From the NCBI GenBank assembly GCA_938084835.1, contig CALKER010000004.1, positions 186,001-250,000 on the forward strand: a DNA stretch of 64,000 nt. The letters run 5' to 3'. This DNA comes from an uncultured Thermoguttaceae bacterium. Its GTDB lineage: Bacteria; Planctomycetota; Planctomycetia; Pirellulales; Thermoguttaceae. The notes beneath the pieces are model-generated. The model had not been told where the DNA came from. It worked only from the letters and a program-made list of their open reading frames with translations, and did not search any database. The translations under genes were made by a program, and so were the position numbers. Positions 1-64,000 of this stretch are shown here, one piece after another. Position 1 is the stretch's first letter. Each line of letters opens with the position of its first letter.

Positions 1-637
1 GAATCGTAAACATTACCAAAACGACCAAAACGGCAGGAACCATGCCGACGGCAAACATCAGTCGCCACCCGTGCCATTGTCCCTCGGGCACAGCGGGCCA
101 TGCCACTTGAAGGGTAACAGGCAAAAGCAGAAAACCGATGAGAGAGCCAGCAATGTTTCCGATTGCCGATAAAGCTTGAAGCAATCCCAGAGCCTGGGGG
201 CGGGCTCGGGCTGGCATCTCTTCCGCCACCAGTGTCACAGCAGCGGCAAAGGCTCCTCCTACTCCCAGACCCGTGAGAAACCGATAAAGCGTAAAATCCC
301 ACCAACTGAGCGAAAGTCCGGACAATCCCGTGAACAAAGAATAGGTCCCCACGGTGAGCATCAAGGTCTTCGCCCGACCTATGCGATCGCCAATCGTGCC
401 GAAGATTAGTCCTCCTGTAGCCCAACCAAGGAGCATCACAGCAGTAGCGACACTGCTAAAGAAACTTACGTTGTCCGGCGTAGCTTGGGGACCGAGCAAC
501 TCCTCCAAGGCCCGGCTCCGGGCCAGCACAAAAAGCCGCTGGTCCATGGTATCAAAAAGCCACCCCAAGGTGGCCACAATCAACACCCACCACTGATAAA
601 AACTCAGTTCCCTGTACCAACGTTGCTGCGCACTCAT
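1..637 (-). CDS. MFS transporter, N-terminal part (cut by window edge)
   Basis: The frame opens with ATG at 637 on the minus strand and stays open to the window edge, giving 212 codons of an incomplete protein. It starts MSAQQRWYRELSFYQWW and contains several hydrophobic segments. The loop GDRIGRAKTLML between TM2 and TM3 (about residues 82-93) matches the MFS signature G-x-x-x-D-R-x-G-R. The string RFLTGLGVGGAFAAA (about 117-131) fits TM4 of sugar or metabolite:proton symporters. The protein should be an inner-membrane secondary transporter. The substrate cannot be told from this part. The C-terminal half lies outside the window. Confidence 0.85.
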   Translation of the reverse strand, partial: MSAQQRWYRELSFYQWWVLIVATLGWLFDTMDQRLFVLARSRALEELLGPQATPDNVSFFSSVATAVMLLGWATGGLIFGTIGDRIGRAKTLMLTVGTYSLFTGLSGLSLSWWDFTLYRFLTGLGVGGAFAAAVTLVAEEMPARARPQALGLLQALSAIGNIAGSLIGFLLLPVTLQVAWPAVPEGQWHGWRLMFAVGMVPAVLVVLVMFTI

Positions 638-1188
638 GGCAGACCTTTCGCGAGTCCGGAGATTTACCACCTTTGTTGACACGCTAACCCAAGCCGAAGA
701 GCGGCACATTAATCCGGCTTGAGCTGAAGAAGATTAGGCTAGTTTCACAAAAGAAAAATGCAAGCCAAAGCTGCCGGCTAGTTCACCGCGTTTCCCCTAG
801 AAGGACGCAAGCCTCCACCAACATGGCGGCCTAAAATTCCCGCCTCGGAGGGAAATGACCGGGAAAAGCCACCTCAATGGTTAAACCGCCCCATATTTGA
901 TCGCGCAAGTATTGCTCGGGGACTATGACCGCGTCCCACCGAACCCAAAGGTAACAACATTTAGCCTGTAACAAGAATATGTTTACGCATCTTTTGGGTT
1001 CGCTAATCATCCTAGCCATGCACGAAAAATTCGAGAGGTTGCGCAGGACTGCATGAAAGTCCAAGAGTTTGCGCGGCTACCTCCGAAATTACCAAAGGGG
1101 GTGCCCTGCCGTATCGATCGATTCTTGCGCAAGCAAGAAAGGGCGGGATACATTCGATCGGTGGATAAGCCGGCCCGTCGCGTCACAA
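638..1188. other. Intergenic stretch, no supported gene
   Basis: This stretch lies upstream of the MFS gene and downstream of the gene ending at 1189. A 77-codon frame at 831-1064 on the minus strand has no ribosome binding site and no recognisable domain, so I do not call it. Promoter elements for the MFS gene would be expected just above 637 (AT-rich around 740-760), but none is clear. Confidence 0.5.
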
Positions 1189-2859
1189 CTATTTAGGCCG
1201 CTCTGCCCACGATCTTGGAACCGATCGCGACGCTTGAAGCATCCCCCACCAGATGGCCACCAGGACTATCACCATCACCAGTGTGGCCAGAAGAGTCACC
1301 CATGGGCCAGCCCCCCCTCGCGGACGGGGTAACCATACCACATCGCGGGCGATAATCAGCGGTGCAAGTTGCCAGACATACTTTTCCGACCCGGCCGAAT
1401 TTTCTGCCTGACGCCGATAAGCCCAGGTGTTAAAGAAGAAACCTGCCACCATCAGCGTTTCGGCATAGTCGGGACCGGAGCCAACCGGCATATCCCGTGG
1501 AAGTTCCCGAACACACACTACAAGCGGGTTTCCCTGTGAGTCTTCAGTGAACAGATGTATCTGATAATAGTGCGAGATCCCAAACCGCTCCCGCACATCT
1601 TGGTCGCTAACATCCACGCGAAGCACTTCGCGAGCCGTGCCGGTCAATAGCACAAGCTGTCCCCGCTGACTGGCCGGCTCATTAAACAAGGGTACCACCG
1701 AGGACCGATCCCGTCCCTGCCGCCGGAGCTCACTTTGGGCTTCTCGAAGCAGTTGACCGGGGCGCGCACGACCCACCGCAGCCAACAGCTGATAGAAACA
1801 CTCCCGATTATGTGGTCCCAAGCGAAAACGCGCTACCTCAGCCGGGGCGGCGACTTCGCGAACTGCCTCCGGAGGCAAAGGACGGTCCAAAAGGTCGAAA
1901 AGCCCCACATCCATCCTCAGCCGGCCTAACACGGACTCGGGATACCATGCCATACGCTTAGCCACAAGGTAAACGGTAGTTTTGTTGGCGAATTTTTCGC
2001 CGATCTTCGTAAACAGTGCCAGTGCTGCTCCTCTTTCCCGCAAATTTTCCGCGCCGAGCCAGGCCTTTGGAAGATCAAGGGCAAAGATGGAAAACCGCAC
2101 ATCCCGCCCATGTTGCAAAGCTTGCTCCTCTTCTTCCCGGGCAGATTGCCGGCGCTCCTCAGGAGAAGCCAGGGCGCCTCCCACGGACTTTGAGCACGAA
2201 TTCGATTCCCTGAGGTCCCCCTCGGCCGCGGCAGGCCCATGGTCGCATGAGGACTCAACCGGCTCGATCACCGCACGAAAGAACTGCCGAAAACCCAAAC
2301 GAGCAGCCACTTCCGGAGCAAGATCGATCGCCACGGCCGATCGGACCATCCCCTCCACCAAGAATACCTCGCCGCGGAAGCTTTCCACCTGCCGAAGCAC
2401 GGAGTCCCAATCGGCCGACCGCACCGCCCAACGCTCTAAATCACCCCAGTCAATGTGGCGGGCAAGGTGAAAAAGTAGCTTGTGGAGCAACCTCTCTTCG
2501 GTCTCTTGCCAAGGCTTTCCGTCAACAAGGTCACCAAAGTCGCTCGTGCTCACGCCAAGAAAATCGAGAAAATGCCGTGCTGAGCGGAAACTGACCTGTT
2601 CTCCTCCGGCTTCCTCGGCCAGTGTTTCGGAGCTATCAGACCGATCAACGCCCCCGGCGTCAAGCGCGGCTAGGGGAGGAGACTTGCCCGTGGCACATGC
2701 TGGGAACAAAGATTCCCACAGGCCCTGGCTCCCCTTCCCCACCCAAGCGATTTCCCAACTCCAAAGGCCAGCGCCGATCGGAATCCCAGCCAGGAATACC
2801 GCCACCCACAGTGGGCCCCGCCGAGAGGCAAAGTACAACATGGCGACCTGTTGGTTCAT
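1189..2859 (-). CDS. Membrane-anchored protein of unknown function, planctomycete type
   Basis: This 556-residue protein has an N-terminal hydrophobic segment (about residues 14-36) and a C-terminal one (about 523-544, VTLLATLVMVIVLVAIWWG), so most of it faces one side of the membrane. A low-complexity stretch rich in Glu, Ser and Arg lies near 205-250. The conserved-looking part is the last third, which has strings such as FYQLLAAVGRARPG, FGISHYYQIHLFTEDSQGNP and AGFFFNTWAYR. I associate this pattern with a hypothetical family seen in planctomycetes, from memory and not from a search. No catalytic motif is visible. The start ATG at 2859 puts the hydrophobic segment at a normal distance from the N-terminus. 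Confidence 0.75.
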   Translation of the reverse strand: MNQQVAMLYFASRRGPLWVAVFLAGIPIGAGLWSWEIAWVGKGSQGLWESLFPACATGKSPPLAALDAGGVDRSDSSETLAEEAGGEQVSFRSARHFLDFLGVSTSDFGDLVDGKPWQETEERLLHKLLFHLARHIDWGDLERWAVRSADWDSVLRQVESFRGEVFLVEGMVRSAVAIDLAPEVAARLGFRQFFRAVIEPVESSCDHGPAAAEGDLRESNSCSKSVGGALASPEERRQSAREEEEQALQHGRDVRFSIFALDLPKAWLGAENLRERGAALALFTKIGEKFANKTTVYLVAKRMAWYPESVLGRLRMDVGLFDLLDRPLPPEAVREVAAPAEVARFRLGPHNRECFYQLLAAVGRARPGQLLREAQSELRRQGRDRSSVVPLFNEPASQRGQLVLLTGTAREVLRVDVSDQDVRERFGISHYYQIHLFTEDSQGNPLVVCVRELPRDMPVGSGPDYAETLMVAGFFFNTWAYRRQAENSAGSEKYVWQLAPLIIARDVVWLPRPRGGAGPWVTLLATLVMVIVLVAIWWGMLQASRSVPRSWAERPK

Positions 2860-2947
2860 AATCAGCTTTTCCCTCCTCCCAAAACTTTTTTGGGCGAAAC
2901 TTCCCCGAAGTTTGCCCGGCCATTAGAATCGTAACCTGTGGGCGCTG

Positions 2948-2988
2948 CCTCGACGAGGGCTTCGTTCCAAGAGTTTCACTCGTCGAGG
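2948..2988. promoter_or_regulatory. Inverted repeat upstream of membrane-protein gene
   Basis: CCTCGACGAG at 2948-2957 is exactly complementary to CTCGTCGAGG at 2979-2988, with 21 nt between them. It sits about 90-130 nt upstream of the start at 2859, in the likely promoter or leader. No T-run follows on either strand, so it looks more like an operator or leader stem than a terminator. Confidence 0.45.
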
Positions 2989-3441
2989 GATGACGCGTTA
3001 AATAGTCCCGCCACAAAGGGACCAAGTAGGCGGAATTCGAGGTTCCTTCGCTCGGTCACGGGCATCAGGAAATGAACGGTTGACTCGCGGAGGAACAACC
3101 GCAGTACATCCACCAGTAGCGATGGCATCGAGTGAGTTTGATCGGCCCTTGACCCACTAGTTTAAATTGGTTTTAGTCCACGACTTGACATTACACGTGG
3201 GAAAGCCTGCCACCGGGCTGGGTCTTCATCGAAAAAACACAAATGGGACCGCCTCGGAGCTCAATCTTGCGGCGGGGCGAGGTGATGGCTTGAGTTCCCT
3301 AAAAATATTCTTTGCCCCGCTGAGATCCTTCAGTCGCCCACCTTCGTGCTGCCGCGCCGAATTCGGACTGTGTTATCGCAAGAATGAGCCCTGGGCCCGG
3401 AGATGAAGGGACCAGCCGACCCATCCACGGCTTGCATCTTG

Positions 3442-3458
3442 GATGGGAATTTCCCATC
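3442..3458. promoter_or_regulatory. 17-bp perfect palindrome, operator-like
   Basis: GATGGGAATTTCCCATC is a perfect dyad around the central T, followed by AAAAAAG. It lies about 130 nt upstream of the metallopeptidase start at 3590. Its size and symmetry fit a dimeric repressor site. The cognate regulator is unknown. Confidence 0.4.
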
Positions 3459-3589
3459 AAAAAAGCAGCACTGCGAGCCCAAAATCGGGCACAGTAAATG
3501 GAGTTTAGATGTACCACCCGTCGATGGCTTTTTCCTTAATGGGAAGTCGTTTGGGTAAAAACAACATCGAGCGGAAGGAGCGTGCTTTA

Positions 3590-4558
3590 ATGAAGGCAAT
3601 CCAGTTACTGTCTCCCCTGCGGAAACGGCCGATACCGGTTTGGGGGCGATCAACCCAATGGCACTTCCTGGCAATGGTATTCATCCTGGCCACTACCCCC
3701 ATGGCCTTAAGCTTTCAAAGTCAACTAAAGGAAAAGCAGGGAGACCCCGGTTGCGGACAAGCGGTAGACATCCCGGCATGTCCTTCCCGGGTTGCCGACA
3801 TTGCGGTTGCTCCGGCGGAAACTTCAGAACCTCAGGCCCGGGGAGAAATCCCTACGGAGTCGATCGATCTCCCGTATGAACCCACCAGCAATTACGAAGA
3901 ACGGTCGATTCGCGGTTGGCGCGTCCTCGTTCACAAATCGCTTTTGGAAGAACACGAGGCCCTCGGCTGTGAGGCCTTGGAGCTCCTCGACTTCCAGCTT
4001 TATCAAATCACGCGGGTAGTCCCGGAGCCGGCTTTGGCGAAACTTCGGCAGATTCCCATTTGGCTCGAGTATGATAACCCTCGGGTGACCTGCGCGTGTT
4101 ATCATCCTTCGCGGGGCTGGTTAAAGGCCAACGGTTTCAATCCGGAAAAAGCCGGTAGCGTTGAAATCGGTAACGCCAAGCGCTTTCTTAGCTGGACTCG
4201 TGAGCAACCGTGGATGGTCCTTCACGAGCTGGCCCACGGTTATCATCATCGCTTCCTCGGCGGATACGGTCAACCAGAGATTGTCCAGGCTTGGCAAGAA
4301 GCTCGGGATGCAGGCCTGTACGACTCGGTGCTTCACATCCGCGGGCACCGCCAGGTTGCTTATGCCAAAAAGGACCCCCAAGAGTACTTCGCCGAGCTTT
4401 CAGAGGCTTGGTTCGGCGTCAACGACTTTTATCCCTTCGTCCGCGGGGAGGTATGGGTGCATGATCCGAAGGGAGCCGCATTACTGGAAAAGCTGTGGGG
4501 CACAAGAACAAGGCCACCAAGGCGTGTATCTGACTCGGCCGGCGAGGGAAACGATTAA
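3590..4558 (+). CDS. Exported zincin-like metallopeptidase, putative
   Basis: This protein has about 322 residues. I chose ATG 3590 because GGAAGGAG lies about 10 nt upstream and because it puts a signal peptide (HFLAMVFILATTPMALS, about residues 25-41) near the N-terminus. Further in-frame starts exist upstream from 3509. The key motif is HELAHGYHH, with His212, Glu213 and His216 as HExxH, followed by a candidate third ligand Glu269 in EYFAELSEAWF. This is the gluzincin layout HExxH...E, so a zinc peptidase acting outside the cytoplasm is likely. The substrate is unknown. A basic and proline-rich tail follows Phe283. The stop is 181 nt before the sulfatase. Confidence 0.75.
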   Translation: MKAIQLLSPLRKRPIPVWGRSTQWHFLAMVFILATTPMALSFQSQLKEKQGDPGCGQAVDIPACPSRVADIAVAPAETSEPQARGEIPTESIDLPYEPTSNYEERSIRGWRVLVHKSLLEEHEALGCEALELLDFQLYQITRVVPEPALAKLRQIPIWLEYDNPRVTCACYHPSRGWLKANGFNPEKAGSVEIGNAKRFLSWTREQPWMVLHELAHGYHHRFLGGYGQPEIVQAWQEARDAGLYDSVLHIRGHRQVAYAKKDPQEYFAELSEAWFGVNDFYPFVRGEVWVHDPKGAALLEKLWGTRTRPPRRVSDSAGEGND

Positions 4559-4739
4559 TGTTCCATCCGGAGCTCACCCAAGACTATTGGAGCCGTCAAA
4601 CAAAGCCGACTTTTTCATGCCCCCATCCGCAGAACACGCAGGGAAAGAAATTCGGATTTAGTCAGCTTCCAACCATCCACCATTTACTACCCTCAGCTTC
4701 CCATCCACCATCCATTACCCAACCACAGGAGCGACTGGC

Positions 4740-6311
4740 ATGAAGGGTTCACCTCGGTGCAAATTGCCGCAACAAATCTCTCCGGGAGCCCAAACTCGGA
4801 TAGCCGCGCGGGTGACCTTAACAGCAATTTTGTTTTCCGTGCTTGGGAATGGCCATCCCGGGCTCGAGGCATCCCCTGCGGGAGGATCCTCCCCGCGTAC
4901 TTGGCCCGAAAAACCCAATTTCGTCATTATCCTTGTGGACGATCTTGGGTGGACAGATCTCGGATGCATGGGGAGCACCTACTACGAAACACCCAACATC
5001 GATCGCTTGGCAGCCGAAGGTGTCCTCTTTACCGAGGGATATGCCGCGGCAGCCATCTGTTCCCCTACGCGAATGGCACTTCTGACGGGACGCTATCCTG
5101 CCCGGAGTGGGATTACCGATTGGATTCGCCCCTGGTGGGTGATTGGCCGGCTCACCCCTGAGGACAAAAACCCCACCGAATACGTGGGCACGCCTCAGAA
5201 CAAGCTCCTTTGCCCACCGAACGGGTATTTTCTCGAGCTTGAAGAAATAACTATTGCCGAGTTGCTTCAACGGGCAGGCTATGCCACCGCTCATATCGGA
5301 AAATGGCATCTTGGTCAACAACCGCACTACCCGACCAAACAGGGTTTTGATGTCAACATTGGTGGTTGCGATCTCGGCCAACCGCCCAGCTATTTCGACC
5401 CCTACGAAGCGCAGCGGGCGGGACAGCTTATCAACATCCCGACACTTCAGCCCCGAAAACACGGCGAATACCTCACCGATCGGGAAGCCGACGAAGCGGT
5501 TGCGTTCATTCGCACCCATCGCGACCGGCCCTTCTACCTCCAGGTGTGGCATTATTGCGTGCACACGCCAATCCAGGCGAAAGAGGAGGTTGTTGAGCGC
5601 TTCCGCGCAAAAACTCCTTCGCACCACAACAATCCAGTTTATGCGGCGATGATCGCAAGTGTGGACGATGCAGTGGGACGAATCCTGGAGACTTTGCAAA
5701 AGTTGGGTCTTGAGGAAAAAACGCTCATCGTCTTTACCTCCGACAATGGGGGACTCCTCAACCCCACCGACAACCGGCCGTTAAGGCTGGGGAAAGGTTA
5801 TCCATACGAAGGAGGGATTCGCGTGCCGTGGATTGCCCGGTGGAAGGGGGTGATCGCGCCCCAGCGACGTGTGTCCACACCCATATGTTCCATCGACCTT
5901 TTGCCTACACTGGCCGAGCTTGCAGGGGTACCGCTTCCCTCAGACCGTGCCATCGATGGGCAAAGCCTGGTGCCTCTTTTTCTGGGGACGGGAGATCTTC
6001 CCCCGCGGGCTTTATTCTGGCATTTTCCGCACTACCGGCCTCCTGTAACTCCCTATAGCATCGTGCGATCTGGTCAGTGGAAGCTTGTACACTATTACGA
6101 AGAGGACCGATCGGAGCTTTACAATCTGGCCGAAGATATCGGGGAAACCCGGGACTTGGCCAGCTCGGCACCGGATAAGCTTGCCGAGCTTCGGCAGCTG
6201 CTTAATCAATTCCTGCAGCAAACCGGTGCCCGGCTCCCGAAACCAAATCCTCATTACCGACCGCAAGCAGCCGCCAAGGCGCGACAGGCTCGGGAGAAGA
6301 TAGCTCCCTAA
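4740..6311 (+). CDS. Secreted sulfatase (arylsulfatase family, type I)
   Basis: This 523-residue member of the formylglycine-dependent sulfatases has an N-terminal signal-like hydrophobic stretch (about 24-37). The metal-site segment VIILVDDLGW contains Asp67 and Asp68. The signature CSPTRMALLTGR holds Cys107, which would be oxidised to formylglycine, and Arg111. Further family motifs are IGKWHLG (about 181-187), HTPIQ and FTSDNGG. It should hydrolyse sulfate esters, probably on polysaccharides, outside the cytoplasm. AGGAG lies 8 nt before ATG 4740. No formylglycine-generating enzyme is in the window. Sulfatases are strongly expanded in planctomycetes. Confidence 0.95.
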   Translation: MKGSPRCKLPQQISPGAQTRIAARVTLTAILFSVLGNGHPGLEASPAGGSSPRTWPEKPNFVIILVDDLGWTDLGCMGSTYYETPNIDRLAAEGVLFTEGYAAAAICSPTRMALLTGRYPARSGITDWIRPWWVIGRLTPEDKNPTEYVGTPQNKLLCPPNGYFLELEEITIAELLQRAGYATAHIGKWHLGQQPHYPTKQGFDVNIGGCDLGQPPSYFDPYEAQRAGQLINIPTLQPRKHGEYLTDREADEAVAFIRTHRDRPFYLQVWHYCVHTPIQAKEEVVERFRAKTPSHHNNPVYAAMIASVDDAVGRILETLQKLGLEEKTLIVFTSDNGGLLNPTDNRPLRLGKGYPYEGGIRVPWIARWKGVIAPQRRVSTPICSIDLLPTLAELAGVPLPSDRAIDGQSLVPLFLGTGDLPPRALFWHFPHYRPPVTPYSIVRSGQWKLVHYYEEDRSELYNLAEDIGETRDLASSAPDKLAELRQLLNQFLQQTGARLPKPNPHYRPQAAAKARQAREKIAP

Positions 6312-6964
6312 ACGGTGTCGACTTGCTGGGGAGGCGTTGACAGAGGTCGGGGTAGCGCCAACTGCTGCATTTTGCGCAGTAAAATCTGCACAGCTCAGCT
6401 GTCCACTATCCACCTCCGCGACATTTCCTAAAGTTTCGCAGCCGCGGAGGACCGAATTTCTTTTTTACCGGGAAGGCTTTTTGCTCCCAAGCTGATCACC
6501 GAGCACTGCCTGAGAAAAGAGGAAATTGCCTTCGCTCGTGGGTGGTCGGCACCCCGCGTAAAAGCAAGCTTTGTTAAAGTACGTCAGGACACTGCGAGCA
6601 CAAAAACGCCAGGAAATGTGCCTCCGAAACTGTCGATGCACACATGTCGGCACAGCCTGCTTTTGGCCCATAAGCTTCGAGCTACTTCTGTTCTAAGACC
6701 ACGTTGTTATCTTCAGGCAGGCCATGCGGGGGGACCGCAGATTCTCTGGGTTTTAACTCGAAACGGCTGGATGCCTAAGGTTTTAGCGAATCACCACTTG
6801 CTTAGAACTGCCGTGTGCGGAGGTTGGTGGCTAGTGCATCAAGCGAGTGAATCACCGCTCGTTGGGGACTGCCAGGTAAGGCCGTACAGAAGCCGACTTA
6901 GGGAAACCATTGGCCTCGATCCTTCTGTCGAGCGACCGTGTTGCTGATCATGGGAGGTGCATCA
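6312..6964. other. Long spacer with paired repeat, no gene
   Basis: There are 653 bases between the sulfatase and the isomerase/epimerase. Frames of 68 and 109 codons are present but lack a ribosome binding site and domain-like composition. The stretch holds an imperfect direct repeat at 6788-6812 and 6849-6873 (listed separately), and a 14-mer (6412-6425) that recurs at 16954-16967. Confidence 0.55.
6788..6873. repeat. Imperfect 25-bp direct repeat, 61-bp period
   Basis: Copy 1 (6788-6812) and copy 2 (6849-6873) both begin GAATCACC and end ACTGCC. They match at 18 of 25 positions. The copies start 61 bp apart, about 95-180 nt upstream of the next gene. Confidence 0.5.
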
Positions 6965-7894
6965 ATGTGGAGCCTATGTCTTCACACCGTCAGTTATGCG
7001 GGCTTTTGGCGAGGACAAGCTCGCTTGGAGCTTGAGGAAGTACTCCGAAAGGCAAAAGAGTTGGGATTCCAAGGGGTGGAACTCATGGCTAAACGTCCGC
7101 ATGCTTCCCCCCTTGATTTTAACCAGGATAACTACAAGCGACTTCGAGAGATTGTGGATCAAGTGGGTATTCAAGTGGCGATCATCGCCGGGTATCCCGA
7201 CTTGACGGCGGGGATTGATCGCCCTATGGCGCCCTTTGTGGAAATCCAGGTACTTTACCTGACAGAGCTTGCGCGAATGGCGCACGCCTTGGCGTGCCCA
7301 CTTGTCCGCGTGTTTACCGGCTTTGAAAGGCCAGGGATCTCCTTCGAAGCCCACTGGGAGGCGTGCGTGCGCGCCATGAAAGAAGCGGCTCAGCGCGCTG
7401 CCGACTACAAGGTAACTCTCGCCGTTCAAAACCATCACGACATAGCTTGCCACAGCGACACGATGCTGTGGTTTTTGGAAGAGGTCAACGAACCAAATTG
7501 CAAGGCCGCCTTCGACGCGTGGGCTCCGTACCTCCACGGCATGCGCGGCGAGGAGATCCGGGCTGCCGTCCGTAAACTTGCGCCGTATATCGCCCACACC
7601 ACCTGCGCGGACTACGTGGCCGTCCCTCGCGTTGAATATAACGTGCCGCTTAATAGCTTCCGATTCCCCTCGGAACCAGCCTACTGGGCCGTCCCCATGG
7701 GAGAGGGGATTATCGACTATCCGACCTTCTTCCGTGCTCTTGAAGAAATCGGCTATGCAGGTTGGGTAGCTTACGAGATGTGCTCCCCTTTACGGGGCGG
7801 GGGCAGCTTGCAGAATCTGGATAAGGCAGCACGCACTTTTGTTCAGTACATGCGCGAGGAAAGATGGCGGAAAGAACCGCCGAAAAACCGCTGA
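6965..7894 (+). CDS. Sugar phosphate isomerase/epimerase-type TIM barrel
   Basis: This protein has about 309 residues. ATG 6965 follows GGGAGGTG by 7 nt, which favours it over the upstream in-frame codon at 6938. It starts MWSLCLHTVSYAG and contains KELGFQGVELM, TLAVQNHHDIACHSD, FDAWAPYLHG and GYAGWVAYEMCSPLRGG. This is the pattern of the xylose isomerase-like/AP endonuclease 2 TIM-barrel family, with metal-binding Glu, His and Asp residues at barrel strand ends. Such enzymes isomerise or epimerise sugars, ketoses or inositols. The exact substrate is not readable. Its place after a sulfatase and beside glycosidases suggests a role in handling released sugars (inference). Confidence 0.85.
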   Translation: MWSLCLHTVSYAGFWRGQARLELEEVLRKAKELGFQGVELMAKRPHASPLDFNQDNYKRLREIVDQVGIQVAIIAGYPDLTAGIDRPMAPFVEIQVLYLTELARMAHALACPLVRVFTGFERPGISFEAHWEACVRAMKEAAQRAADYKVTLAVQNHHDIACHSDTMLWFLEEVNEPNCKAAFDAWAPYLHGMRGEEIRAAVRKLAPYIAHTTCADYVAVPRVEYNVPLNSFRFPSEPAYWAVPMGEGIIDYPTFFRALEEIGYAGWVAYEMCSPLRGGGSLQNLDKAARTFVQYMREERWRKEPPKNR

Positions 7895-7999
7895 CCCTGC
7901 GCTGCTTGAGCGAGGATCAATAGCCGGGTTTTTCCATCGCCCCACGTGTTTTTCCTAATCTGCCAGCCGGGCACGTCCCCTAAAGTCTAAAGGGCCCGA

Positions 8000-10900
8000 C
8001 TACCAAAGGCGGATACGAAGCGTTTGGCCGGCCTGAAGGATTGTCGGTTCAGCAAACTCAATCTGAAGTTGATCGCGATGAACCGTCAACCGTGCAGGAA
8101 CAGTGTGGTCTGGAAGTAGCCGCACGTCGATTTGCTGAGGCCGATGTGGCCCCACCGGCGCCAAATAAAGAGTTTGCAACCTAAGAAGCCCCCAACAAAG
8201 CCGAAGCTCCGCCCAAAGGCTATCATCTTCCCGCTTTTGGGTGAAGCTGCCCCATCCCTCGGCCGCCGTAAAGGCCGCTCGGAAGCTTTCCGGACGAAGC
8301 CGGGGAGCAAAAGCCAGAATTCCTCTGGGACCATCGTAGTGGTACCCGCACAGGGCGAGAAACACCCCGTAACTTGCCATGCTTCGCGCGTAGTGGTCCC
8401 CGCACTCGACTTCGTTCCACGGGTTGCGTTTAGCAGGATGATAACGATCATGCACCAACCGGGTGATGGCCAAACCCTCTTCTACCATCCCCTCGGCGAT
8501 CATGTGCCAAGCCAGCTGGTACTCGAAACCGTTCATGCATTCGTTGAAATAATAGTCGAATCCCTTCGGAACTCGCTGGACGGGCAGGAAAGGCCAGGTG
8601 CACATAATCACACCTCCCTCTCCCGCCAGGGCGTACCAGCGTCCTGGCTTATGAACGGCCCGATAAGGCCCCACATCCAAAGTGACGTTGTAGCGCCAAA
8701 GACTGCGGAGAGCTGATCGCACGTGGTCGGCATCCAGAATGCGACCTAGACCCAGTTGCCAAGCCCAGCTTTGCCCCAACACCTGGTCGATGTGGCAACC
8801 GTTGTAGGACCCCACCGCGTCGGCGTGTGCTGGGTCGGCTAGATGTACGTAATACTCGCCGTTGAAAAGCCTTTCATCGATATTTCTTCGGCCTTGGGCG
8901 AAGAGTTGTCGGCACTTTTGAGCAAATGACTGATCGTTCATTCGCCAAGCCATCTCTTCGCCCGCGCGAAGGGCGGCTAAGTACATCCCACTGAGCCACG
9001 CCACTTGCCCATACCAGTCTGCATCGAGCGTGTTATGCTGCGGACCATCCAAAAAGCCGTCACCGTCGATGTCCCGGCTCATGAGGAATTCCAAAGAACG
9101 TTTCACTTTGGGCCATATTCGCTGCAGGAAGCTATCGTCGGCACTCATCAGGTGTTCGCGGAAGGCGCGCAGAATACAGCCGGCCTGCCCGTCAGCAGCC
9201 CAATGACGGTTGTGTTCCGCCCGAAATGCGATCATTCCGCTTTCAGGATCAAAAGCTACCCCGTAATCGGCCATTTCCCGTGCCGACCGTTCCAGCTGGG
9301 GGAATAGCCGCGCCACTGCCTGAGCGTATTGCCACACGTGTGTACACGTACCGGGACAGCACCCCACTCCTTCCCAACCATAAAACCGCCCATTGGCCAG
9401 CCAGTGGCAGGTGGACGTGGCCAGCGTGGAAACATTAGCAAACACGCGGTCAAGCAACCAATAGGGCAAGGTAGAATCATACCATGTATCCCGCCAAAGC
9501 CGGGTCTGATCGCGCAGCCGATCGACGTTATCCGCCAGGTATTGCGCAACTTCGGCTGCCGATTGAAACCGGGTTTTGTACCACCGCCCGGCGGGAAGTC
9601 TCTCCAGTCGAAGGTTGGGGAAATACCAGGATATCACGAAGGCAATCGTTGCCGATTCCGAAGGCTGAAGCAGCACCGGGCAAATTAAAGCACTACACGG
9701 GGGAGTTCGAGAAGCCAAGTTATCGCCACTAAGGCTTTGCAACAACACGTCCGGCAAAGGCCCCGGCGGCAGTTGTTCTACGATTTGTACTTTGTGAGCG
9801 AGTTTCCCCAAAACGGCCAAGGCCATAGAGCCATAATCGGGGCGCTCCGCCAGGGGCAATTCTGGCGTAAGTGGTTTATCGGTAAACACGATGTGGTCCA
9901 CACCGATATTGCCCCAACTGCCCTTGACCTCGTCAACGATTTCGATTCGCGCCTCCTTCCCCGCCCAGGGGCGAACGTCGAAGCTCTGCCGCTGCATTCG
10001 GTTGTCGTTTCGGCCGGTGGCCGATGCTACCACGGTGCCGTCGATCAGGAGGTTTACACAGGTTCGACCCTTGTGGCTACCTCCCCCAATCCAAAACTGG
10101 ATGTAGTGACGATCGATCACAAAGGGGATACTGATCATACGTCCAGTATGGGCGTCCTTTTCGGCTATAGAGTCACCTGGAGCCGAAGCATGCGAATTGA
10201 CCACCCGATTGCCCTCTCCCCCAACATCGCCTTGATAGGAGGGAATGTTGATCCTTTCTACCGGCCCGGTACCAAAGGCGGTGCCTTCCACTGTCCAGCT
10301 TTCGTAAGTTGGTTTTTCGAAGTCTTCGAACAAAATATCGGGCCGCGTCGGCGACTCTTTCTCCGAGGGCAGAGCTTCCACCGAATGTTCCAAGAGGACG
10401 AGCTTGCCTTCTTGCCGCCGAAACATGCTTTTCGGCCTTGGGGCCCCCGAGAACTTGCATACGGCATTTTCCAACCATCCGACCAGTCGGCACTCCACCG
10501 GCTGGGGTGAATCATTTTTCAAAGTGAACATCAGAATAGTGGCCGGCAGTGCCGAGTCCTCCGGATTAAGGGGAATAAACGGCGAAAACGCCTCCAGACA
10601 GACACGCACAGGGGAATCAGGGTCATCGTATTCCACCCGACCGATGGGATATTCCCCTCGAAAGCGGATGCGGCGAAAACCTGCTCGATCTAGAGAACGA
10701 ATTTGGCGATCCTCCCCCTGCCGGATTTCCAAGGCGAAACCCTGCTGAATGGGGGACGACGGTGCCGGTGGGCTAGCGTAGTGATTTGGGCCGGTCCGTA
10801 TCGGCTGATTAAAAATGTCCCAATGCCATAGCTTGCCATCTCCGCCCAAATACACTTGCCCGGCACAAATACCGCCGATTGGCATACCTATCCACCGGAG

Positions 10901-11191
10901 TTCCTCTCCTTCGTAAACATCAGGGCTTCCCCGAGCAGTAAGAGACGCCCACCAGATGGGGTCGAAGTTTTTCTCCGGCGGTATCAGCTTCGCATGCTCG
11001 GGATTAGGTGTTAGACCATCGCTCCCAGGGGGATTCCCGCAAACGATTGCCTCCGGCATTCCGAGCAACACCGGCATTACGGCAGTCATCGCCCACCATA
11101 AAAGCACGAGCCACCACCCCGTCCCTCCCAGGCCTTCAGGTTCCCCTTGCTGGATGATGCACTGCCGAGGCTTAATGTATGGGATCATCAT
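8000..11191 (-). CDS. Secreted GH116-type glycosidase with inserted beta-sandwich
   Basis: This 1063-residue protein has a hydrophobic N-terminal segment (about 26-50) that looks like a signal or anchor. The GH116 N-terminal domain begins near residue 75 (IGMPIGGICAGQVYLGGDGKLWHWDIF at 101-127). The catalytic alpha-barrel holds GWEGVGCCPGTCTHVW at 605-620, where Glu607 aligns with the nucleophile of the GBA2/TxGH116 family, and HNTLD at 719-723, where Asp723 aligns with the acid/base. Residues about 285-437 (FEDFEKPTYESW to GVDHIVFTD) form an extra beta-rich module that resembles carbohydrate-binding sandwiches fused to other glycosidases. It probably hydrolyses beta-linked glucosides or related sugars. 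The start follows AAGG at a normal distance. Confidence 0.88.
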   Translation of the reverse strand: MMIPYIKPRQCIIQQGEPEGLGGTGWWLVLLWWAMTAVMPVLLGMPEAIVCGNPPGSDGLTPNPEHAKLIPPEKNFDPIWWASLTARGSPDVYEGEELRWIGMPIGGICAGQVYLGGDGKLWHWDIFNQPIRTGPNHYASPPAPSSPIQQGFALEIRQGEDRQIRSLDRAGFRRIRFRGEYPIGRVEYDDPDSPVRVCLEAFSPFIPLNPEDSALPATILMFTLKNDSPQPVECRLVGWLENAVCKFSGAPRPKSMFRRQEGKLVLLEHSVEALPSEKESPTRPDILFEDFEKPTYESWTVEGTAFGTGPVERINIPSYQGDVGGEGNRVVNSHASAPGDSIAEKDAHTGRMISIPFVIDRHYIQFWIGGGSHKGRTCVNLLIDGTVVASATGRNDNRMQRQSFDVRPWAGKEARIEIVDEVKGSWGNIGVDHIVFTDKPLTPELPLAERPDYGSMALAVLGKLAHKVQIVEQLPPGPLPDVLLQSLSGDNLASRTPPCSALICPVLLQPSESATIAFVISWYFPNLRLERLPAGRWYKTRFQSAAEVAQYLADNVDRLRDQTRLWRDTWYDSTLPYWLLDRVFANVSTLATSTCHWLANGRFYGWEGVGCCPGTCTHVWQYAQAVARLFPQLERSAREMADYGVAFDPESGMIAFRAEHNRHWAADGQAGCILRAFREHLMSADDSFLQRIWPKVKRSLEFLMSRDIDGDGFLDGPQHNTLDADWYGQVAWLSGMYLAALRAGEEMAWRMNDQSFAQKCRQLFAQGRRNIDERLFNGEYYVHLADPAHADAVGSYNGCHIDQVLGQSWAWQLGLGRILDADHVRSALRSLWRYNVTLDVGPYRAVHKPGRWYALAGEGGVIMCTWPFLPVQRVPKGFDYYFNECMNGFEYQLAWHMIAEGMVEEGLAITRLVHDRYHPAKRNPWNEVECGDHYARSMASYGVFLALCGYHYDGPRGILAFAPRLRPESFRAAFTAAEGWGSFTQKREDDSLWAELRLCWGLLRLQTLYLAPVGPHRPQQIDVRLLPDHTVPARLTVHRDQLQIEFAEPTILQAGQTLRIRLW

Positions 11192-11553
11192 TGAACCTTC
11201 TCTTTAGTCGGGGCTATTTGCAGATCAATTCCAGTTTACACGCGCACAGGACCTTAAAACGGAAGGCTTTCCCTCGATCGCAGGAAGAATTCTGCACCTT
11301 AATTGACGAATCAACACGCCCCGTAGCATTACGCACAGTTGTCTGAGGGTTAGCCGAGCTTACAAAAGATATTAGCAAACCTATCGCAGTCAAGTAGTGA
11401 AGAGGGGATCCTCCGGATTTTGAGCTTGCCGCCTTCGGTCCCACCCGCGGGAAAATGCCTGAAACCCTGAAACTCCATACGCTTCGCAGTCAGCCCAAGG
11501 ATAGCTTACATCTGCCTGTAGCTACCAATTTTCATTGAGCCCCAACAATTTCC
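11192..11553. other. Spacer between two glycosidase genes, nothing seen
   Basis: There are 362 bases between the two minus-strand glycosidase genes. No gene, strong hairpin or clear promoter was recognised. Confidence 0.5.
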
Positions 11554-13860
11554 CTACCTGGGCTGGTACAGTATGATGTTGTCGCGACGGCTTTCTGGGT
11601 GCACTTCCACTCGGATCAACTCTCCCGCAGCTACTTTGCCCATCACCATAGTGTTATACGGGGCATGAAGCTTGAACTCCACATCCCAGTCTGCAGGCCA
11701 GGCCGGTAAGAGGTAGATCTCAGGACCGTCAGATTGCAAAAGCATGGCCTGAAGTGCCTTCATGAGAACACTCCCATGACATTGGTCCGGAACCCAGTCA
11801 TAATTCGGTCCCCAGAAAGCTGGAAATCGTTCCGCCGGATTCTTGCTTCTTGCCCGTTGGACCAGGTACTGGCGTGTCTCATGTGGCAAGCCCAGATAGG
11901 CCAGGAACACATCATCTTGCCGCCAGCCGATCGGCCCCCGGTCCAAACGATGTTCCAGGGCCAAAAGGCCCCACTCGAGGTTCGGTTTCCCCAAGGCAAT
12001 AAGACGGAAGGGAAAAACAGCGTACAGCTCCGGGTTTTCAATGTTTTGTTTGATTTTAAACTCCCGGGCGGGTGCCAGCATAATCCTGCCGTCCTCGGTC
12101 TTCCGCAGGGGAAGTTGGGGAAGTTTTTCGCGGAAGTTATAAAGCCAGGTACGCTCTTCGGCGGAAAGTAAATTGTCTGGTAAGCGGAGCAGCCGGCCGA
12201 CCACTGCGTGAAGCCCGGCCACCTCGGGCATTGGATCCACACATTCCCACCACGTTTCTAAGGCTTGCGCCGGCCAGAAGACCAATTTTCCTTCCGGACC
12301 GACCTTGTAGTATTGTTCAAAAAAGCTCATTACTTCACGAGCTACCGGCCAGAGGCATTCCCGAAAGAACGCTTCGTCCTCCGAATGTTCGAAATAATCA
12401 AGCATCAACCAGGTGAGCTCTGGGCCGGCGACCCACTCCCATTTGTGCCACCTGCTTTCCTGGAGCTTGTCCTCCCGCTCTGAAGCAGGCCGCCAGCCAT
12501 AGGTCTCGGTGAATACGTCGCCCCAAAAATAGATGCATTCAGGAATATAGATGCCCCCGTGGTTGAAATAGCGGCGCGTGCGAAACTGGAACAGGGGGAA
12601 CAATTCTTGGGCATACATCCGGAACAGAGCATGCATCAAATCGAAATCGCCCGCCGTGCACATCGTGTGGTAAGGCAAGCGGGTGTTTTGCCACCAATAG
12701 CCTGGCCCCCACCGGCGATAATCCGGCCCGCCAGGTTCACCTTCCCAGGGCACAGTAAATAGCGATCCGTTAAACTTAATTGGATACCGGCCGCGGCCAG
12801 CACAAGCGTTTAGATATCGCTGCAGTTGGTAGGCCCTGGCCAGCACGAACCCGTCGTCTTCTTCCACGCCCAGGTGAAGCGGGGCTGCTTGAAGGATAGT
12901 ATTCTCATTAGCAAACTTAGAAGAGCGAATATGGATCCAACTACGGTTCCAAAATCCTCCCCACCACCTTTCGTGTTCAGCCCGCCGAATATCTAAGGAG
13001 ATAGCTCGGGCTTTCTGAAGCTCTTCCTGCACTTTCCTCAGCCACTCATCGGGTGTAGACGGATGGAGCGTCTCGACGTAGATTTCAAACGAATGCTTGG
13101 TGCCTTCCCCACTGGAGAGCGTGCGATGATCTAAACGATTCGGCCTACTGGAAGTGACAATGGCCCCAAAAGTACGGTGAAGAAGTGGATCCTGCCGAGG
13201 AAAATCTTCAATCCCTTGAATCCTGGCGCATAGGGCGGGACCCACCGAGATGTGGTTGTGATGATACCAGCCAATCGAATCCGTAAGCTCGGTCAGAACC
13301 GTATCCGGCTGAATGATCATTTTTTCAGGCTCGCGAGGAAAGATATCGCTTACTTCTGCCTTCGGAAGGGCGGCCGGTTGCGTTCGCCATAGATCGAGCA
13401 TGGCCTTAGCTTCAGTAGGTTGTGCGGTCTGAATCTCCACACAGATGAGGGGTCGGTGTGCATCAACCCACACGTCCCACCGAACCCTCTCTTTTGGCAA
13501 GCCATAGCGGATGGTCAACATGCCGCTGCGGAGCTGAAGTGTTTGCCTAAAGAGATGCTGGGTGGCATTCACGGAGTTCGCCACTTGAATTCTCAACCCG
13601 CCGACTTTCACCAGCCGGCCATACTCGTCCCAAGCGTCTGTACGGGCGATATACATCCTCAGCGCCCCCGACGGTTCCATCCAGATGTTGACAGCAACTT
13701 CCCCATTGCCTAGGGGCATGGAACCGTGGCAGTCCTCGCTGGGACTGTCCCACACCAGTTGGTAGATGTCTGAAAGCTCTCCGGCAGAAACGTTGCCAGT
13801 TAAGACCCAAATCAGGATTCCCAGCGCCGTAAGGATAAACAGCCTGATACCTCGCCTCAT
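11554..13860 (-). CDS. Secreted DUF5703 glycosidase-like protein
   Basis: This protein has about 768 residues. I chose ATG 13860 because it begins MRRGIRLFILTALGILIWVL, a good signal peptide ending near VSAGELS. In-frame codons upstream to 14034 would bury that signal. The N-terminal domain reads LVWDSPSEDCHGSMPLGNGEV and IARTDAWDEYGRLVKVGGLRI, the hallmark of DUF5703. The C-terminal part (GYWWQNTRLPYHTM, WEWVAGPELTWLMLDYFEHS, GWRQDDVFLAYLGL) looks like the alpha/alpha barrel of GH95/GH78-type enzymes. It is probably an extracytoplasmic glycoside hydrolase, possibly on fucosyl, rhamnosyl or galactosyl linkages, but the specificity is unknown. It lies upstream of the GH116 gene on the same strand. 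Confidence 0.85.
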   Translation of the reverse strand: MRRGIRLFILTALGILIWVLTGNVSAGELSDIYQLVWDSPSEDCHGSMPLGNGEVAVNIWMEPSGALRMYIARTDAWDEYGRLVKVGGLRIQVANSVNATQHLFRQTLQLRSGMLTIRYGLPKERVRWDVWVDAHRPLICVEIQTAQPTEAKAMLDLWRTQPAALPKAEVSDIFPREPEKMIIQPDTVLTELTDSIGWYHHNHISVGPALCARIQGIEDFPRQDPLLHRTFGAIVTSSRPNRLDHRTLSSGEGTKHSFEIYVETLHPSTPDEWLRKVQEELQKARAISLDIRRAEHERWWGGFWNRSWIHIRSSKFANENTILQAAPLHLGVEEDDGFVLARAYQLQRYLNACAGRGRYPIKFNGSLFTVPWEGEPGGPDYRRWGPGYWWQNTRLPYHTMCTAGDFDLMHALFRMYAQELFPLFQFRTRRYFNHGGIYIPECIYFWGDVFTETYGWRPASEREDKLQESRWHKWEWVAGPELTWLMLDYFEHSEDEAFFRECLWPVAREVMSFFEQYYKVGPEGKLVFWPAQALETWWECVDPMPEVAGLHAVVGRLLRLPDNLLSAEERTWLYNFREKLPQLPLRKTEDGRIMLAPAREFKIKQNIENPELYAVFPFRLIALGKPNLEWGLLALEHRLDRGPIGWRQDDVFLAYLGLPHETRQYLVQRARSKNPAERFPAFWGPNYDWVPDQCHGSVLMKALQAMLLQSDGPEIYLLPAWPADWDVEFKLHAPYNTMVMGKVAAGELIRVEVHPESRRDNIILYQPR

Positions 13861-14769
13861 AACGCCATAACTCTCGTGAAAATGGCTTCGACAAAAGAGA
13901 AATCCACACTTAGCGCCGCTGGCAACTGCCCAACTAGCATTCGCCCTCCGCATTCGAGAGCCCCCGCATACGATGCCGGTGGAAGATTCACTTCTAGCAT
14001 GGACCCGAAGGCCAGAAGTGACGTGCTTTACCAAGACCAGGGTGTTTAGGGCTGGATCTTCCGCACTGTCCCGTATTTTCCAGGTTTGCCCAAATTGCCT
14101 CTTTTGCCGCCTACTATCTCCACCTCCCGAGAGACTTCCTCCAAGACCGCAACCTCCGAAATCCGCTACTACCCTTAAAAGGTTTCCGCGGCTGCAGAGT
14201 GTGCAAGCAGGAAGGTATCGGGGCCATTCGTTGGCCTTTAAACCCGAAACTTTATAACCGAAAATCCGGGGAAGCTGAAACTATCGGTGAAATCAAAAAT
14301 ATGGGGCAGATTGTGCAATCAAACATCCACCAAATTAAGATGATTAAAGGATAACGGCGCTTGCTGCCGGTCCCTACCGCAGACGGAGGAATTCACTCGC
14401 GGTCGCAACTGTCCCAGTCGCACTGAGCCGGTCCCTAACACAGGATGGAAGAATTCCCGAAAGTTTTATTCCCAGAATTCTCGGGCTTCCAACGCACGAA
14501 GCTTCAAATAGCAACATTAATACCGCAAGCGATTTTCGGAACTTGCCTTTCGCCGAGCGCCTTAGCACCACGGTCCGCTGATCAGCCGCCAAAAAGCTTG
14601 CTGAACCAAGGTAATAAAGTTCACGGCACATGCCCCGGTATATCTTTCCGACCTCGTTAGCAAGCCTAGTTTAGGGAGGGGTCATCGCGGCTAACCTCTG
14701 GGGTGACCCGGCGGAACGAACGGCCGGCAGCCTCCTTGTTCTCTGACTGACCTGCGGGACAAGAATGCC
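13861..14769. other. Divergent spacer with paired direct repeat
   Basis: There are 909 bases between the minus-strand DUF5703 gene and the plus-strand acetyltransferase. Frames of 94 codons (13973-14257) and 85 codons (14374-14631, minus) have no start signal or domain character. The only clear structure is the direct repeat at 14366-14394 and 14427-14456. Confidence 0.55.
14366..14456. repeat. Direct repeat of about 30 bp, 61-bp period
   Basis: Both copies (14366-14394 and 14427-14456) begin GCCGGTCCCTA and end GAATTC, with a few changes between. They start 61 bp apart, the same offset as the repeat at 6788 and 6849, although the sequences differ. Confidence 0.55.
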
Positions 14770-15720
14770 ATGTTCGAGCGATTCCGAGTCAGGCTCACTC
14801 CACCGGAAAAGTGGGATCCGGTGCTGGAATTACTCCTTCGCCGATTACCGCCTCAGTACCGCCACCACCGCAAGGAGAGCATTCGCCGGCGGCTTAGGGG
14901 GGTCGATGGGATTCCTTTGGAATTGTGGCATGTGGAAACAGCTTCGTTGTCCCAGGGGCACGGTGTGCCCGAGGTGGCTGCGGGAATAGTGGAGTTTCAA
15001 CCCGGCCACGTAGCCATGGCCAGAGCTCCGAGCGTCCTAAGCCATCGATTCCGGCCTGCCGGGGTGCAATTGCTCCGCACTTGGAGGGAGATCCTACCCT
15101 CGCGGAATTGCCGTGTCCTTCAGGTGGTGGCGGAAGATCCAAGTGTTTTTTCCCGCAGAATGCTTCGGGAAGCTGGGCTAGTTCGAATCACATCGCTCCT
15201 TTACATGGCATGGGAGCCGCCACCCGGACAGTCGCCTCCTCTGTCAGCGGCGCTACCCCCCGAGCTACGGCTTGAACCTTTTCAAGACATTTCCAGCTTT
15301 TGGGAGCGGTTGTCCGCGGTCGTGCGGCGAACTTATCTAGCAAGTCTCGATTGCCCGGAAGTCTCCGAGGTGCGCAGCGTAGAGGATACCCTCCTGGGAT
15401 ATCGCCTAAGTGCGAAATGGGAGCCCTGGCTGTGGTTTATCCTTCGGCTTAAGGAGGAAGACATTGGCTGCCTCCTCCTGGCCGACCGGCCGGAGGAACA
15501 ATCCGTTGAGCTTGTTTACATGGGACTTGCTCCGGAATATCGCGGCCGAGGATGGAGCAAGCCGCTGATCGCCGAGGCGCAACGCCAGGCCACGGCGCTT
15601 GGTCGCAGTCATCTTGTGCTTGCTGCCGATGTCCGGAATTGGCCCGCTTTATGTGCTTACGAGCAAGCCGGCTTTCACAGCGTGGCTCGCGCGGATCTCT
15701 TCCAAAAGATCCTGGCTTAA
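14770..15720 (+). CDS. GNAT-family N-acetyltransferase
   Basis: This protein has 316 residues. The C-terminal half (about 165-316) is a GNAT domain. VELVYMGLAPEYRGRGWSKPLIAEA holds the acetyl-CoA binding loop (R-G-R-G-W), and AADVRNWPALCAYEQAGFHSV is the usual final motif. The N-terminal half may be a second, degraded GNAT fold, as in two-domain acetyltransferases of the MshD type; this is inference. The acceptor is unknown. The ribosome binding site before ATG 14770 is weak. The next gene is convergent. An AT-rich inverted repeat follows the stop by about 25 nt. Confidence 0.8.
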   Translation: MFERFRVRLTPPEKWDPVLELLLRRLPPQYRHHRKESIRRRLRGVDGIPLELWHVETASLSQGHGVPEVAAGIVEFQPGHVAMARAPSVLSHRFRPAGVQLLRTWREILPSRNCRVLQVVAEDPSVFSRRMLREAGLVRITSLLYMAWEPPPGQSPPLSAALPPELRLEPFQDISSFWERLSAVVRRTYLASLDCPEVSEVRSVEDTLLGYRLSAKWEPWLWFILRLKEEDIGCLLLADRPEEQSVELVYMGLAPEYRGRGWSKPLIAEAQRQATALGRSHLVLAADVRNWPALCAYEQAGFHSVARADLFQKILA

Positions 15721-16027
15721 CCTCTGCCGCTTGGCCCGAGCGACGCTTTTTGCACAAAAAGCTGTACACTCCAAGTCTTATGCAATTAGGAACCGGCAGA
15801 GGCCGAGAGGCCACACTTGCCCATCGGAAAACAGCTTCGCCAACTTGGAAGACCGACCCAAGGCCTCCAGAGCCAATAGTGCTGGAACTCGAATTGGCAC
15901 CAGCGGGCAGAGGTCCTCCCCGGACACAAGGGCCACCCTGTTAGACTTCTGACTCGGCCCTCGGGTCCGCCACACGCGTCCTCTAAAGGAGACTACCCCC
16001 TCCCGTTCAGAACCTCAACATGCCGGC
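15721..16027. other. Convergent spacer, no gene
   Basis: There are 307 bases between the GNAT stop and the slipin stop. Apart from the inverted repeat at 15745-15762 nothing is recognised. Short frames on both strands look random. Confidence 0.5.
15745..15762 (+). terminator. Inverted repeat after GNAT gene, weak terminator candidate
   Basis: GCTTTTTG and CAAAAAGC pair exactly around a central CA. It lies 25 nt after the GNAT stop, in a convergent spacer. The stem is AT-rich and no long T-run follows, so the terminator reading is tentative. Confidence 0.35.
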
Positions 16028-16813
16028 TTAAGCGGAGGTTCCAGGCTTTTTGTCAGATCCGCGGCTAATCATCGGTGCGATCAGATCGATCGGGATGGGG
16101 AAAACAATGGTCGTGTTATGCTCCGCTCCAACCTCCACCAATGTTTGCAGGTAACGCATGAGGATGGCCTTGGGCTGTTCTTCCAAAATGGCGGCCGCAT
16201 CCCGCAACTTAGCAGCAGCCTGGAACTCGCCCTCGGCGTGGATGATCTTAGCGCGACGCTCTCGCTCGCTTTCCGCCTGCTTAGCCATGGCACGCCGCAT
16301 TTGGTCGGGAAGATCAACATGCTTTAGCTCGACCAGCGAAATTTTTACTCCCCACGGAGCCGAGTGCTGGTCGATCACTTCTTGCAAACGAACATTTATC
16401 TTATCTCGCTCGGCAAGCAATTCATCTAGCTCCACCTGGCCCAAGATGCTCCGCAAAGTGGTCTGAGAAAGCTGAAAGGTGGCATAGCGGTAGTCTTCCA
16501 CCTCGAGTACGGCTTTCAGCGGATCGACCACGCGGAAGTACACCACGGCATTGACTTTCACCGAAACGTTGTCTCGCGTGATGATATCCTGCGGGGGAAT
16601 GTCCTGAACAACAGTCCGGAGGCTAACCCGCACCAATCGATCAATGGGCCAGAAGACCAGTATCAACCCGGGACCCTTAACGTAACCTAAGACCCGGCCT
16701 AAACGGAACACGACGCCCCGCTCGAATTCGTAAAGCACCCGAATGCACGACAGTAAATAGGCGACCACAACGGCAATAATCAAGCCCGTCCACTGTAAGA
16801 AGATGTTTTCCAT
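16028..16813 (-). CDS. Slipin (SPFH/stomatin-like membrane protein)
   Basis: This protein has about 261 residues. AGGAGG ends 7 nt before ATG 16813; a GTG directly upstream (16816) is too close to be preferred. One N-terminal transmembrane segment (about 8-27) is followed by an SPFH domain with [46 protein letters not shown] and a long helix [25 protein letters not shown]. This is the standard prokaryotic slipin layout. The protein oligomerises at the membrane and works with an NfeD-type partner, which is encoded directly upstream on the same strand at 17012-18940. The pair is a classic slipin/NfeD operon. Confidence 0.93.
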
Positions 16814-16977
16814 CACTCTGCCTCCTGTTAATTAGCAAGCGTCAATTTTCCCACTCCCCAAAAGGGAGCGACCCATCCTTCTTTCCGTCCAAAAACTGTG
16901 GGGAACACTGCTTCGCCCAGCTCGTGGCATCGCCTGCCACAATCGGCTGACCTACCTCCGCGACATTGCATGCTTCT

Positions 16978-17016
16978 CTTGAGGGCAACGACATTCTTGA
17001 GGGCAACGACATCAAG
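16978..17016. repeat. Short tandem repeat at NfeD stop
   Basis: TTGAGGGCAACGACAT occurs twice in tandem just downstream of the NfeD stop codon (17012-17014, minus strand), in the slipin/NfeD spacer. It looks like a small local duplication. Confidence 0.5.
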
Positions 17017-18940
17017 CGCTCGCAGGCGGGCGAGTTTCCGGCGTGCTTGCTGGTTCCACCCACAAGCTGAGGCCATCGCGCCGAACAATGCGGCAACTTT
17101 CTCCTTCCCCCACCCCAACCGAACTACGCGCCTCCCACCATTCGCCATCCAAGAAGACTTTGCCCACATAATGTCCATCCTGAAAGCGAAAATCCGTTTT
17201 CGCTTGCACCACCCGCCCAACAAGCGATTCGTCGCCAGTAAGTACCCGATGCCGGTGGGCACGAATGGCCGCCCCAATAATTAAAATCATCACAAGCGCC
17301 GTGGCCAAAGTCACACCAACCACCAGCTGAACGGAAACATCTGTGAATCCCGGTGGAGACTCAATGAGCATTAATCCGCCGAAAATCATACATGTCACTC
17401 CTGCCAAAGTAAGGAGGCCAAAGCTCGTCACATAAGCCTCCGCAATAAACAGGCTAATCGCCACAACTATAAGTGCAAGCCCCAGGTAATTTACGGGCAG
17501 CACCGATAACCCAAAAAAGCCCAGAAGTAAACAAATGACCCCCACCGTGCCGGGCACACCCCACCCCGGCGAGAAAAGCTCATACATCACGCCATAAATG
17601 CCAAAGATCAACAGGAGAAAGGCAACCTCCGGATGGCTGATGATCGACAGGATCCGTTCCCCCCACCACATCTCGATCTTTTCGACCCGGGCCCCTTTGG
17701 TACGCAAGATCTTCTCACCTTGAGGAAGCTTAACCACCCTGCCATCCAAGCGCTCTAACAGCTCGTCGAAGTCCTTGGCCAACAAGTCGACAACATTATT
17801 TCCGACGGCCTGTTGAGCAGTGACCGAGACACTTTCGCGGACTGCTTGAGCAATCCATTCGGCATTGCGTCCCCTTTGCTGAGCCAAGGCTTGCGCCCAG
17901 CTAACCGTGTCGTTAATGATCTTTTCCTCTAAGGGGCTAACCGATTTTTCCGCACTCCGATTTTCTTCTCGCGCCCCGGATTTGTCCGCCGGTTTTTGGG
18001 CCGGAACGACCTCGCCGTTTTCCAATTTTCCTTCGGTGGACACCTCCCTAGAGAGATTCTCTTCCGGGCCGGCGGAGGAGGTTTTCGGATTCTCTAACTC
18101 CTGATCCTCTTGGAACTCGGTCGGCTTACCCGGTGGGGACGTGTCCTCCGCGGAGGCAATCTGAGCCATCATCCCTCGCACAATCCCCTGCTTTGGCCAG
18201 GGCCGTGCAAAATAACCGTCCTCCCACGAGTCGTGCGAGATGGAAGTTGCCGGAAAAATCCCTCTCGGCTTTGGAAGATCGCTCATTATGCCCCCAAAGG
18301 GCTGCCACACAGGTGGCGCTAAGCGGAAGAGCTCAAGCGGATTTTCAAATTTGTCTCTGTGGAAAAAGCCCCACACTTCCTCGTCCGATCCGTTTACTGA
18401 GTCAATCTTCGCAACAATCTCCTGGAAAAACGTCCTGGGGGACCAGCTGCTTTTCGAATCGCGCTGGTCGTGGTCGCGGGGCCCCAGTGGGAAGGCTCCC
18501 CCGAGGGACACCGGTCGCGCTGCGCCGATGGTAGTACCCGGAGCCATCGCGGCAACATGGGCCGCCATCGTGATAAACACGCCGGCCGACGCGGCCCGCG
18601 CCCCTGTGGGAGACACGTACACCACCACGCACACCGGCGTTTGTAGGAACTGTTTGACAATTTGACGGGTCGACTCTAGAAGTCCGCCCGGAGTATCCAG
18701 GGTAATAATCAGACACTCTGCATTTCGGGCCTCGGCCTCCCTCAACGCACGGGAAATAAACCGACTAATTCCGGGGGAAATAACCTCATTGGCCAAATCC
18801 ACCCGAAGGATCAGCGGTTGAGCAAGAGAATCACCCTCCGCTCGTCGATCGGGGGAGGCATTCTCCGCAACAGAAACCCCTCCGGCCCACCATAAACTCC
18901 CCCCGAGTACCGCCACCAGAACCGCCATAAGCCTAAACAT
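17012..18940 (-). CDS. NfeD-family membrane ClpP-class serine protease, long form
   Basis: This 642-residue protein starts with a signal-like segment (about 4-24). The ClpP-class protease domain (about 42-145 and 338-420) has ITLDTPGGLLESTR and ARAASAGVFITMAA, where Ser118 is the expected nucleophile. The expected catalytic Lys is Lys340 in EEKIINDTVSWAQ. Between them, residues about 148-338 form an unusually long, polar, Glu/Ser/Pro-rich insertion. Four or more transmembrane helices follow (about 445-560), then a C-terminal NfeD OB-fold (about 578-630, SLVGRVVQAKTDF). GGAG lies 9 nt before ATG 18940. It should cleave membrane proteins together with the slipin. Confidence 0.9.
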   Translation of the reverse strand: MFRLMAVLVAVLGGSLWWAGGVSVAENASPDRRAEGDSLAQPLILRVDLANEVISPGISRFISRALREAEARNAECLIITLDTPGGLLESTRQIVKQFLQTPVCVVVYVSPTGARAASAGVFITMAAHVAAMAPGTTIGAARPVSLGGAFPLGPRDHDQRDSKSSWSPRTFFQEIVAKIDSVNGSDEEVWGFFHRDKFENPLELFRLAPPVWQPFGGIMSDLPKPRGIFPATSISHDSWEDGYFARPWPKQGIVRGMMAQIASAEDTSPPGKPTEFQEDQELENPKTSSAGPEENLSREVSTEGKLENGEVVPAQKPADKSGAREENRSAEKSVSPLEEKIINDTVSWAQALAQQRGRNAEWIAQAVRESVSVTAQQAVGNNVVDLLAKDFDELLERLDGRVVKLPQGEKILRTKGARVEKIEMWWGERILSIISHPEVAFLLLIFGIYGVMYELFSPGWGVPGTVGVICLLLGFFGLSVLPVNYLGLALIVVAISLFIAEAYVTSFGLLTLAGVTCMIFGGLMLIESPPGFTDVSVQLVVGVTLATALVMILIIGAAIRAHRHRVLTGDESLVGRVVQAKTDFRFQDGHYVGKVFLDGEWWEARSSVGVGEGESCRIVRRDGLSLWVEPASTPETRPPASA

Positions 18941-19544
18941 AGAAAATCACTCCAGAACCCGTTGAGTCCCACCGGTTTGCTGGCACCTTGTCAAAAGCCG
19001 AAAGTTCTCGGGGCTCGGCCAAAAGACTGTCATCGGCAAGCTGGGATTTTGGTTCAACTGTCTACCGGTGTTGGCCGTGCACACCCTCGAGATTACCAAG
19101 TTAAGCTTGGCCGTACACCGCCCCCCGTTAATCATATCATTACACGAGAGAAACTCCAATGAGCCCAAATCGATAGCCCCCATCGAGCACCAAGCGGGTA
19201 GTTGCCGGGCCGGTCGCGGTGCACCGGTTGCTAAGGGTCACTTTTCGCGATAAGGTTAGCATTTGATTGGTCTTGGTCCTGCCAACGGTGAGGCGCCTTT
19301 GATACCGACAACTTCCGGGGCTGAAGCAAAGAAGGTGCCGGGACAGCCAAGGTTTTCCGCCGCTTTCTCCCCTGGGAAAAACCAAGGAGTCCACAATCTG
19401 CCGTCCCTCCGGTCATAAGCCCTAGCTTCAGACCTGCTAGGGGTCCACAATCTAGGGAGGGAATGCCGGGTATCGGGAAAATATGGGGGAACTTGAAAGT
19501 AAGAATCGCTCTTGGGCCTCAATATTGCCAGGAATGACAAGCAG
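18941..19544. other. Divergent spacer with structured leader before trpD
   Basis: There are 604 bases between NfeD (minus) and trpD (plus). Small minus-strand frames (19256-19627) show no gene character. The clear structure is a repeat and hairpin block at 19389-19460, described separately. Confidence 0.55.
19389..19460 (+). promoter_or_regulatory. Repeat-flanked hairpin upstream of trpD
   Basis: GTCCACAATCT occurs at 19389-19399 and 19443-19453. Between the copies, CCCTAGC (19420-19426) pairs exactly with GCTAGGG (19436-19442), and CCCTCC (19404-19409) can pair with GGAGGG just after the second copy. The block ends about 85 nt before the trpD start, where a leader or operator would sit. Its function is inference. 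Confidence 0.4.
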
Positions 19545-20621
19545 ATGACCTCGGAAATCCTCAAGCAGGCGATTGCTATTGCCGAAAGGGGTCGCGATGT
19601 GCCAGAAGAGCTCATGAGGCAGGCCACGCACTGCTTGCTTCATGATGATTTTTCAACGGAACTTGCTGATCGTTTCCTGAGGGCCTTGGCTCGTAAAGGG
19701 GAAAGTGTCGGGGAGATTGTGGGAGCGGCCACGGCACTTCGCCAAGCGATGGTACCACTGAGCAACTCGCGCCCTGATACGGCAGACGTGGTGGGAACCG
19801 GCGGAGACCGGTCTGGAACATTCAACGTGAGCACGGCCGCCGCGATTGTAGCGGCTGCAGCTGGGGTCCCTGTAGCTAAGCACGGTAACCGTTCCGTCAC
19901 CAGCCGAAGTGGGTCGGCGGACGTGCTTCGGGAGTTAGGTGTCCACATCGAGCCACCCCTGCCCGTGATAGAGGCTTGCTTGGAATACCTAGGGATTTGT
20001 TTTTGTTTTGCCCCGCGTTTTCACCCGGCCATGAAACGGATTGCACCCATCCGCCAGCAACTCGGCATTCCTACGATCTTCAATCTCCTAGGTCCGCTGG
20101 TAAACCCGGCTCGGGTCCGCTACCAATTACTGGGCGTGGGTCGAGCGGAGCTCCGCCCAACCCTGGCCGAAGCTGTTCGGCAACTTGATACATCTCGTAC
20201 GTGGGTTGTTTACAACGAGGAAGGCATGGACGAATTGGGGCTGGGTGCCGTCAATTTGATAAGCGAAAGCACGCCGGAAGGCATACGAAACTTCCACCTT
20301 AACCCCTCCGCTTGGAACCTGCCGCCCGTACGCCGCGAGGAAATCACGGTGGCCGACCCATGCGAGAGTGCTCGGCTCATCCGGCAGGTATTGGCCGGTG
20401 AGCTGTGCCCGGCACGGTTTGTCGTGGTGGCCAATGCAGCCGCCGTTCTTTGGCTGACCGGCAAGGTCCCCACCCTTGCCGAAGGAATTTCGCACGCGGA
20501 AAGAGCGATCGATTGTGGCCGGGCGCAACGGCTCCTTGAGGTGTGGGTCCAATGTTCTCATGCCTCTTCCGCCGAGGAAGTGCAGAAGATCTGCGAGCAA
20601 TCACATTGGGGGGGAAGTTGA
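19545..20621 (+). CDS. trpD: Anthranilate phosphoribosyltransferase
   Basis: This 358-residue enzyme of tryptophan synthesis transfers phosphoribose from PRPP to anthranilate. Motifs are GTGGDRSGTFNVST (84-97, PRPP binding), KHGNRSVTSRSGSADVL (112-128), and NLLGPLVNPA. I chose ATG 19545 because AGGA lies 11 nt upstream and the next in-frame codon (19512) would add an atypical extension. The length fits the family (about 340-360). No other trp gene is nearby, so the pathway is scattered. The stop codon overlaps an inverted repeat at 20618-20634. Confidence 0.95.
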   Translation: MTSEILKQAIAIAERGRDVPEELMRQATHCLLHDDFSTELADRFLRALARKGESVGEIVGAATALRQAMVPLSNSRPDTADVVGTGGDRSGTFNVSTAAAIVAAAAGVPVAKHGNRSVTSRSGSADVLRELGVHIEPPLPVIEACLEYLGICFCFAPRFHPAMKRIAPIRQQLGIPTIFNLLGPLVNPARVRYQLLGVGRAELRPTLAEAVRQLDTSRTWVVYNEEGMDELGLGAVNLISESTPEGIRNFHLNPSAWNLPPVRREEITVADPCESARLIRQVLAGELCPARFVVVANAAAVLWLTGKVPTLAEGISHAERAIDCGRAQRLLEVWVQCSHASSAEEVQKICEQSHWGGS

Positions 20622-20634
20622 CCAGTTTGGTCAA
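20618..20634 (+). terminator. Hairpin at trpD stop codon
   Basis: TTGACCA pairs with TGGTCAA across GTT. The stem starts inside the trpD stop codon. A second small stem (AGGC and GCCT around GAAAAA) follows. There is no T-run, so this is only a weak terminator candidate. Confidence 0.35.
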
Positions 20635-20964
20635 GCAGGCGAAAAAGCCTATACAACAACGAAACCTCTCGGAGAAGACCTCCTCCACACGCAGCCACAG
20701 CCCGCACTTTCCTTTGCAAGCTCAAACCCTTCGAACGACTAGTTCCGCACTTCGGCTAAAAGGGGGAAGCTTCGTCGAAAACCTCAATCGCCGGCGAGAC
20801 TACCCCCGGGTTTCGGAAAAGGGAACCCCGAAAGGCCGATGCAAAAGCTGCCCGACCATCCTGCGACTCTCGTAGCAATTTCCCAGCACCTTTCGGCAGT
20901 TGCCAAGTCGTGCTGTCCTCAACCTTGCTCAGCGAATTGCTCTTAAATCGCAAGGACACCATGT
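20622..20964. other. Convergent spacer trpD/panB, no gene
   Basis: There are 343 bases between convergent stops. Frames continuing through it are extensions of shadow frames. Apart from the hairpin at its left edge nothing is recognised. Confidence 0.5.
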
Positions 20965-21759
20965 TTACGAAAAACTGTGCTCCGGCCCGGGAAACACGCC
21001 GTCGCGCACCTCCTGGCAAAATTGCTCCACAGCCGAGCGCACAAGCTCGGCCAAGTTGAGATAGGCTTTGGCATGGCGTGGGATGCGGCCTAACCCGAGA
21101 ATATCGTGAAGTACCAAGATTTGCCCGTCGCAATGAGGCCCGGATCCGATTCCAATAGTGGGGATCCGCAGCTCTTCCGTAATGCGACGAGCCAGGTCGG
21201 CGGGGACGTACTCCAAAAGGGCGGCGAAAGCTCCGGCCTCCTGGGCGGCCAAAGCATCCTGAATAATCTGCTCGCCTTCCCTAGTTACCCGATATCCCCC
21301 AAGTTGATGAATGCTTTGCGGGCGTAGTCCAAAGTGGGCCATTACCGGAATCCCTGCGGCCACCAACGCCCGAGTGATCTCCAACTGGGCCGGACCCTGC
21401 TCCAGTTTGACAGCCTGGGCGCGGGTTCGTTTGAGAAAAAGCCCCGCATTGCGGATGGCTTGCCGAGTTCCCAATTGGTAACTCAGGAAGGGCAAATCGG
21501 CCACCAAAAGGGCCCGCTGGACGGCCCGCCCCACCATCTCCGTATGGTAGAGCATTTGCCGCATGGTGACCGGCAGTGTAGTGCTATGGCCTTGCACCAC
21601 CATGCCGACACTGTCACCCACTAAAATCCCATCAACGCCGGCCGCATCGACCAGGCTGGCCATCGTGTAGTCATACGCGGTGACCATCACGATCTTTCGG
21701 CCAGTTTTTTTGAGGCTTACAAATTTCGGCACAGTCATCATCTGAAAAGCTGACGACAC
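20965..21759 (-). CDS. panB: 3-methyl-2-oxobutanoate hydroxymethyltransferase
   Basis: This enzyme has about 264 residues and makes ketopantoate from 2-oxoisovalerate and methylene-tetrahydrofolate, the first step of pantothenate synthesis. Motifs are VMVTAYDYTMASLVD, GILVGDSVGMVVQGH (Asp49 and Ser50 bind metal and substrate), VAAGIPVMAHFGLRPQ, and IPTIGIGSG near the end. I chose GTG 21759 because GGAG lies 8 nt upstream and the length then equals that of known PanB proteins. ATG 21741 is a possible alternative, and ATG codons further upstream (to 21846) add atypical sequence. No panC is in the window. Confidence 0.93.
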   Translation of the reverse strand: MSSAFQMMTVPKFVSLKKTGRKIVMVTAYDYTMASLVDAAGVDGILVGDSVGMVVQGHSTTLPVTMRQMLYHTEMVGRAVQRALLVADLPFLSYQLGTRQAIRNAGLFLKRTRAQAVKLEQGPAQLEITRALVAAGIPVMAHFGLRPQSIHQLGGYRVTREGEQIIQDALAAQEAGAFAALLEYVPADLARRITEELRIPTIGIGSGPHCDGQILVLHDILGLGRIPRHAKAYLNLAELVRSAVEQFCQEVRDGVFPGPEHSFS

Positions 21760-22176
21760 CGGTACCTCTCCTTCAAGCAAGAACACTAGTCTAAGGCTAT
21801 TCATTCTCGGAGGAAAATCGGCGGTGAAGTCACATCCCGGAGCCAACCGCCGCTTTCACCGGCTGGGAGTATTTGGCCCCAAGGCACAGCCGGCAGCCAG
21901 GGGCCACCTAATTCCCCCCGGTACTAGTCAACACCCATCAAGCTAACCCTACCCTATTTCGCCTGCGGCAGCAAACGATTACAATGCTGACTTGCGGCAC
22001 AAAAAATAAGTTGCAAAATTAAGTTCAGATCAAGTTATGGTAGTATGTTCAGATGATATCCCGGCGAATACAAGACGCCAAATTGATCCGGTGACAGCAG
22101 TCTGCCCCATCTGTTAGCACTAGTCGGGTAAGGCTTTGGCAAACAGTTATAGTTCTTTCTGGAACAGGAGTATCCC
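21760..22176. other. Divergent spacer panB/DegT with paired repeat
   Basis: There are 417 bases holding the promoters of two divergent genes. An AT-rich part at 21990-22060 contains GTTCAGAT at 22023-22030 and again at 22047-22054. No gene is seen. Confidence 0.5.
22023..22054. promoter_or_regulatory. GTTCAGAT direct repeat, 24-bp period
   Basis: GTTCAGAT occurs at 22023-22030 and 22047-22054 in the most AT-rich part of the panB/DegT spacer, about 120-150 nt before the DegT start. Two identical 8-mers two to three helical turns apart suggest a two-site operator. No convincing -35/-10 pair was found beside it. Confidence 0.35.
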
Positions 22177-23463
22177 ATGTCCCAAGCCGTCGTCAATCAG
22201 AAACTTGCCATCCACGGTGGTCCCCGCGCCGTGAGCAACAAACTCCCCCACTGGCCACAATTTACCGAAGAAGCCATCCAGGCTGTGGTGGAGGTGCTTC
22301 GCTCCGGGAAAGTCAATTACTGGACAGGCCCGAAGGGCATGGAATTCGAGCGCCGGTTTGCCGAGTGGCAGGGGAGCAAATATGCTGTTGCCGTTTCCTC
22401 CGGCACAGCTGCCCTTCACGTGGCCTTGTCGGCCCTCGGAATTGGGCCGGGCGAGGAGGTAATTGTTCCGAGCTACACCTTTATTGCCACAAGTTTCGCT
22501 GTACTTCAGGCAGGTGCCATCCCTCGCTTTGCCGATGTGAACCTCGACGATCATTGCATCAGTGTGGAGTCGGCGGAGAAGCTTGTCAACAATCGCACCA
22601 AGGCAGTCATCGTGGTGCACCTGTACGGCAATGTGGCCGACATGGACAAAATCAACGAGTTTGCCCGGCGCCACAACTTGTATGTTATCGAAGACAACGC
22701 CGAGGCATACGGAGGCGAATTCAAAGGTAAGAAGACCGGCACCCTGGGACATATCGCCGCCTGCAGCTTTTGCCAAAATAAAACTTTCACTACTGGAGGC
22801 GAAGGCGGGATGGTGACCACTGATGACGAAGACCTGGCCTGGGAAGCCCGCAGCTTCCGCGATCACGGATATGACGTGAAAGAGCGGCTGAATCTGTTGG
22901 AATTGGAGCAGAAGCTTCCGTACATACACACTCGGCTTGGCTGGAACTATCGTATGACAGAAATGCAAGCGGCCATCGGGTTGGCCGAGCTCGACCGCAT
23001 CGACACGTGGAACCTTCCCAACCGACGCCGCAATGCCCACATTTTAATGGACATTCTCGGCGAATTACCTCAGGTGCTCTATATGCCCATCGACACCCCC
23101 GAACGCCGCAATGGATTCTATGTTTGCGCCTTTTCCCTCGATATCGAGAATATGGGTTGCGACATCAAAACATTCGTGGATGCCGCAGTAGCTGAGGGAG
23201 CTCCCGTGTGGAAAGTTTTTTGGCCTCAATGCCATACGGAGCGTGCCTACCGCGAGCACCGTGGCTTTGGCCGATCGGGCTTTCCGTTTACCTCCAAAGA
23301 GTATACCGATCCTGAGAGCGTTGACTACTCCAAGGTTGAAGTTCCCAACGCCCTTTGGCACGAATCGCATACGTTCACCTGTTTTGCATACCCCACTTAT
23401 TCTGAAGAGGATATGAAACAAATTGCCTATGCGCTGGTGAAAGTCATTAAAGCCTTTAGCTGA
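22177..23463 (+). CDS. DegT/DnrJ/EryC1/StrS-family aminotransferase
   Basis: This 428-residue PLP enzyme of the sugar aminotransferase family has SSGTAALHVALSALGIGPGEEV (74-95), IVPSYTFIATSFA, VIEDNAEAYGG (Asp173 at the PLP pyridine) and CSFCQNKTFTTGGEGG, where Lys202 should form the Schiff base. It usually transfers an amino group to a keto sugar. AGGAG lies 6 nt before ATG 22177. A Gfo/Idh/MocA oxidoreductase follows 288 nt downstream on the same strand. An oxidoreductase that makes a keto sugar and an aminotransferase that aminates it would form a sensible pair (inference). The product is unknown. Confidence 0.92.
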   Translation: MSQAVVNQKLAIHGGPRAVSNKLPHWPQFTEEAIQAVVEVLRSGKVNYWTGPKGMEFERRFAEWQGSKYAVAVSSGTAALHVALSALGIGPGEEVIVPSYTFIATSFAVLQAGAIPRFADVNLDDHCISVESAEKLVNNRTKAVIVVHLYGNVADMDKINEFARRHNLYVIEDNAEAYGGEFKGKKTGTLGHIAACSFCQNKTFTTGGEGGMVTTDDEDLAWEARSFRDHGYDVKERLNLLELEQKLPYIHTRLGWNYRMTEMQAAIGLAELDRIDTWNLPNRRRNAHILMDILGELPQVLYMPIDTPERRNGFYVCAFSLDIENMGCDIKTFVDAAVAEGAPVWKVFWPQCHTERAYREHRGFGRSGFPFTSKEYTDPESVDYSKVEVPNALWHESHTFTCFAYPTYSEEDMKQIAYALVKVIKAFS

Positions 23464-23530
23464 GCTGGCTCACGGCTCGGGCAAAAATGTGCGGCGGCCG
23501 AATGATTGTAGCCGAAAGATTGCGGTAAAG

Positions 23531-23552
23531 TTTTGGCCTCCGGAGGCTAAAA
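23531..23552 (+). terminator. Palindrome after DegT gene, terminator-like
   Basis: TTTTGGCCTCCGGAGGCTAAAA is a near-perfect palindrome with one G-T pair. As RNA it can form an 8-bp stem with a 6-nt loop flanked by U and A runs. It lies about 70 nt after the DegT stop and could end transcription in either direction or bind a dimeric protein. Confidence 0.4.
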
Positions 23553-23697
23553 GGGTTGGCTTCCTCGGTGGAAGATCGCCCTTTCAGGGCAGAGCCGGAG
23601 GCAAAAGAGGCAGGTTCCACCTACTGGCCTTTGGGGGGCCAAGGATGGAAACTTTCGCGTTGGCACCGTCGCCTAAACTTCGCTTCGCCTTTTGGAT

Positions 23698-23737
23698 GAT
23701 TTACACGCATCCGGTTGGTTGATTTACACGCATGCGG
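23698..23737. repeat. Direct repeat GATTTACACGCAT before MocA gene
   Basis: GATTTACACGCATCCGG at 23698 and GATTTACACGCATGCGG at 23721 differ at one base and start 23 bp apart. The second copy runs into the ribosome binding site of the gene at 23752. The repeat could be an operator or a small duplication. Confidence 0.5.
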
Positions 23738-23751
23738 AGGGTTGGACCGCC

Positions 23752-24807
23752 ATGATCACATCACAGGAAGGAAGAGTGGGTCTTGGGGTGATCGGAGCTG
23801 GAGGGATTGCCCGGCGGAAGACGATCCCGGCCATGCTTCAAGCAAAAAATGTTCGTGTGGTGGCAGTAATGGACCCTGTGGGGGTGGAGGAAATTGCCCA
23901 ACAATTTAAGATCCCCAAAGCTTACCGTTCGGAAAAGAAGCTTTTGGCCGATCCGGAAGTTGACGCTGTCTACATTGCCTCGCCGGTACATTGCCATTTA
24001 AAGCAGGTGGAGATGGCGGCTGCTGCCGGCAAACACATTCTTTGCGAAAAGCCCTTAGGACGAAACGCCGACGAGGCCCGCCGGGCTATCCAGGCTTGCC
24101 GGAAATACGGCGTGTTCCTTCAAGAAGGCTATATGATGAAATTCCACGGTGCCCACCGCAAAATCAAGGAGCTCATTGACGCCGGGCAGGTGGGTAAAGT
24201 TGTGTACATTCGGGCTCAGCTGTCGTGTTGGTATCCCCCGATCTCCGGGGCATGGCGACAAGATCCCCGAAAAGGCGGCGGAGGTGCCCTTATTGACATG
24301 GCAAGCCACCTTATTGATCTGGTCCAGTTTTTTGCCGGTCCCGTACGACGAATCGCCGCCCTCGTGGGCAGACAGGTGCACAGTTACAAAAGCGAGGATT
24401 CAGCGACCATTCTTCTGGAAACTCGAAACGGAACTCAGGCCTCCATCGACTGCTTCTACTGCATTCCGGATGAGGCCAGCCGCACAAGGCTGGAAATCTA
24501 CGGATCGGCAGGAGCCATTTTGACCGAGGGCACTGTCGGGCAAAGTCGCGGGGGAAAAATGGAGGGCATCTTGGGGCTTCAAGCGGGTGGTTACGATGCG
24601 ATGCAAAACAAAGATGTGATTCGCAAGTTCCAACCAATCCCATTCGACAAGCTCGATCCTTATATGGAAGAGGTGAGCTATTTTGCCGACTGCATTCTCG
24701 CAGGACGCCCACCCGAGATCAACGACGCCGCAAACGCCTTGAGTATAGCCCGGCTCGTGGATGCCGCTTATGAGTCTTCCCGAAAGAGGAAAATAATTTC
24801 CATTTAG
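23752..24807 (+). CDS. Gfo/Idh/MocA-family oxidoreductase
   Basis: This NAD(P)-dependent sugar oxidoreductase has about 351 residues. The Rossmann motif GVIGAGGIARR (about 12-22), the family marker CEKPLGRN (Glu99, Lys100, Pro101) and a C-terminal substrate domain with GGGGALIDMASHLIDL (conserved Asp and His) are visible. ATG 23752 follows GGAGG by 11 nt; a longer in-frame start at 23692 would run through the repeat region and is unlikely. It has no signal peptide, so it is cytosolic, unlike the oxidoreductase at 35744. Its neighbour upstream is a DegT aminotransferase. Substrate unknown. Confidence 0.9.
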   Translation: MITSQEGRVGLGVIGAGGIARRKTIPAMLQAKNVRVVAVMDPVGVEEIAQQFKIPKAYRSEKKLLADPEVDAVYIASPVHCHLKQVEMAAAAGKHILCEKPLGRNADEARRAIQACRKYGVFLQEGYMMKFHGAHRKIKELIDAGQVGKVVYIRAQLSCWYPPISGAWRQDPRKGGGGALIDMASHLIDLVQFFAGPVRRIAALVGRQVHSYKSEDSATILLETRNGTQASIDCFYCIPDEASRTRLEIYGSAGAILTEGTVGQSRGGKMEGILGLQAGGYDAMQNKDVIRKFQPIPFDKLDPYMEEVSYFADCILAGRPPEINDAANALSIARLVDAAYESSRKRKIISI

Positions 24808-25767
24808 AGGCTAGTCTTTGGCTTCACGCTGAGCTCGGTTTTACCGGAAACGGACTTAAAAGGAGCCTGAGGCGAAACGGCCCCCAGCCAGACCACAACG
24901 TTCCTACTTTATCGCAAAGCCGGGCCTTAGAATTAATCGCACGTGGTCCTCCAAAATTCCGGCGGCGGTCGTTGTCTGCCTAGACGGGGGGATAAAACTG
25001 AGCCAAAGCCTCCTCCCAGCTCACCTCCCAATTTCGGGGATAAAACCCCTCGTCTACTTGTGGAAGTCCCGGGAAACCGTTTTGAAGGAAAATGACCCCC
25101 TCAGGACCGGTTGACGGTCGTCACATTCGATCCCATCGTTCTTTCCAAACAATTTAATCTAACCCGCATGATCCCACCGATTGAATAGTGACGTGGTTGT
25201 CTCTCAATAAGGGTTCAATACGGGTTGTCAGTTGATATCCTATTTTAATTAGCAACTTAATAAACAGCTTAGTGCCTTGCCAGATGATTGGGAAACGTCG
25301 GAGCTCTCGGTAACACCGGGAGGGGCTGGTCTACCCTCCCATGGCAATTCGTCCGCACACCTTGTGTAAAAAGTTACAGGACATTCCGCGGGGCCGGCGT
25401 ATCGATGGCGAGGGGGGGCCAGCTTAGTCGGAACATCTAACCCAAATTCCCAGCGATAAGAGGGCCACCCAGTTGTATGGGCAAGGCCGGCAGGAACGAA
25501 ACGCGGTCCTGGGGTAAGCTGCGGGCGAAAGAGGTTCCGCAAGCTCGCCATTTTTCGCCCGAAAACTCCCACTTCTAAGCGGTGGGGAGGGGCCAAGAGG
25601 CTGCCTCAACGATGAATCCGGCGCGGCCTCATTCCGTCGGTACTTGCTAAGTCGACCACTACCACAATTGGCCGATCTTGACTGACACGAAACTATGCGG
25701 AGCGAGAGGAATACGCAAAAGCGACCGCAGTGAAGGCGCATTTGTGGTTCAATGGAACACCGGCACG
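24808..25767. other. Long spacer before cpaC; one coding-like remnant
   Basis: There are 960 bases without a supported gene. A minus-strand frame at 24980-25120 has protein-like sequence but no start codon and is listed as a possible remnant. An AT-rich stretch at 25200-25260 could hold a promoter, but no canonical pair stands out. A 115-codon minus-strand frame at 25249-25596 has no ribosome binding site. Confidence 0.5.
24980..25120 (-). pseudogene. Possible gene remnant (C-terminal fragment)
   Basis: Between a TGA at 25121-25123 and a TAG at 24980-24982 there is a 46-codon open frame with no ATG, GTG or TTG at its 5' end. Its sequence includes EGVIFLQNGFPGLPQ, FYPRNWEVSWEEALA and QFYPPV, which has the composition of a real protein C-terminus. 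I do not recognise the family. The length is short enough for chance, so the call is tentative. Confidence 0.3.
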
Positions 25768-27561
25768 ATGATAGCTCTTCCAACTTGGCCAAATCGCTCA
25801 ACCCAGGCCATATTCGGGGGGAAAAGTTTATTGCCAACTTTGATGCGACTTTTCCCGGTTTTGATTTTTGCCGGTTTGGTGGGTGCGCAGGCCATCCCGA
25901 CTTATGCCCAATCGGGCGGCCCCTTCTTCGAAATTCGTAGCCCGCGGGAACGTCTGCAGATTGTTGTCAACGAAAGCCGGATTCTTAGCCTCAGCCCTGC
26001 ACTGACCAAAGCCAATCGGATCCCCCAGGCGCAGGTGGGCAACCGGGAAGTGGTCGAGCTGACGCCCTTGGCTCCCACACAGATTCAGCTGTTTGCAAAA
26101 AAGGCTGGTGTCACTCAAGTTAATATTTGGGATGAGGCGGGGCAAATCTACACTGTGGATATTATTGTCCTTGGGGATGCCCGCGAGCTGACGTTGATTT
26201 TAGAGAGCGAATTTCCCGGTGCCTCGTTAACGGTGAAGCCTCTTGGCACCAGCGTGTTAATTTCCGGCTATGTTGACCGCCCGGAAGATGTTGCCAAGAT
26301 TCACGAAATTGCGGAGCAGTTCTATCCCAAGGTCCTTACCAATATCCGCGTCTCTGGGGTGCAACAAGTCCTCCTCCATGTCAAGGCGATGGAGGTATCC
26401 CGGACAAAACTCCGATCTTTAGGACTCGACTGGTCCTCCCTTTCGCCGAATACGCTTGTGCAGAGCATGGGTGCCGGACTATTAACAGGCATTTCGGCGG
26501 GAGCGAACGGCTACACAATTAACACCACCGGAGGAGATACTTTCCGCCTGAGCATCATTGACGGTAATGACGCCTTCTTTGCTGTGCTGGATGCTTTGCG
26601 GCGGGACAGCCTGATGCAGGTGCTGGCCGAGCCCACTTTGGTCACCGTAAGTGGCCGGCCAGCCTTCTTTCAGGTAGGGGGCGAGGTCCCTACCTTAGCT
26701 CCCGCCGGCCTGGGCACAGTTTCCGTGGAATACAAACGATACGGGACACAGGTTGATTTCGTCCCCATCGTCCTGGGCAACGGACGCATCCGATTAGAAG
26801 TACGGCCCCGCGTGAGCGACGTAGATTTGGCCCGAAGCATTACCGTCAACGGTCAGACTATTTACGCTTTCAATACCCGCGAGGTGGACACGGGGGTAGA
26901 GCTCCAAGCCGGCCAAACCCTTGCCATTGCCGGGCTTGTACAGACGCGGGTAGAAGCCGAAAGACGTGGCTTGCCCGTGCTGTCGGAGCTTCCCCTTATT
27001 GGCATTCCTTTCCGGAAAGTGGTAGAGCGGACCAATGAGGTAGAGCTCCTAATTCTTGTGACTCCGGAGCTTGTGGAAGCCGTCGATCCGGAGCAGATGC
27101 CTTTCGGTGGTCCGGGTACCAATAGCGATCGGCCAACAGATTGGCAGCTTTACGTAGGGGGGCTCCTTGAGGTTCCCAAACGGGCTGATCCTGCAAAATC
27201 AAAATCGTGCGGGCACAACCCCAACTCGTTGATTATTCCGCCGTCCGAGCGGCCTTCTGCCAGGGAGGAACTTTTACTTCCGGAGTCTCTGGGAAGGCGC
27301 GAACCGGCACACTACTTCCCTCCGCCCCGCCCGGTGCCAGCCCTCACCTCCGACTCTCGCCCAAGTCGAACACCACCCCCGCCGCCAGGAGGTTCCTTAC
27401 CGGCGAATCCGCCGTGGTGGTCAGTTCCGGACATCCCCCCGCCACCGCCCGAGCCTCTCCCGCCCGCTACAACCGATATAGCTCCTCCTGCCGTGGGGAC
27501 AAATCCGCCTAACCTCCCCGGATTAATTGGCCCGATTGGCTACGATTATCCCCGACCATAA
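25768..27561 (+). CDS. cpaC: Secretin of the Tad/Flp pilus type (CpaC/RcpA-like)
   Basis: This outer-membrane secretin has about 597 residues. A signal peptide (MRLFPVLIFAGLVGAQAIPTYAQ) is followed by a pilus/BON-like N-domain (SRILSLSPALTKANRIPQAQV, TQVNIWDEAGQIYTVDIIV) and the secretin core (about 240-430), with VLAEPTLVTVSGRPAFFQVGGE and VELLILVTPELVEAV. The last 160 residues are very proline-rich. The start is uncertain: ATG 25768 keeps the signal within reach, TTG 25831 has a G-rich site 9 nt upstream, and ATG 25843 begins exactly at the signal. TadZ/CpaE follows on the same strand. Other Tad genes (cpaB, cpaF, tadB, tadC, flp) are absent here. Confidence 0.88.
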   Translation: MIALPTWPNRSTQAIFGGKSLLPTLMRLFPVLIFAGLVGAQAIPTYAQSGGPFFEIRSPRERLQIVVNESRILSLSPALTKANRIPQAQVGNREVVELTPLAPTQIQLFAKKAGVTQVNIWDEAGQIYTVDIIVLGDARELTLILESEFPGASLTVKPLGTSVLISGYVDRPEDVAKIHEIAEQFYPKVLTNIRVSGVQQVLLHVKAMEVSRTKLRSLGLDWSSLSPNTLVQSMGAGLLTGISAGANGYTINTTGGDTFRLSIIDGNDAFFAVLDALRRDSLMQVLAEPTLVTVSGRPAFFQVGGEVPTLAPAGLGTVSVEYKRYGTQVDFVPIVLGNGRIRLEVRPRVSDVDLARSITVNGQTIYAFNTREVDTGVELQAGQTLAIAGLVQTRVEAERRGLPVLSELPLIGIPFRKVVERTNEVELLILVTPELVEAVDPEQMPFGGPGTNSDRPTDWQLYVGGLLEVPKRADPAKSKSCGHNPNSLIIPPSERPSAREELLLPESLGRREPAHYFPPPRPVPALTSDSRPSRTPPPPPGGSLPANPPWWSVPDIPPPPPEPLPPATTDIAPPAVGTNPPNLPGLIGPIGYDYPRP

Positions 27562-27826
27562 CGCATATTTACTTGGGATTGCTAGCAGAAGTGGAATTCT
27601 CGACCGGCCGAGGGCACACCTTTGCGCGGACTTGGGAGCGTTGGAAGAAATCGGAAAACGGTTCCGCAGACTTAACGACAAGTCCCTTGTCGAAATAAAC
27701 GTACTTGTAACGACGCCAGTTCGGTACGCTTTTCTTGCCCCAAGCGGGCTGGTCGGATGACCCGGCAAGTGTGTGCGCCGGAGTACCTTGGGGTAGGGTG
27801 GAACATCTATTGATACGGGCACTTCC

Positions 27827-29047
27827 ATGAGCAACGTGCTACGAGTGGCGATAGTCGATCCCGACGATAGGCGACGGGAAACGCTTAAGCAGTTGCTGCT
27901 TGGGGTGGAACTCGTGTGGCTGGAAGCGGAGTGTTCCCGCTATGAGTTCTTCGCCGATGTCGTGGCTCAAGCCAATCCCGAGATTGGTATCGTTGGGCTT
28001 GATGCCGATCCGGAGAAAGCCCTCCGCCTGGTGGAGCGGGTGGTGGAAATTGTGCCCCAATGCGACATCTTAGTAACAAGCGACTCCAGTGACGGCAGCC
28101 TTATTTTGCAGGCGATGCGGGCCGGTGCCAAGGAATTCCTCACCTGGCCGATTCGGCTCGAGGACCTTCTTGCAGCCCTGGGGCGGATCAGCGAACGGCG
28201 CTTCGGCAAGGGGGAGGCTCGCCCACGAGGATGCCAGGTGATCGCCGTTGCCGGCACCACAGGTGGCGTGGGCTCCAGTAGTATCGCCGTCAATCTTGCC
28301 TGCGCCTTGGCCGCCAGAGAGAAAAATTCCGTAGTCCTTGTGGACTTAGATCTTGCCCTGGGCGACGCCGACCTTCTCCTGGATGCCCTGCCCGACTACA
28401 CCATAGCCGACCTTGCCCAGAACATTAATCGGCTGGATTACACGCTGCTAAAGCGGTCACTCACCCGGCATGCCTGCGGGCTTTATCTTTTGCCTCGCCC
28501 CATGCACTTGGAGGATATTCCCCTGGTAACCCCGGAGGAATTCCAGCGCATTGTGGGTTTACTCAAGGCCACTTTCACTCACTTGGTTCTGGACTTATCC
28601 AAGGCCTACAATCAACTGGACTTAATGGCCTTGGAGATGGCCAATCAGATCCTGATGGTAGCTCAATTGGAACTTGCCAGCTTGAGAAATGTTGTGAGGC
28701 TACTGAGCTCCTTCAAACAAATTGAAGGGGTAGCACAAAAGGTCAAAATCGTCGTCAACAGGGTAGGATTGGACAGCGGCCACATCAGTCTTAAAAAAGC
28801 CCAGGAGACGATTGGCCAGGAATTCTATTGGCAGATTCCCAATGACTACCGCACAATGATCGAGGCAAGAAACAACGGCATACCGCTCATCGAGTTTGCC
28901 CCACGTGCTTCGGTTACTCAGGCGATCGTGGCTTTAGCCGAGGCGATCACAACTCCTCAACCCGTTAGCGCTGGTGGCTGGGAAGGCAAACGGGGAGCCC
29001 GGCGGCGGCTCTTGTGGCTGCTCCCGACAAAAGGTGAAACACCATGA
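27827..29047 (+). CDS. cpaE: TadZ/CpaE-like ATPase with receiver-like N-domain
   Basis: This protein has 406 residues. The N-terminal 125 residues resemble an atypical response-regulator receiver (LRVAIVDPDDRRRETLKQ, GAKEFLTWPIRLEDLLAAL). The ParA/MinD-like domain follows (about 136-390). Its Walker A region GTTGGVGSSS (143-152) lacks both the signature and the P-loop lysines, as is known for many TadZ/CpaE proteins. VVLVDLDLALGDADLLLD and LTHLVLDLSKAYNQLDLMAL match the other ATPase motifs. In Tad systems this protein places the pilus machine at the cell pole. Here it follows the secretin by 265 nt with no further Tad gene. Confidence 0.88.
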   Translation: MSNVLRVAIVDPDDRRRETLKQLLLGVELVWLEAECSRYEFFADVVAQANPEIGIVGLDADPEKALRLVERVVEIVPQCDILVTSDSSDGSLILQAMRAGAKEFLTWPIRLEDLLAALGRISERRFGKGEARPRGCQVIAVAGTTGGVGSSSIAVNLACALAAREKNSVVLVDLDLALGDADLLLDALPDYTIADLAQNINRLDYTLLKRSLTRHACGLYLLPRPMHLEDIPLVTPEEFQRIVGLLKATFTHLVLDLSKAYNQLDLMALEMANQILMVAQLELASLRNVVRLLSSFKQIEGVAQKVKIVVNRVGLDSGHISLKKAQETIGQEFYWQIPNDYRTMIEARNNGIPLIEFAPRASVTQAIVALAEAITTPQPVSAGGWEGKRGARRRLLWLLPTKGETP

Positions 29048-29392
29048 TTGTCCCCCCGCGCGGCACTTGGCCCACATAGAGGTAAGCTGCCGCAGGCCGT
29101 GGGCCACTTTGAACTTCCCTCGATCGCTACTTACGGGGCTTTGTGTTTTCGCTCTTCAAAAAATTGGAGTGCCAGACGAGTTAGGCCAGATAGGACTCCC
29201 CGGCAACTCAATAATTGGCAAGATTCAGGCCCAACGCACCCGAGAATTGGACACGTTGATAAGGCTCTTCCTCCGCATCTCGATCCTCAAAAGGCATCTA
29301 TGCTGCTCTGCGACTACTTCGGCCCAGCGGTTGCTAACGGCCGCTCGAAGTTGCCCGAGGAAACTGCCGCGCCGACCAAAGAATCGCCTCCG
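29048..29392. other. Convergent spacer cpaE/argF, nothing seen
   Basis: There are 345 bases between convergent genes. No gene and no strong hairpin with a T-run were recognised. Confidence 0.5.
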
Positions 29393-30352
29393 CTAGAATT
29401 CTGGAAGCAAACCTTTTAACAGCCATACCAGGATTCCCTTTTGCAGATGAAGCCTGTTGGCCGCCTGCTCCAGCACAATACTCTGAGGTCCGTCGATCAC
29501 CCCATCGGTAACTTCCTCGCCGCGATGGGCCGGCATGCAGTGCATGAAGACGGCTTGAGGGGCCGCCTGCGCCATGAGGATTTCGTTGACCTGATACACG
29601 GCGAAGTCGCGCCGGCGCCGTTCTGACTCGCTTTCCTGCCCCATACTTGTCCACACATCGGTGTAAACGACCGTTGCCGCGCGGACCGCTTTGGCGGGAT
29701 CGTCGGTCACTTCCAATCCCTCGCTCATGCCATTGAGCACAAGGCGGCGGACATACTCCGCGGAAAAGCGGTAGTTGGGCGGTGTGGCCATTACAAAGGG
29801 AACCTTAAGCTTGGCACACGCCATCGCCAAGCTCCGTGCTACGTTGTTTCCGTCGCCAATGTAAGCAATCTTTTGGCCCTCCAAGGTGCCAAAATGCTCC
29901 TCGATTGTGAACAGATCCGCCAACGCTTGGCACGGATGGCAGTAATCGGTTAGCCCGTTAATCACGCTGGCCGTGGCATAACTGGCGAATTCCTCGACCA
30001 TCGCATGATTAAAAGCGCGGAGGACGACAACATCCACATAGCGACAAAGAACGCGGACAAAATCGGACAGTTTTTCCCGCTTTCCCAGCCCGGTTTCTTC
30101 CCCCAAAAACAAACTGCTTCCCCCAAGCTGCACCATGGCCGCTTGAAAACTTACCCGAGTCCGGAGGGAGGGCTTCTCGAACAGTAGCGCCATCACGCGA
30201 CCGGCAAGAATCGGCGTGTACTCCCCGCGGCGCCAGCGAGCCTTTAGCTCGTGGGCCAAGCGAAAAATCTCTCGAATTTCTTCTGCCTCCAGCGACTCTA
30301 CCGTCAAAAGGTGCCGCACCCCCTGGCGATTGACCATTGCTAGGACCCTCAT
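29393..30352 (-). CDS. argF: Ornithine carbamoyltransferase
   Basis: This 319-residue enzyme joins carbamoyl phosphate and ornithine to citrulline in arginine synthesis. Motifs are KPSLRTRVSF (60-69, carbamoyl phosphate), HPCQALADL (139-147), YIGDGNNVARS (164-174), DVWTSMGQE (232-240) and HCMPAHRGEEVTD (271-283), all typical of OTCases rather than aspartate carbamoyltransferases. I chose ATG 30352 from family length; a frame open to 30553 would overlap the end of argD and add unrelated sequence. ATG 30337 is an alternative. It is the last gene of the run argB-argD-argF, 184 nt after argD. Confidence 0.95.
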   Translation of the reverse strand: MRVLAMVNRQGVRHLLTVESLEAEEIREIFRLAHELKARWRRGEYTPILAGRVMALLFEKPSLRTRVSFQAAMVQLGGSSLFLGEETGLGKREKLSDFVRVLCRYVDVVVLRAFNHAMVEEFASYATASVINGLTDYCHPCQALADLFTIEEHFGTLEGQKIAYIGDGNNVARSLAMACAKLKVPFVMATPPNYRFSAEYVRRLVLNGMSEGLEVTDDPAKAVRAATVVYTDVWTSMGQESESERRRRDFAVYQVNEILMAQAAPQAVFMHCMPAHRGEEVTDGVIDGPQSIVLEQAANRLHLQKGILVWLLKGLLPEF

Positions 30353-30536
30353 GCATGAGACAGCCCGTTGGCGCTTGAGCCCTTTTTTAGATACAAGCTG
30401 TAGCAGGCTTTTTCCCGTCCTCAGGTGTCTCCCTATTCCCTTGCGGGCGACTTTCCACCTGCACCATGGAAGCAACGCAAAGCAACGTCCTTGGTTCCAT
30501 TGCTTTGTGCCGCCGTGGTGTAAGGCCGATATGCAG

Positions 30537-31727
30537 TTAGGCTTGATGAACAAACTGAAGAAGAACTTCTTCTAAGATATCGCATCCCTGGTCGAGCTCG
30601 GCCTCCGTGAGCGTCATCGCCGGCAGCAAGCGTAAAACAACATCATGTGTACAGTTGATCAAGAGCCCACGATCCAAACAAGCCTGAACGATTGGAGACC
30701 CTGGCACGTGGAGCTCGATGCCGATCATCAATCCCAGAACCCGCACTTCGCGAACGAGGGGGCAGTGCCGTGCCAGTTCTTCCAACCGTTGGCGGAAGCG
30801 CTGGCTAAGGACCTCTACGCGGTCTAGCAATCCCTCGGCCTCAATCATTTCAATCGTGGCAATCCCAGCCCGAGCGGCAATTGGGTTTCCCCCAAAGGTA
30901 GAAGCATGCATTCCCGGCCGAAGATACGCCGCCACCTCTGGTTTCGCCAGCATGACCCCACCGGCAATTCCCCCGCAGACCCCTTTCGACAGGGTCATGA
31001 TGTCCGGAACCACATCGTAATGCTGGTAGGCAAACCACTTGCCCGTTCGCCCGCAGCCTGTTTGCACCTCGTCGAAAATCAAAAGCAACCCTCGCTCATC
31101 GGCAAGGTGGCGGAGCCCGCGGAGGAACTCCACCGCGGCTATACGGATTCCCCCTTCTCCCTGAACCGGTTCCACGATGATGGCGGCAGTTTGATCGTCC
31201 ACAAGCTCGGCCACAGTGTCCAAATCACCCCACGGTGCGTAAACAAAGCCGGGCACAAGCGGTTCGAAGCCTTCGTGATATTTCGCCTGAGCCGTCGCCG
31301 ACAGCGCCGCAAATGTCCGCCCGTGGAAGCTGCCGTCAAAGCTGACAATTTTGTAACGACCTTTCGGGGTAGCCGCTCTTGCTAGCTTAATGGCTGCCTC
31401 CACCGCCTCCGCCCCCGAGTTACAAAAGAAGGCTTTTCCCCCAAAACTTCGCTCACTTAACAGCTGGGCCCAGCGTCCCTGCGGCTCCGTGTACCAAGTG
31501 TTGGGAACGTGGATCAGTGTGGCTACCTGCTGGCAGACCGCTTCCACCACTCGCCGCGGACAATGCCCGAGGAGGTTACATCCCCACCCCGGGAAAAAGT
31601 CGAGGTATCGCCGGCCTTCTGCATCCCACACATAGGAACCCTCACCCCGAACCAAGCACACGGGGAACCGGCGGTAATTGCCGATCACGTATCGTTCAAA
31701 AAGCTCAATGACTTGCTGCGAATTCAT
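30537..31727 (-). CDS. argD: Acetylornithine aminotransferase
   Basis: This 396-residue class III PLP aminotransferase makes N-acetylornithine in arginine synthesis. Motifs are [17 protein letters not shown] (101-117), [25 protein letters not shown] (181-193), [16 protein letters not shown] (Asp219) and [10 protein letters not shown] (PLP Lys248). [13 protein letters not shown] is also typical. Length and motifs fit ArgD. The related 4-aminobutyrate transaminases are less likely because argB and argF flank it. The site before ATG 31727 is an unusual GGTGG about 11 nt upstream with AAAGG right against the start. It has 161 nt to argB upstream. Confidence 0.95.
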
Positions 31728-31888
31728 CCTTTACTTATCCACCAAGCCAATCAGTCAACAGCAGGCGCCACGGGCTAAAAGAGGGAAACACCTCATTCGG
31801 CGTGGCAAGAACATCGGTTGCTAATTCAAGCACTGCGGAAAACGAAACACCCCTACCCAGTCCATTGTGGAAAGACAGCCGACCTATT

Positions 31889-32833
31889 TCACGTGCCGGC
31901 TACTGGATTAGGGACCTGCTCAGCGGCCCTGCCGTCTTCCCCGCCGGACACAAGCTCATCGGGGACAATTTCCGTACCTATCCCGCGATCCGTGTAGATC
32001 TCAAGCAGCAGCGAGTGGGGAATGCGCCCGTCAATAATGTGGATTTTCTCAACACCGGCCGCAAGGGTCTCCAAACAGGCTTCGATTTTGGGGAGCATAC
32101 CTCCGTCGATCGCGCCGGAGGCGATAAGTCGACGAGCTTCCGACACGCAAAGGGAGGGAATCAGGGAATGAGGGTCGTCCCTGTAACGTCTTACGCCGTT
32201 GACATCACTTAGAAAAACTAACTTTTCCGCGCGGAGAGCCCGGGCGACGGCCATGGCCGCCGTATCCGCATTCACGTTGAGCTTTTCCCCTTGGCTTCCT
32301 ATCGCCAGGGAGGGAATTACGGGAATCTCGCCCGCCTCCAAAGCCTGATGCACCTTGCGGCAGTCGACAGCAGTCACCTCGCCCACGAACCCCAAGTCCA
32401 CCGGGTTGCCGTCTGCATCCTCCAATCCCATTCGCTGTCCAAACAGGACCGGTACGGTGCCGGGATGCAAGGCCCGAGGCCGCCCGCCTAAGCGACTAAT
32501 GCGGCTAGCAAGATCCTGGCAAATTTCCCGCGTCAGGACTTGCTCCACAATTTCCAACGTCTTTTCGCACGTGTACCGGCGCCCGAGGATAAAGCGTGGG
32601 CGAAGCCCCGACTGGAGCATGGCCCGCGAGATCGCTGCCCCACCCCCGTGGACAAGCACCGGGCGCATCCCCACAGTTTCCATGAAAATGACATCCAGGA
32701 GCATGCTATCCAGCGCTGCCGAATTCTCCATGACGCTGCCGCCCAACTTAATCACTGTGGTTTTCCCCCGAAGCCGGCGAATCCATTGCATGGCCTCGAT
32801 GAGGATTTCCGCCTTTTCTATTGCAGCAAGCAC
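31889..32833 (-). CDS. argB: N-acetylglutamate kinase
   Basis: This kinase has about 314 residues and phosphorylates N-acetylglutamate, the second step of arginine synthesis. GTG 32833 follows GGAGG by 7 nt and yields an N-terminus ([22 protein letters not shown]) that matches ArgB proteins; an ATG at 32989 would add unrelated sequence. Motifs are [10 protein letters not shown] (Lys29, phosphate binding), [11 protein letters not shown] (60-70), [27 protein letters not shown] and [18 protein letters not shown]. It is the first gene of the minus-strand arg run. argC, argJ, argG and argH are not in the window. Confidence 0.95.
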
Positions 32834-33457
32834 CCCAAGGCCTCCCCAACACCACAACAGAGCCAATTCCCCGACTTTACTATCGGTGGGCGAATAACTA
32901 CCTGTTCCAACCATTTCAGGGAGATTTAGTACCCACCCTATGGGGGGGTCACCTACCAGCTCCGAAAGTTCCTCTCCCAGCGGCCCCACGCCGAAAGTCT
33001 CCTAAAATGCATGCCCCTCCTTGAAAGGAGGGGCACTACCACAGCGAGGGAAAAACATATCGTACCTTAGGCAATGGTGAAGCTTAACAATAATTTATCG
33101 CCCACCTCGTTGTGCCGTCAACGAAAGTATTTCCCCTCTTTCCCAATACGCGGCGGTCACAGCTTTGCGCACGCATCCGATGACGGAGGGTCCCCACTTT
33201 AGCATGCAGTGAAATATATACCGGAGAGGGGTTTGTCATACTTCGCCAAGGGCATTGAAGCCTTAAGTAAAACTTTTTCCCAGCCCTCTGGAGTTTTTCC
33301 CATCCCGCCTGTGACGTTAGCAGGCCCTATCGCCCAGGCTTTCTCGATGAGTCCGATACCCCCAGAGAGGGGTCTTCTTCGTTCAAAGCTCTCCTGTTGC
33401 GAGCCCCGAAAAAGGGCGGCATTGGCCCACTGTGGCGGGAAAATGAACTCGCCACGC
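32834..33457. other. Spacer between lptF and argB with GC-rich hairpin
   Basis: There are 624 bases between two minus-strand genes. A strong inverted repeat lies at 33012-33035. A 109-codon minus frame from 33528 overlaps the end of the permease gene and has no start signal. No other gene is seen. Confidence 0.55.
33012..33035 (-). terminator. GC-rich hairpin between lptF and argB
   Basis: TGCCCCTCCTT (33012-33022) is perfectly complementary to AAGGAGGGGCA (33025-33035). On the minus strand it is followed by TGCATTTTAGG, a short T-rich stretch. It lies about 180 nt upstream of argB and 420 nt after the permease, so it could end the upstream transcript or act in the argB leader. Confidence 0.45.
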
Positions 33458-34597
33458 TCAACTAGGGGTGGACCGTAGCAGAGAAACACCCACAACAACA
33501 AGGCATAAATTGGCCAGCCATACTGCAATCGGCGGCAAGTATCCCAGCGTAGTGATCTGGTCGCTCACCATAAGAAGCGGATAGTACAGCACCGAGATCG
33601 GTGTAAACGAAAGAAAGAAGCTTGTCAGGACGTGCTCGGCACGGACGCGTAGCGCGACCGGAATACCCACCAAAGCAAAGCCCAGACAACTGAAGCCGTT
33701 GGCCCATCGGCGAAGCGGCTCGGAAGCAAGGCGACGGATTTGCCGCGCAACTTCCTCAGCCTGCCGCTCAAGCTCCTTCCTCTTAAACGAGCTTTCCTGC
33801 GTGGCTGCCATCTCGGTGGTAAGCCCCCTTAATTCCTCGCGGAGCTTTTCCACCCCCTCCGGGATTTGCCACATCCCGAGCCAATGGCGATGAAGCGGTC
33901 TGGGATTGTGATCGATGAAGATTTCCCGCTCGATAGTATCGGGAAAATAGCCCGACTGATTCTCCCCAGCAATGACCTCGCCCCGGGAGCATCGCAGAAT
34001 CAAAGTTCCCCGAGCCGGGTCGATCGCAAATTCCACCAACTCGGCCGAAATGGTGATCTGCGGCTGATCCCCTCGCGGCGGGATGGTAATTACAGCATGG
34101 TGCAATCGGCCATCGTGCACCTGTTGGACCACAATAGAAAAATGCGGCGTGGTCAGGCTTTTGTCCAACTGAAGTCGGGCCAGGGCTATCCGCGGCAGAG
34201 ATTGAAGAATCACCGCCCGCATTCCAGGCCGGCCCCATATGGCGCTTAGCTCGTAGCAGCCGACGGTCAGCAGACTCGAAATTGTGGCCCACGACAACAC
34301 TACCCACACACTACGTAAAGGGTGAATCCCGGCTGCCATCAGGGCTACAAATTCATTCAGACTTGCCAGGCGACTGTACACGACCGTCACGGCCAGAAGC
34401 ACACATATCGGAATGGTAATGCCGAGCACTTCCGGCAAGAAATAGGGAAGAATCTCTACAACAACTGTAGGAGGAAGCCCGTTGCGAAGTCCCTCTCGTG
34501 CCCCCATGATCACCACCAGAAAGAATGTGGCTACACCAACGGCAAGAAGGAACGCTTTGAGAAGTTCGCCCAAAACGTGGCGCGTCCAGATCGTCAT
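33458..34597 (-). CDS. LptF/LptG-family permease
   Basis: This protein has about 379 residues. It has the YjgP/YjgQ layout: a start MTIWTRHVLGELLKAFLLAV, two to three N-terminal transmembrane helices (about 12-34, 52-75, 98-120), a periplasmic beta-rich domain with ITISAELVEFAIDPARGTLIL, and C-terminal helices from about 300 (FSCLGFALVGIPVALRVRAEH, SVLYYPLLMVSDQ). Such permeases work with the ABC protein LptB to move lipopolysaccharide to the outer membrane. ATG 34597 is preferred over GTG 34612. A predicted coiled segment (about 240-290) is Glu/Arg-rich. No second permease or lptB is adjacent. Confidence 0.88.
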   Translation of the reverse strand: MTIWTRHVLGELLKAFLLAVGVATFFLVVIMGAREGLRNGLPPTVVVEILPYFLPEVLGITIPICVLLAVTVVYSRLASLNEFVALMAAGIHPLRSVWVVLSWATISSLLTVGCYELSAIWGRPGMRAVILQSLPRIALARLQLDKSLTTPHFSIVVQQVHDGRLHHAVITIPPRGDQPQITISAELVEFAIDPARGTLILRCSRGEVIAGENQSGYFPDTIEREIFIDHNPRPLHRHWLGMWQIPEGVEKLREELRGLTTEMAATQESSFKRKELERQAEEVARQIRRLASEPLRRWANGFSCLGFALVGIPVALRVRAEHVLTSFFLSFTPISVLYYPLLMVSDQITTLGYLPPIAVWLANLCLVVVGVSLLRSTPS

Positions 34598-34826
34598 AAA
34601 ATGGATCCCCACTCCCCGGGGCTTGGCAGGGGATTGAGATCGTCAACAGTGGTCAACAGATGCCTCCGCGAAAGCCTCACGGAAATTGAGCCCTCAAAAT
34701 TTCGAAGAGGGCAAAAAGCTGTTTCCCAGGTGCTGGTTTGTGTGTTCGCTTCGGAGAGCCACGGGCCTTTAAGGCAACTCGGACGCTATCTCTCTTACCT
34801 ACGGATTACGTTGGGCACAGGTAAGC

Positions 34827-35291
34827 TCATCCTCCCCGCGAGAGCATTGTTTGCAGAATTTCCGCCGCAGATCGGACAAAACTAGGACAAATTGTGCGGA
34901 AGGTATTGGCTTGGCGAGCGGCAGCAAAACCCTCTGGGGTGGAAATGTCCCGCCCGATCAGTTCACGGCAATCAATAGCCCCATGACGCTCCGCAAAACG
35001 CCGACACAGCTCCTGCACCGCTTGATACACCGTGTCGCGATTAGTTACGTCCCCTCCCACCCCATTGCTTAACTTCAAACCAAGTATGGCCACCGCGCCA
35101 GTGACAGCTCCACATGCGTAGCCCAAGCGACCAAGCCCTCCCCCGAAACCTGCGCCCAATTTCACGGCTTGCGACTGTTCGAGGCCCACTTCGCTAGCAA
35201 AAGCAGATAAAATTGCCTGAGAACAGGCATAACCACTGGTGAACTTTTGCACCGCATCGTCGACCACAGATACAAGTTGATGGGAAGTCAT
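34827..35291 (-). CDS. C_GCAxxG_C_C-family putative redox protein
   Basis: This protein has 154 residues. AAAGGATA directly precedes ATG 35291; a longer frame to 35621 has no start signal. Conserved Cys residues lie in YACSQAILSAF, GRLGYACGAVTGAVAILGL, IDCRELIG and TICPSFVRSAAEIL. The pattern of a lone Cys, a Cys-Gly-Ala motif and two later Cys with a Gly-rich loop (GAGFGGGLG) defines the C_GCAxxG_C_C family. Its exact activity is not settled; a redox or metal role is usually assumed. No partner is evident nearby. Confidence 0.85.
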   Translation of the reverse strand: MTSHQLVSVVDDAVQKFTSGYACSQAILSAFASEVGLEQSQAVKLGAGFGGGLGRLGYACGAVTGAVAILGLKLSNGVGGDVTNRDTVYQAVQELCRRFAERHGAIDCRELIGRDISTPEGFAAARQANTFRTICPSFVRSAAEILQTMLSRGG

Positions 35292-35743
35292 TATCCTTTC
35301 CCTTTCTGAGAAATCCTGTGAGCCCGTGTAACCTTTAGCAGTAAACCTTCCTTCATGGCGACACTCGCCACAGCCCGGCGTAATGCGGCCGCCCCTTTCA
35401 CCCAGATTTATTAGCTCATGTCCCGAAATCCGCCTCCTCCCTAGATCGCCCTGACCCAGCGGCTTGCTGGCCCAAAACTTTACCGGCATTAAAGGCGAAC
35501 GCCGCACCGGCCCCCCAAGACCGGCACGGCGTATCATATCACGTTTTACTTTTCGTGACGGAGACCTTTTCCAGTTAAGATGCAAAGCCCACCCACGGAG
35601 TTCCGTGCCCGCGACCAACACTTCGACAGCATCGGTCCCATGGCACCTAACTCGCTTTTGAAGGCTACTTGAAGCTCCGTCAACCTTCGAGCTGCGGACT
35701 CCGGGCGATATTGCCTCGGGAGTATCCGACTACCAAGAGCACT
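35292..35743. other. Spacer, no gene
   Basis: There are 452 bases between two minus-strand genes. Neither strand shows a supported frame, and no strong hairpin was seen. Confidence 0.5.
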
Positions 35744-37063
35744 CTAAGCCAATTCCCAACCGGGGCGGCAGAGCGACTTGACCAAGGTTTCCAAACCTTC
35801 GATATTGGTCACCCGCATTTGAGCTGCATCCCATTCCACCTTGGGTCCAACGCCAGGGACGGCTGCCACCCACACGGCCAGATTGCCTAAAAGAACTGTC
35901 TCAGTCAGCGGGCTGGCATAATCGGGGAAGTTGGACATTGCCGGCTCCCCGCCGCGAATCGCCTCGATCCACTCTTCAAAGTGACCGGGGGAGTGCTTAA
36001 AGGTCACTTCCGGAACCGAGACATTGCCAAGAATCTCGAATTTATCGCAGTAGTCGCCGGGCGAATAGAGCTTCCCTTTTTCTCCGATGATTAGTGCACC
36101 GCTTCCGGCCGGCTCCCGCCCGTCCAGCAACTGCGGATCGGGCCGCTTGCCACCGTCGTACCATACAAGTTTTAAGGCCGGCCGATCCCCCCGCGCAGGG
36201 AACTGGTACGTAATGATTGACCACTTGGGAAAGCTGTCCCCATTGTGACCGGAAGTTTCTGCCTGAATGGAAATGGGATCGCGCAGATCCAGAGCCGCAA
36301 ACGGCATATTCATGGTGTGACAAGCCATGTCACCTAAAGCCCCGGTGCCAAAGTCCCAGTAGCCGCGCCAGGCGAAGGGATGGTAACCGTCGGCATATGG
36401 ACGAAGGGGAGCCGGCCCCAACCAAAGATCCCATTTCACATGGGGCGGACAAGGTTTGGGTTCTGGCCGAGGACCTCCCTGCGGCCAAATGGGCCGATTT
36501 GTCCACACGTGTACTTCCGAAACCTTTCCCAAAGCGCCCGCACGCACAATGGCCGCCGCCCGTCGCAGACCAGCCGTGGCCGTACCCTGATTCCCCATCT
36601 GCGTGGCCACGCCCATTTCTCGTGCCACCTGCCCCATCAAACGCGCCTCATAAACCGTCCGCGTCAGGGGCTTCTGGCAGAAACAGTGCATTTTCATCCT
36701 CATCGCCATCACCCCAGCCAGCGCGTGGGTGTGGTCCGCCGTGCTGATAGTGACCGCATCAATCTTGCCTTCATTCTCCTCAAGCATTTTTCGGAAGTCA
36801 GTGTACGTCTTTGCACCTTCGAAACGTTTTGTGGCGGCATTAAGACGGTTTTCGTCAATGTCGCAAATGGCTACCACATCACCGAACCGGGCAGCATCGG
36901 CCGCGTCACTTGAACCCTTCCCTCCGATCCCAATGCATCCAAAGCGAATTCGCTCATTGGGGGACTTGGCCTGCTGGGCGCTTACCGGCCGCACCATGAA
37001 AACACTAATTCCGGCCCAGGTTGCTGCCCGAAGAAAGTTCCTCCGACTCGCCGAGACTTTCAT
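35744..37063 (-). CDS. Tat-exported Gfo/Idh/MocA-family oxidoreductase
   Basis: This protein has about 439 residues. GGAG lies 9 nt before ATG 37063. The N-terminus SASRRNFLRAATWAG carries the twin-arginine signal, so the folded protein is exported. IRFGCIGIGGKGSSDA is the Rossmann loop and FCQKPLTRT replaces the usual EKP by QKP, a variant common in the large planctomycete group. GTGALGDMACHTMNMPFAALDL and the C-terminal domain fit this group, with conserved Asp/His residues. It probably oxidises a sugar or sugar-like compound in the cell envelope. The substrate is unknown. Confidence 0.92.
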   Translation of the reverse strand: MKVSASRRNFLRAATWAGISVFMVRPVSAQQAKSPNERIRFGCIGIGGKGSSDAADAARFGDVVAICDIDENRLNAATKRFEGAKTYTDFRKMLEENEGKIDAVTISTADHTHALAGVMAMRMKMHCFCQKPLTRTVYEARLMGQVAREMGVATQMGNQGTATAGLRRAAAIVRAGALGKVSEVHVWTNRPIWPQGGPRPEPKPCPPHVKWDLWLGPAPLRPYADGYHPFAWRGYWDFGTGALGDMACHTMNMPFAALDLRDPISIQAETSGHNGDSFPKWSIITYQFPARGDRPALKLVWYDGGKRPDPQLLDGREPAGSGALIIGEKGKLYSPGDYCDKFEILGNVSVPEVTFKHSPGHFEEWIEAIRGGEPAMSNFPDYASPLTETVLLGNLAVWVAAVPGVGPKVEWDAAQMRVTNIEGLETLVKSLCRPGWELA

Positions 37064-37124
37064 GCTTGAAACTCCTTCCTGCACTACATTGCCGTTACTT
37101 CACCCTGAAGTCCAGTGGCAAGGA

Positions 37125-37178
37125 CAAGATGCCTCCGGCAGGGTTCGAACCAGCTGGATCTACAACCAACCACGGCGG
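37125..37178 (-). pseudogene. tRNA-like 3' fragment
   Basis: On the minus strand the sequence GCTGGTTCGAACCCTGC forms a T-arm with one T-T mismatch and a standard TTCGAAC loop. It is followed by CGGAGGC and A, which fits a 3' acceptor strand with discriminator base. No matching 5' acceptor GCCTCCG, D-arm or full anticodon stem lies upstream, so it is not a complete tRNA gene. It may be a decayed tRNA or an attachment-site remnant. Confidence 0.35.
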
Positions 37179-37685
37179 GATACTACGCGTATCCAATAAA
37201 TTAGCGGGTTGCCTTCAAGGTTGCAACGTTGTAGCAATCGTACTTGCACCAGAAGCCCTTACCTTAGGGCGATGCCGGCGCCGCTTCTTGCCCGCATCAA
37301 CCCAAGTCCTCTTCCCCAAAGAACAACTTATTGTGGCTTGAATAGTCTTGTATGGCCTTTAATAGTATTGGTCTCCCACACCCTTTGCGCTCTTAAAACC
37401 CCCTTTCCGCTTAATTACAAAGTGCCGAAATCCTGGCTGCAACTAGCCGCCAGGGTTGGCGTTTTATTGATCCCGCTTTTCCCGAGGGAGGCATGCAGCA
37501 TTTTGCTTGAGCCGTGATTTCAGAATCCCGCACGAAAAACTCCAGAGAAGACTCATCCCGTGCCGCAAGGGTTCACCACTTACGGATTAAGCCGGAGTTT
37601 GCCAGCGAAAGACTCCCTCAACTTAAGTTCGGACAGCCGCACATTAAGAGGCGCCACTGAACTGCCCGCTCCCAATTTATCGTGT

Positions 37686-37725
37686 GATTTCTCGTTTGAA
37701 CATTGATCGATGGATTTCTCGTTTG
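37686..37725. repeat. 13-bp direct repeat GATTTCTCGTTTG
   Basis: GATTTCTCGTTTG is present at 37686-37698 and 37713-37725, starting 27 bp apart, in a gene-free region. Confidence 0.5.
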
Positions 37726-38434
37726 GGGATACCTGGCACAATTCGAAAGCCCGCCGTGAGAAAAATCCGGAGCGATCCGGAGCAGGTGGGCAGTTAAAAA
37801 ACCCCCTTGATTCGCGGCCTGCATGCTTCACAAGCTGCTCGAAATTTAAGATCACAAATATGATCATCAATATCAACACAGGTATTGGTCACAAAGCCAT
37901 CGGGACCCCATTAGGGCGAAATCCTGCCAACCGATCAATCGCTTGCCAAGCAACACGAGAGAGGCAAGCCCCTCCAACAACCCCGAGCCATTAGGGGGTG
38001 CTACCGCCACAAAATCCTCTCCGATCGGCTTGCCGAATTCTTGAGCATACGCCGATGCACAGCCTTTTCACTCTCCATTCACCAACGGCCTTTACTCTTC
38101 CTGGGTTTAACTTCTGGCCACCCAAGCGTAGGCGGCGCAGACGAATCCCCTCTCTCTTCGTGGATTTATCCCCCGTTTAAGAGGGGTGCAACCCTAGCAA
38201 ACCTACTACTTCGTCAGGAGCTTCTCCCCGTGAATGGGTCCTTCTCAACGACTCCTGATCGGTGGGGCGTTATCATTTTGGGGGCCAGAATCCATCCGCA
38301 TTTCACCGGAGCTTTACGGCCAAGCTCTAAAATTTCGGAAAGGGCGGCGAAAGATCTTCTCCTCTCCGGCAACATATTTAACAGAAAAAGTTCCTCCGAA
38401 AACTCCGGAAGGAATTGCTCCCAAGCACGGGCCA

Positions 38435-39085
38435 ATGAACTTGCAGTCATCGCAACACAATCCGCCATCTCCTCCGGAGGGAGTTGCCGCTTCGATTGTA
38501 GCAAGTTCCCGCGCGTGGTTACGCGCAGTAGTCTATGCGCGACTGGGCGACTGGGAAGGGGTAGATGATGTTCTCCAGGAAGTAGCACTGGCAGCCTTGA
38601 GACAGGTCAATTCGCCCCCTCCACAATGGGGTCCGTGGCTTCGTCGGGTAGCGATCCGACAAGCCTTGCTGTTTCGCAGGCGCCTAGGAAGACAGCGGCG
38701 GCGGGATAAGGCCGCAAATAACTCGCCGACCGAAGGAAGCGCTAATGGGAGATTCTTGACGCCAGATCCTTTGGAATGGCTCATTCGGCAGGAACAAACG
38801 GCGCAAATTCAGGAGGCCATCCGCCGGCTACCACCAATCGACGCAGAATTGCTCTTGCTAAAGTACGGTCAGGATTGGAGTTACGGACAGATTGCGGAGC
38901 ATCTGGGAGTGGGGATCAATGTTATTCAGATGCGGCTCCACCGGGCGCGGTGCCGACTTCGACAGCTGATAAGCCAACGTGACTTGGCTTCGTCGACAAT
39001 TCCGCCCAACGGGCAATCCACGAAATCTTGCGCGATCCCGGCGCATTGCTCCAACCCAAAAGGGCTGACGACTAAAGATGGATAG
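38435..39085 (+). CDS. ECF-type RNA polymerase sigma factor
   Basis: This protein has about 216 residues. Region 2 is seen in ASSRAWLRAVVYARLGDWEGVDDVLQEVALAAL (about 23-56). Region 4 is seen in RLPPIDAELLLLKYGQDWSYGQIAEHLGVGINVIQMRLHRARCRLRQLI, with its helix-turn-helix. It therefore directs RNA polymerase to a small regulon. I chose ATG 38435 because the frame upstream to 38234 is not sigma-like; a ribosome binding site is not clear. The stop overlaps the next gene by 8 bp (ATGGATAG), which suggests translational coupling to the anti-sigma-like protein. Confidence 0.92.
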   Translation: MNLQSSQHNPPSPPEGVAASIVASSRAWLRAVVYARLGDWEGVDDVLQEVALAALRQVNSPPPQWGPWLRRVAIRQALLFRRRLGRQRRRDKAANNSPTEGSANGRFLTPDPLEWLIRQEQTAQIQEAIRRLPPIDAELLLLKYGQDWSYGQIAEHLGVGINVIQMRLHRARCRLRQLISQRDLASSTIPPNGQSTKSCAIPAHCSNPKGLTTKDG

Positions 39086-40154
39086 GCTTGATGAATCAAC
39101 GCTTTTCGGTGCCCAGAAAGCGGAAGCTCCATCAGGACTTCCCGCGCACTTAGCTTTCCAAATTGAACTTCTTGCCGATGAGGCACTGTCCCAAGCTGAG
39201 GAGGCAGAGCTACTCCAAAAGCTGGACAGCGTGCCCGGGGGGTGGCGCCGCTGCGCACTAGCACTGCTTGAAGTGCGCGCTTTGCGGCGTGCCTTGAAAT
39301 CCATTGGGATCAAGGAGGCGAGGACCGAGGTTTCGGGTAGGTTGGTTCCGGCGGATTCGCAAATTCCTCGTCAATCTCCTACCTGGCCCGCGAGAATCCC
39401 AAATCCTGACTATCATGCTAAAGACAGTAAAACTTCATATGAATCAGCCACGAAAGTAAGCCCCGTTTTCGGCAGACATCGTAATGCTAACGGTGTGTCT
39501 GGGACTTTCGGCTGGGGTGGGCGTCTAATCAGGGGTGCACGGATACTTGCCGTCTTTTCGGCCGTAGTAGCGGCTTTTTTCGCCGGCCAGTGGTCAACAT
39601 CGCCGCTGTGGCGGGAGGATCCTTTTGGCGTCACAGTTGTTAGGGGGCGCGAAACTTTGGGCGACAGCGATCGCGCCCTATCTGACCCTTCGCTTAATCG
39701 GAGTGCCCCGGCAAATCCCACTGCGCTCCTCGCCCATGCAGATATCCGCGGCATGTCCTCGAAAACCGGGGTGGAGCATTCGCGGACTGGGGGAAGCTGC
39801 CCAGAAGAGCTGAAGGTCCTTGAAAGTCAAGATCCACAGTCAGCGGCCAAGTGGCCCGAGTACGTGCCGCTCATCGTTCATTCCATGGGCAATGAACATG
39901 CTGTAGTGATACCCCTTATTGGGGGAACGGAACAATCGGACGATGAAGGTCAACTTGTTGGTGAGGACTTTCATGGCGTGCCCGCCAAGTCGGCAATCGG
40001 CACCTGGATTCCGGTGACGCAACTGCTCGGAGGGCGAGGCCACTTATCAGTGGAACGCCGGTTTGTGGAATGGCTTACCATCGACGGCCGTCGGGTGGTC
40101 ATCCCCGTGGAAGACGTTTGGCTCACTCCGGCGGACGTGGCTGCCTTCCAGTAG
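39078..40154 (+). CDS. Membrane anti-sigma factor-like protein
   Basis: This protein has 358 residues with no sequence family I can name. A soluble N-terminal part contains LLADEALSQAEEAELLQKLDSVPGGWRRCALALLEVRALRRAL (about 31-73), which resembles the zinc-finger-less N-domain that precedes planctomycete anti-sigma factors. One transmembrane helix follows (about 155-171, ILAVFSAVVAAFFAGQW), then an extracytoplasmic domain of about 180 residues. The start overlaps the sigma factor stop by 8 bp. The topology and coupling suggest that it holds the ECF factor at the membrane and senses an outside signal. This is inference from context. Confidence 0.75.
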   Translation: MDRLDESTLFGAQKAEAPSGLPAHLAFQIELLADEALSQAEEAELLQKLDSVPGGWRRCALALLEVRALRRALKSIGIKEARTEVSGRLVPADSQIPRQSPTWPARIPNPDYHAKDSKTSYESATKVSPVFGRHRNANGVSGTFGWGGRLIRGARILAVFSAVVAAFFAGQWSTSPLWREDPFGVTVVRGRETLGDSDRALSDPSLNRSAPANPTALLAHADIRGMSSKTGVEHSRTGGSCPEELKVLESQDPQSAAKWPEYVPLIVHSMGNEHAVVIPLIGGTEQSDDEGQLVGEDFHGVPAKSAIGTWIPVTQLLGGRGHLSVERRFVEWLTIDGRRVVIPVEDVWLTPADVAAFQ

Positions 40155-40481
40155 CGGCACAGTTTGGCGTTGGCCGGCGCGAGGTGTATCTAGGGGCGGC
40201 TTTGTGGGATCACACAAAAACATTCACAAAAAACATCAAGTGCGAACTTTAGTTGCCGCGTTCTCCGGTGGAGGGTGATGAGGCGGCGTCGGCCCCCCTT
40301 GGCTGTTAGACTTGGAGCGCGGACAACACTGGTAAATCCCGAAGGCTGCTGTGCAGAGCGTTTGCCGGTTCCACTTGTGTGCAAGGACAGTAAGGAGAGT
40401 ATCCGTCCGGACGGAGCCTTGATAGTCGGCGGCATAAGGTGTTTGGGAAGGTCTAAAGGCTGATTAAAGGAGATCCAAACG
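40155..40481. other. Spacer before PDZ gene, with A-rich repeat
   Basis: There are 327 bases with no gene. CACAAAAACATT (near 40213) and CACAAAAAACAT (near 40225) are adjacent imperfect copies. Confidence 0.5.
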
Positions 40482-41618
40482 ATGAAGCACGGCAAACTGC
40501 AACGCAGGTGGGCGACGGCTGTGCCGTTTGCGGTGTGTTTGGTGTGCTGGATTGGAATGGCCGCCGGCCAGGCCCCAGTTCGCCCGCCCTTTGAGGCTTC
40601 GTTGGGTGACCTCGTGGGCGGTTCGATGGGCGTCGCCTTTCCCGAGATGGTCGGCGGTCCGGTAGCTTTCGGGATGGATCAGGGTTATCCGCCCGCGGGT
40701 ACTCCGGGCGCTTATGGAGGTTTTGGTGTGGTTTCGTCTTACCCAGGCCCCGCCGGGGTATCGGTGGCCACTGCAATTTCAGGGCCGATTCAGGGGGGCT
40801 TGTGGTGGATTGGGATCCAGTGTCGGGCTGTCGACCCACCGCTCCGTGAACAGCTCGGATTGGAAGAAGGTGTTGGGCTTCTTGTGGAAGAAGTTGTCCC
40901 GGATAAGCCCGCTAGCAAGGCAGGGCTGAAACGATTTGACGTGCTGATCGCTGCTGGTGATAGAGAACTTCGGTCCGTCCAAGATCTGATCGACGTGATT
41001 AATCAAGCCGAAGGAAAGGAAATCAAGTTGAAGTACATCCGCCGGGGCGAGACGCTGGAGACTTCGGTTGTTCCGGAAAAGCGCCCCCCACAACCACACA
41101 TTGAGTTACCACCCATTTGGGGCGAACGCTGGCCGTTCCGCTTCCGCTTTTATTACCCCGGCCAGGTTGTGCCGCCTCAACCCGGAAAGTTTCCGCCCCT
41201 TCCCGAAAATGTGACGATCACAATCACCAAGAAAGGTGACGAACCTGCCCAAATCAAAGTGCAGAGGGGCAGTGAATCCTGGGAGGTGAGCGAGAAGGAA
41301 CTCGACAAACTCCCGAAAGACATTCGCCCGCATGTGGAACAGATGCTGCGCGGCGTAGCCCGTGGACCGGAACCTGAGTCACAGCAACCGTGGGGAATAC
41401 CCAGCCTAGAATTCTTCTGGCCTACGCCGCCGTGGTGGAGTCCTTCTACAGATCAGGCAATCCGCGAGCGAATCGAACGACAACTTCAAGAGCTAAATCG
41501 CCGCATGGAGGAACTCCGAGAGCGAGTGGAGGAGCTCAAGAAGCGAGTTCCTGGTGGGCAGCCCCCCGGCCGGCCGCGCGGGGCTCCTCAACCACAGCCC
41601 CCTGGTGAAACCACTTAA
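40482..41618 (+). CDS. Secreted PDZ-domain protein with coiled-coil tail
   Basis: This protein has 378 residues. AAGGAG precedes ATG 40482 by 9 nt. A signal peptide covers about residues 1-30 (ending GMAAGQA). A Gly/Pro-rich stretch follows. The PDZ domain is at about 108-198, with GIQCRAVDPPLREQL, EEGVGLLVEEVVPDKPASKAGL and FDVLIAAGDRELRSVQDLI, as in HtrA-type C-terminal PDZ units, but no trypsin-like protease domain is present. The C-terminus (about 322-352) is a heptad-like coiled coil, then a Pro/Gly tail. As the third gene after a sigma factor and anti-sigma-like gene, it may bind misfolded or signal peptides outside the cytoplasm. This is inference. Confidence 0.85.
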   Translation: MKHGKLQRRWATAVPFAVCLVCWIGMAAGQAPVRPPFEASLGDLVGGSMGVAFPEMVGGPVAFGMDQGYPPAGTPGAYGGFGVVSSYPGPAGVSVATAISGPIQGGLWWIGIQCRAVDPPLREQLGLEEGVGLLVEEVVPDKPASKAGLKRFDVLIAAGDRELRSVQDLIDVINQAEGKEIKLKYIRRGETLETSVVPEKRPPQPHIELPPIWGERWPFRFRFYYPGQVVPPQPGKFPPLPENVTITITKKGDEPAQIKVQRGSESWEVSEKELDKLPKDIRPHVEQMLRGVARGPEPESQQPWGIPSLEFFWPTPPWWSPSTDQAIRERIERQLQELNRRMEELRERVEELKKRVPGGQPPGRPRGAPQPQPPGETT

Positions 41619-41734
41619 ACGTCTCCTTGGCTGTTTGCGAAAACCCTACTTCCACCGCCCCACCCGCAAGGGGATGCCGGGGGACTGTAGCCTCTTGGAG
41701 TACCCAATCGGTTCAAAAAACGCCTTCCGCCCTT

Positions 41735-41773
41735 GGGGGTAGAGCGCTTTTGGGCTCTGCCCCCTTCATTTTT
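41735..41773 (+). terminator. Rho-independent terminator after PDZ gene
   Basis: GGGGGTAGAGC (41735-41745) pairs with GCTCTGCCCCC (41754-41764), 11 bp with one G-U pair and an 8-nt loop, followed by TTCATTTTT. It is a textbook intrinsic terminator 117 nt after the PDZ stop. It separates the sigma module from nuo. Confidence 0.85.
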
Positions 41774-41887
41774 GTATAGGTAATAGGTAAAAAGTCAAAA
41801 TCTTATGAATGCAAAGGCTTAAGCCAGGATCCCGCTTAGTCCACTGACCCCCGAGGGAGGAAAGGTCGTCGGGAATAGCATACCCCC

Positions 41888-41909
41888 CTTTAGTCAGAAT
41901 CGACTAAAG
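41888..41909. promoter_or_regulatory. 8-bp inverted repeat, operator-like
   Basis: CTTTAGTC (41888-41895) and GACTAAAG (41902-41909) are exact complements around AGAATC. It could be an operator or a stem just downstream of the minus-strand remnant. Confidence 0.35.
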
Positions 41910-41973
41910 CATGAGATGCCATGGCCCATGACATGCCACAGCCTAGGAGGGATCTGGCACCGAAAGCCGCCCG

Positions 41974-42309
41974 TCAGCGGCCCGTCGTGTTTCTCATTGG
42001 GGTGGGACAAAATGTGAGGGCGGTCTCACCCACGTCCTGAAGGCTTTGGCTCATCGCGCGAAGCCGCCAACCAACTTCTTCTTCTTGGCTCTTCCGAACA
42101 GCCACGGCTAAAACGCCCAAGCCGGGCTCCCACCCCATGCCCAACGCGAAAGAAATCCGCCAAAAGAGTTCGATTCGACCAATTTGGGCAGATCGTTCTC
42201 GGGAACGGATTCGTGCTTTAACCCGTTTGAGCCGCGTGCCATCCTCTAGAAACCGGTGGACCAGGCAATAGGGAGGCCGGTCGGTTTCAAGTGTTCCCCC
42301 CGAGCACCG
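41974..42309 (-). pseudogene. Possible decayed gene (no start codon)
   Basis: A minus-strand frame of 112 codons runs from after a TGA at 42310-42312 to a stop at 41974-41976. It has no ATG, GTG or TTG in its first half. The translation contains PPYCLVHRFLEDGTRLKRVKA, ELFWRISFALGMGWEPGLGV, LAVAVRKSQEEEVGWRL and DVGETALTFCP, which looks like a real protein. I do not recognise the family. It may be a truncated gene or use a rare CTG start. It overlaps no other gene. Confidence 0.35.
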
Positions 42310-42387
42310 TCAGATGTGTTGACAAAATTGGTGAAGCGAACACAGCCTGCGAGCTCCCCCAAATCTACTATTCATTCCGCCAGTTGG

Positions 42388-42416
42388 TTGACCCCACAAT
42401 TCTTGCAATTTAGAAT
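42388..42416 (+). promoter_or_regulatory. Sigma70-type promoter before nuoA
   Basis: TTGACC (42388-42393), a 17-nt spacer and TAGAAT (42411-42416) form a near-consensus promoter. The expected transcription start near 42423 leaves a leader of about 22 nt with GGAGG at 42431-42435 and ATG at 42445. It should drive the nuo operon. Confidence 0.7.
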
Positions 42417-42444
42417 GCTTTTAACTTGCCGGAGGTCCCTACGA

Positions 42445-42978
42445 ATGAGCGATCCTGCAGTGGTATCAACGATAACGATTGTGCTTTTTGTGGCAATCGC
42501 GACCGTCTTCGCGCTTTTTCTTGTGTTTTTGGGCCGCATCATCAATCCTACCCGTCCTAACCCGGTTAAAAACATGCCGTACGAAAGTGGCATGGATCCT
42601 ATCCACTCGGCACGGAGGCGATTCGACGTACGATTTCACTTGGTGGCTATCGCCTTTTTGGTGTTCGATGTGGAGCTTTTGTTTCTTTATCCTTGGGCAG
42701 TGATGGTAGGAAAAGAGCGGCTGGCCAGCAGGGTCGCTCAAACGGAGATTGGTTTACAGGTGGCCCAGCCGTACGTGGCCGAAACGATGGAATTCTTAGA
42801 GAAAGAACATGAAGAACATTGGGGACAGCCCCGTCGGGCTGACGTGGGGCGCAGAGCCAGCAGTCGAATTAGGTCGCTTGTCCCGCCTTTTGCCTTCGAA
42901 GCAGGCATTTTGTTTACAGCTTTACTTGTGATTGGATATATTTATGACTGGCGCAAAGGGGTGTTCTCATGGCGCTAG
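42445..42978 (+). CDS. nuoA: NADH-quinone oxidoreductase subunit A
   Basis: This small membrane subunit of respiratory complex I has about 177 residues. Three transmembrane helices are seen: [48 protein letters not shown] (with the family motif FDVEL) and [20 protein letters not shown]. The loop MPYESGMDP is a universal NuoA motif. GGAGG lies 9 nt before ATG 42445. It has an insertion of about 55 charged residues between TM2 and TM3 ([14 protein letters not shown] to SSRIRSL) that is longer than in most NuoA proteins. It overlaps nuoB by 10 bp. Confidence 0.95.
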
Positions 42979-43529
42979 CTGGTCTGCCGAATAATGTGCT
43001 TATCACAAAACTTGAGGCACTAGTGAACTGGTGCCGAAAGAATAGCCTCTGGCCCATGCCCTTTGCCACAGCGTGTTGCGGAATTGAGCTTATGGCCCTG
43101 GGCGCCAGTCGATATGACGTGGCGCGATTTGGGGCAGAAGTCTTCCGCTTTAGCCCACGGCAATGTGACCTGATGATCGTGGCTGGCCGTGTAGTCATGA
43201 AAATGATGCCGGTCCTGCAGCGGATTTGGCAACAAATGCACGAGCCCAAATGGTGTATTTCCATGGGGGCATGTGCGTCCACTGGCGGCGTGTTTGACAC
43301 CTATAGTGTGGTTCAGGGGATTGATCGCTTCATCCCTGTTGACATCTACGTTCCTGGATGTCCTCCTCGGCCAGAGCAACTCATCCAAGCCATCTTAGAT
43401 TTGCAGGCAAAAATTGAACGGGAAGGGACACTCTTTGGGCGTGAATTTGATGATCCTCGCCGCAACCTACCGCCCTGGGCTTTGGTTGAAGAGCCGGGCA
43501 ATCGGCCGCCGCCTCTTGAATCTAAGTAG
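42969..43529 (+). CDS. nuoB: NADH-quinone oxidoreductase subunit B
   Basis: This 186-residue subunit holds cluster N2, the last Fe-S centre before quinone. The ligands Cys36 and Cys37 (ATACCGIEL), Cys102 (MGACAS) and Cys131 (VPGCPPRPE) have the exact spacing of the E. coli protein (65 and 29 residues apart). [29 protein letters not shown] is the typical middle part. The start overlaps nuoA by 10 bp, consistent with coupled translation. The C-terminal tail is Pro-rich. Confidence 0.97.
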
Positions 43530-43661
43530 CCGGGAGACTATCGCAGCAAAGCCCGCTCGCGACAGAAGCGAAATTCCAGACTATAGTTCCACAGGTGTTT
43601 GAAAAATTTTTCGGCAACAACAGCCCCGCAGGAAACCCGTGTCAGCATTTGAGAATCCCCG

Positions 43662-44159
43662 ATGAGCAGCACGGTGCGCTATCTCCAGGAGGTTTTTGGT
43701 CTTTTGGAAGAGTACGAATTCCGAGGCCAAAGGCAGGTGGTCGTACCGCGGGAAAAGTTATTCGAGTTACTCAAGTTTTTGAAGGAAACCTGCGGTTTCG
43801 ACATGCTCGTTGATGTGACATGTGTGGATTATCTCACCTATCCCTGCCCCCCACGGTGGGGACGGTTTGGGCTTGTGTACAACTTGCTTGCCACGGAAAC
43901 CGGCGAGCGACTGATCGTGCGGACTTTTTGCGACGTGGAAACGGCCGTGGTACCATCGGTCGTACCCTTGTGGGAAGCGGCTAACTGGCTGGAACGAGAA
44001 GTGTGGGACATGTTCGGCATTCGTTTCGAAGGCCACCCTGATCTCCGCCGCATCCTCCTTCCGGAAGAATTCACCGATCATCCTTTGCGAAAGGATTACC
44101 CCCTGCAAGGCAAAGGAGAACGACACAATCTTCCCGTAATTACCCGGGCAGAAGGTTAG
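43662..44159 (+). CDS. nuoC: NADH-quinone oxidoreductase subunit C
   Basis: This 165-residue peripheral-arm subunit of complex I is not fused to NuoD. The family motif [37 protein letters not shown] is present at about 111-147. It starts 132 nt after nuoB. The ribosome binding site before ATG 43662 is weak, so that start rests on family length. A gap of 252 nt to nuoD follows. Confidence 0.95.
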
Positions 44160-44411
44160 CGGTAAGATGCAATCCAGGCCGGCTGAATGGGTTTTCCGGC
44201 GTTTTATGACCACAACGGCCGGTCCGTCCAGGGACCAAATCTGGCGAATTATTTGTAGCTGGGCGGAATTTTCCACCGTCCCTTCCGTTTGGCTGTCATT
44301 TTATAAAAAGAAACGCAAACCCAGGGGCGTGGTCTTTAGAATCCGTGCTTGCTTCGATTCAGTTTGACAGGCACCACCTGCCGCCATTTGAGAAGATGAG
44401 GGTTTCCCGGC

Positions 44412-45638
44412 ATGCCACTTTATCGAGCCGACTTCGTGGGAAACCTTGCCCACGATGAACCCCAAGAATATCTGTGGACGATGAATCTCGGGCCGCAGCA
44501 TCCCGCCACTCATACGACACTTCGGCTCGTGCTGAAACTCGAAGGGGAGCGGGTCGTGGATGCCATGCCCGACATCGGTTATCTCCACTCTGGATTCGAG
44601 AAGTTAGGGGAACACCTTAACTATAACCAGTACGTGGTGGTAACCGACCGGATGAACTATTGCTCCTGTGTGGCGAACAACGTGGCGTGGCATTTGGCGG
44701 TCGAAAAACTTTTGGGCATTGACGTTCCTCCGCGCTGCCAATATCTCCGGGTGATCGTGACGGAGCTTGCCCGGATTGCCGACCATCTGGTCTGTAACGC
44801 AGCTGTGGGTCTCGACGCCGGCGCGTTTACCTTTTTTATGTATGCCTTCAATCCCCGCGAACAAATTTACCGCATTTTGGAAGCCCTGTGCGGGGCTCGC
44901 TTTACCAATAGCTACACGCGTGTGGGCGGGGTGATGTACGATGCCAGCCCTACTGCTATTTCCCTGATTCGCGAATTCGTCCGCACGTTCCCCAGGGCCC
45001 TGAATGACATGGAGCAACTTCTCAATCGCAACCGAATTTTTATCGACCGAACTAAGGGGATCGGCGTGCTCACTAAAGAGGAAGCCATAAATCGCGGGGT
45101 CACAGGCCCTATTGCCCGCGCAAGCGGTGTCACCAGAGATCTCCGAAAAGATGAACCCTACCTAGCCTACCGCGATTTCGATTTCGACATTTGCTGCGCC
45201 ACGGGTGGTGATTGTTACGCTCGATATCTTGTTCGCATGGCGGAGATGCGGGAAAGCCTGAAAATTGTCCAGCAGGCGGTGGAGAATCTTCCCACCGGCC
45301 CGGTGAATGTCGATGTTGGTCTAAGAGTGACCCTGCCGGAAAAACCCCAAGTTTTCGGCACCATTGAGGGGTTGATTCAACACTTTGAGATCCTCATGTG
45401 GAACCGGGGCTTCCAAACTCCATGGGGAGAGGTGTATTCGGCAATTGAAGCCCCCAACGGGGAGCTTGGCTTTTACATCGTGGGCGATGGCACTGATCGT
45501 GCTTATCGAGCTCGCTGTCGTCCCCCGTCGTTTATCCATTTTGCCTTATTCCCGCATTTGATTCGCGGACACCGGCTCAGCGATGTGGTCGCCGTCTTGG
45601 GAAGCCTCAACATCATCGCAGCCGAGCTTGACCGCTAG
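44412..45638 (+). CDS. nuoD: NADH-quinone oxidoreductase subunit D
   Basis: This 408-residue 49-kDa-type subunit forms the quinone site with NuoB. NLGPQHPATHTTLRLVLKLEGE contains His34 and TDRMNYCS contains Tyr83, which align with His38 and Tyr87 of Thermus Nqo4, the residues that bind the quinone head group. The family segment GARFTNSYTRVGGVMYD and the C-terminal RAYRARCRPPSFIHF are also typical. GAGGG lies about 9 nt before ATG 44412. Gaps of 252 nt upstream and 262 nt downstream are unusual for nuo. Confidence 0.97.
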   Translation: MPLYRADFVGNLAHDEPQEYLWTMNLGPQHPATHTTLRLVLKLEGERVVDAMPDIGYLHSGFEKLGEHLNYNQYVVVTDRMNYCSCVANNVAWHLAVEKLLGIDVPPRCQYLRVIVTELARIADHLVCNAAVGLDAGAFTFFMYAFNPREQIYRILEALCGARFTNSYTRVGGVMYDASPTAISLIREFVRTFPRALNDMEQLLNRNRIFIDRTKGIGVLTKEEAINRGVTGPIARASGVTRDLRKDEPYLAYRDFDFDICCATGGDCYARYLVRMAEMRESLKIVQQAVENLPTGPVNVDVGLRVTLPEKPQVFGTIEGLIQHFEILMWNRGFQTPWGEVYSAIEAPNGELGFYIVGDGTDRAYRARCRPPSFIHFALFPHLIRGHRLSDVVAVLGSLNIIAAELDR

Positions 45639-45900
45639 CGCTCGCGGCAGAACTGTATGCGTTACTTCAACGAATGACGTCGCACGTGTGTCTATAAAAA
45701 GCCGTTGGCAATCAACCGAGCTATGGAGAAACGTAACTGCTGAAAGCCAACGTGGGCCGATTGGAAGCTACCCTTCCCTCTGGTCAAGTGGGGGCAGGTG
45801 ATCGTCTGCAGAAGGCACCATCTTGACACGGGAAGGCAGAAACAGCCGTCAAAAAGCTTGAACTCTGGAAGACATCGCGCAAATTTCAGGAACTGAAGCT

Positions 45901-46428
45901 ATGATCTCTGAAAACTCGGCAGTGGGGCGGCAATTTCTCGACGATGAGCTTCGCCGCGCCATCGAGAGCTATTTTCCGCGATATCCCCACCGCCAAGCAG
46001 CATTGCTTCCGGCGCTTCATTTGGTCCATCAACGCTTTGGATTCATCCCGCGGGAGGCTATTGTGGAACTTGCCGACTTCCTAGGAATTCACCCCGCCGA
46101 GGTCGCCGACGTGGTTTCTTTTTATAGCTTTTTTAAGCAGGATCGGCCGGTAGGAAAATATCGCATCTGGGTGTGTCGGTCGCTCAGTTGTGCTTGTCGG
46201 GGGGGCGAAGGTTTGCTTGAACTTTTAACCCAAAAATTGGGGGTAGCACCTGGTCAAACCACAGTTGACGGGCTGTTCACTTTGGAAGCGGCAGAATGCT
46301 TAGGGGCTTGTGACTGTGCCCCTGCGGTGATGGTCAACGATAAACTTTATGGCCCAATGACCCCGGAAAAAGCGGAGCAACTTTTGGAGGAGCTTCGCGC
46401 GGCCCCCGCGCCTGAAGTAACCTCTTGA
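45901..46428 (+). CDS. nuoE: NADH-quinone oxidoreductase subunit E
   Basis: This 175-residue thioredoxin-like subunit carries the [2Fe-2S] cluster N1a. Its ligands are Cys92 and Cys97 (VCRSLSCACRG) and Cys133 and Cys137 (ECLGACDCAP). Extra Cys residues at 99 and 139 lie beside them. PHRQAALLPALHLVHQRFGFIPREA and VADVVSFYSFF are family segments. AGGA precedes ATG 45901 at a normal distance. Gaps to nuoD (262 nt) and nuoF (219 nt) hold no gene. Confidence 0.96.
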   Translation: MISENSAVGRQFLDDELRRAIESYFPRYPHRQAALLPALHLVHQRFGFIPREAIVELADFLGIHPAEVADVVSFYSFFKQDRPVGKYRIWVCRSLSCACRGGEGLLELLTQKLGVAPGQTTVDGLFTLEAAECLGACDCAPAVMVNDKLYGPMTPEKAEQLLEELRAAPAPEVTS

Positions 46429-46647
46429 TAGTCCGCTCGGTGGATGACGGCAGGAAGTAAAGGGCCTTTTTAAGTGACAAGCGGCTCCCAGAGTACGCAC
46501 AGGGCTGCTTGCCAGCCTTAGCACGGGTATTGCGTGGCGAGGGGATCAAAGTCACCTCTTGAGCCTCGCTAGAAGCCGGGCTCGAACTAAGTGAATGGCA
46601 AAAGATTCGTCTAAGCTAACTACCCCTGTGGAGGGAGCAATTAACAC

Positions 46648-48093
46648 GTGACTGACTTCGAACCTGTGTTATTGGCTAACAAAACCAAAGATCGCTCCTG
46701 GACACTCACTGTATACGAATCTGGCGGTGGATATCAGACTTTGCGGCAGGTGCTTCGCCACAAATCTCCGCAAGATGTTACCAAAGCCGTGGAAGCAAGT
46801 GGTCTGCGTGGACGAGGTGGGGCCGGGTATCCTACGGCCCTTAAGTGGTCATTCCTGCCGATGGATCATCCCGGACCGTTTTACATGTGTGCCAATGCCG
46901 ACGAAAGTGAGCCCGGGACCTTTTGCAATCGAGTGCAGCTTGAATGTGACCCCCACCAGGTGCTTGAGGGAATCATCCTGAGCTGTTATGCCACCCGAAT
47001 TCGCCGCGCATACATTTTTCTTCGCTACGAATATCATCTGGCGTACCAGCGTTTGGAGGACGCTATTAAAGAAGCTTATGCGGCCGGTTATCTCGGCTCC
47101 AACATAGCAGGCAGCGACTTTTCGCTCGACATTTTCGTTCATCGCGGGGCGGGCGCCTATATTTGCGGAGAGGAAACGGGGCTTTTGGCCAGTATTGAAG
47201 GCAAGCGCCCTTACCCGCGAAGTAAACCGCCGTTTCCTACTTCTCGAGGACTATTCGGGAAGCCAACGGTCATCAACAATGTGGAAACTTTGGCCTGCGT
47301 GGTGCACATTCTTCAACGGGGTGAAGAGTGGTTCCGGTCCATCGGGACTCCCCCTCCCCCAGAGGACCCGAAAGAATTAGGCAGCTTTGGTCCCAAAATT
47401 TTCTCCCTCAGTGGCCACGTAAATCGTCCCGGTGTTTACGAACTACCCTTGGGTATTCCCTGCCGCGATTTGATCGAGCGACACGGCGGAGGCGTGTGGA
47501 AAGGCCGACGGGCCAAAGCCGTCGTTGTGGGGGGAATCAGTACCGGTATTCTCAGCTGCCACGAACTTGATACCCCGCTTGACTTTGTCGGGCCGGTGCG
47601 GGCCGGCTGTTTGGGCTTGGGCACCGGTGGGGTGATCGTCCTGGATGAAACCTTCCCCATCGTGGAACTTATGTACAACGGCTGCCGGTTTTTCGCCCAT
47701 GAAAGCTGTGGCCAATGTACCCCCTGTCGCGAAGGTGTCCCCTATGCCTTCCAGATCGTGGAGGCAATCCGCGGTGGGAGGGGGCGACTTGTAGACCTGG
47801 ACACATTGCTCGAGATCAGCCAAAACATCGGTATCACCCCGGGAACAACCATCTGCGGGCTAGCCGATGGTGCGGCTTGGATCGTGAAAACCTGCGTCAA
47901 CAAATTCCGCGAAGAATTGGAGGACTACATTCGTCGCACCAATCCGACAGGATACAAACGACGTCTCCCCTTGGGAACTATTATGTTGCCGCCAGGGGTC
48001 CCTGCGGGAATAAAGACCCGGTTCCCAAAGACGCTCCCGCCCCAGGGGACAAGTGCCCTGTCGCGATCCTCGCAAGAGACGGGGGGCAATTGA
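46648..48093 (+). CDS. nuoF: NADH-quinone oxidoreductase subunit F
   Basis: This 481-residue NADH-binding subunit has LRGRGGAGYPTALKW (53-67, NADH and FMN binding), CANADESEPGTF (81-92), GAGAYICGEETGLLASIEG (FMN) and the N3 cluster ligands Cys354, Cys357, Cys360 (SCGQCTPC) and Cys403 (ICGLADGAA). It starts with GTG 46648 after GGAGGGAG. The C-terminus has about 50 extra polar residues. It follows nuoE by 219 nt. Presence of E and F shows that this complex takes electrons from NADH. Confidence 0.97.
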   Translation: MTDFEPVLLANKTKDRSWTLTVYESGGGYQTLRQVLRHKSPQDVTKAVEASGLRGRGGAGYPTALKWSFLPMDHPGPFYMCANADESEPGTFCNRVQLECDPHQVLEGIILSCYATRIRRAYIFLRYEYHLAYQRLEDAIKEAYAAGYLGSNIAGSDFSLDIFVHRGAGAYICGEETGLLASIEGKRPYPRSKPPFPTSRGLFGKPTVINNVETLACVVHILQRGEEWFRSIGTPPPPEDPKELGSFGPKIFSLSGHVNRPGVYELPLGIPCRDLIERHGGGVWKGRRAKAVVVGGISTGILSCHELDTPLDFVGPVRAGCLGLGTGGVIVLDETFPIVELMYNGCRFFAHESCGQCTPCREGVPYAFQIVEAIRGGRGRLVDLDTLLEISQNIGITPGTTICGLADGAAWIVKTCVNKFREELEDYIRRTNPTGYKRRLPLGTIMLPPGVPAGIKTRFPKTLPPQGTSALSRSSQETGGN

Positions 48094-48272
48094 TTTTAAA
48101 GCCAACCTATACGAAAAAAGGGTGTCACCCACGACGGCGAAAAATTTTCAGGGATGATGGCTCCGCAAGTCCCATGGGATTTAGAAAAAAGTGGCTTTTT
48201 GTAAAACGGGGTATGTGCCTTACTCGCCACCAAAGGGGTTCTCGGTTTTTCGCTGCAAGGACCTAGACAACC

Positions 48273-49940
48273 ATGGCAATCGCCCTTGTTGACGGAATTG
48301 TCGTAGAATTCGACGAACGGGAAAAGCTTAACGGCATCCAGCTCGCTCGGCGGGCGGGAATTGAAATTCCCCACTACTGTTGGCATCCAGGGCTGTCGGT
48401 AGTGGCCAGTTGCCGGATGTGCCTGGTCGAGGTGGGAAAGCACGAACCCACCACAGGCGACATCTTCTTCTTTCCTCGGTTGATGCCCGCATGTAACATC
48501 CCAGCTTCGGACGGGATTGTACTTGTCACCCAAAGTGCTAAGGTTCAGCAAGCCCGAGCAATGGTCCAAGAAGACTTGCTGCTCCGGCATCCGGTGGATT
48601 GCCCCATCTGTGACAAAGCAGGCGAGTGCTACCTTCAGGACTATTACTTTAAGTATGGGCATAAACAGCGGCGCACCCCGTGGCATCCGTTTACAAGCCG
48701 GCGGAAAGATATCGGGGAAAAGATCACGCTGTTTGTCGACCGGTGCATCATGTGTAGCCGCTGCGTCCGCTTCACCCGGGAAATTAGCGGTTCTGGCGAA
48801 CTTATGATTGTCGACCGGGGGAATGAGCAGGTGATCGACATCTTTCCCGGGTTTCCCCTCAACAATAAACTTTCCGGAAATGTGGTAGATCTTTGCCCGG
48901 TCGGTGCCTTAGGGGACAAAGAGTTTCTGTACAAACAACGGGTGTGGTACTTGCGTTCCCACGGCTCCATTTGCATCGAGTGTGCTACAGGGTGTGCCCT
49001 GTGGGTCGACGAAAATCAGGATCGGATCTGGCGGATTCGGCCCCGGGAAAATCCGTTCGTCAATAAGTGGTGGATCTGTAATGACGGCCGGTACGCCTAT
49101 CCTTATATCCACTCGCCGCAGCGCTTGACAACTGCCGCGCGCAGAAGCCCCGATGGGTGGCGGCCTCTTAATGCTAAGACACTTTTGCAGGAATTGTCCG
49201 CCTTCCTTCAGGAAAAAGAACGATGGGTGGCTGTGCTGTCTCCGTTCCTCACGGTGGAAGAGGCTTACCTCCTTGCCCGCGTCATCAGGCAAGCAGATCC
49301 TCGAGCTCCCCTGGTGTTGGGTTATGTGCCAAGAACTGGCCGAGACGAGACCTTTCCCGGCGGATTCACCATCGCCGCCGAAAAGTGTCCCAACAGACGG
49401 GGGGTGGAAGAAGTGATCGGCTACTTTGCCCGAGACGTTCGCCCAATCGATGAACTGCCGCAAGTGATTCATCGACACGGAGCGGAGGCGCTTTGGATCA
49501 CGGGAGGGTGTCGGCACGGTTGGGAGCCAATCCCTTGGCTAGAAGAAATTCGTGAACTTAAGCTGCCCGTGGTACTCCAGGACATTTTCCCCTCCCCCCT
49601 TTCGGAATCAAGCGAATTTATCATCCCCGGGGCCACTTTCGCCGAAAAGCCCGGCAGCTACGTCAACCGACATCATCGGCTGCAAATGGTACGGGCTGCG
49701 ATTCGTCCCCCAAAAGGCGTGCTACCCGAGGGAAAACTTCTTTGGCAGCTCGAAGGCCGGGAGGGGCCATACGATCCGGCGGCTGTCCTGCAGGAACTGG
49801 CGGAGGACATTGTTTACTTCCGGGCGGCATTGGGGCCTATCCCGGAGACGGGAGTGGACCTTCGGGTGAATCTTTTAGCCAACAGCGCTACAGATGCCAG
49901 TAACGGGCCTGCTGCGGAATCGATGACGATTGATAGCTGA
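48273..49940 (+). CDS. nuoG: NADH-quinone oxidoreductase subunit G, with N7 site
   Basis: This protein has 555 residues, shorter than most NuoG (about 680-900). All Fe-S ligand sets are present: N1b (Cys36, 47, 50, 74), N5 (His106, Cys110, 113, 119), N4 (Cys158, 161, 164, 208), and the extra cluster N7 with C-x2-C-x3-C-x27-C (Cys234, 237, 241, 269). The following part (about 300-480) is a reduced molybdopterin-oxidoreductase-like domain (WVAVLSPFLTVEEAYLLAR, GSYVNRHHRLQM). AAGGA lies about 12 nt before ATG 48273. It connects the NADH module to the quinone arm. Confidence 0.95.
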   Translation: MAIALVDGIVVEFDEREKLNGIQLARRAGIEIPHYCWHPGLSVVASCRMCLVEVGKHEPTTGDIFFFPRLMPACNIPASDGIVLVTQSAKVQQARAMVQEDLLLRHPVDCPICDKAGECYLQDYYFKYGHKQRRTPWHPFTSRRKDIGEKITLFVDRCIMCSRCVRFTREISGSGELMIVDRGNEQVIDIFPGFPLNNKLSGNVVDLCPVGALGDKEFLYKQRVWYLRSHGSICIECATGCALWVDENQDRIWRIRPRENPFVNKWWICNDGRYAYPYIHSPQRLTTAARRSPDGWRPLNAKTLLQELSAFLQEKERWVAVLSPFLTVEEAYLLARVIRQADPRAPLVLGYVPRTGRDETFPGGFTIAAEKCPNRRGVEEVIGYFARDVRPIDELPQVIHRHGAEALWITGGCRHGWEPIPWLEEIRELKLPVVLQDIFPSPLSESSEFIIPGATFAEKPGSYVNRHHRLQMVRAAIRPPKGVLPEGKLLWQLEGREGPYDPAAVLQELAEDIVYFRAALGPIPETGVDLRVNLLANSATDASNGPAAESMTIDS

Positions 49941-50053
49941 GTCCGCGACGCGCCGAATGGCTTCGCATGCGGGAAGCACAATTCGTCCACAATTGACAAG
50001 CCTCTGGGAAGTGGAAAACGCCTAAACCTCGCCGGTTGGGGAGGTGAATATCC

Positions 50054-51283
50054 GTGACGTGGATCATACTTATTGAGGTGCTAGTAAAGATCGCCCTACT
50101 TCTTGGCGGGCTGATGTTCGCCGCCGCCTACTTGGTGCTTGTAGAACGATGGATAGCAGCTTGGGTGCAAGACCGAATTGGTCCCAACCGCGTCGGTATT
50201 CCCTTGACGAAAATTCGCTTGTTCGGCTTAGGGCAACCCATTGCCGACGGCGTCAAATTTATCTGTAAGGAAGAGTTTACGCCTGGTCACGTCGACCGTA
50301 CTTTGTACACGCTTGCCCCAATAATCATGCTCGTAACAGCACTTGGGGCGTTTGCCGTTATTCCCTTCGGAAGTGTCCTGCCACCCTTCCCTTTGCCAGA
50401 CGGAAGTACTTATCAGATCCGGCTTATTCTTCTACCCGCTTTCGACGCAGGGATCCTTCTTTTTCTAGCGTTTGGGGGGTTGGGAGTGTTTGCGGTGGCT
50501 CTGGCCGGTTGGGCTAGTAACAACAAATACAGCTTCTTCGGAGGTGTTCGTAGCGCGGCCCAGCTGATCTCGTACGAAGTACCCCTCAGCTTGGCAATCT
50601 TAGGAGTTGTGGTGGCGTCAGGCTCCCTGCATCTGGACCACATCATTCTCACTCAGGCTCAAAGCGGATGGTGGAATATCTTCGTGTATCCTCTGGGTTT
50701 TCTGGTGTTCTTGGTAGCTGTCTGCGCGGAAGCCGGCCGACTACCTTTCGATCTGGCCGAAGCCGAGCAGGAGCTGGTGGGAGGATACCACACGGAATAT
50801 TCCGGAATGCGCCTCATGCTCTTTTTGGTATCGGAATTTCTCCACATGGTGGCGGCCTCCTTCCTAATCACCATCCTTTTTTTGGGCGGGTGGCACCTGT
50901 GGGGAATCACCGGGTCCAACGAATTGGTCGGCTGGGGAGTGGCGCTTGTCCGTGTGATTGTGCTTGTCGCCAAGGTCTTCCTTGTGATCCTACTGTTTAT
51001 GCTTGTGCGTTGGTCCTGGCCGCGATTCCGCTTCGACCAGCTGATGGATTTAGCTTGGAAAGTTCTCCTGCTATGGGGCATAATCCATTTCGTGCTCGCA
51101 GCCGGATGGGCCTATGCGGGCGTTAATCAACCCATGTGGCTCGTGGCCGCAACCAATTGGACGACACTAGTGATTGTGTGGTTGATCACCGCTTTAGTCT
51201 CACCGCCAGAAAGCGATAACCGGCCTCGCCGGGAGCCTGCCCCGGTGTGGTCGGGGGAGGCGGTGGAAAGTCCGACTTCATGA
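50054..51283 (+). CDS. nuoH: NADH-quinone oxidoreductase subunit H
   Basis: This 409-residue membrane subunit forms part of the quinone tunnel. It starts with GTG 50054 after GGAGGTG. Family motifs are VERWIAAWVQDRIGPNRVG (about 30-48), LFGLGQPIADGVKFICKE, GWASNNKYSFFGGVRSAAQLISYEVPLSL and EAGRLPFDLAEAEQELVGGYHTEYSGM (conserved acidic residues on the E-channel). It has at least eight transmembrane helices. The C-terminal 30 residues are a polar tail. Confidence 0.97.
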   Translation: MTWIILIEVLVKIALLLGGLMFAAAYLVLVERWIAAWVQDRIGPNRVGIPLTKIRLFGLGQPIADGVKFICKEEFTPGHVDRTLYTLAPIIMLVTALGAFAVIPFGSVLPPFPLPDGSTYQIRLILLPAFDAGILLFLAFGGLGVFAVALAGWASNNKYSFFGGVRSAAQLISYEVPLSLAILGVVVASGSLHLDHIILTQAQSGWWNIFVYPLGFLVFLVAVCAEAGRLPFDLAEAEQELVGGYHTEYSGMRLMLFLVSEFLHMVAASFLITILFLGGWHLWGITGSNELVGWGVALVRVIVLVAKVFLVILLFMLVRWSWPRFRFDQLMDLAWKVLLLWGIIHFVLAAGWAYAGVNQPMWLVAATNWTTLVIVWLITALVSPPESDNRPRREPAPVWSGEAVESPTS

Positions 51284-51417
51284 TAATTGGGCATTTACGT
51301 CCACCGGCGTAGCTTTCAAAAAATAGGTTGGAAATTTGAATTGCGCCACCGCGTGGACCTTTCAAGCCAAGCTTTTTATGTCATCAGCAACAGTCACCTT
51401 TCGGGAGATAGCCGATC

Positions 51418-52065
51418 GTGAGCCACGCTGGTACAAAGAAAATCCGTTGGGTCAACGAGACGCCACTTTCCCCAATAGAGCGAACCTACATTCCCTTGGT
51501 TCTTCAAGGGTTAACTACGACTGTTCGACATCTGGTTAGCAAAAAGATCACCCTGCAATTTCCTGAGGAACGGTATGAGCCGGCCGATCCGATCATTTAC
51601 CGCGGGGTGCACCGGCTCAATCGTGACGCACAAGGCCGAGTGAAATGTGTTGCCTGCTTTCTGTGCGCGACGGCCTGCCCCGCCCGATGCATTGACATCG
51701 TCGCGGGCGAAAGCCCTTGGCCTGATCGAGAAAAATATCCGGTACACTTCACAATTGATATGCTCCGTTGTATCTTTTGCGGCATGTGCGAAGAGGCTTG
51801 CCCGGTCAACGCCATCGAGTTAACCAGCCTCTACGACCTGTGTGGCAAAAGCCGGGAGGAAATGGTCTTCGATAAAAATAAGCTACTCTTGATATACGAC
51901 TGGACCAAAGACGACGAGCCACCCTTGATGCAGATTTTCGAACAAGAGGCGATTCGGGAGGAACCCCCTGAGGAGACACAAAGCTGGGCCGCGCCGGAGC
52001 ATCCCCCTTTCGATCACGTAGCAGAAAAGGCGGCCGAGATGTATCGGAGAGATTCGGCCGGCTAA
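51418..52065 (+). CDS. nuoI: NADH-quinone oxidoreductase subunit I
   Basis: This 215-residue protein with two [4Fe-4S] clusters (N6a, N6b) has the ligand sets Cys77, 80, 83, 87 (CVACFLCATACP) with CIDI after, and Cys118, 121, 124, 128 (CIFCGMCEEACP). The start is GTG 51418 after GGGAG. YRGVHRLNRDAQGRVKC precedes the first set, as in other NuoI. The C-terminal third is acidic and variable. It follows nuoH by 134 nt. Confidence 0.97.
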   Translation: MSHAGTKKIRWVNETPLSPIERTYIPLVLQGLTTTVRHLVSKKITLQFPEERYEPADPIIYRGVHRLNRDAQGRVKCVACFLCATACPARCIDIVAGESPWPDREKYPVHFTIDMLRCIFCGMCEEACPVNAIELTSLYDLCGKSREEMVFDKNKLLLIYDWTKDDEPPLMQIFEQEAIREEPPEETQSWAAPEHPPFDHVAEKAAEMYRRDSAG

Positions 52066-52233
52066 CACTTCAGGTCCATCCCTTTAAAAAGCAAATTCGT
52101 CGGGTGGGGGGAAGCGCGTCCAAAAATATCAGCCAGGTTTCCTTGATAACTCCGACTATGCAAAATTTTTGGGCAACTCCAAGGATGCGGCTGTCCCTCC
52201 CGCGGAGGGAGAACTCTTTGGGAGCACACCATC

Positions 52234-53064
52234 ATGGGTGATTTGGTGCTGGTGGCCATTCTCTTCGCCCTGGCGTTAGGGCTGGCGTTGGGTGTGCCGA
52301 GCACTCGTTCACGGCTGGCCGCCGGCATTTTGGGTGCTTTGGGAGCTGGACTTTTACTGGCACGGCTTGTCCCGATTGGGGTTTGGGTATATTCGCTGTT
52401 GTTCTATCTTTTCGCGGCGATCACGGTAGTAGCGGCCGTCTGCGCCGTAAGCCTCCGCCATCCAATTTATTGCGCGGTGTGGTTCGGAGTCATGTTTCTG
52501 GGCACAGCGGGCCTGCTTCTTCTAATCGGGGCACAATTTCTGGCGGTTGCCACCTTGGTAATCTATGCGGGCGCAATCTTGGTCATCTTCCTGTTCGTAC
52601 TAATGTTTGCTCAGCCGGAGGGCCGGGCTCATTATGATATCATGGTGCGCCGCCCGGGCGTGGTTGCCCTGGTAGCTATGGCTTTTGCCGCGCTCATTGC
52701 CGGGGCTGCCATTGTGTTTTTAGGTACTGGGGAATTGGCAAAGCTGTCTGCCCCGGCCGAGGAGCGCGCTACTGGGGTCCTTCAGCCCGAGCACGTAGCG
52801 GCACTTGCCGAAGTGCTTTTTTCCCGACATCTTATCGCCCTGGAAGTGGTCGGAATTATCCTTTTAGTAGCTTTGATCGGTGCCGCGCTTATTGGCGGTA
52901 GGGCCGAGGGTTCTGCGTGGCGTCACCTTAGCTCAGAAGCCTCTCGGAACGATAGGCGTAAACACCCGGGAAACTCGTCAGAGGCCTTGCCCGAACAACC
53001 GGGGCCGACAACAAGCGGAAGTAACCGGGTGATCGACGAGCTCAGGAGGTCTTCGGGCGGATAG
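52234..53064 (+). CDS. nuoJ: NADH-quinone oxidoreductase subunit J
   Basis: This 276-residue membrane subunit has five hydrophobic segments, including VWFGVMFLGTAGLLLLIGAQFLAVATLVIYAGAILVIFLFVLMFAQPEG (about 82-130), the conserved NuoJ core with pi-bulge helix TM3. The last helix is around 205-228 (FSRHLIALEVVGIILLVALIGAALIGG). A polar tail of about 45 residues follows, longer than usual. GGAG precedes ATG 52234 by about 10 nt. A 558-nt gap to nuoK comes next. Confidence 0.93.
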   Translation: MGDLVLVAILFALALGLALGVPSTRSRLAAGILGALGAGLLLARLVPIGVWVYSLLFYLFAAITVVAAVCAVSLRHPIYCAVWFGVMFLGTAGLLLLIGAQFLAVATLVIYAGAILVIFLFVLMFAQPEGRAHYDIMVRRPGVVALVAMAFAALIAGAAIVFLGTGELAKLSAPAEERATGVLQPEHVAALAEVLFSRHLIALEVVGIILLVALIGAALIGGRAEGSAWRHLSSEASRNDRRKHPGNSSEALPEQPGPTTSGSNRVIDELRRSSGG

Positions 53065-53622
53065 AGAAAATCGCCCGCTGAAAAACAATAGCCACAAACA
53101 AGACCATTAAACACAATCGATGCACTTCGAGCTTAGTACCGGACCAGTTTCCAGAGCCACCTGAAAAATCCCAGCGCACACTCGGGAAAACCCCGGAAAG
53201 TATCCAGGCTTCCCTCGAAGAAGCTTAGCCACAAGTTGTGGCCAAAACGTGCCTAAGAACCGGTTGGAACTTATGAGTTTATGTTCTGGAAATACTGAGC
53301 TCCGTCGCGTAGGCCCAGGCCTTTGGCGGTTCAGGGCGAAGGGGTGTCACTCCCCAGATCGGAAGCTAGCCCGCGCGTCCCTCCCTGTGAATGGATAACC
53401 GAGGGAGTATACCAAGCCCGCCAAAGACCACGGAGGATGGCTCGGGGAGTCTGGGATCGATAACGGGGTGATGTGGAGGTAGCCGCTTGCTCCAACACCT
53501 TCGGTACCGCCGGCTTAACCAGCAGTAAAACCCGCTTTCTTGCCGGAGAGGGCTTGAGGGCCACTCTGGGCCATGAGTCCACTGAAACCGTCAATGAAAC
53601 AATCCTGCCGGAGCTGATCACG
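53065..53622. other. Gap between nuoJ and nuoK, palindrome only
   Basis: There are 558 bases between two genes that are usually adjacent or overlapping. The only clear element is the palindrome GCCACAAGTTGTGGC at 53228-53242. A 96-codon minus frame (53331-53621) is not gene-like. The frame of nuoK stays open upstream to 53473, but its sequence is not NuoK-like. Confidence 0.55.
53228..53242. promoter_or_regulatory. 15-bp palindrome between nuoJ and nuoK
   Basis: GCCACAA and TTGTGGC are exact complements around one G. It lies about 165 nt after nuoJ. It may be an operator or an RNA stem that lowers readthrough into nuoK. There is no T-run. Confidence 0.35.
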
Positions 53623-54078
53623 GTGAATGAGGCGAGCCTTCTGGTCCACTACCTCACCGTTGGTGCCCTTCTGGTGGGCATTGGAATGGCAGGCTTTTTA
53701 GCCCGCCGGAACATCATCCTCATGTTTCTGTCACTGGAGATGATGCTTCAGGGAGTCGCCCTAAGTGCAGCCGCTTGGAGCCGATTCCACAACGATTTTG
53801 GGGGCCAAATTTTAGTGCTGTTTACCATCGCTGTTGCCGCTGGGGAAGCCGCCATAGCCCTCGCGCTGATAATCGTACTTTTCCGAGAAAGCGGTACCCT
53901 TGATGTGCTTCAATGGGTCGGCTTGCGTGAGCCGGATCTTCCGCCGCCCCAGCCGGAAAGTCCACCCCAAGATATCTCAGCTGAACTCCGCCCACAACCG
54001 ATCTGGCCACGCTTGGCCCCCGCCGGTCGAAAACCCACAACTTCACCAGAAGCGGAAGAATACCGTCCCCGGCTATAA
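53623..54078 (+). CDS. nuoK: NADH-quinone oxidoreductase subunit K
   Basis: This protein has about 151 residues. I chose GTG 53623 because GGAG lies 9 nt upstream and the sequence from there (NEASLLVHYLTVGALLVGIGMAGFL) matches the NuoK start. Three helices include the proton-channel segment RRNIILMFLSLEMMLQGVALS with conserved Glu, and FTIAVAAGEAAIALALIIVLF with the second Glu. The core is about 100 residues; a proline-rich tail of about 50 residues follows, which is unusual for NuoK. Confidence 0.92.
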   Translation: MNEASLLVHYLTVGALLVGIGMAGFLARRNIILMFLSLEMMLQGVALSAAAWSRFHNDFGGQILVLFTIAVAAGEAAIALALIIVLFRESGTLDVLQWVGLREPDLPPPQPESPPQDISAELRPQPIWPRLAPAGRKPTTSPEAEEYRPRL

Positions 54079-54519
54079 AAGCAGATAACTGAGGTAATCG
54101 AGGCAAAAGAACATCTGAACAACTTAATAAACGCGCCAAATTTTACTTGCTTTAGGTGCTCAAGCCACAATAGGAAGTGTTCAAGGTGGGCCATCGGAAA
54201 AAAGTGTGGTAGGTAGATCCCAGAGGTCTTCAGAGGTGTTCCGCGAAACTTCTTTGCAGAAGTTAACAGAAAGGAGGACCAGACAAAACGCTCTGCCCTG
54301 GCAAGTAACGAAAAGGCCGCAGGCCTTATCGTTCCCCCCAAGGGGATGGCACGTACCGCCGAGTCTGTGACCTTCCAGGCAAGCGATAAAAAGCGGAACA
54401 CCGCGGGATAAGAAATCAACATCTCCCTCCATGGAGAAATGGCTCAAGCTTAAGAACACGTGGGTGCACTTCGGGGGATCTCTACCCCTTTTTTCTAACA
54501 ACAATGAAGTGGAGCAAGT
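54079..54519. other. Gap between nuoK and nuoL with two hairpins
   Basis: There are 441 bases with no gene. It holds AACTTCT/AGAAGTT around TTGC (54247-54264) and AAGGCC/GGCCTT around GCA (54313-54327). Confidence 0.55.
54247..54327 (+). promoter_or_regulatory. Two hairpins between nuoK and nuoL
   Basis: Stem 1 is AACTTCT (54247-54253) with AGAAGTT (54258-54264), 7 bp and a TTGC loop. Stem 2 is AAGGCC (54313-54318) with GGCCTT (54322-54327). Neither is followed by a T-run. They may process or stabilise the operon message. Confidence 0.35.
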
Positions 54520-56655
54520 GTGACCACGATCATGATCGATAGTATCATCGTCATCGCCATAGCCGGGCCCTTGCTGGGATCCATAATCACCGCGGTTTTA
54601 GGGCCACGTTTCTTACGCGACCGAAGTCACATACCGGCCATAGCCGGGGTAAGCGTGGCTTTTGTGGCGAGTTTGCTGCTTGCTGGCTATCTTTGTTTTG
54701 GTCTGGCAGGAGGCGATACAGCTCCTCGTTCCCCAGAAAGCGCCGATCTCGACTTTGGCATCTCTTCCGATTTCGCCATGGGGATAGAGCGTATCGTGAC
54801 TTTATGGACGTGGGCGCATGTCGACCAAGCCTACAGAGCTCCCTCGTTGCCCTCGGTTGCCTCGCCGATAGATCGGCCTTTTGCGATTGCGGTCAGTCTT
54901 CGAATCGATCCACTTACTGTGTTTATGCTTGTGACGGTGACGTCGGTTTCACTTCTTGTGGTCATTTACTCGATCGGTTACATGGCGGGGGATCCGGGCT
55001 ACTGGCGTTTTTTCACCTACATGTGCTTGTTTGTCTTTTCGATGATGATGCTTGTCTCAGTAAGTAATTTTCTCCTGCTTTACATCTTCTGGGAGGCGGT
55101 GGGATTATGTAGCTATCTGCTCATCGGGTTTTGGTACACGCGGCCGGCGGCTGCGGCTGCGGGGAAAAAAGCTTTCCTTGTGAATCGGGTGGGAGACTTC
55201 GGCTTTGCTCTAGGTGTCTTCCTTTTATGGACAGCTTACGGCACACTTGACATGCATGATACTCATCTTGTGCCTGGCATTTTGGGAGAAACTCGCATCG
55301 CTGCCGGCCCTAGCGGCTTTGTGGGAGGAACCCTTGGGCTGGGCATTTGCATGCTTTTGTTTTTGGGAGCGTGTGGGAAGAGTGCCCAGTTTCCGCTTCA
55401 CGTGTGGTTGCCCGATGCGATGGAGGGCCCAACGCCGGTCAGCGCCCTCATCCATGCAGCAACGATGGTCACCGCCGGTGTGTACCTGGTGGCGCGGTGT
55501 GCGCCTCTTTTCCATGCTGTGCCCGAAGCTCAAGTCGTAGTCTGTTTGATTGGAACCGTAACGGCACTTCTTGCCGCTTTCATTGCTCTTAGCCAAACTG
55601 ACGTGAAGCGAATCCTCGCCTATTCCACAATCAGTCAATTGGGTTACATGTTCGCTGCAGCCGGTCTGAGCACAGTAACAGCCGTCGCTGCCGCCATGTT
55701 CCACTTATTCACGCACGCTTTCTTTAAAGCACTCCTTTTCCTCTCCGCAGGAAGTTTAATGCATGCACTGTCTGGCGAGATCGACCTGCGTCAATTCGGT
55801 GGCTTACGAAGAAAACTTCCCCTGACACACCTCATGTTTTTGGTGGGAGGGCTGGCTTTAGCGGGTGTGGCTCCCTTGGCAGGATTTTGGAGTAAAGATG
55901 CGATCCTCCATGAAATTGCCGAACAAGAAAACCGCCTGCCGATGGCCTCACTTGTCTTTTGGGGCCTTGTCCTCGGAGCGGGACTAACCGCCTTTTACAT
56001 CTTTCGAGCCTACTTTCTTGCGTTTTGGGGCCCCGAGCGGTTGCCCGAATCAAGCGGCGGCTACGTCCACGAATCCCCCCCGGTAATGCTCGTGCCGATG
56101 CTGCTTTTGGCGCTGGGGGCTGTGGGTGCTGGCTGGGTCTCATTTCTGCCTGGTGGAGTCTCCGGACTCCTTCAGCTTACGCCATCCCTGGTAGCGGTAG
56201 GAGGCGAACAGGCAGCCGAGCCTGCTCATCTAGAGCATCTATCCTTCGGTCCCAAGCATCTTCATGAGCTTGCCCACCATATTCCCGTTATTAGCACAGC
56301 GGTTGCTGTAGGAGGTATTCTGCTGGCAGCCATCATCTACCTTCCCTACGGAAGACCACTTCTTACGGTAGTGTGGACCCTAACCCGTGGGATTGGGCTC
56401 TATGCCCTTTCCTACGGGAAATTGTTTATCGATGAAGTTTACGAAGGTGCGATCGTGCGACCCTTGCGTGCTTTGGCAAGCCTCTGCTCCACGTTAGACC
56501 AAAGAGTAATCGACCTGCGGGCGGTGGATGGAACCGCCCAGGCAATCCGCACAGCGGGCCAAGCCCTACGCACCTTAGGTCACGGGATGCTACCGGGTTA
56601 TGCTCTCGCGATGCTGACCATTGTGGTGCTTCTTCTTGCTTTCATGATGCTTTAA
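54520..56655 (+). CDS. nuoL: NADH-quinone oxidoreductase subunit L
   Basis: This 711-residue proton-pumping antiporter-like subunit is the distal one. The N-terminal part holds ISLRIDPLTVFMLVTVTSVS-type and MYSIGYM-type segments (here IDPLTVFML and IYSIGYMAGD). FWEAVGLCSYLLIGFWY contains the channel Glu. KAFLVNRVGDFGFALG and KSAQFPLHVWLPDAMEGPTPVSALIHAATMVTAGVYLVAR are the central motifs with conserved Lys and His. The amphipathic C-terminal helix region follows. It starts with GTG 54520, 5 nt after GGAG. Confidence 0.97.
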   Translation: MTTIMIDSIIVIAIAGPLLGSIITAVLGPRFLRDRSHIPAIAGVSVAFVASLLLAGYLCFGLAGGDTAPRSPESADLDFGISSDFAMGIERIVTLWTWAHVDQAYRAPSLPSVASPIDRPFAIAVSLRIDPLTVFMLVTVTSVSLLVVIYSIGYMAGDPGYWRFFTYMCLFVFSMMMLVSVSNFLLLYIFWEAVGLCSYLLIGFWYTRPAAAAAGKKAFLVNRVGDFGFALGVFLLWTAYGTLDMHDTHLVPGILGETRIAAGPSGFVGGTLGLGICMLLFLGACGKSAQFPLHVWLPDAMEGPTPVSALIHAATMVTAGVYLVARCAPLFHAVPEAQVVVCLIGTVTALLAAFIALSQTDVKRILAYSTISQLGYMFAAAGLSTVTAVAAAMFHLFTHAFFKALLFLSAGSLMHALSGEIDLRQFGGLRRKLPLTHLMFLVGGLALAGVAPLAGFWSKDAILHEIAEQENRLPMASLVFWGLVLGAGLTAFYIFRAYFLAFWGPERLPESSGGYVHESPPVMLVPMLLLALGAVGAGWVSFLPGGVSGLLQLTPSLVAVGGEQAAEPAHLEHLSFGPKHLHELAHHIPVISTAVAVGGILLAAIIYLPYGRPLLTVVWTLTRGIGLYALSYGKLFIDEVYEGAIVRPLRALASLCSTLDQRVIDLRAVDGTAQAIRTAGQALRTLGHGMLPGYALAMLTIVVLLLAFMML

Positions 56656-56742
56656 AGGTAAAGACCCCATGAGGAGCCTCCGCGCTCAGAAGAAGCACGA
56701 GACCTGAAACTATAGAGTACCCATTTTGGGCGGACAGTACTG

Positions 56743-58740
56743 ATGGAAGTGTTGTTGATCATTAGCCTGTTTTTGCCCACCCTCGGGGCGCTAGCAATTT
56801 GGGTCGGCGCCGCTCCGCCACGCCAAACGGCGCTTGTGGTAGCGGTGACGGTCCTCGTGATGGCCTTGGTATTGGCGGGGGGATATCGCGGCGCTGAACG
56901 TCACGACGGTGTCCCCGGAGAATTTGCCGTGATCGATGACCTCGGCTGGCTAGGAGTGAGTACACCTTGGCTTGATATTCGATTGAGCGTGGGCCTCGAT
57001 GGGTTAAGTCTCCCTCTGTACATCCTTACCACCTTGCTTACAGTTGTGGCCATTATCGTCAGTTGGGAGGAGATCAAGCTTGGTCCGCGGGCCTTTTACG
57101 GGCATCTGCTTTTGCTGGAGACTGCCATGCTCGGCGTCTTCGCCGCCCGCGACGTGATCCTTTTTTATGTATTCTTCGAGTTGACTTTGCTTCCCCTGTA
57201 TTTTCTCATCGGCATTTGGGGAAGTGAAGCCCGCCAATATGCGGCGATCAAATTCTTTTTGTTCACACTTGCGGGAAGTGTGTTGACCTTTTTGGCCCTT
57301 TTGGCCATTAGTTTTTGGCATGGATATAACGTGGGGCGACTGACGTTTTCGATTCCGGAAATCACTGCTGGGCTTAGAGCTCGCCCCATGGAGTTTTCCG
57401 CCCAGTTGGCGATTTTCCTCGGACTTTTCGCCGGTTTTGCGATTAAGGTTCCGTTAATCCCCTTCCACACTTGGTTGCCGCTGGCTCATGTGGAAGCTCC
57501 CACTGCCGGCAGCATTTTGTTGGCGGGAATCTTGCTTAAAGTGGGCAGTTACGGATTCGTGCGCTTTTGTTTGCCTCTCCTGCCCGAAGCCACCGTCGCT
57601 TGTCTACCCTGGCTTGTGACACTTTCCGTAGCAGGCGTTGTGTACGGATCCTTTGTGGCCTTGGCCCAACAGGATCTAAAGCGTCTCATCGCTTATTCGA
57701 GTATTGGGCATCTGGGGTTCTGCATGCTCGGTGTCTTTTCACTTAGCCGAGCCGGCGTGGCTGGCGGTGTCCTGCAGATGATCAACCACGGCATTTCTAC
57801 AGGAGCACTTTTCGCACTGGTGGGAATGCTTTATGAGCGATTTCACACCCGGCAGATCGCCGCCTACGGCGGACTGGCTCGCAAAATGCCCGTCTGGGCC
57901 TTTTTCATGGGCTTGATGGTGTTGGCGAGTATCGGTCTTCCGGGACTCAACGGTTTTGCCGGTGAGGTGCTGGTGCTCATCGGCTTTTTCCAACGTGTTT
58001 GGGGACAATCGCAATGCCCGCCAGAGTGGTTTACTTACTTGGCAGCGTTGTCGGTCCTTGCTACCTTCGGGGTTGTTCTTGCTGCATGGTACATGTTGTG
58101 GATGACGGAGCGAGTCGTCTTTGGGCCTGTCCGGCTGCCCGTAGCACGGGGCAAGAACTCCGAAGATCAGTCCGAGCCCCCTCCGTCGCGGCATCCACAC
58201 GGGGTGGATTCGCTCGGTACGGAATCGCACCCGGGTGAAAATCTCTGGGACTTAAAACCGCGGGAAATCTGGGCACTTTGCCCACTTGCAATCCTTGTCG
58301 TATGGATTGGGGTCCAGCCGAGTTTTTTCCTGCGAATGTTCGAACCCACGTTGAGTTACCTTGTAGGGCCGGCAGAGCGGGCACTCCTGCGGCGACTACC
58401 AGCGGAAGAATTGCCGCTTGGCGCTTTCGTCCATTTCTCGCGTTCGATAACGTCGGGAAGTAAGGCTCAAACCCCGCCGGAATCCTTCAACGATTGCGAT
58501 TTCGACATCGGTAACTTGTTTGAAAGTCGAAGCACCGTCCTCGGTTGGGCCCGCCATCCCGAAGCGATAATCCGTCAAACCCAAAGCCGCAACGGAGGGC
58601 TACTCAGCGAAGGCTGTGCTTTCGGCAGTAGCAGTCCGCATGCCAGCGTTATGAACCCAAGGAAAAGGCTGTCGGAGTTTGAAGCGCTAATCGCAGCGCA
58701 GTGCTCCGGCAGCACTGATCTCGGCTTAACCAGAGAATAG
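56743..58740 (+). CDS. nuoM: NADH-quinone oxidoreductase subunit M, long tail
   Basis: This antiporter-like subunit has 665 residues where about 500 is normal. Core motifs are FYVFFELTLLPLYFLIGIWG with the channel Glu, KVPLIPFHTWLPLAHVEAPTAGSILLAGILLKVGSYGFVRF (Lys and His), QQDLKRLIAYSSIGHLGFCMLGVFS and MINHGISTGALFALVGMLYERFH. A polar insert of about 35 residues lies before the last helix, and about 125 polar residues follow it. These additions have no sign of a domain. It starts 87 nt after nuoL. Confidence 0.95.
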   Translation: MEVLLIISLFLPTLGALAIWVGAAPPRQTALVVAVTVLVMALVLAGGYRGAERHDGVPGEFAVIDDLGWLGVSTPWLDIRLSVGLDGLSLPLYILTTLLTVVAIIVSWEEIKLGPRAFYGHLLLLETAMLGVFAARDVILFYVFFELTLLPLYFLIGIWGSEARQYAAIKFFLFTLAGSVLTFLALLAISFWHGYNVGRLTFSIPEITAGLRARPMEFSAQLAIFLGLFAGFAIKVPLIPFHTWLPLAHVEAPTAGSILLAGILLKVGSYGFVRFCLPLLPEATVACLPWLVTLSVAGVVYGSFVALAQQDLKRLIAYSSIGHLGFCMLGVFSLSRAGVAGGVLQMINHGISTGALFALVGMLYERFHTRQIAAYGGLARKMPVWAFFMGLMVLASIGLPGLNGFAGEVLVLIGFFQRVWGQSQCPPEWFTYLAALSVLATFGVVLAAWYMLWMTERVVFGPVRLPVARGKNSEDQSEPPPSRHPHGVDSLGTESHPGENLWDLKPREIWALCPLAILVVWIGVQPSFFLRMFEPTLSYLVGPAERALLRRLPAEELPLGAFVHFSRSITSGSKAQTPPESFNDCDFDIGNLFESRSTVLGWARHPEAIIRQTQSRNGGLLSEGCAFGSSSPHASVMNPRKRLSEFEALIAAQCSGSTDLGLTRE

Positions 58741-58795
58741 ATCGAAACTATTTTCGTTGACGGTTGGTACCACAGGCTGCGGAGCTTCCCGCACG

Positions 58796-60424
58796 ATGTC
58801 TACGGAAACATTGTTGATCATTATGCCAGAGGTAGTTCTATGTACGATGGCCGTTGTCATCTATGCAGCCTGTTTATGGATTGGCCATGGCAGCCTTTGG
58901 CGGTGGTTGGCGCTGGCCGCCCTAGTGATGGGAATTTTCACTTGGGGGATCAGTCCGCAGCATGTCTCTCACTTAGCTCAGCGAGAAGTAATGAGTGATT
59001 CGCTGGGCGAATACTTTCGGCTGTTAATCCTGGTGTCAGGTTTTCTGCTTATTCTCTGCCAATGGGAGCCTCCTGCCGGTCGGGGCAAGGCCGAATACAT
59101 GGCCACTTTGCTCCTTGCTCTTGCGGGTGCGATGTTGGCCACCTCAGCCAAAGATCTCGTGCTGATCTTCGTGGGACTTGAGTTTCTATCGGTGGCCACC
59201 TACGTGCTCCTCTGCGTGGGACGAGACGATCGGCTGGGACACGAAGCAGTGCTGAAATATTTCTTCCTCAGCGTGCTCAGTACGGTACTCCTCCTCTATG
59301 GGTTTTCGTTTCTTTACGGGCTGGGAGGATCAACGGACCTGAGCGTGGTGACTCATCGCCTGGCAACGATTTGGACGGGCACTACTGCGGTTAACTATCT
59401 TGCCATCGTCGCTTTGGTACTAATCGGGGCAGGACTTGCTTTTAAGTCGGCGGCAGCACCGTTTCACTTTTATGCTCCGGACGTTTACAGTGGGACAAGC
59501 TACACCAATGCCGCCTTGCTTTCGGCACTGCCCAAAGTAGCAGGCTTGGCAGTCTTCCTCCGGTTGACAGGCCAAGTCTTTGCTGTCGGTCTGACCCCGA
59601 GCTGGCAACTGCTTGCCATTTTGGCAGCAGCCAGCCTAGCGGTGGGGAACTTGGGGGCCCTCCTTCAGCGTCACTTGCGGCGGTTGTTAGCTTATTCGTC
59701 GATCGCGCACGCGGGGTACATGTTAATGGGAATTGCCGCGTTTGCCGCCGCTCGAGAGGCCGGCACCACCTCGCCATTTTTCTCCTTCGATGGCGCCGGA
59801 GCTTTTGCTCTCTACATCCTTGTTTACCTGTTAGCAACCCTTGGCATTTTCGCTGGACTTATCGCCTTGGAACGTGAAGGCCGCGAAGTGGTCGATATCG
59901 CCGATCTCTCAGGAGCGGCTTGGTCGAATCAACCGGCGGCGCGACTCGTGGCGTGGTCGATGGTCATCTGCCTTTTCAGTCTGGCCGGGGTACCGCCTTT
60001 GGCGGGATTCTGGGGAAAGCTGGCCATCTTCGGAAGTGCCCTCAGCATTCCTCCAGCCCACTCCGATGCCTTCGGCGTGTTCGTAGGACTTGCCATCTTT
60101 GCGGCGATCAACACTGCGATAGGGGCAGCCTACTACTTGAGAATTATTGCTGCTCTTGTATTCTCGCCGGCAACGCAAAGGATCTCCGTTCGGTCGGCTG
60201 TTGGGCCACCGATAGCCGTGGTCATCACCGCTTTTTTCATCATCGGGATCGGCCTTTGGTGGCAGCCTTGGTGGCGCTGGGCCCAAACAGCAAGCCCACG
60301 CGTAACCAGCACCTTGTGGGTCAATGAAGAGACTCCCACAAGTGGGGAAGCAGGTTTCGCCCACAGCGATTGGCGCAACAATTTACCGAATGCGGCGCGG
60401 AATTTGGTTGCCCAGAATCCCTGA
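58796..60424 (+). CDS. nuoN: NADH-quinone oxidoreductase subunit N
   Basis: This third antiporter-like subunit has about 542 residues. I chose ATG 58796 with GGAG about 11 nt upstream; an in-frame GTG-type start at 58757 is less likely. Motifs are DLVLIFVGLEFLSVATYVLLCVG with the channel Glu, FKSAAAPFHFYAPDVYSGTSYTNAALLSALPKVAGLAVF, and RHLRRLLAYSSIAHAGYMLMGIAAF. The C-terminus is polar. It ends the nuo locus, followed by a strong hairpin. Confidence 0.95.
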   Translation: MSTETLLIIMPEVVLCTMAVVIYAACLWIGHGSLWRWLALAALVMGIFTWGISPQHVSHLAQREVMSDSLGEYFRLLILVSGFLLILCQWEPPAGRGKAEYMATLLLALAGAMLATSAKDLVLIFVGLEFLSVATYVLLCVGRDDRLGHEAVLKYFFLSVLSTVLLLYGFSFLYGLGGSTDLSVVTHRLATIWTGTTAVNYLAIVALVLIGAGLAFKSAAAPFHFYAPDVYSGTSYTNAALLSALPKVAGLAVFLRLTGQVFAVGLTPSWQLLAILAAASLAVGNLGALLQRHLRRLLAYSSIAHAGYMLMGIAAFAAAREAGTTSPFFSFDGAGAFALYILVYLLATLGIFAGLIALEREGREVVDIADLSGAAWSNQPAARLVAWSMVICLFSLAGVPPLAGFWGKLAIFGSALSIPPAHSDAFGVFVGLAIFAAINTAIGAAYYLRIIAALVFSPATQRISVRSAVGPPIAVVITAFFIIGIGLWWQPWWRWAQTASPRVTSTLWVNEETPTSGEAGFAHSDWRNNLPNAARNLVAQNP

Positions 60425-60774
60425 GAACGTTCCGCCGACGAGAACGCTCCTAGCACCGCTAGGAGCCTCCTTTCAGGGGATATGAACGGAACACAGGAGC
60501 GGGGATGACGCTTCATCCGAACAAATCAGGCAGCTTTTCCCCCCGGCCTTCAATCCGCAGTGAGCGTTTCGAGCCCTAAATTCATTGCGATGCCCGTGGG
60601 TTTCCCGGAGCACTACAGAAAACTTGCTTCCACTGCCGAGAAAAAGCGACACTTTTAAGGAGACCTCGATACACTAATTCTTGAATCGCTTAGGTGTGGC
60701 AAGACAAAGTCAGCACCTTACCTGTCAATTGGTTCCCAACCGGTTCAGAGCCCTCCAACCAGGCGGTCGCGGCG
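60425..60774. other. Spacer after nuoN with terminator hairpin
   Basis: There are 350 bases. The hairpin at 60446-60466 ends the nuo locus. The downstream frame opens at GTG 60694, but the first 27 codons are not conserved-looking, so the next gene is set to start at 60775. Confidence 0.55.
60446..60472 (+). terminator. Hairpin terminator after nuoN
   Basis: GCTCCTAGC (60446-60454) pairs perfectly with GCTAGGAGC (60458-60466) across ACC. CTCCTTTC follows, a poor T-run. The position 22 nt after the nuoN stop supports a terminator role. Confidence 0.65.
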
Positions 60775-62310
60775 ATGTCCGAGCGTCGAATATCTATCGC
60801 AGCGTTGGCTCAGTTGCTGTCCAAGACTGTCCAACCTGTTTATGCCGTGGACGCCAAGCGGCGACTGGTCTGGTGCAACGAGGCCTTTGCAGAGTTTTTC
60901 GGTATTTCTCCACAGGTGGTGGTGGGACAGGAGTGCCGGTGGACTTCGCCGGGTCTTGCCCCTGAACAGCTCCCGCGAACGGATCAGGTGCTTTCGGCGA
61001 TTTGTCCTTCCCCCGAGGTTCTTTCGGGGCAAAGCACTGCCGGCCGAATCTGCTGGAAAGATCCGCAAGGAAGAACTCGGATTTATCGCGTGCCTTATCT
61101 CTGCTTGCGAGATTCCCAAGGAAGCCCTCTAGTTCTCGTGGGGCTCATTGGTGAGGAAATAACCCCCGAGCTTGCCCAAGAGTCACCCCGGGAAGAACCG
61201 CTCACATCTGCTCAGCTTTGGCACGAGCGCTTATCTGGGATGCTGCAAAAAGAAGCCATGCGTTACCGGGTGGAACATCTCCTGGGCAATAGCCCTGCCA
61301 TCCAACGGGCCCGCCGCCAGGTGATGGCTGCCGCCCAAACGAAAGCGCCGGTGCTTGTGGTTGGCCCAAGCGGTTCCGGAAGGCGATTCGTCGCCCAGGC
61401 CATTCACTACAACTCCCCAGAAGGTCTGCGAAGCTCCTGTATCACACTTGCCTGTCAGGTGCTTGATGCGGAGGCGGTCTATTCGACGTTAAAGGCCAGC
61501 CTTCGTTTTCGGCCGGGACCGGGGGAACTGCCCATCGGCACCATCGTACTGCTGGACGCAGAGGCTTTACCTGCCGGCGTGCAGAGCCAGATCGCTGCGG
61601 AGCTCAACGCTGCCGAAGCAATCATCCGACTTGTGGCCACTAGCTCGATCCCCTTACTGCAACTTGCGGAGAAAGCTCAGGCCGATCCGAATTTCGCCAC
61701 CTGGATGAGTACGTTGGTCATCGAACTTTGCCCACTAGCCCAACGCCCCGAGGACATCCCACTGCTGGCCCAATATTTTCTGGAAGAAATTAACCGGGCC
61801 AGCGAAAAACAAGTCGCGGGGTTCTCCCCAGAAGCCCTTGATTGGCTTGTAGCATACCCCTGGCCGGGAAACGTTGCCGAGCTCCGGACGATTGTTTCCC
61901 ACGCGCATCGGGTGGCCCGGGGACCCGTGGTAACCATCGAGGATCTTCCAGAGCGGATCTCCTTTGCCATCCAGGCTGCCTCCCGTCCGCCGGCGAAAGA
62001 GGAAACCATCGAGCTGAGGAGCTTTCTCCAGGCCATCGAGCACGAGTTGGTTCAACGCGCTTTGCAACGGGCTCGAGGGAACAAGGCAAAAGCGGCTCGA
62101 TTGCTCGGGATAAGCCGGCCGAAGTTTCTGCGACTGCTCAGCCAATTGGGGGAGCAAGCAACCAAACCGCCGAAAACACCCCGTCGCCGTCCCATCCCCG
62201 ACCGCTCGAGGCTTCCGCCTTTGACGGAAGAGGCCGCCGAAGAGGAAGTGCCCACCTTCGAAGAACTGGACGATGCGGGAAATCCTTCCGCGCCTCCCCC
62301 AGCAGCATAG
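60775..62310 (+). CDS. PAS-AAA-Fis protein, degenerate sigma54 activator
   Basis: This protein has about 511 residues. An N-terminal PAS-like domain (VYAVDAKRRLVWCNEAFAEFFG, about 22-43) is followed by an AAA region like that of NtrC-type activators and a C-terminal Fis helix-turn-helix (ELVQRALQRARGNKAKAARLLGISRPKFLRLL, about 424-455). Key ATPase parts are lost: Walker A is GPSGSGRR (197-204) with Arg for Lys, Walker B is LLDAE (259-263) where DE is expected, and the GAFTGA sigma54 loop is absent. WPGNVAEL (363-370) is kept. It probably binds DNA without ATP-driven sigma54 activation. An acidic, Pro-rich tail ends it. GTG 60694 is an alternative start. Confidence 0.85.
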   Translation: MSERRISIAALAQLLSKTVQPVYAVDAKRRLVWCNEAFAEFFGISPQVVVGQECRWTSPGLAPEQLPRTDQVLSAICPSPEVLSGQSTAGRICWKDPQGRTRIYRVPYLCLRDSQGSPLVLVGLIGEEITPELAQESPREEPLTSAQLWHERLSGMLQKEAMRYRVEHLLGNSPAIQRARRQVMAAAQTKAPVLVVGPSGSGRRFVAQAIHYNSPEGLRSSCITLACQVLDAEAVYSTLKASLRFRPGPGELPIGTIVLLDAEALPAGVQSQIAAELNAAEAIIRLVATSSIPLLQLAEKAQADPNFATWMSTLVIELCPLAQRPEDIPLLAQYFLEEINRASEKQVAGFSPEALDWLVAYPWPGNVAELRTIVSHAHRVARGPVVTIEDLPERISFAIQAASRPPAKEETIELRSFLQAIEHELVQRALQRARGNKAKAARLLGISRPKFLRLLSQLGEQATKPPKTPRRRPIPDRSRLPPLTEEAAEEEVPTFEELDDAGNPSAPPPAA

Positions 62311-62739
62311 ACAAACCGCAGAATGTCCGCAAAAACCCTGGTGGCAAGCAGGCTCCGGCACGCAAATTACTCTGCTTACCAGGTTGATATCGGCAAATGT
62401 TGCTTCCGGAAGCCTTGATCGGCCGGTTTAATTCTAGCCAGTAGATTGGGCCCTTCCTTCTTGTTCCGATGGGGCCATAATTGGATCGGCCCGGCAGCGT
62501 CCTTGAGGCACCATGCTGACAACCGAATCCTGAGCGGGGCTTTGGGCACCTCGCCAGGGTGCCCCCAACCGACCGGAGAAGGTTTCGAATTGAGGATGCA
62601 ACAAGTCGAGTAAATGGCGTCCTCACCTTAAAATTTTTTCGCCTAAAGCTTCGGTTAAGCCGTTCTGCGGGGGAAGCTTTTCGCAAGTGGCAGGGTGATC
62701 TTTAGGTCGCGCAGCTTCAAAAGCCGAGGGAAGCACTTC
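62311..62739. other. Spacer, no gene
   Basis: There are 429 bases between the degenerate activator and the receiver-like gene. No supported frame or strong structure was seen. Confidence 0.5.
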
Positions 62740-63249
62740 GTGAACACTTTCGGATTACCTGCTTGGGTTGTGGCACCCAATGCCACAAACGAACCAAAAC
62801 GCTATGTTCCCCCGGGGACCGTGTGGCTTATCAGCCGCGATCCCATGGGGGCTGCCCTTGTGCTGCGGTATGTGCCCCGGGACCTCAATCTTCGGCTATG
62901 TAGGGATATTTCTCAAGCGGCACAAAGCGTAAAAACGGGCTTGCCCCAATTTGTGATCTATTACTGGCAACCGGACGAGACGGAAACCTTCTTCGCCTGG
63001 ATAAAAGAGCTCTCGCGAGCTTGTCCTCCCATAGGTGTGGCCGTTGTGGGAAAATTCCTTTCCCTTTCCCACCAGCTGGCTCTTCGCGCCATGGGGGTAG
63101 CGCTTGTGGTAGACGACTTATTCAAGCTGGAAAAGCTAAGTACGATGGTGAAACGATATTTTGAGTCTGTGCCTTGGTGGTCCTGGCCCGACGAGGTGCT
63201 AAGGCCGTTCCGACTGCCGTGGGAGGGTTATGCCACAGTGAAGAGCTAA
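62740..63249 (+). CDS. Small receiver-like protein of unknown function
   Basis: This protein has about 169 residues. I chose GTG 62740 because GAGG lies about 10 nt upstream; GTG 62695 would add 15 residues. No standard domain is recognised. The sequence alternates strands and helices: GTVWLISRDPM, PQFVIYYWQPDETETFFAWIKELSRACPPIGVAVVG, and LALRAMGVALVVDDLFKLEKLSTMVKRYF. This looks like an atypical receiver fold without the usual phospho-acceptor pattern (inference). It sits between the degenerate activator and mrp on the same strand, so a regulatory role with the activator is possible. Confidence 0.55.
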   Translation: MNTFGLPAWVVAPNATNEPKRYVPPGTVWLISRDPMGAALVLRYVPRDLNLRLCRDISQAAQSVKTGLPQFVIYYWQPDETETFFAWIKELSRACPPIGVAVVGKFLSLSHQLALRAMGVALVVDDLFKLEKLSTMVKRYFESVPWWSWPDEVLRPFRLPWEGYATVKS

Positions 63250-63549
63250 AAATGGCGGTGAAAGGATAGACAAAAGCAAAATAGATATGCCGATCTGAGT
63301 CCGTCAATTGGCGCAAGCCTTTCATTGTCCCACACGGATCCGAGCACCCTCCCAAGTCATCGAATTTGTCCCCCGAACATTGCCTCTGTAAACCAAAAGA
63401 CACAAGCGGCATTTTTGCCAGAATGCAATCTCTCGAGATGTAAGACAGCCCAAGGCCTTAGCAAGTGGTCCCTCCCACAAGCTCCGCGAGGGTGGCACCA
63501 CGCTGCGTGGTAGCTTCTGTGGTTTCCATCAAGTAGGTTTGTCACTGCG
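63250..63549. other. Spacer before mrp, no gene
   Basis: There are 300 bases, with no supported frame and no clear promoter or terminator. Confidence 0.5.
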
Positions 63550-64000
63550 ATGGCTCAGTTAATTGCCGAGCAACTTAAGGAAATCCTTGATGATTTCGCC
63601 GATCCGGAAACCGGCCGGGGTCTTGTCCGCGCCGGCCAGCTCCGGGATGTGCGGATCACGGAAAGTGCGGTCGAGGTGCGAGTCGGATTTTCCCGATTTG
63701 TCGCACCGCTGTGGAACGATCTCGCCGCACAAGTTGCGCAGCATCTCCGCAACCGAATTCCTACCCCTGTGGATGTGCACGTGGAAGTAATAGAACATCC
63801 TCGCCCCGCCGAACAACTCGAGCCCGTGGGGCTGGCCGTCAAGGCCGTGATCGCAGTGGCTGCCGGAAAAGGAGGTGTGGGCAAAAGTACGGTAGCCGCC
63901 CTCCTAGCATTCGGGCTCAAACGGCTGGGAGCCCGCGCGGGATTATTGGATGCCGATGTGTTCGGCCCAAGCATCCCTCACCTTCTCGGGTGCTACGAAC
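63550..64000 (+). CDS. Mrp/ApbC-type Fe-S carrier ATPase, N-terminal part (cut by window edge)
   Basis: The frame from ATG 63550 is open to the window edge, 150 codons. The N-terminal DUF59/MIP18-like domain (about 5-80, [23 protein letters not shown]) is followed by a ParA/NBP35-type ATPase with [11 protein letters not shown] (105-114, deviant Walker A with both lysines) and [17 protein letters not shown] (131-147). Such proteins load Fe-S clusters onto client enzymes. Its place near the nuo locus, whose subunits need eight to nine clusters, is suggestive. The C-terminal part with the CxxC motif lies outside the window. Confidence 0.93.

Follow-up and report, generated by a model that had tools for sequence, protein, structure and literature searches.

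GAFTGA is needed for contact with sigma54, and EBPs that lack this motif act at sigma70 promoters, some of them without ATP (PMC10274813, PMC3162934). Several such GAFTGA-less derivatives are already known, namely TyrR, DhaR, HupR, VpsR and some NtrC proteins. TyrR, DhaR and HupR once were sigma54 activators; their GAFTGA is changed, and they act with sigma70 (PMC3162934). The known regulators of this kind serve single pathways, either as metabolite or as two-component regulators. The NtrC proteins of R. capsulatus and Caulobacter carry a phospho-receiver, an NtrC-type AAA+ domain from which GAFTGA is deleted and a Fis HTH, and they belong to the sigma70-acting class (PMC10274813). Both need the ATP site, the Rhodobacter protein for binding and the Caulobacter protein through its Walker A and B residues. 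VpsR of Vibrio cholerae, which has a receiver and binds c-di-GMP (PDB 7v2b title), acts at sigma70 promoters, reportedly without a need for ATP (PMC10274813).

The window (the whole stretch analysed, 64,000 nt of an uncultured Thermoguttaceae bacterium) encodes a regulator with a comparable layout and a different sensor domain:

60775..62310, + strand: coding sequence of a 511-aa regulator with a PAS domain, a degenerate AAA+ domain and a Fis-type HTH (ORF and Pfam; start backed by orthologues)
60808..61164, + strand: PAS domain, about residues 12-130 (Pfam PAS_4, E 4e-9, and PAS)
62026..62133, + strand: intact Fis-type HTH, about residues 418-453 (Pfam HTH_8, E 6e-10; near-invariant residues)

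The ORF and its start were confirmed as given in the initial annotation, the predicted ATG being sound because orthologues start at an equivalent ATG. The PAS, AAA and Fis-HTH order proposed there was also recovered, with Pfam PAS_4/PAS, Sigma54_activ_2, AAA_lid_14 (E 5e-23) and HTH_8 in series, and the HTH_8 match together with the conservation of the HTH bore out the view that the Fis domain is intact. The match to the full Sigma54_activat model was confined to the first 70 positions of the model, and no NCBIfam equivalog came near its cut-off for the regulator. In the PAS domain, Asn35 and Pro78 were invariant among 89 aligned family members. A haem or metal site at Cys77-Pro78 was considered and dropped because the Cys is kept in only 58 of the 89.

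A search of 60 relatives gave two tiers, long matches to about E 1e-39 and then an AAA-HTH crowd from about E 1e-33. At E 1e-60, the family profile had matches in 199 of 297 genomes of the class (Planctomycetia); since canonical proteins score up to 1e-70, this threshold is too loose, and our counts take E below 1e-75, at which about 157 of the 297 genomes (counted from the matches listed) have the regulator, nearly always in one copy. In a phylum sample of 246 genomes, matches were found in 14 of the 16 genomes of the same class. Five matches outside the class reached at most 238 bits, and the four that were readable were canonical, with GAFTGA-type loops and a Walker A Lys. Within the phylum sample, the regulator family is limited to one planctomycete class and was seen nowhere else; the named loci that carry it come from Pirellulales, Planctomyces, Schlesneria and relatives. 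No account of the family in planctomycetes was found in the open-access literature.

In the tree, a fully supported branch parted the family from the canonical activators, apart from L083. This very divergent planctomycete protein (9578-10894) is canonical by score and lies inside the family on the tree, with a Walker A Arg and no GAFTGA, and its placement means that the family has members past the score cut-off used.

Motif columns were read in an alignment of the 89 family members with 37 proteins called canonical by score. The hallmarks of canonical activators that are absent from the AAA+ domain of the regulator comprise GAFTGA, the pre-sensor-1 insertion, Walker B, sensor 1, the Arg finger and the sensor-2 Arg. 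The corresponding positions in the window are as follows:

61363..61383, + strand: Walker A remnant GPSGSGR (residues 197-203), with Arg203 for Lys (alignment with canonical activators)
61504..61509, + strand: point after Arg244 where the GAFTGA loop is deleted (alignment; motif in 0 of 89 members)
61540..61557, + strand: Walker B remnant TIVLLD, residues 256-261 (alignment to the canonical TIFLDE strand)
61618..61623, + strand: point where the pre-sensor-1 (L2) loop is deleted, flanked by residues 282 and 283 (alignment)
61645..61647, + strand: sensor-1 position, Ser291 for Asn, ATN to TSS (alignment)
61702..61704, + strand: arginine-finger position, Trp310 (alignment)
61876..61878, + strand: sensor-2 position, Ala368 for Arg, GNVREL to GNVAEL (alignment)

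A GAFTGA-like string occurred in 35 of the 37 canonical activators but in none of the 89 family members scored alike. The absence of this loop, claimed earlier from the window protein, was thus confirmed, and its residues are deleted rather than mutated; homologues in the same genomic place that keep GAFTGA and the Walker motifs were looked for among these members, with a negative outcome. The core columns of the pre-sensor-1 (L2) insertion, the second sigma54-facing loop, were gaps in 88-89 of the 89 members, and the median spacing from Walker B to sensor 1 was 26 residues in the family versus 37 in canonical activators. In Walker B of the window regulator, the Asp is replaced by Leu260 and the Glu by Asp261, and both columns are unconserved across the family. 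The initial annotation had rightly called this motif lost, but its reading of DAE for DE was off by one column, the true alignment being TIVLLD. The sensor-1 Asn was lost in the family, an Arg stood at the finger position in 11 of 89 members versus 36 of 37 canonical activators, and at the sensor-2 column 55 of the 89 members carry Asp and 5 carry Arg, the residue found in 35 of the 37. The losses of the pre-sensor-1 loop, the two sensors and the finger add to those named in the initial annotation. These family-wide loop deletions and losses of Walker B, the sensors and the finger support the earlier proposal that the sigma54 remodelling machinery has been lost.

At the Walker A Lys column, 50 members have Arg, 33 have Lys and 6 have other residues. 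The Lys and Arg states are scattered over the tree, with at least six changes forced, and a Walker A Arg was therefore rejected as the defining trait of the family. The substitution first noted in the window protein is real (Arg203, directly followed by a second Arg) but is not the key event. Of the 89 members, 86-87 keep the Walker A glycines, and this near-invariance, together with the Lys in one third of the members, suggests that nucleotide may still be bound. If so, the AAA+ domain could bind ATP, ADP or another nucleotide without hydrolysis, and this binding, instead of the PAS domain, could be the main switch of oligomerisation and DNA binding. R. capsulatus NtrC, which requires ATP binding and not hydrolysis (PMC10274813), would be a precedent for such a switch, and the conserved glycines and the Lys-bearing members fit it; however, Walker B, the finger and both sensors have disappeared, the window protein has exchanged its Lys for Arg with another Arg behind it, and the glycines are possibly needed for the turn only. 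We regard the nucleotide switch as unlikely.

When the regulator was compared with that of the congener G002, the differences at codon positions 1, 2 and 3 were 0.34, 0.22 and 0.67, a pattern indicating that the protein is under selection. Identity to G002 was 0.65 for AAA, 0.61 for PAS and 0.59 for HTH, so that AAA is conserved like the rest. Class-wide conservation and the codon-position pattern rule out a recent loss or a pseudogene; the motif losses are not local decay, and they belong to one old, well-kept family. The joint loss of many catalytic motifs might also suggest a functionless, decaying remnant of a sigma54 activator, but full-length frames throughout the class, the selection pattern, an AAA part no less conserved than PAS and HTH, and conserved neighbours have already refuted this for the family, and we give it hardly any credence. 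The AlphaFold2 model of the regulator (pLDDT 87) keeps the AAA+ fold, with matches to LuxO (Z 24.8), FleQ (24.7), VpsR (23.1, PDB 7v2b) and PspF (23.1), although a kept fold in a model carries no information on activity.

Taken together, the regulator is probably (about 70%) an ATPase-dead scaffold protein of the TyrR or VpsR style, binding DNA independently of sigma54 and sensing through its PAS domain; we infer its sigma54 independence from its anatomy. The AAA+ domain would serve as a structural scaffold, ATP hydrolysis and the remodelling of sigma54-RNA polymerase presumably both being gone. The regulator would bind DNA through its Fis HTH in dimeric or oligomeric form, with the PAS domain setting the geometry, and would repress or activate promoters that depend on another sigma factor, in the manner of TyrR, VpsR and Rhodobacter NtrC.

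The described systems differ from the regulator in several respects. Its sensor is a PAS domain, unlike the phospho-receiver of Rhodobacter and Caulobacter NtrC, and nearly all of the ATP site that these two proteins need is gone. VpsR shares the AAA+ fold and the absence of GAFTGA with the regulator, whereas its receiver, phylum and gene neighbours are different. TyrR, DhaR and HupR are compared here by GAFTGA, and in contrast to these regulators of single pathways, the present protein represents a class-wide lineage beside nuo and mrp genes. In the open-access literature, we found no class-wide, mostly single-copy lineage that lacks the two loops and almost all of the ATP site and is tied to a pseudo-receiver and Mrp.

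The host genome contains one rpoN, a gene found in 39 of 40 genomes searched, and six strong canonical activators, all of which keep GAFTGA or GAFTDA, the Walker A Lys and the finger motif. With these partners present and its own AAA+ fold kept, the regulator could join a canonical activator in one assembly, as an ATPase-dead subunit or antagonist, and modulate sigma54 transcription in trans. This is very improbable, as the regulator has lost the cross-subunit Arg finger and the two loops that face sigma54, it keeps a sensor and an HTH of its own, and the loci read, whose labels cover nuo, SM and Mrp only, showed no canonical activator gene next to it. Four loose sigma54 promoter matches, each with one mismatch, were found in the whole window and none in the gap between nuoN and the regulator; one of the four, at 61300, falls within the coding region on the opposite strand. 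A scan for sigma70-type promoters at the locus did no better than shuffles, and a search for an upstream operator conserved among three congeners aligned nothing.

In the window, the regulator follows nuoA-N and is itself followed by a small ORF (SM) and Mrp:

42256..60424, + strand: nuoA-nuoN, complex I locus upstream of the regulator (NuoD and NuoN by Pfam; other subunit names from sequence and order)
62821..63249, + strand, ORF open from 62695: SM gene, pseudo-receiver (profile, and fold match of a homologue)
63550..64000, + strand: start of mrp, an NUBPL/ApbC-type Fe-S carrier gene that runs past the window end (Pfam)

Neighbours were counted by eye from the locus table. Of 53 Pirellulales-clade loci whose flanks were long enough, 24 had a same-strand nuo gene, as a rule nuoN, that ended no more than 600 bp upstream of the regulator, and in several of the 24 the spacing was only 8-25 bp. 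Among about 30 loci from other orders, none had nuo directly upstream, and one had nuoN 2.3 kb away. In the window, the gap between nuoN and the regulator (60420-60775) measures 350 bp and contains the palindrome GCTCCTAGCACCGCTAGGAGC, which makes co-transcription uncertain here; in this genus, the regulator may be transcribed separately from nuo. A small co-directional SM gene lay downstream of the regulator at 33 loci, in four of which it overlapped the regulator stop codon, and Mrp came close behind at 26. SM and Mrp are therefore the steadier association of the regulator than nuo.

Regulator matches with strong scores also occur in genomes whose NuoD matches are weak (about 1e-65) or absent, namely G051, G092, G110 and G127, together with G066 and G070, which have none; true NuoD proteins scored about 1e-160 to 1e-286. 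In G051 and G092 (loci L133 and L149), SM and Mrp still adjoin the regulator despite the lack of a recognisable NuoD. The role of the regulator thus cannot be complex I regulation alone, and a strict complex I regulator was rejected as the general role. The suggested link to respiration holds as conserved synteny in the Pirellulales, not as a general tuning, and respiration tuning through nuo is a local possibility only. In this order, the synteny suggests that the regulator acts together with the pseudo-receiver next to it and that it probably has a bearing on complex I, on the supply of Fe-S clusters or on both.

The SM protein of the window had no Pfam match, and its homologues gave stray weak ones only. 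The SM profile reached E 6.4e-6 at best against solved receivers, and the model of the homologue L039 (pLDDT 90.8) has a five-stranded alpha/beta receiver fold that matches TadZ and response-regulator receivers, the TadZ receiver being the best. The phospho-acceptor Asp and the conserved Lys of receivers are not conserved, the consensus reading VVVEL in strand 3 and SPR at the strand-5 Lys-Pro position, and most members end in a C-terminal LPW. SM belongs to a fast-evolving, undescribed pseudo-receiver family, present at 33 loci and lacking a Pfam family. In TadZ, the receiver is fused to a MinD-like ATPase; here, mrp follows the receiver-like SM gene. In the class sample, the strong SM matches of the order lay in regulator-bearing genomes and were mostly adjacent to the regulator (read by eye), and the regulator and SM are likely a functional pair.

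Mrp gave a CbiA/MinD/ParA match and is by Pfam name in the same NTPase family as NUBPL, which is described as a mitochondrial complex I assembly factor (PMC6196649); this role renders a complex I/Fe-S theme plausible but goes no further. FleQ with FleN of Pseudomonas offers a parallel, in that the AAA+ fold of FleQ is close to that of the regulator and a related P-loop ATPase, Mrp, is encoded near the regulator too. The differences are that FleQ structures bind ATP analogues, that Mrp is of the Fe-S carrier type and that it is known here from gene proximity. The regulator, the pseudo-receiver and Mrp might even form one sensory module that joins an ATPase-dead activator scaffold to a phosphorylation-dead receiver. 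In it, the switch would come in trans from Mrp, through its Fe-S or nucleotide state, or else from the PAS ligand, and would pass Fe-S or complex I status on to transcription, but we consider this quite doubtful.

Proteins that have lost GAFTGA are known singly, whereas here a whole class keeps one such lineage with its fold and DNA-binding part conserved. The family would show that an AAA+ domain can be useful as a scaffold without ATP chemistry, and labelling such genes as sigma54-dependent regulators is misleading. For planctomycetes, it adds a candidate regulator of respiration or Fe-S metabolism that is open to genetic testing.

Strong SM homologues were also seen apart from the regulator in genomes that have both (G037:C1:115216-115644, G054:C63:201384-201743 and G045:C59:140394-140819). 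In a Planctomyces-like group (L057, L059, L068, L069, L073 and L075), the regulator occurs without nuo and Mrp neighbours and with other recurrent ones, among them an opposite-strand gene for a protein of about 201 aa that resembles a HAM1/RdgB-type pyrophosphatase.
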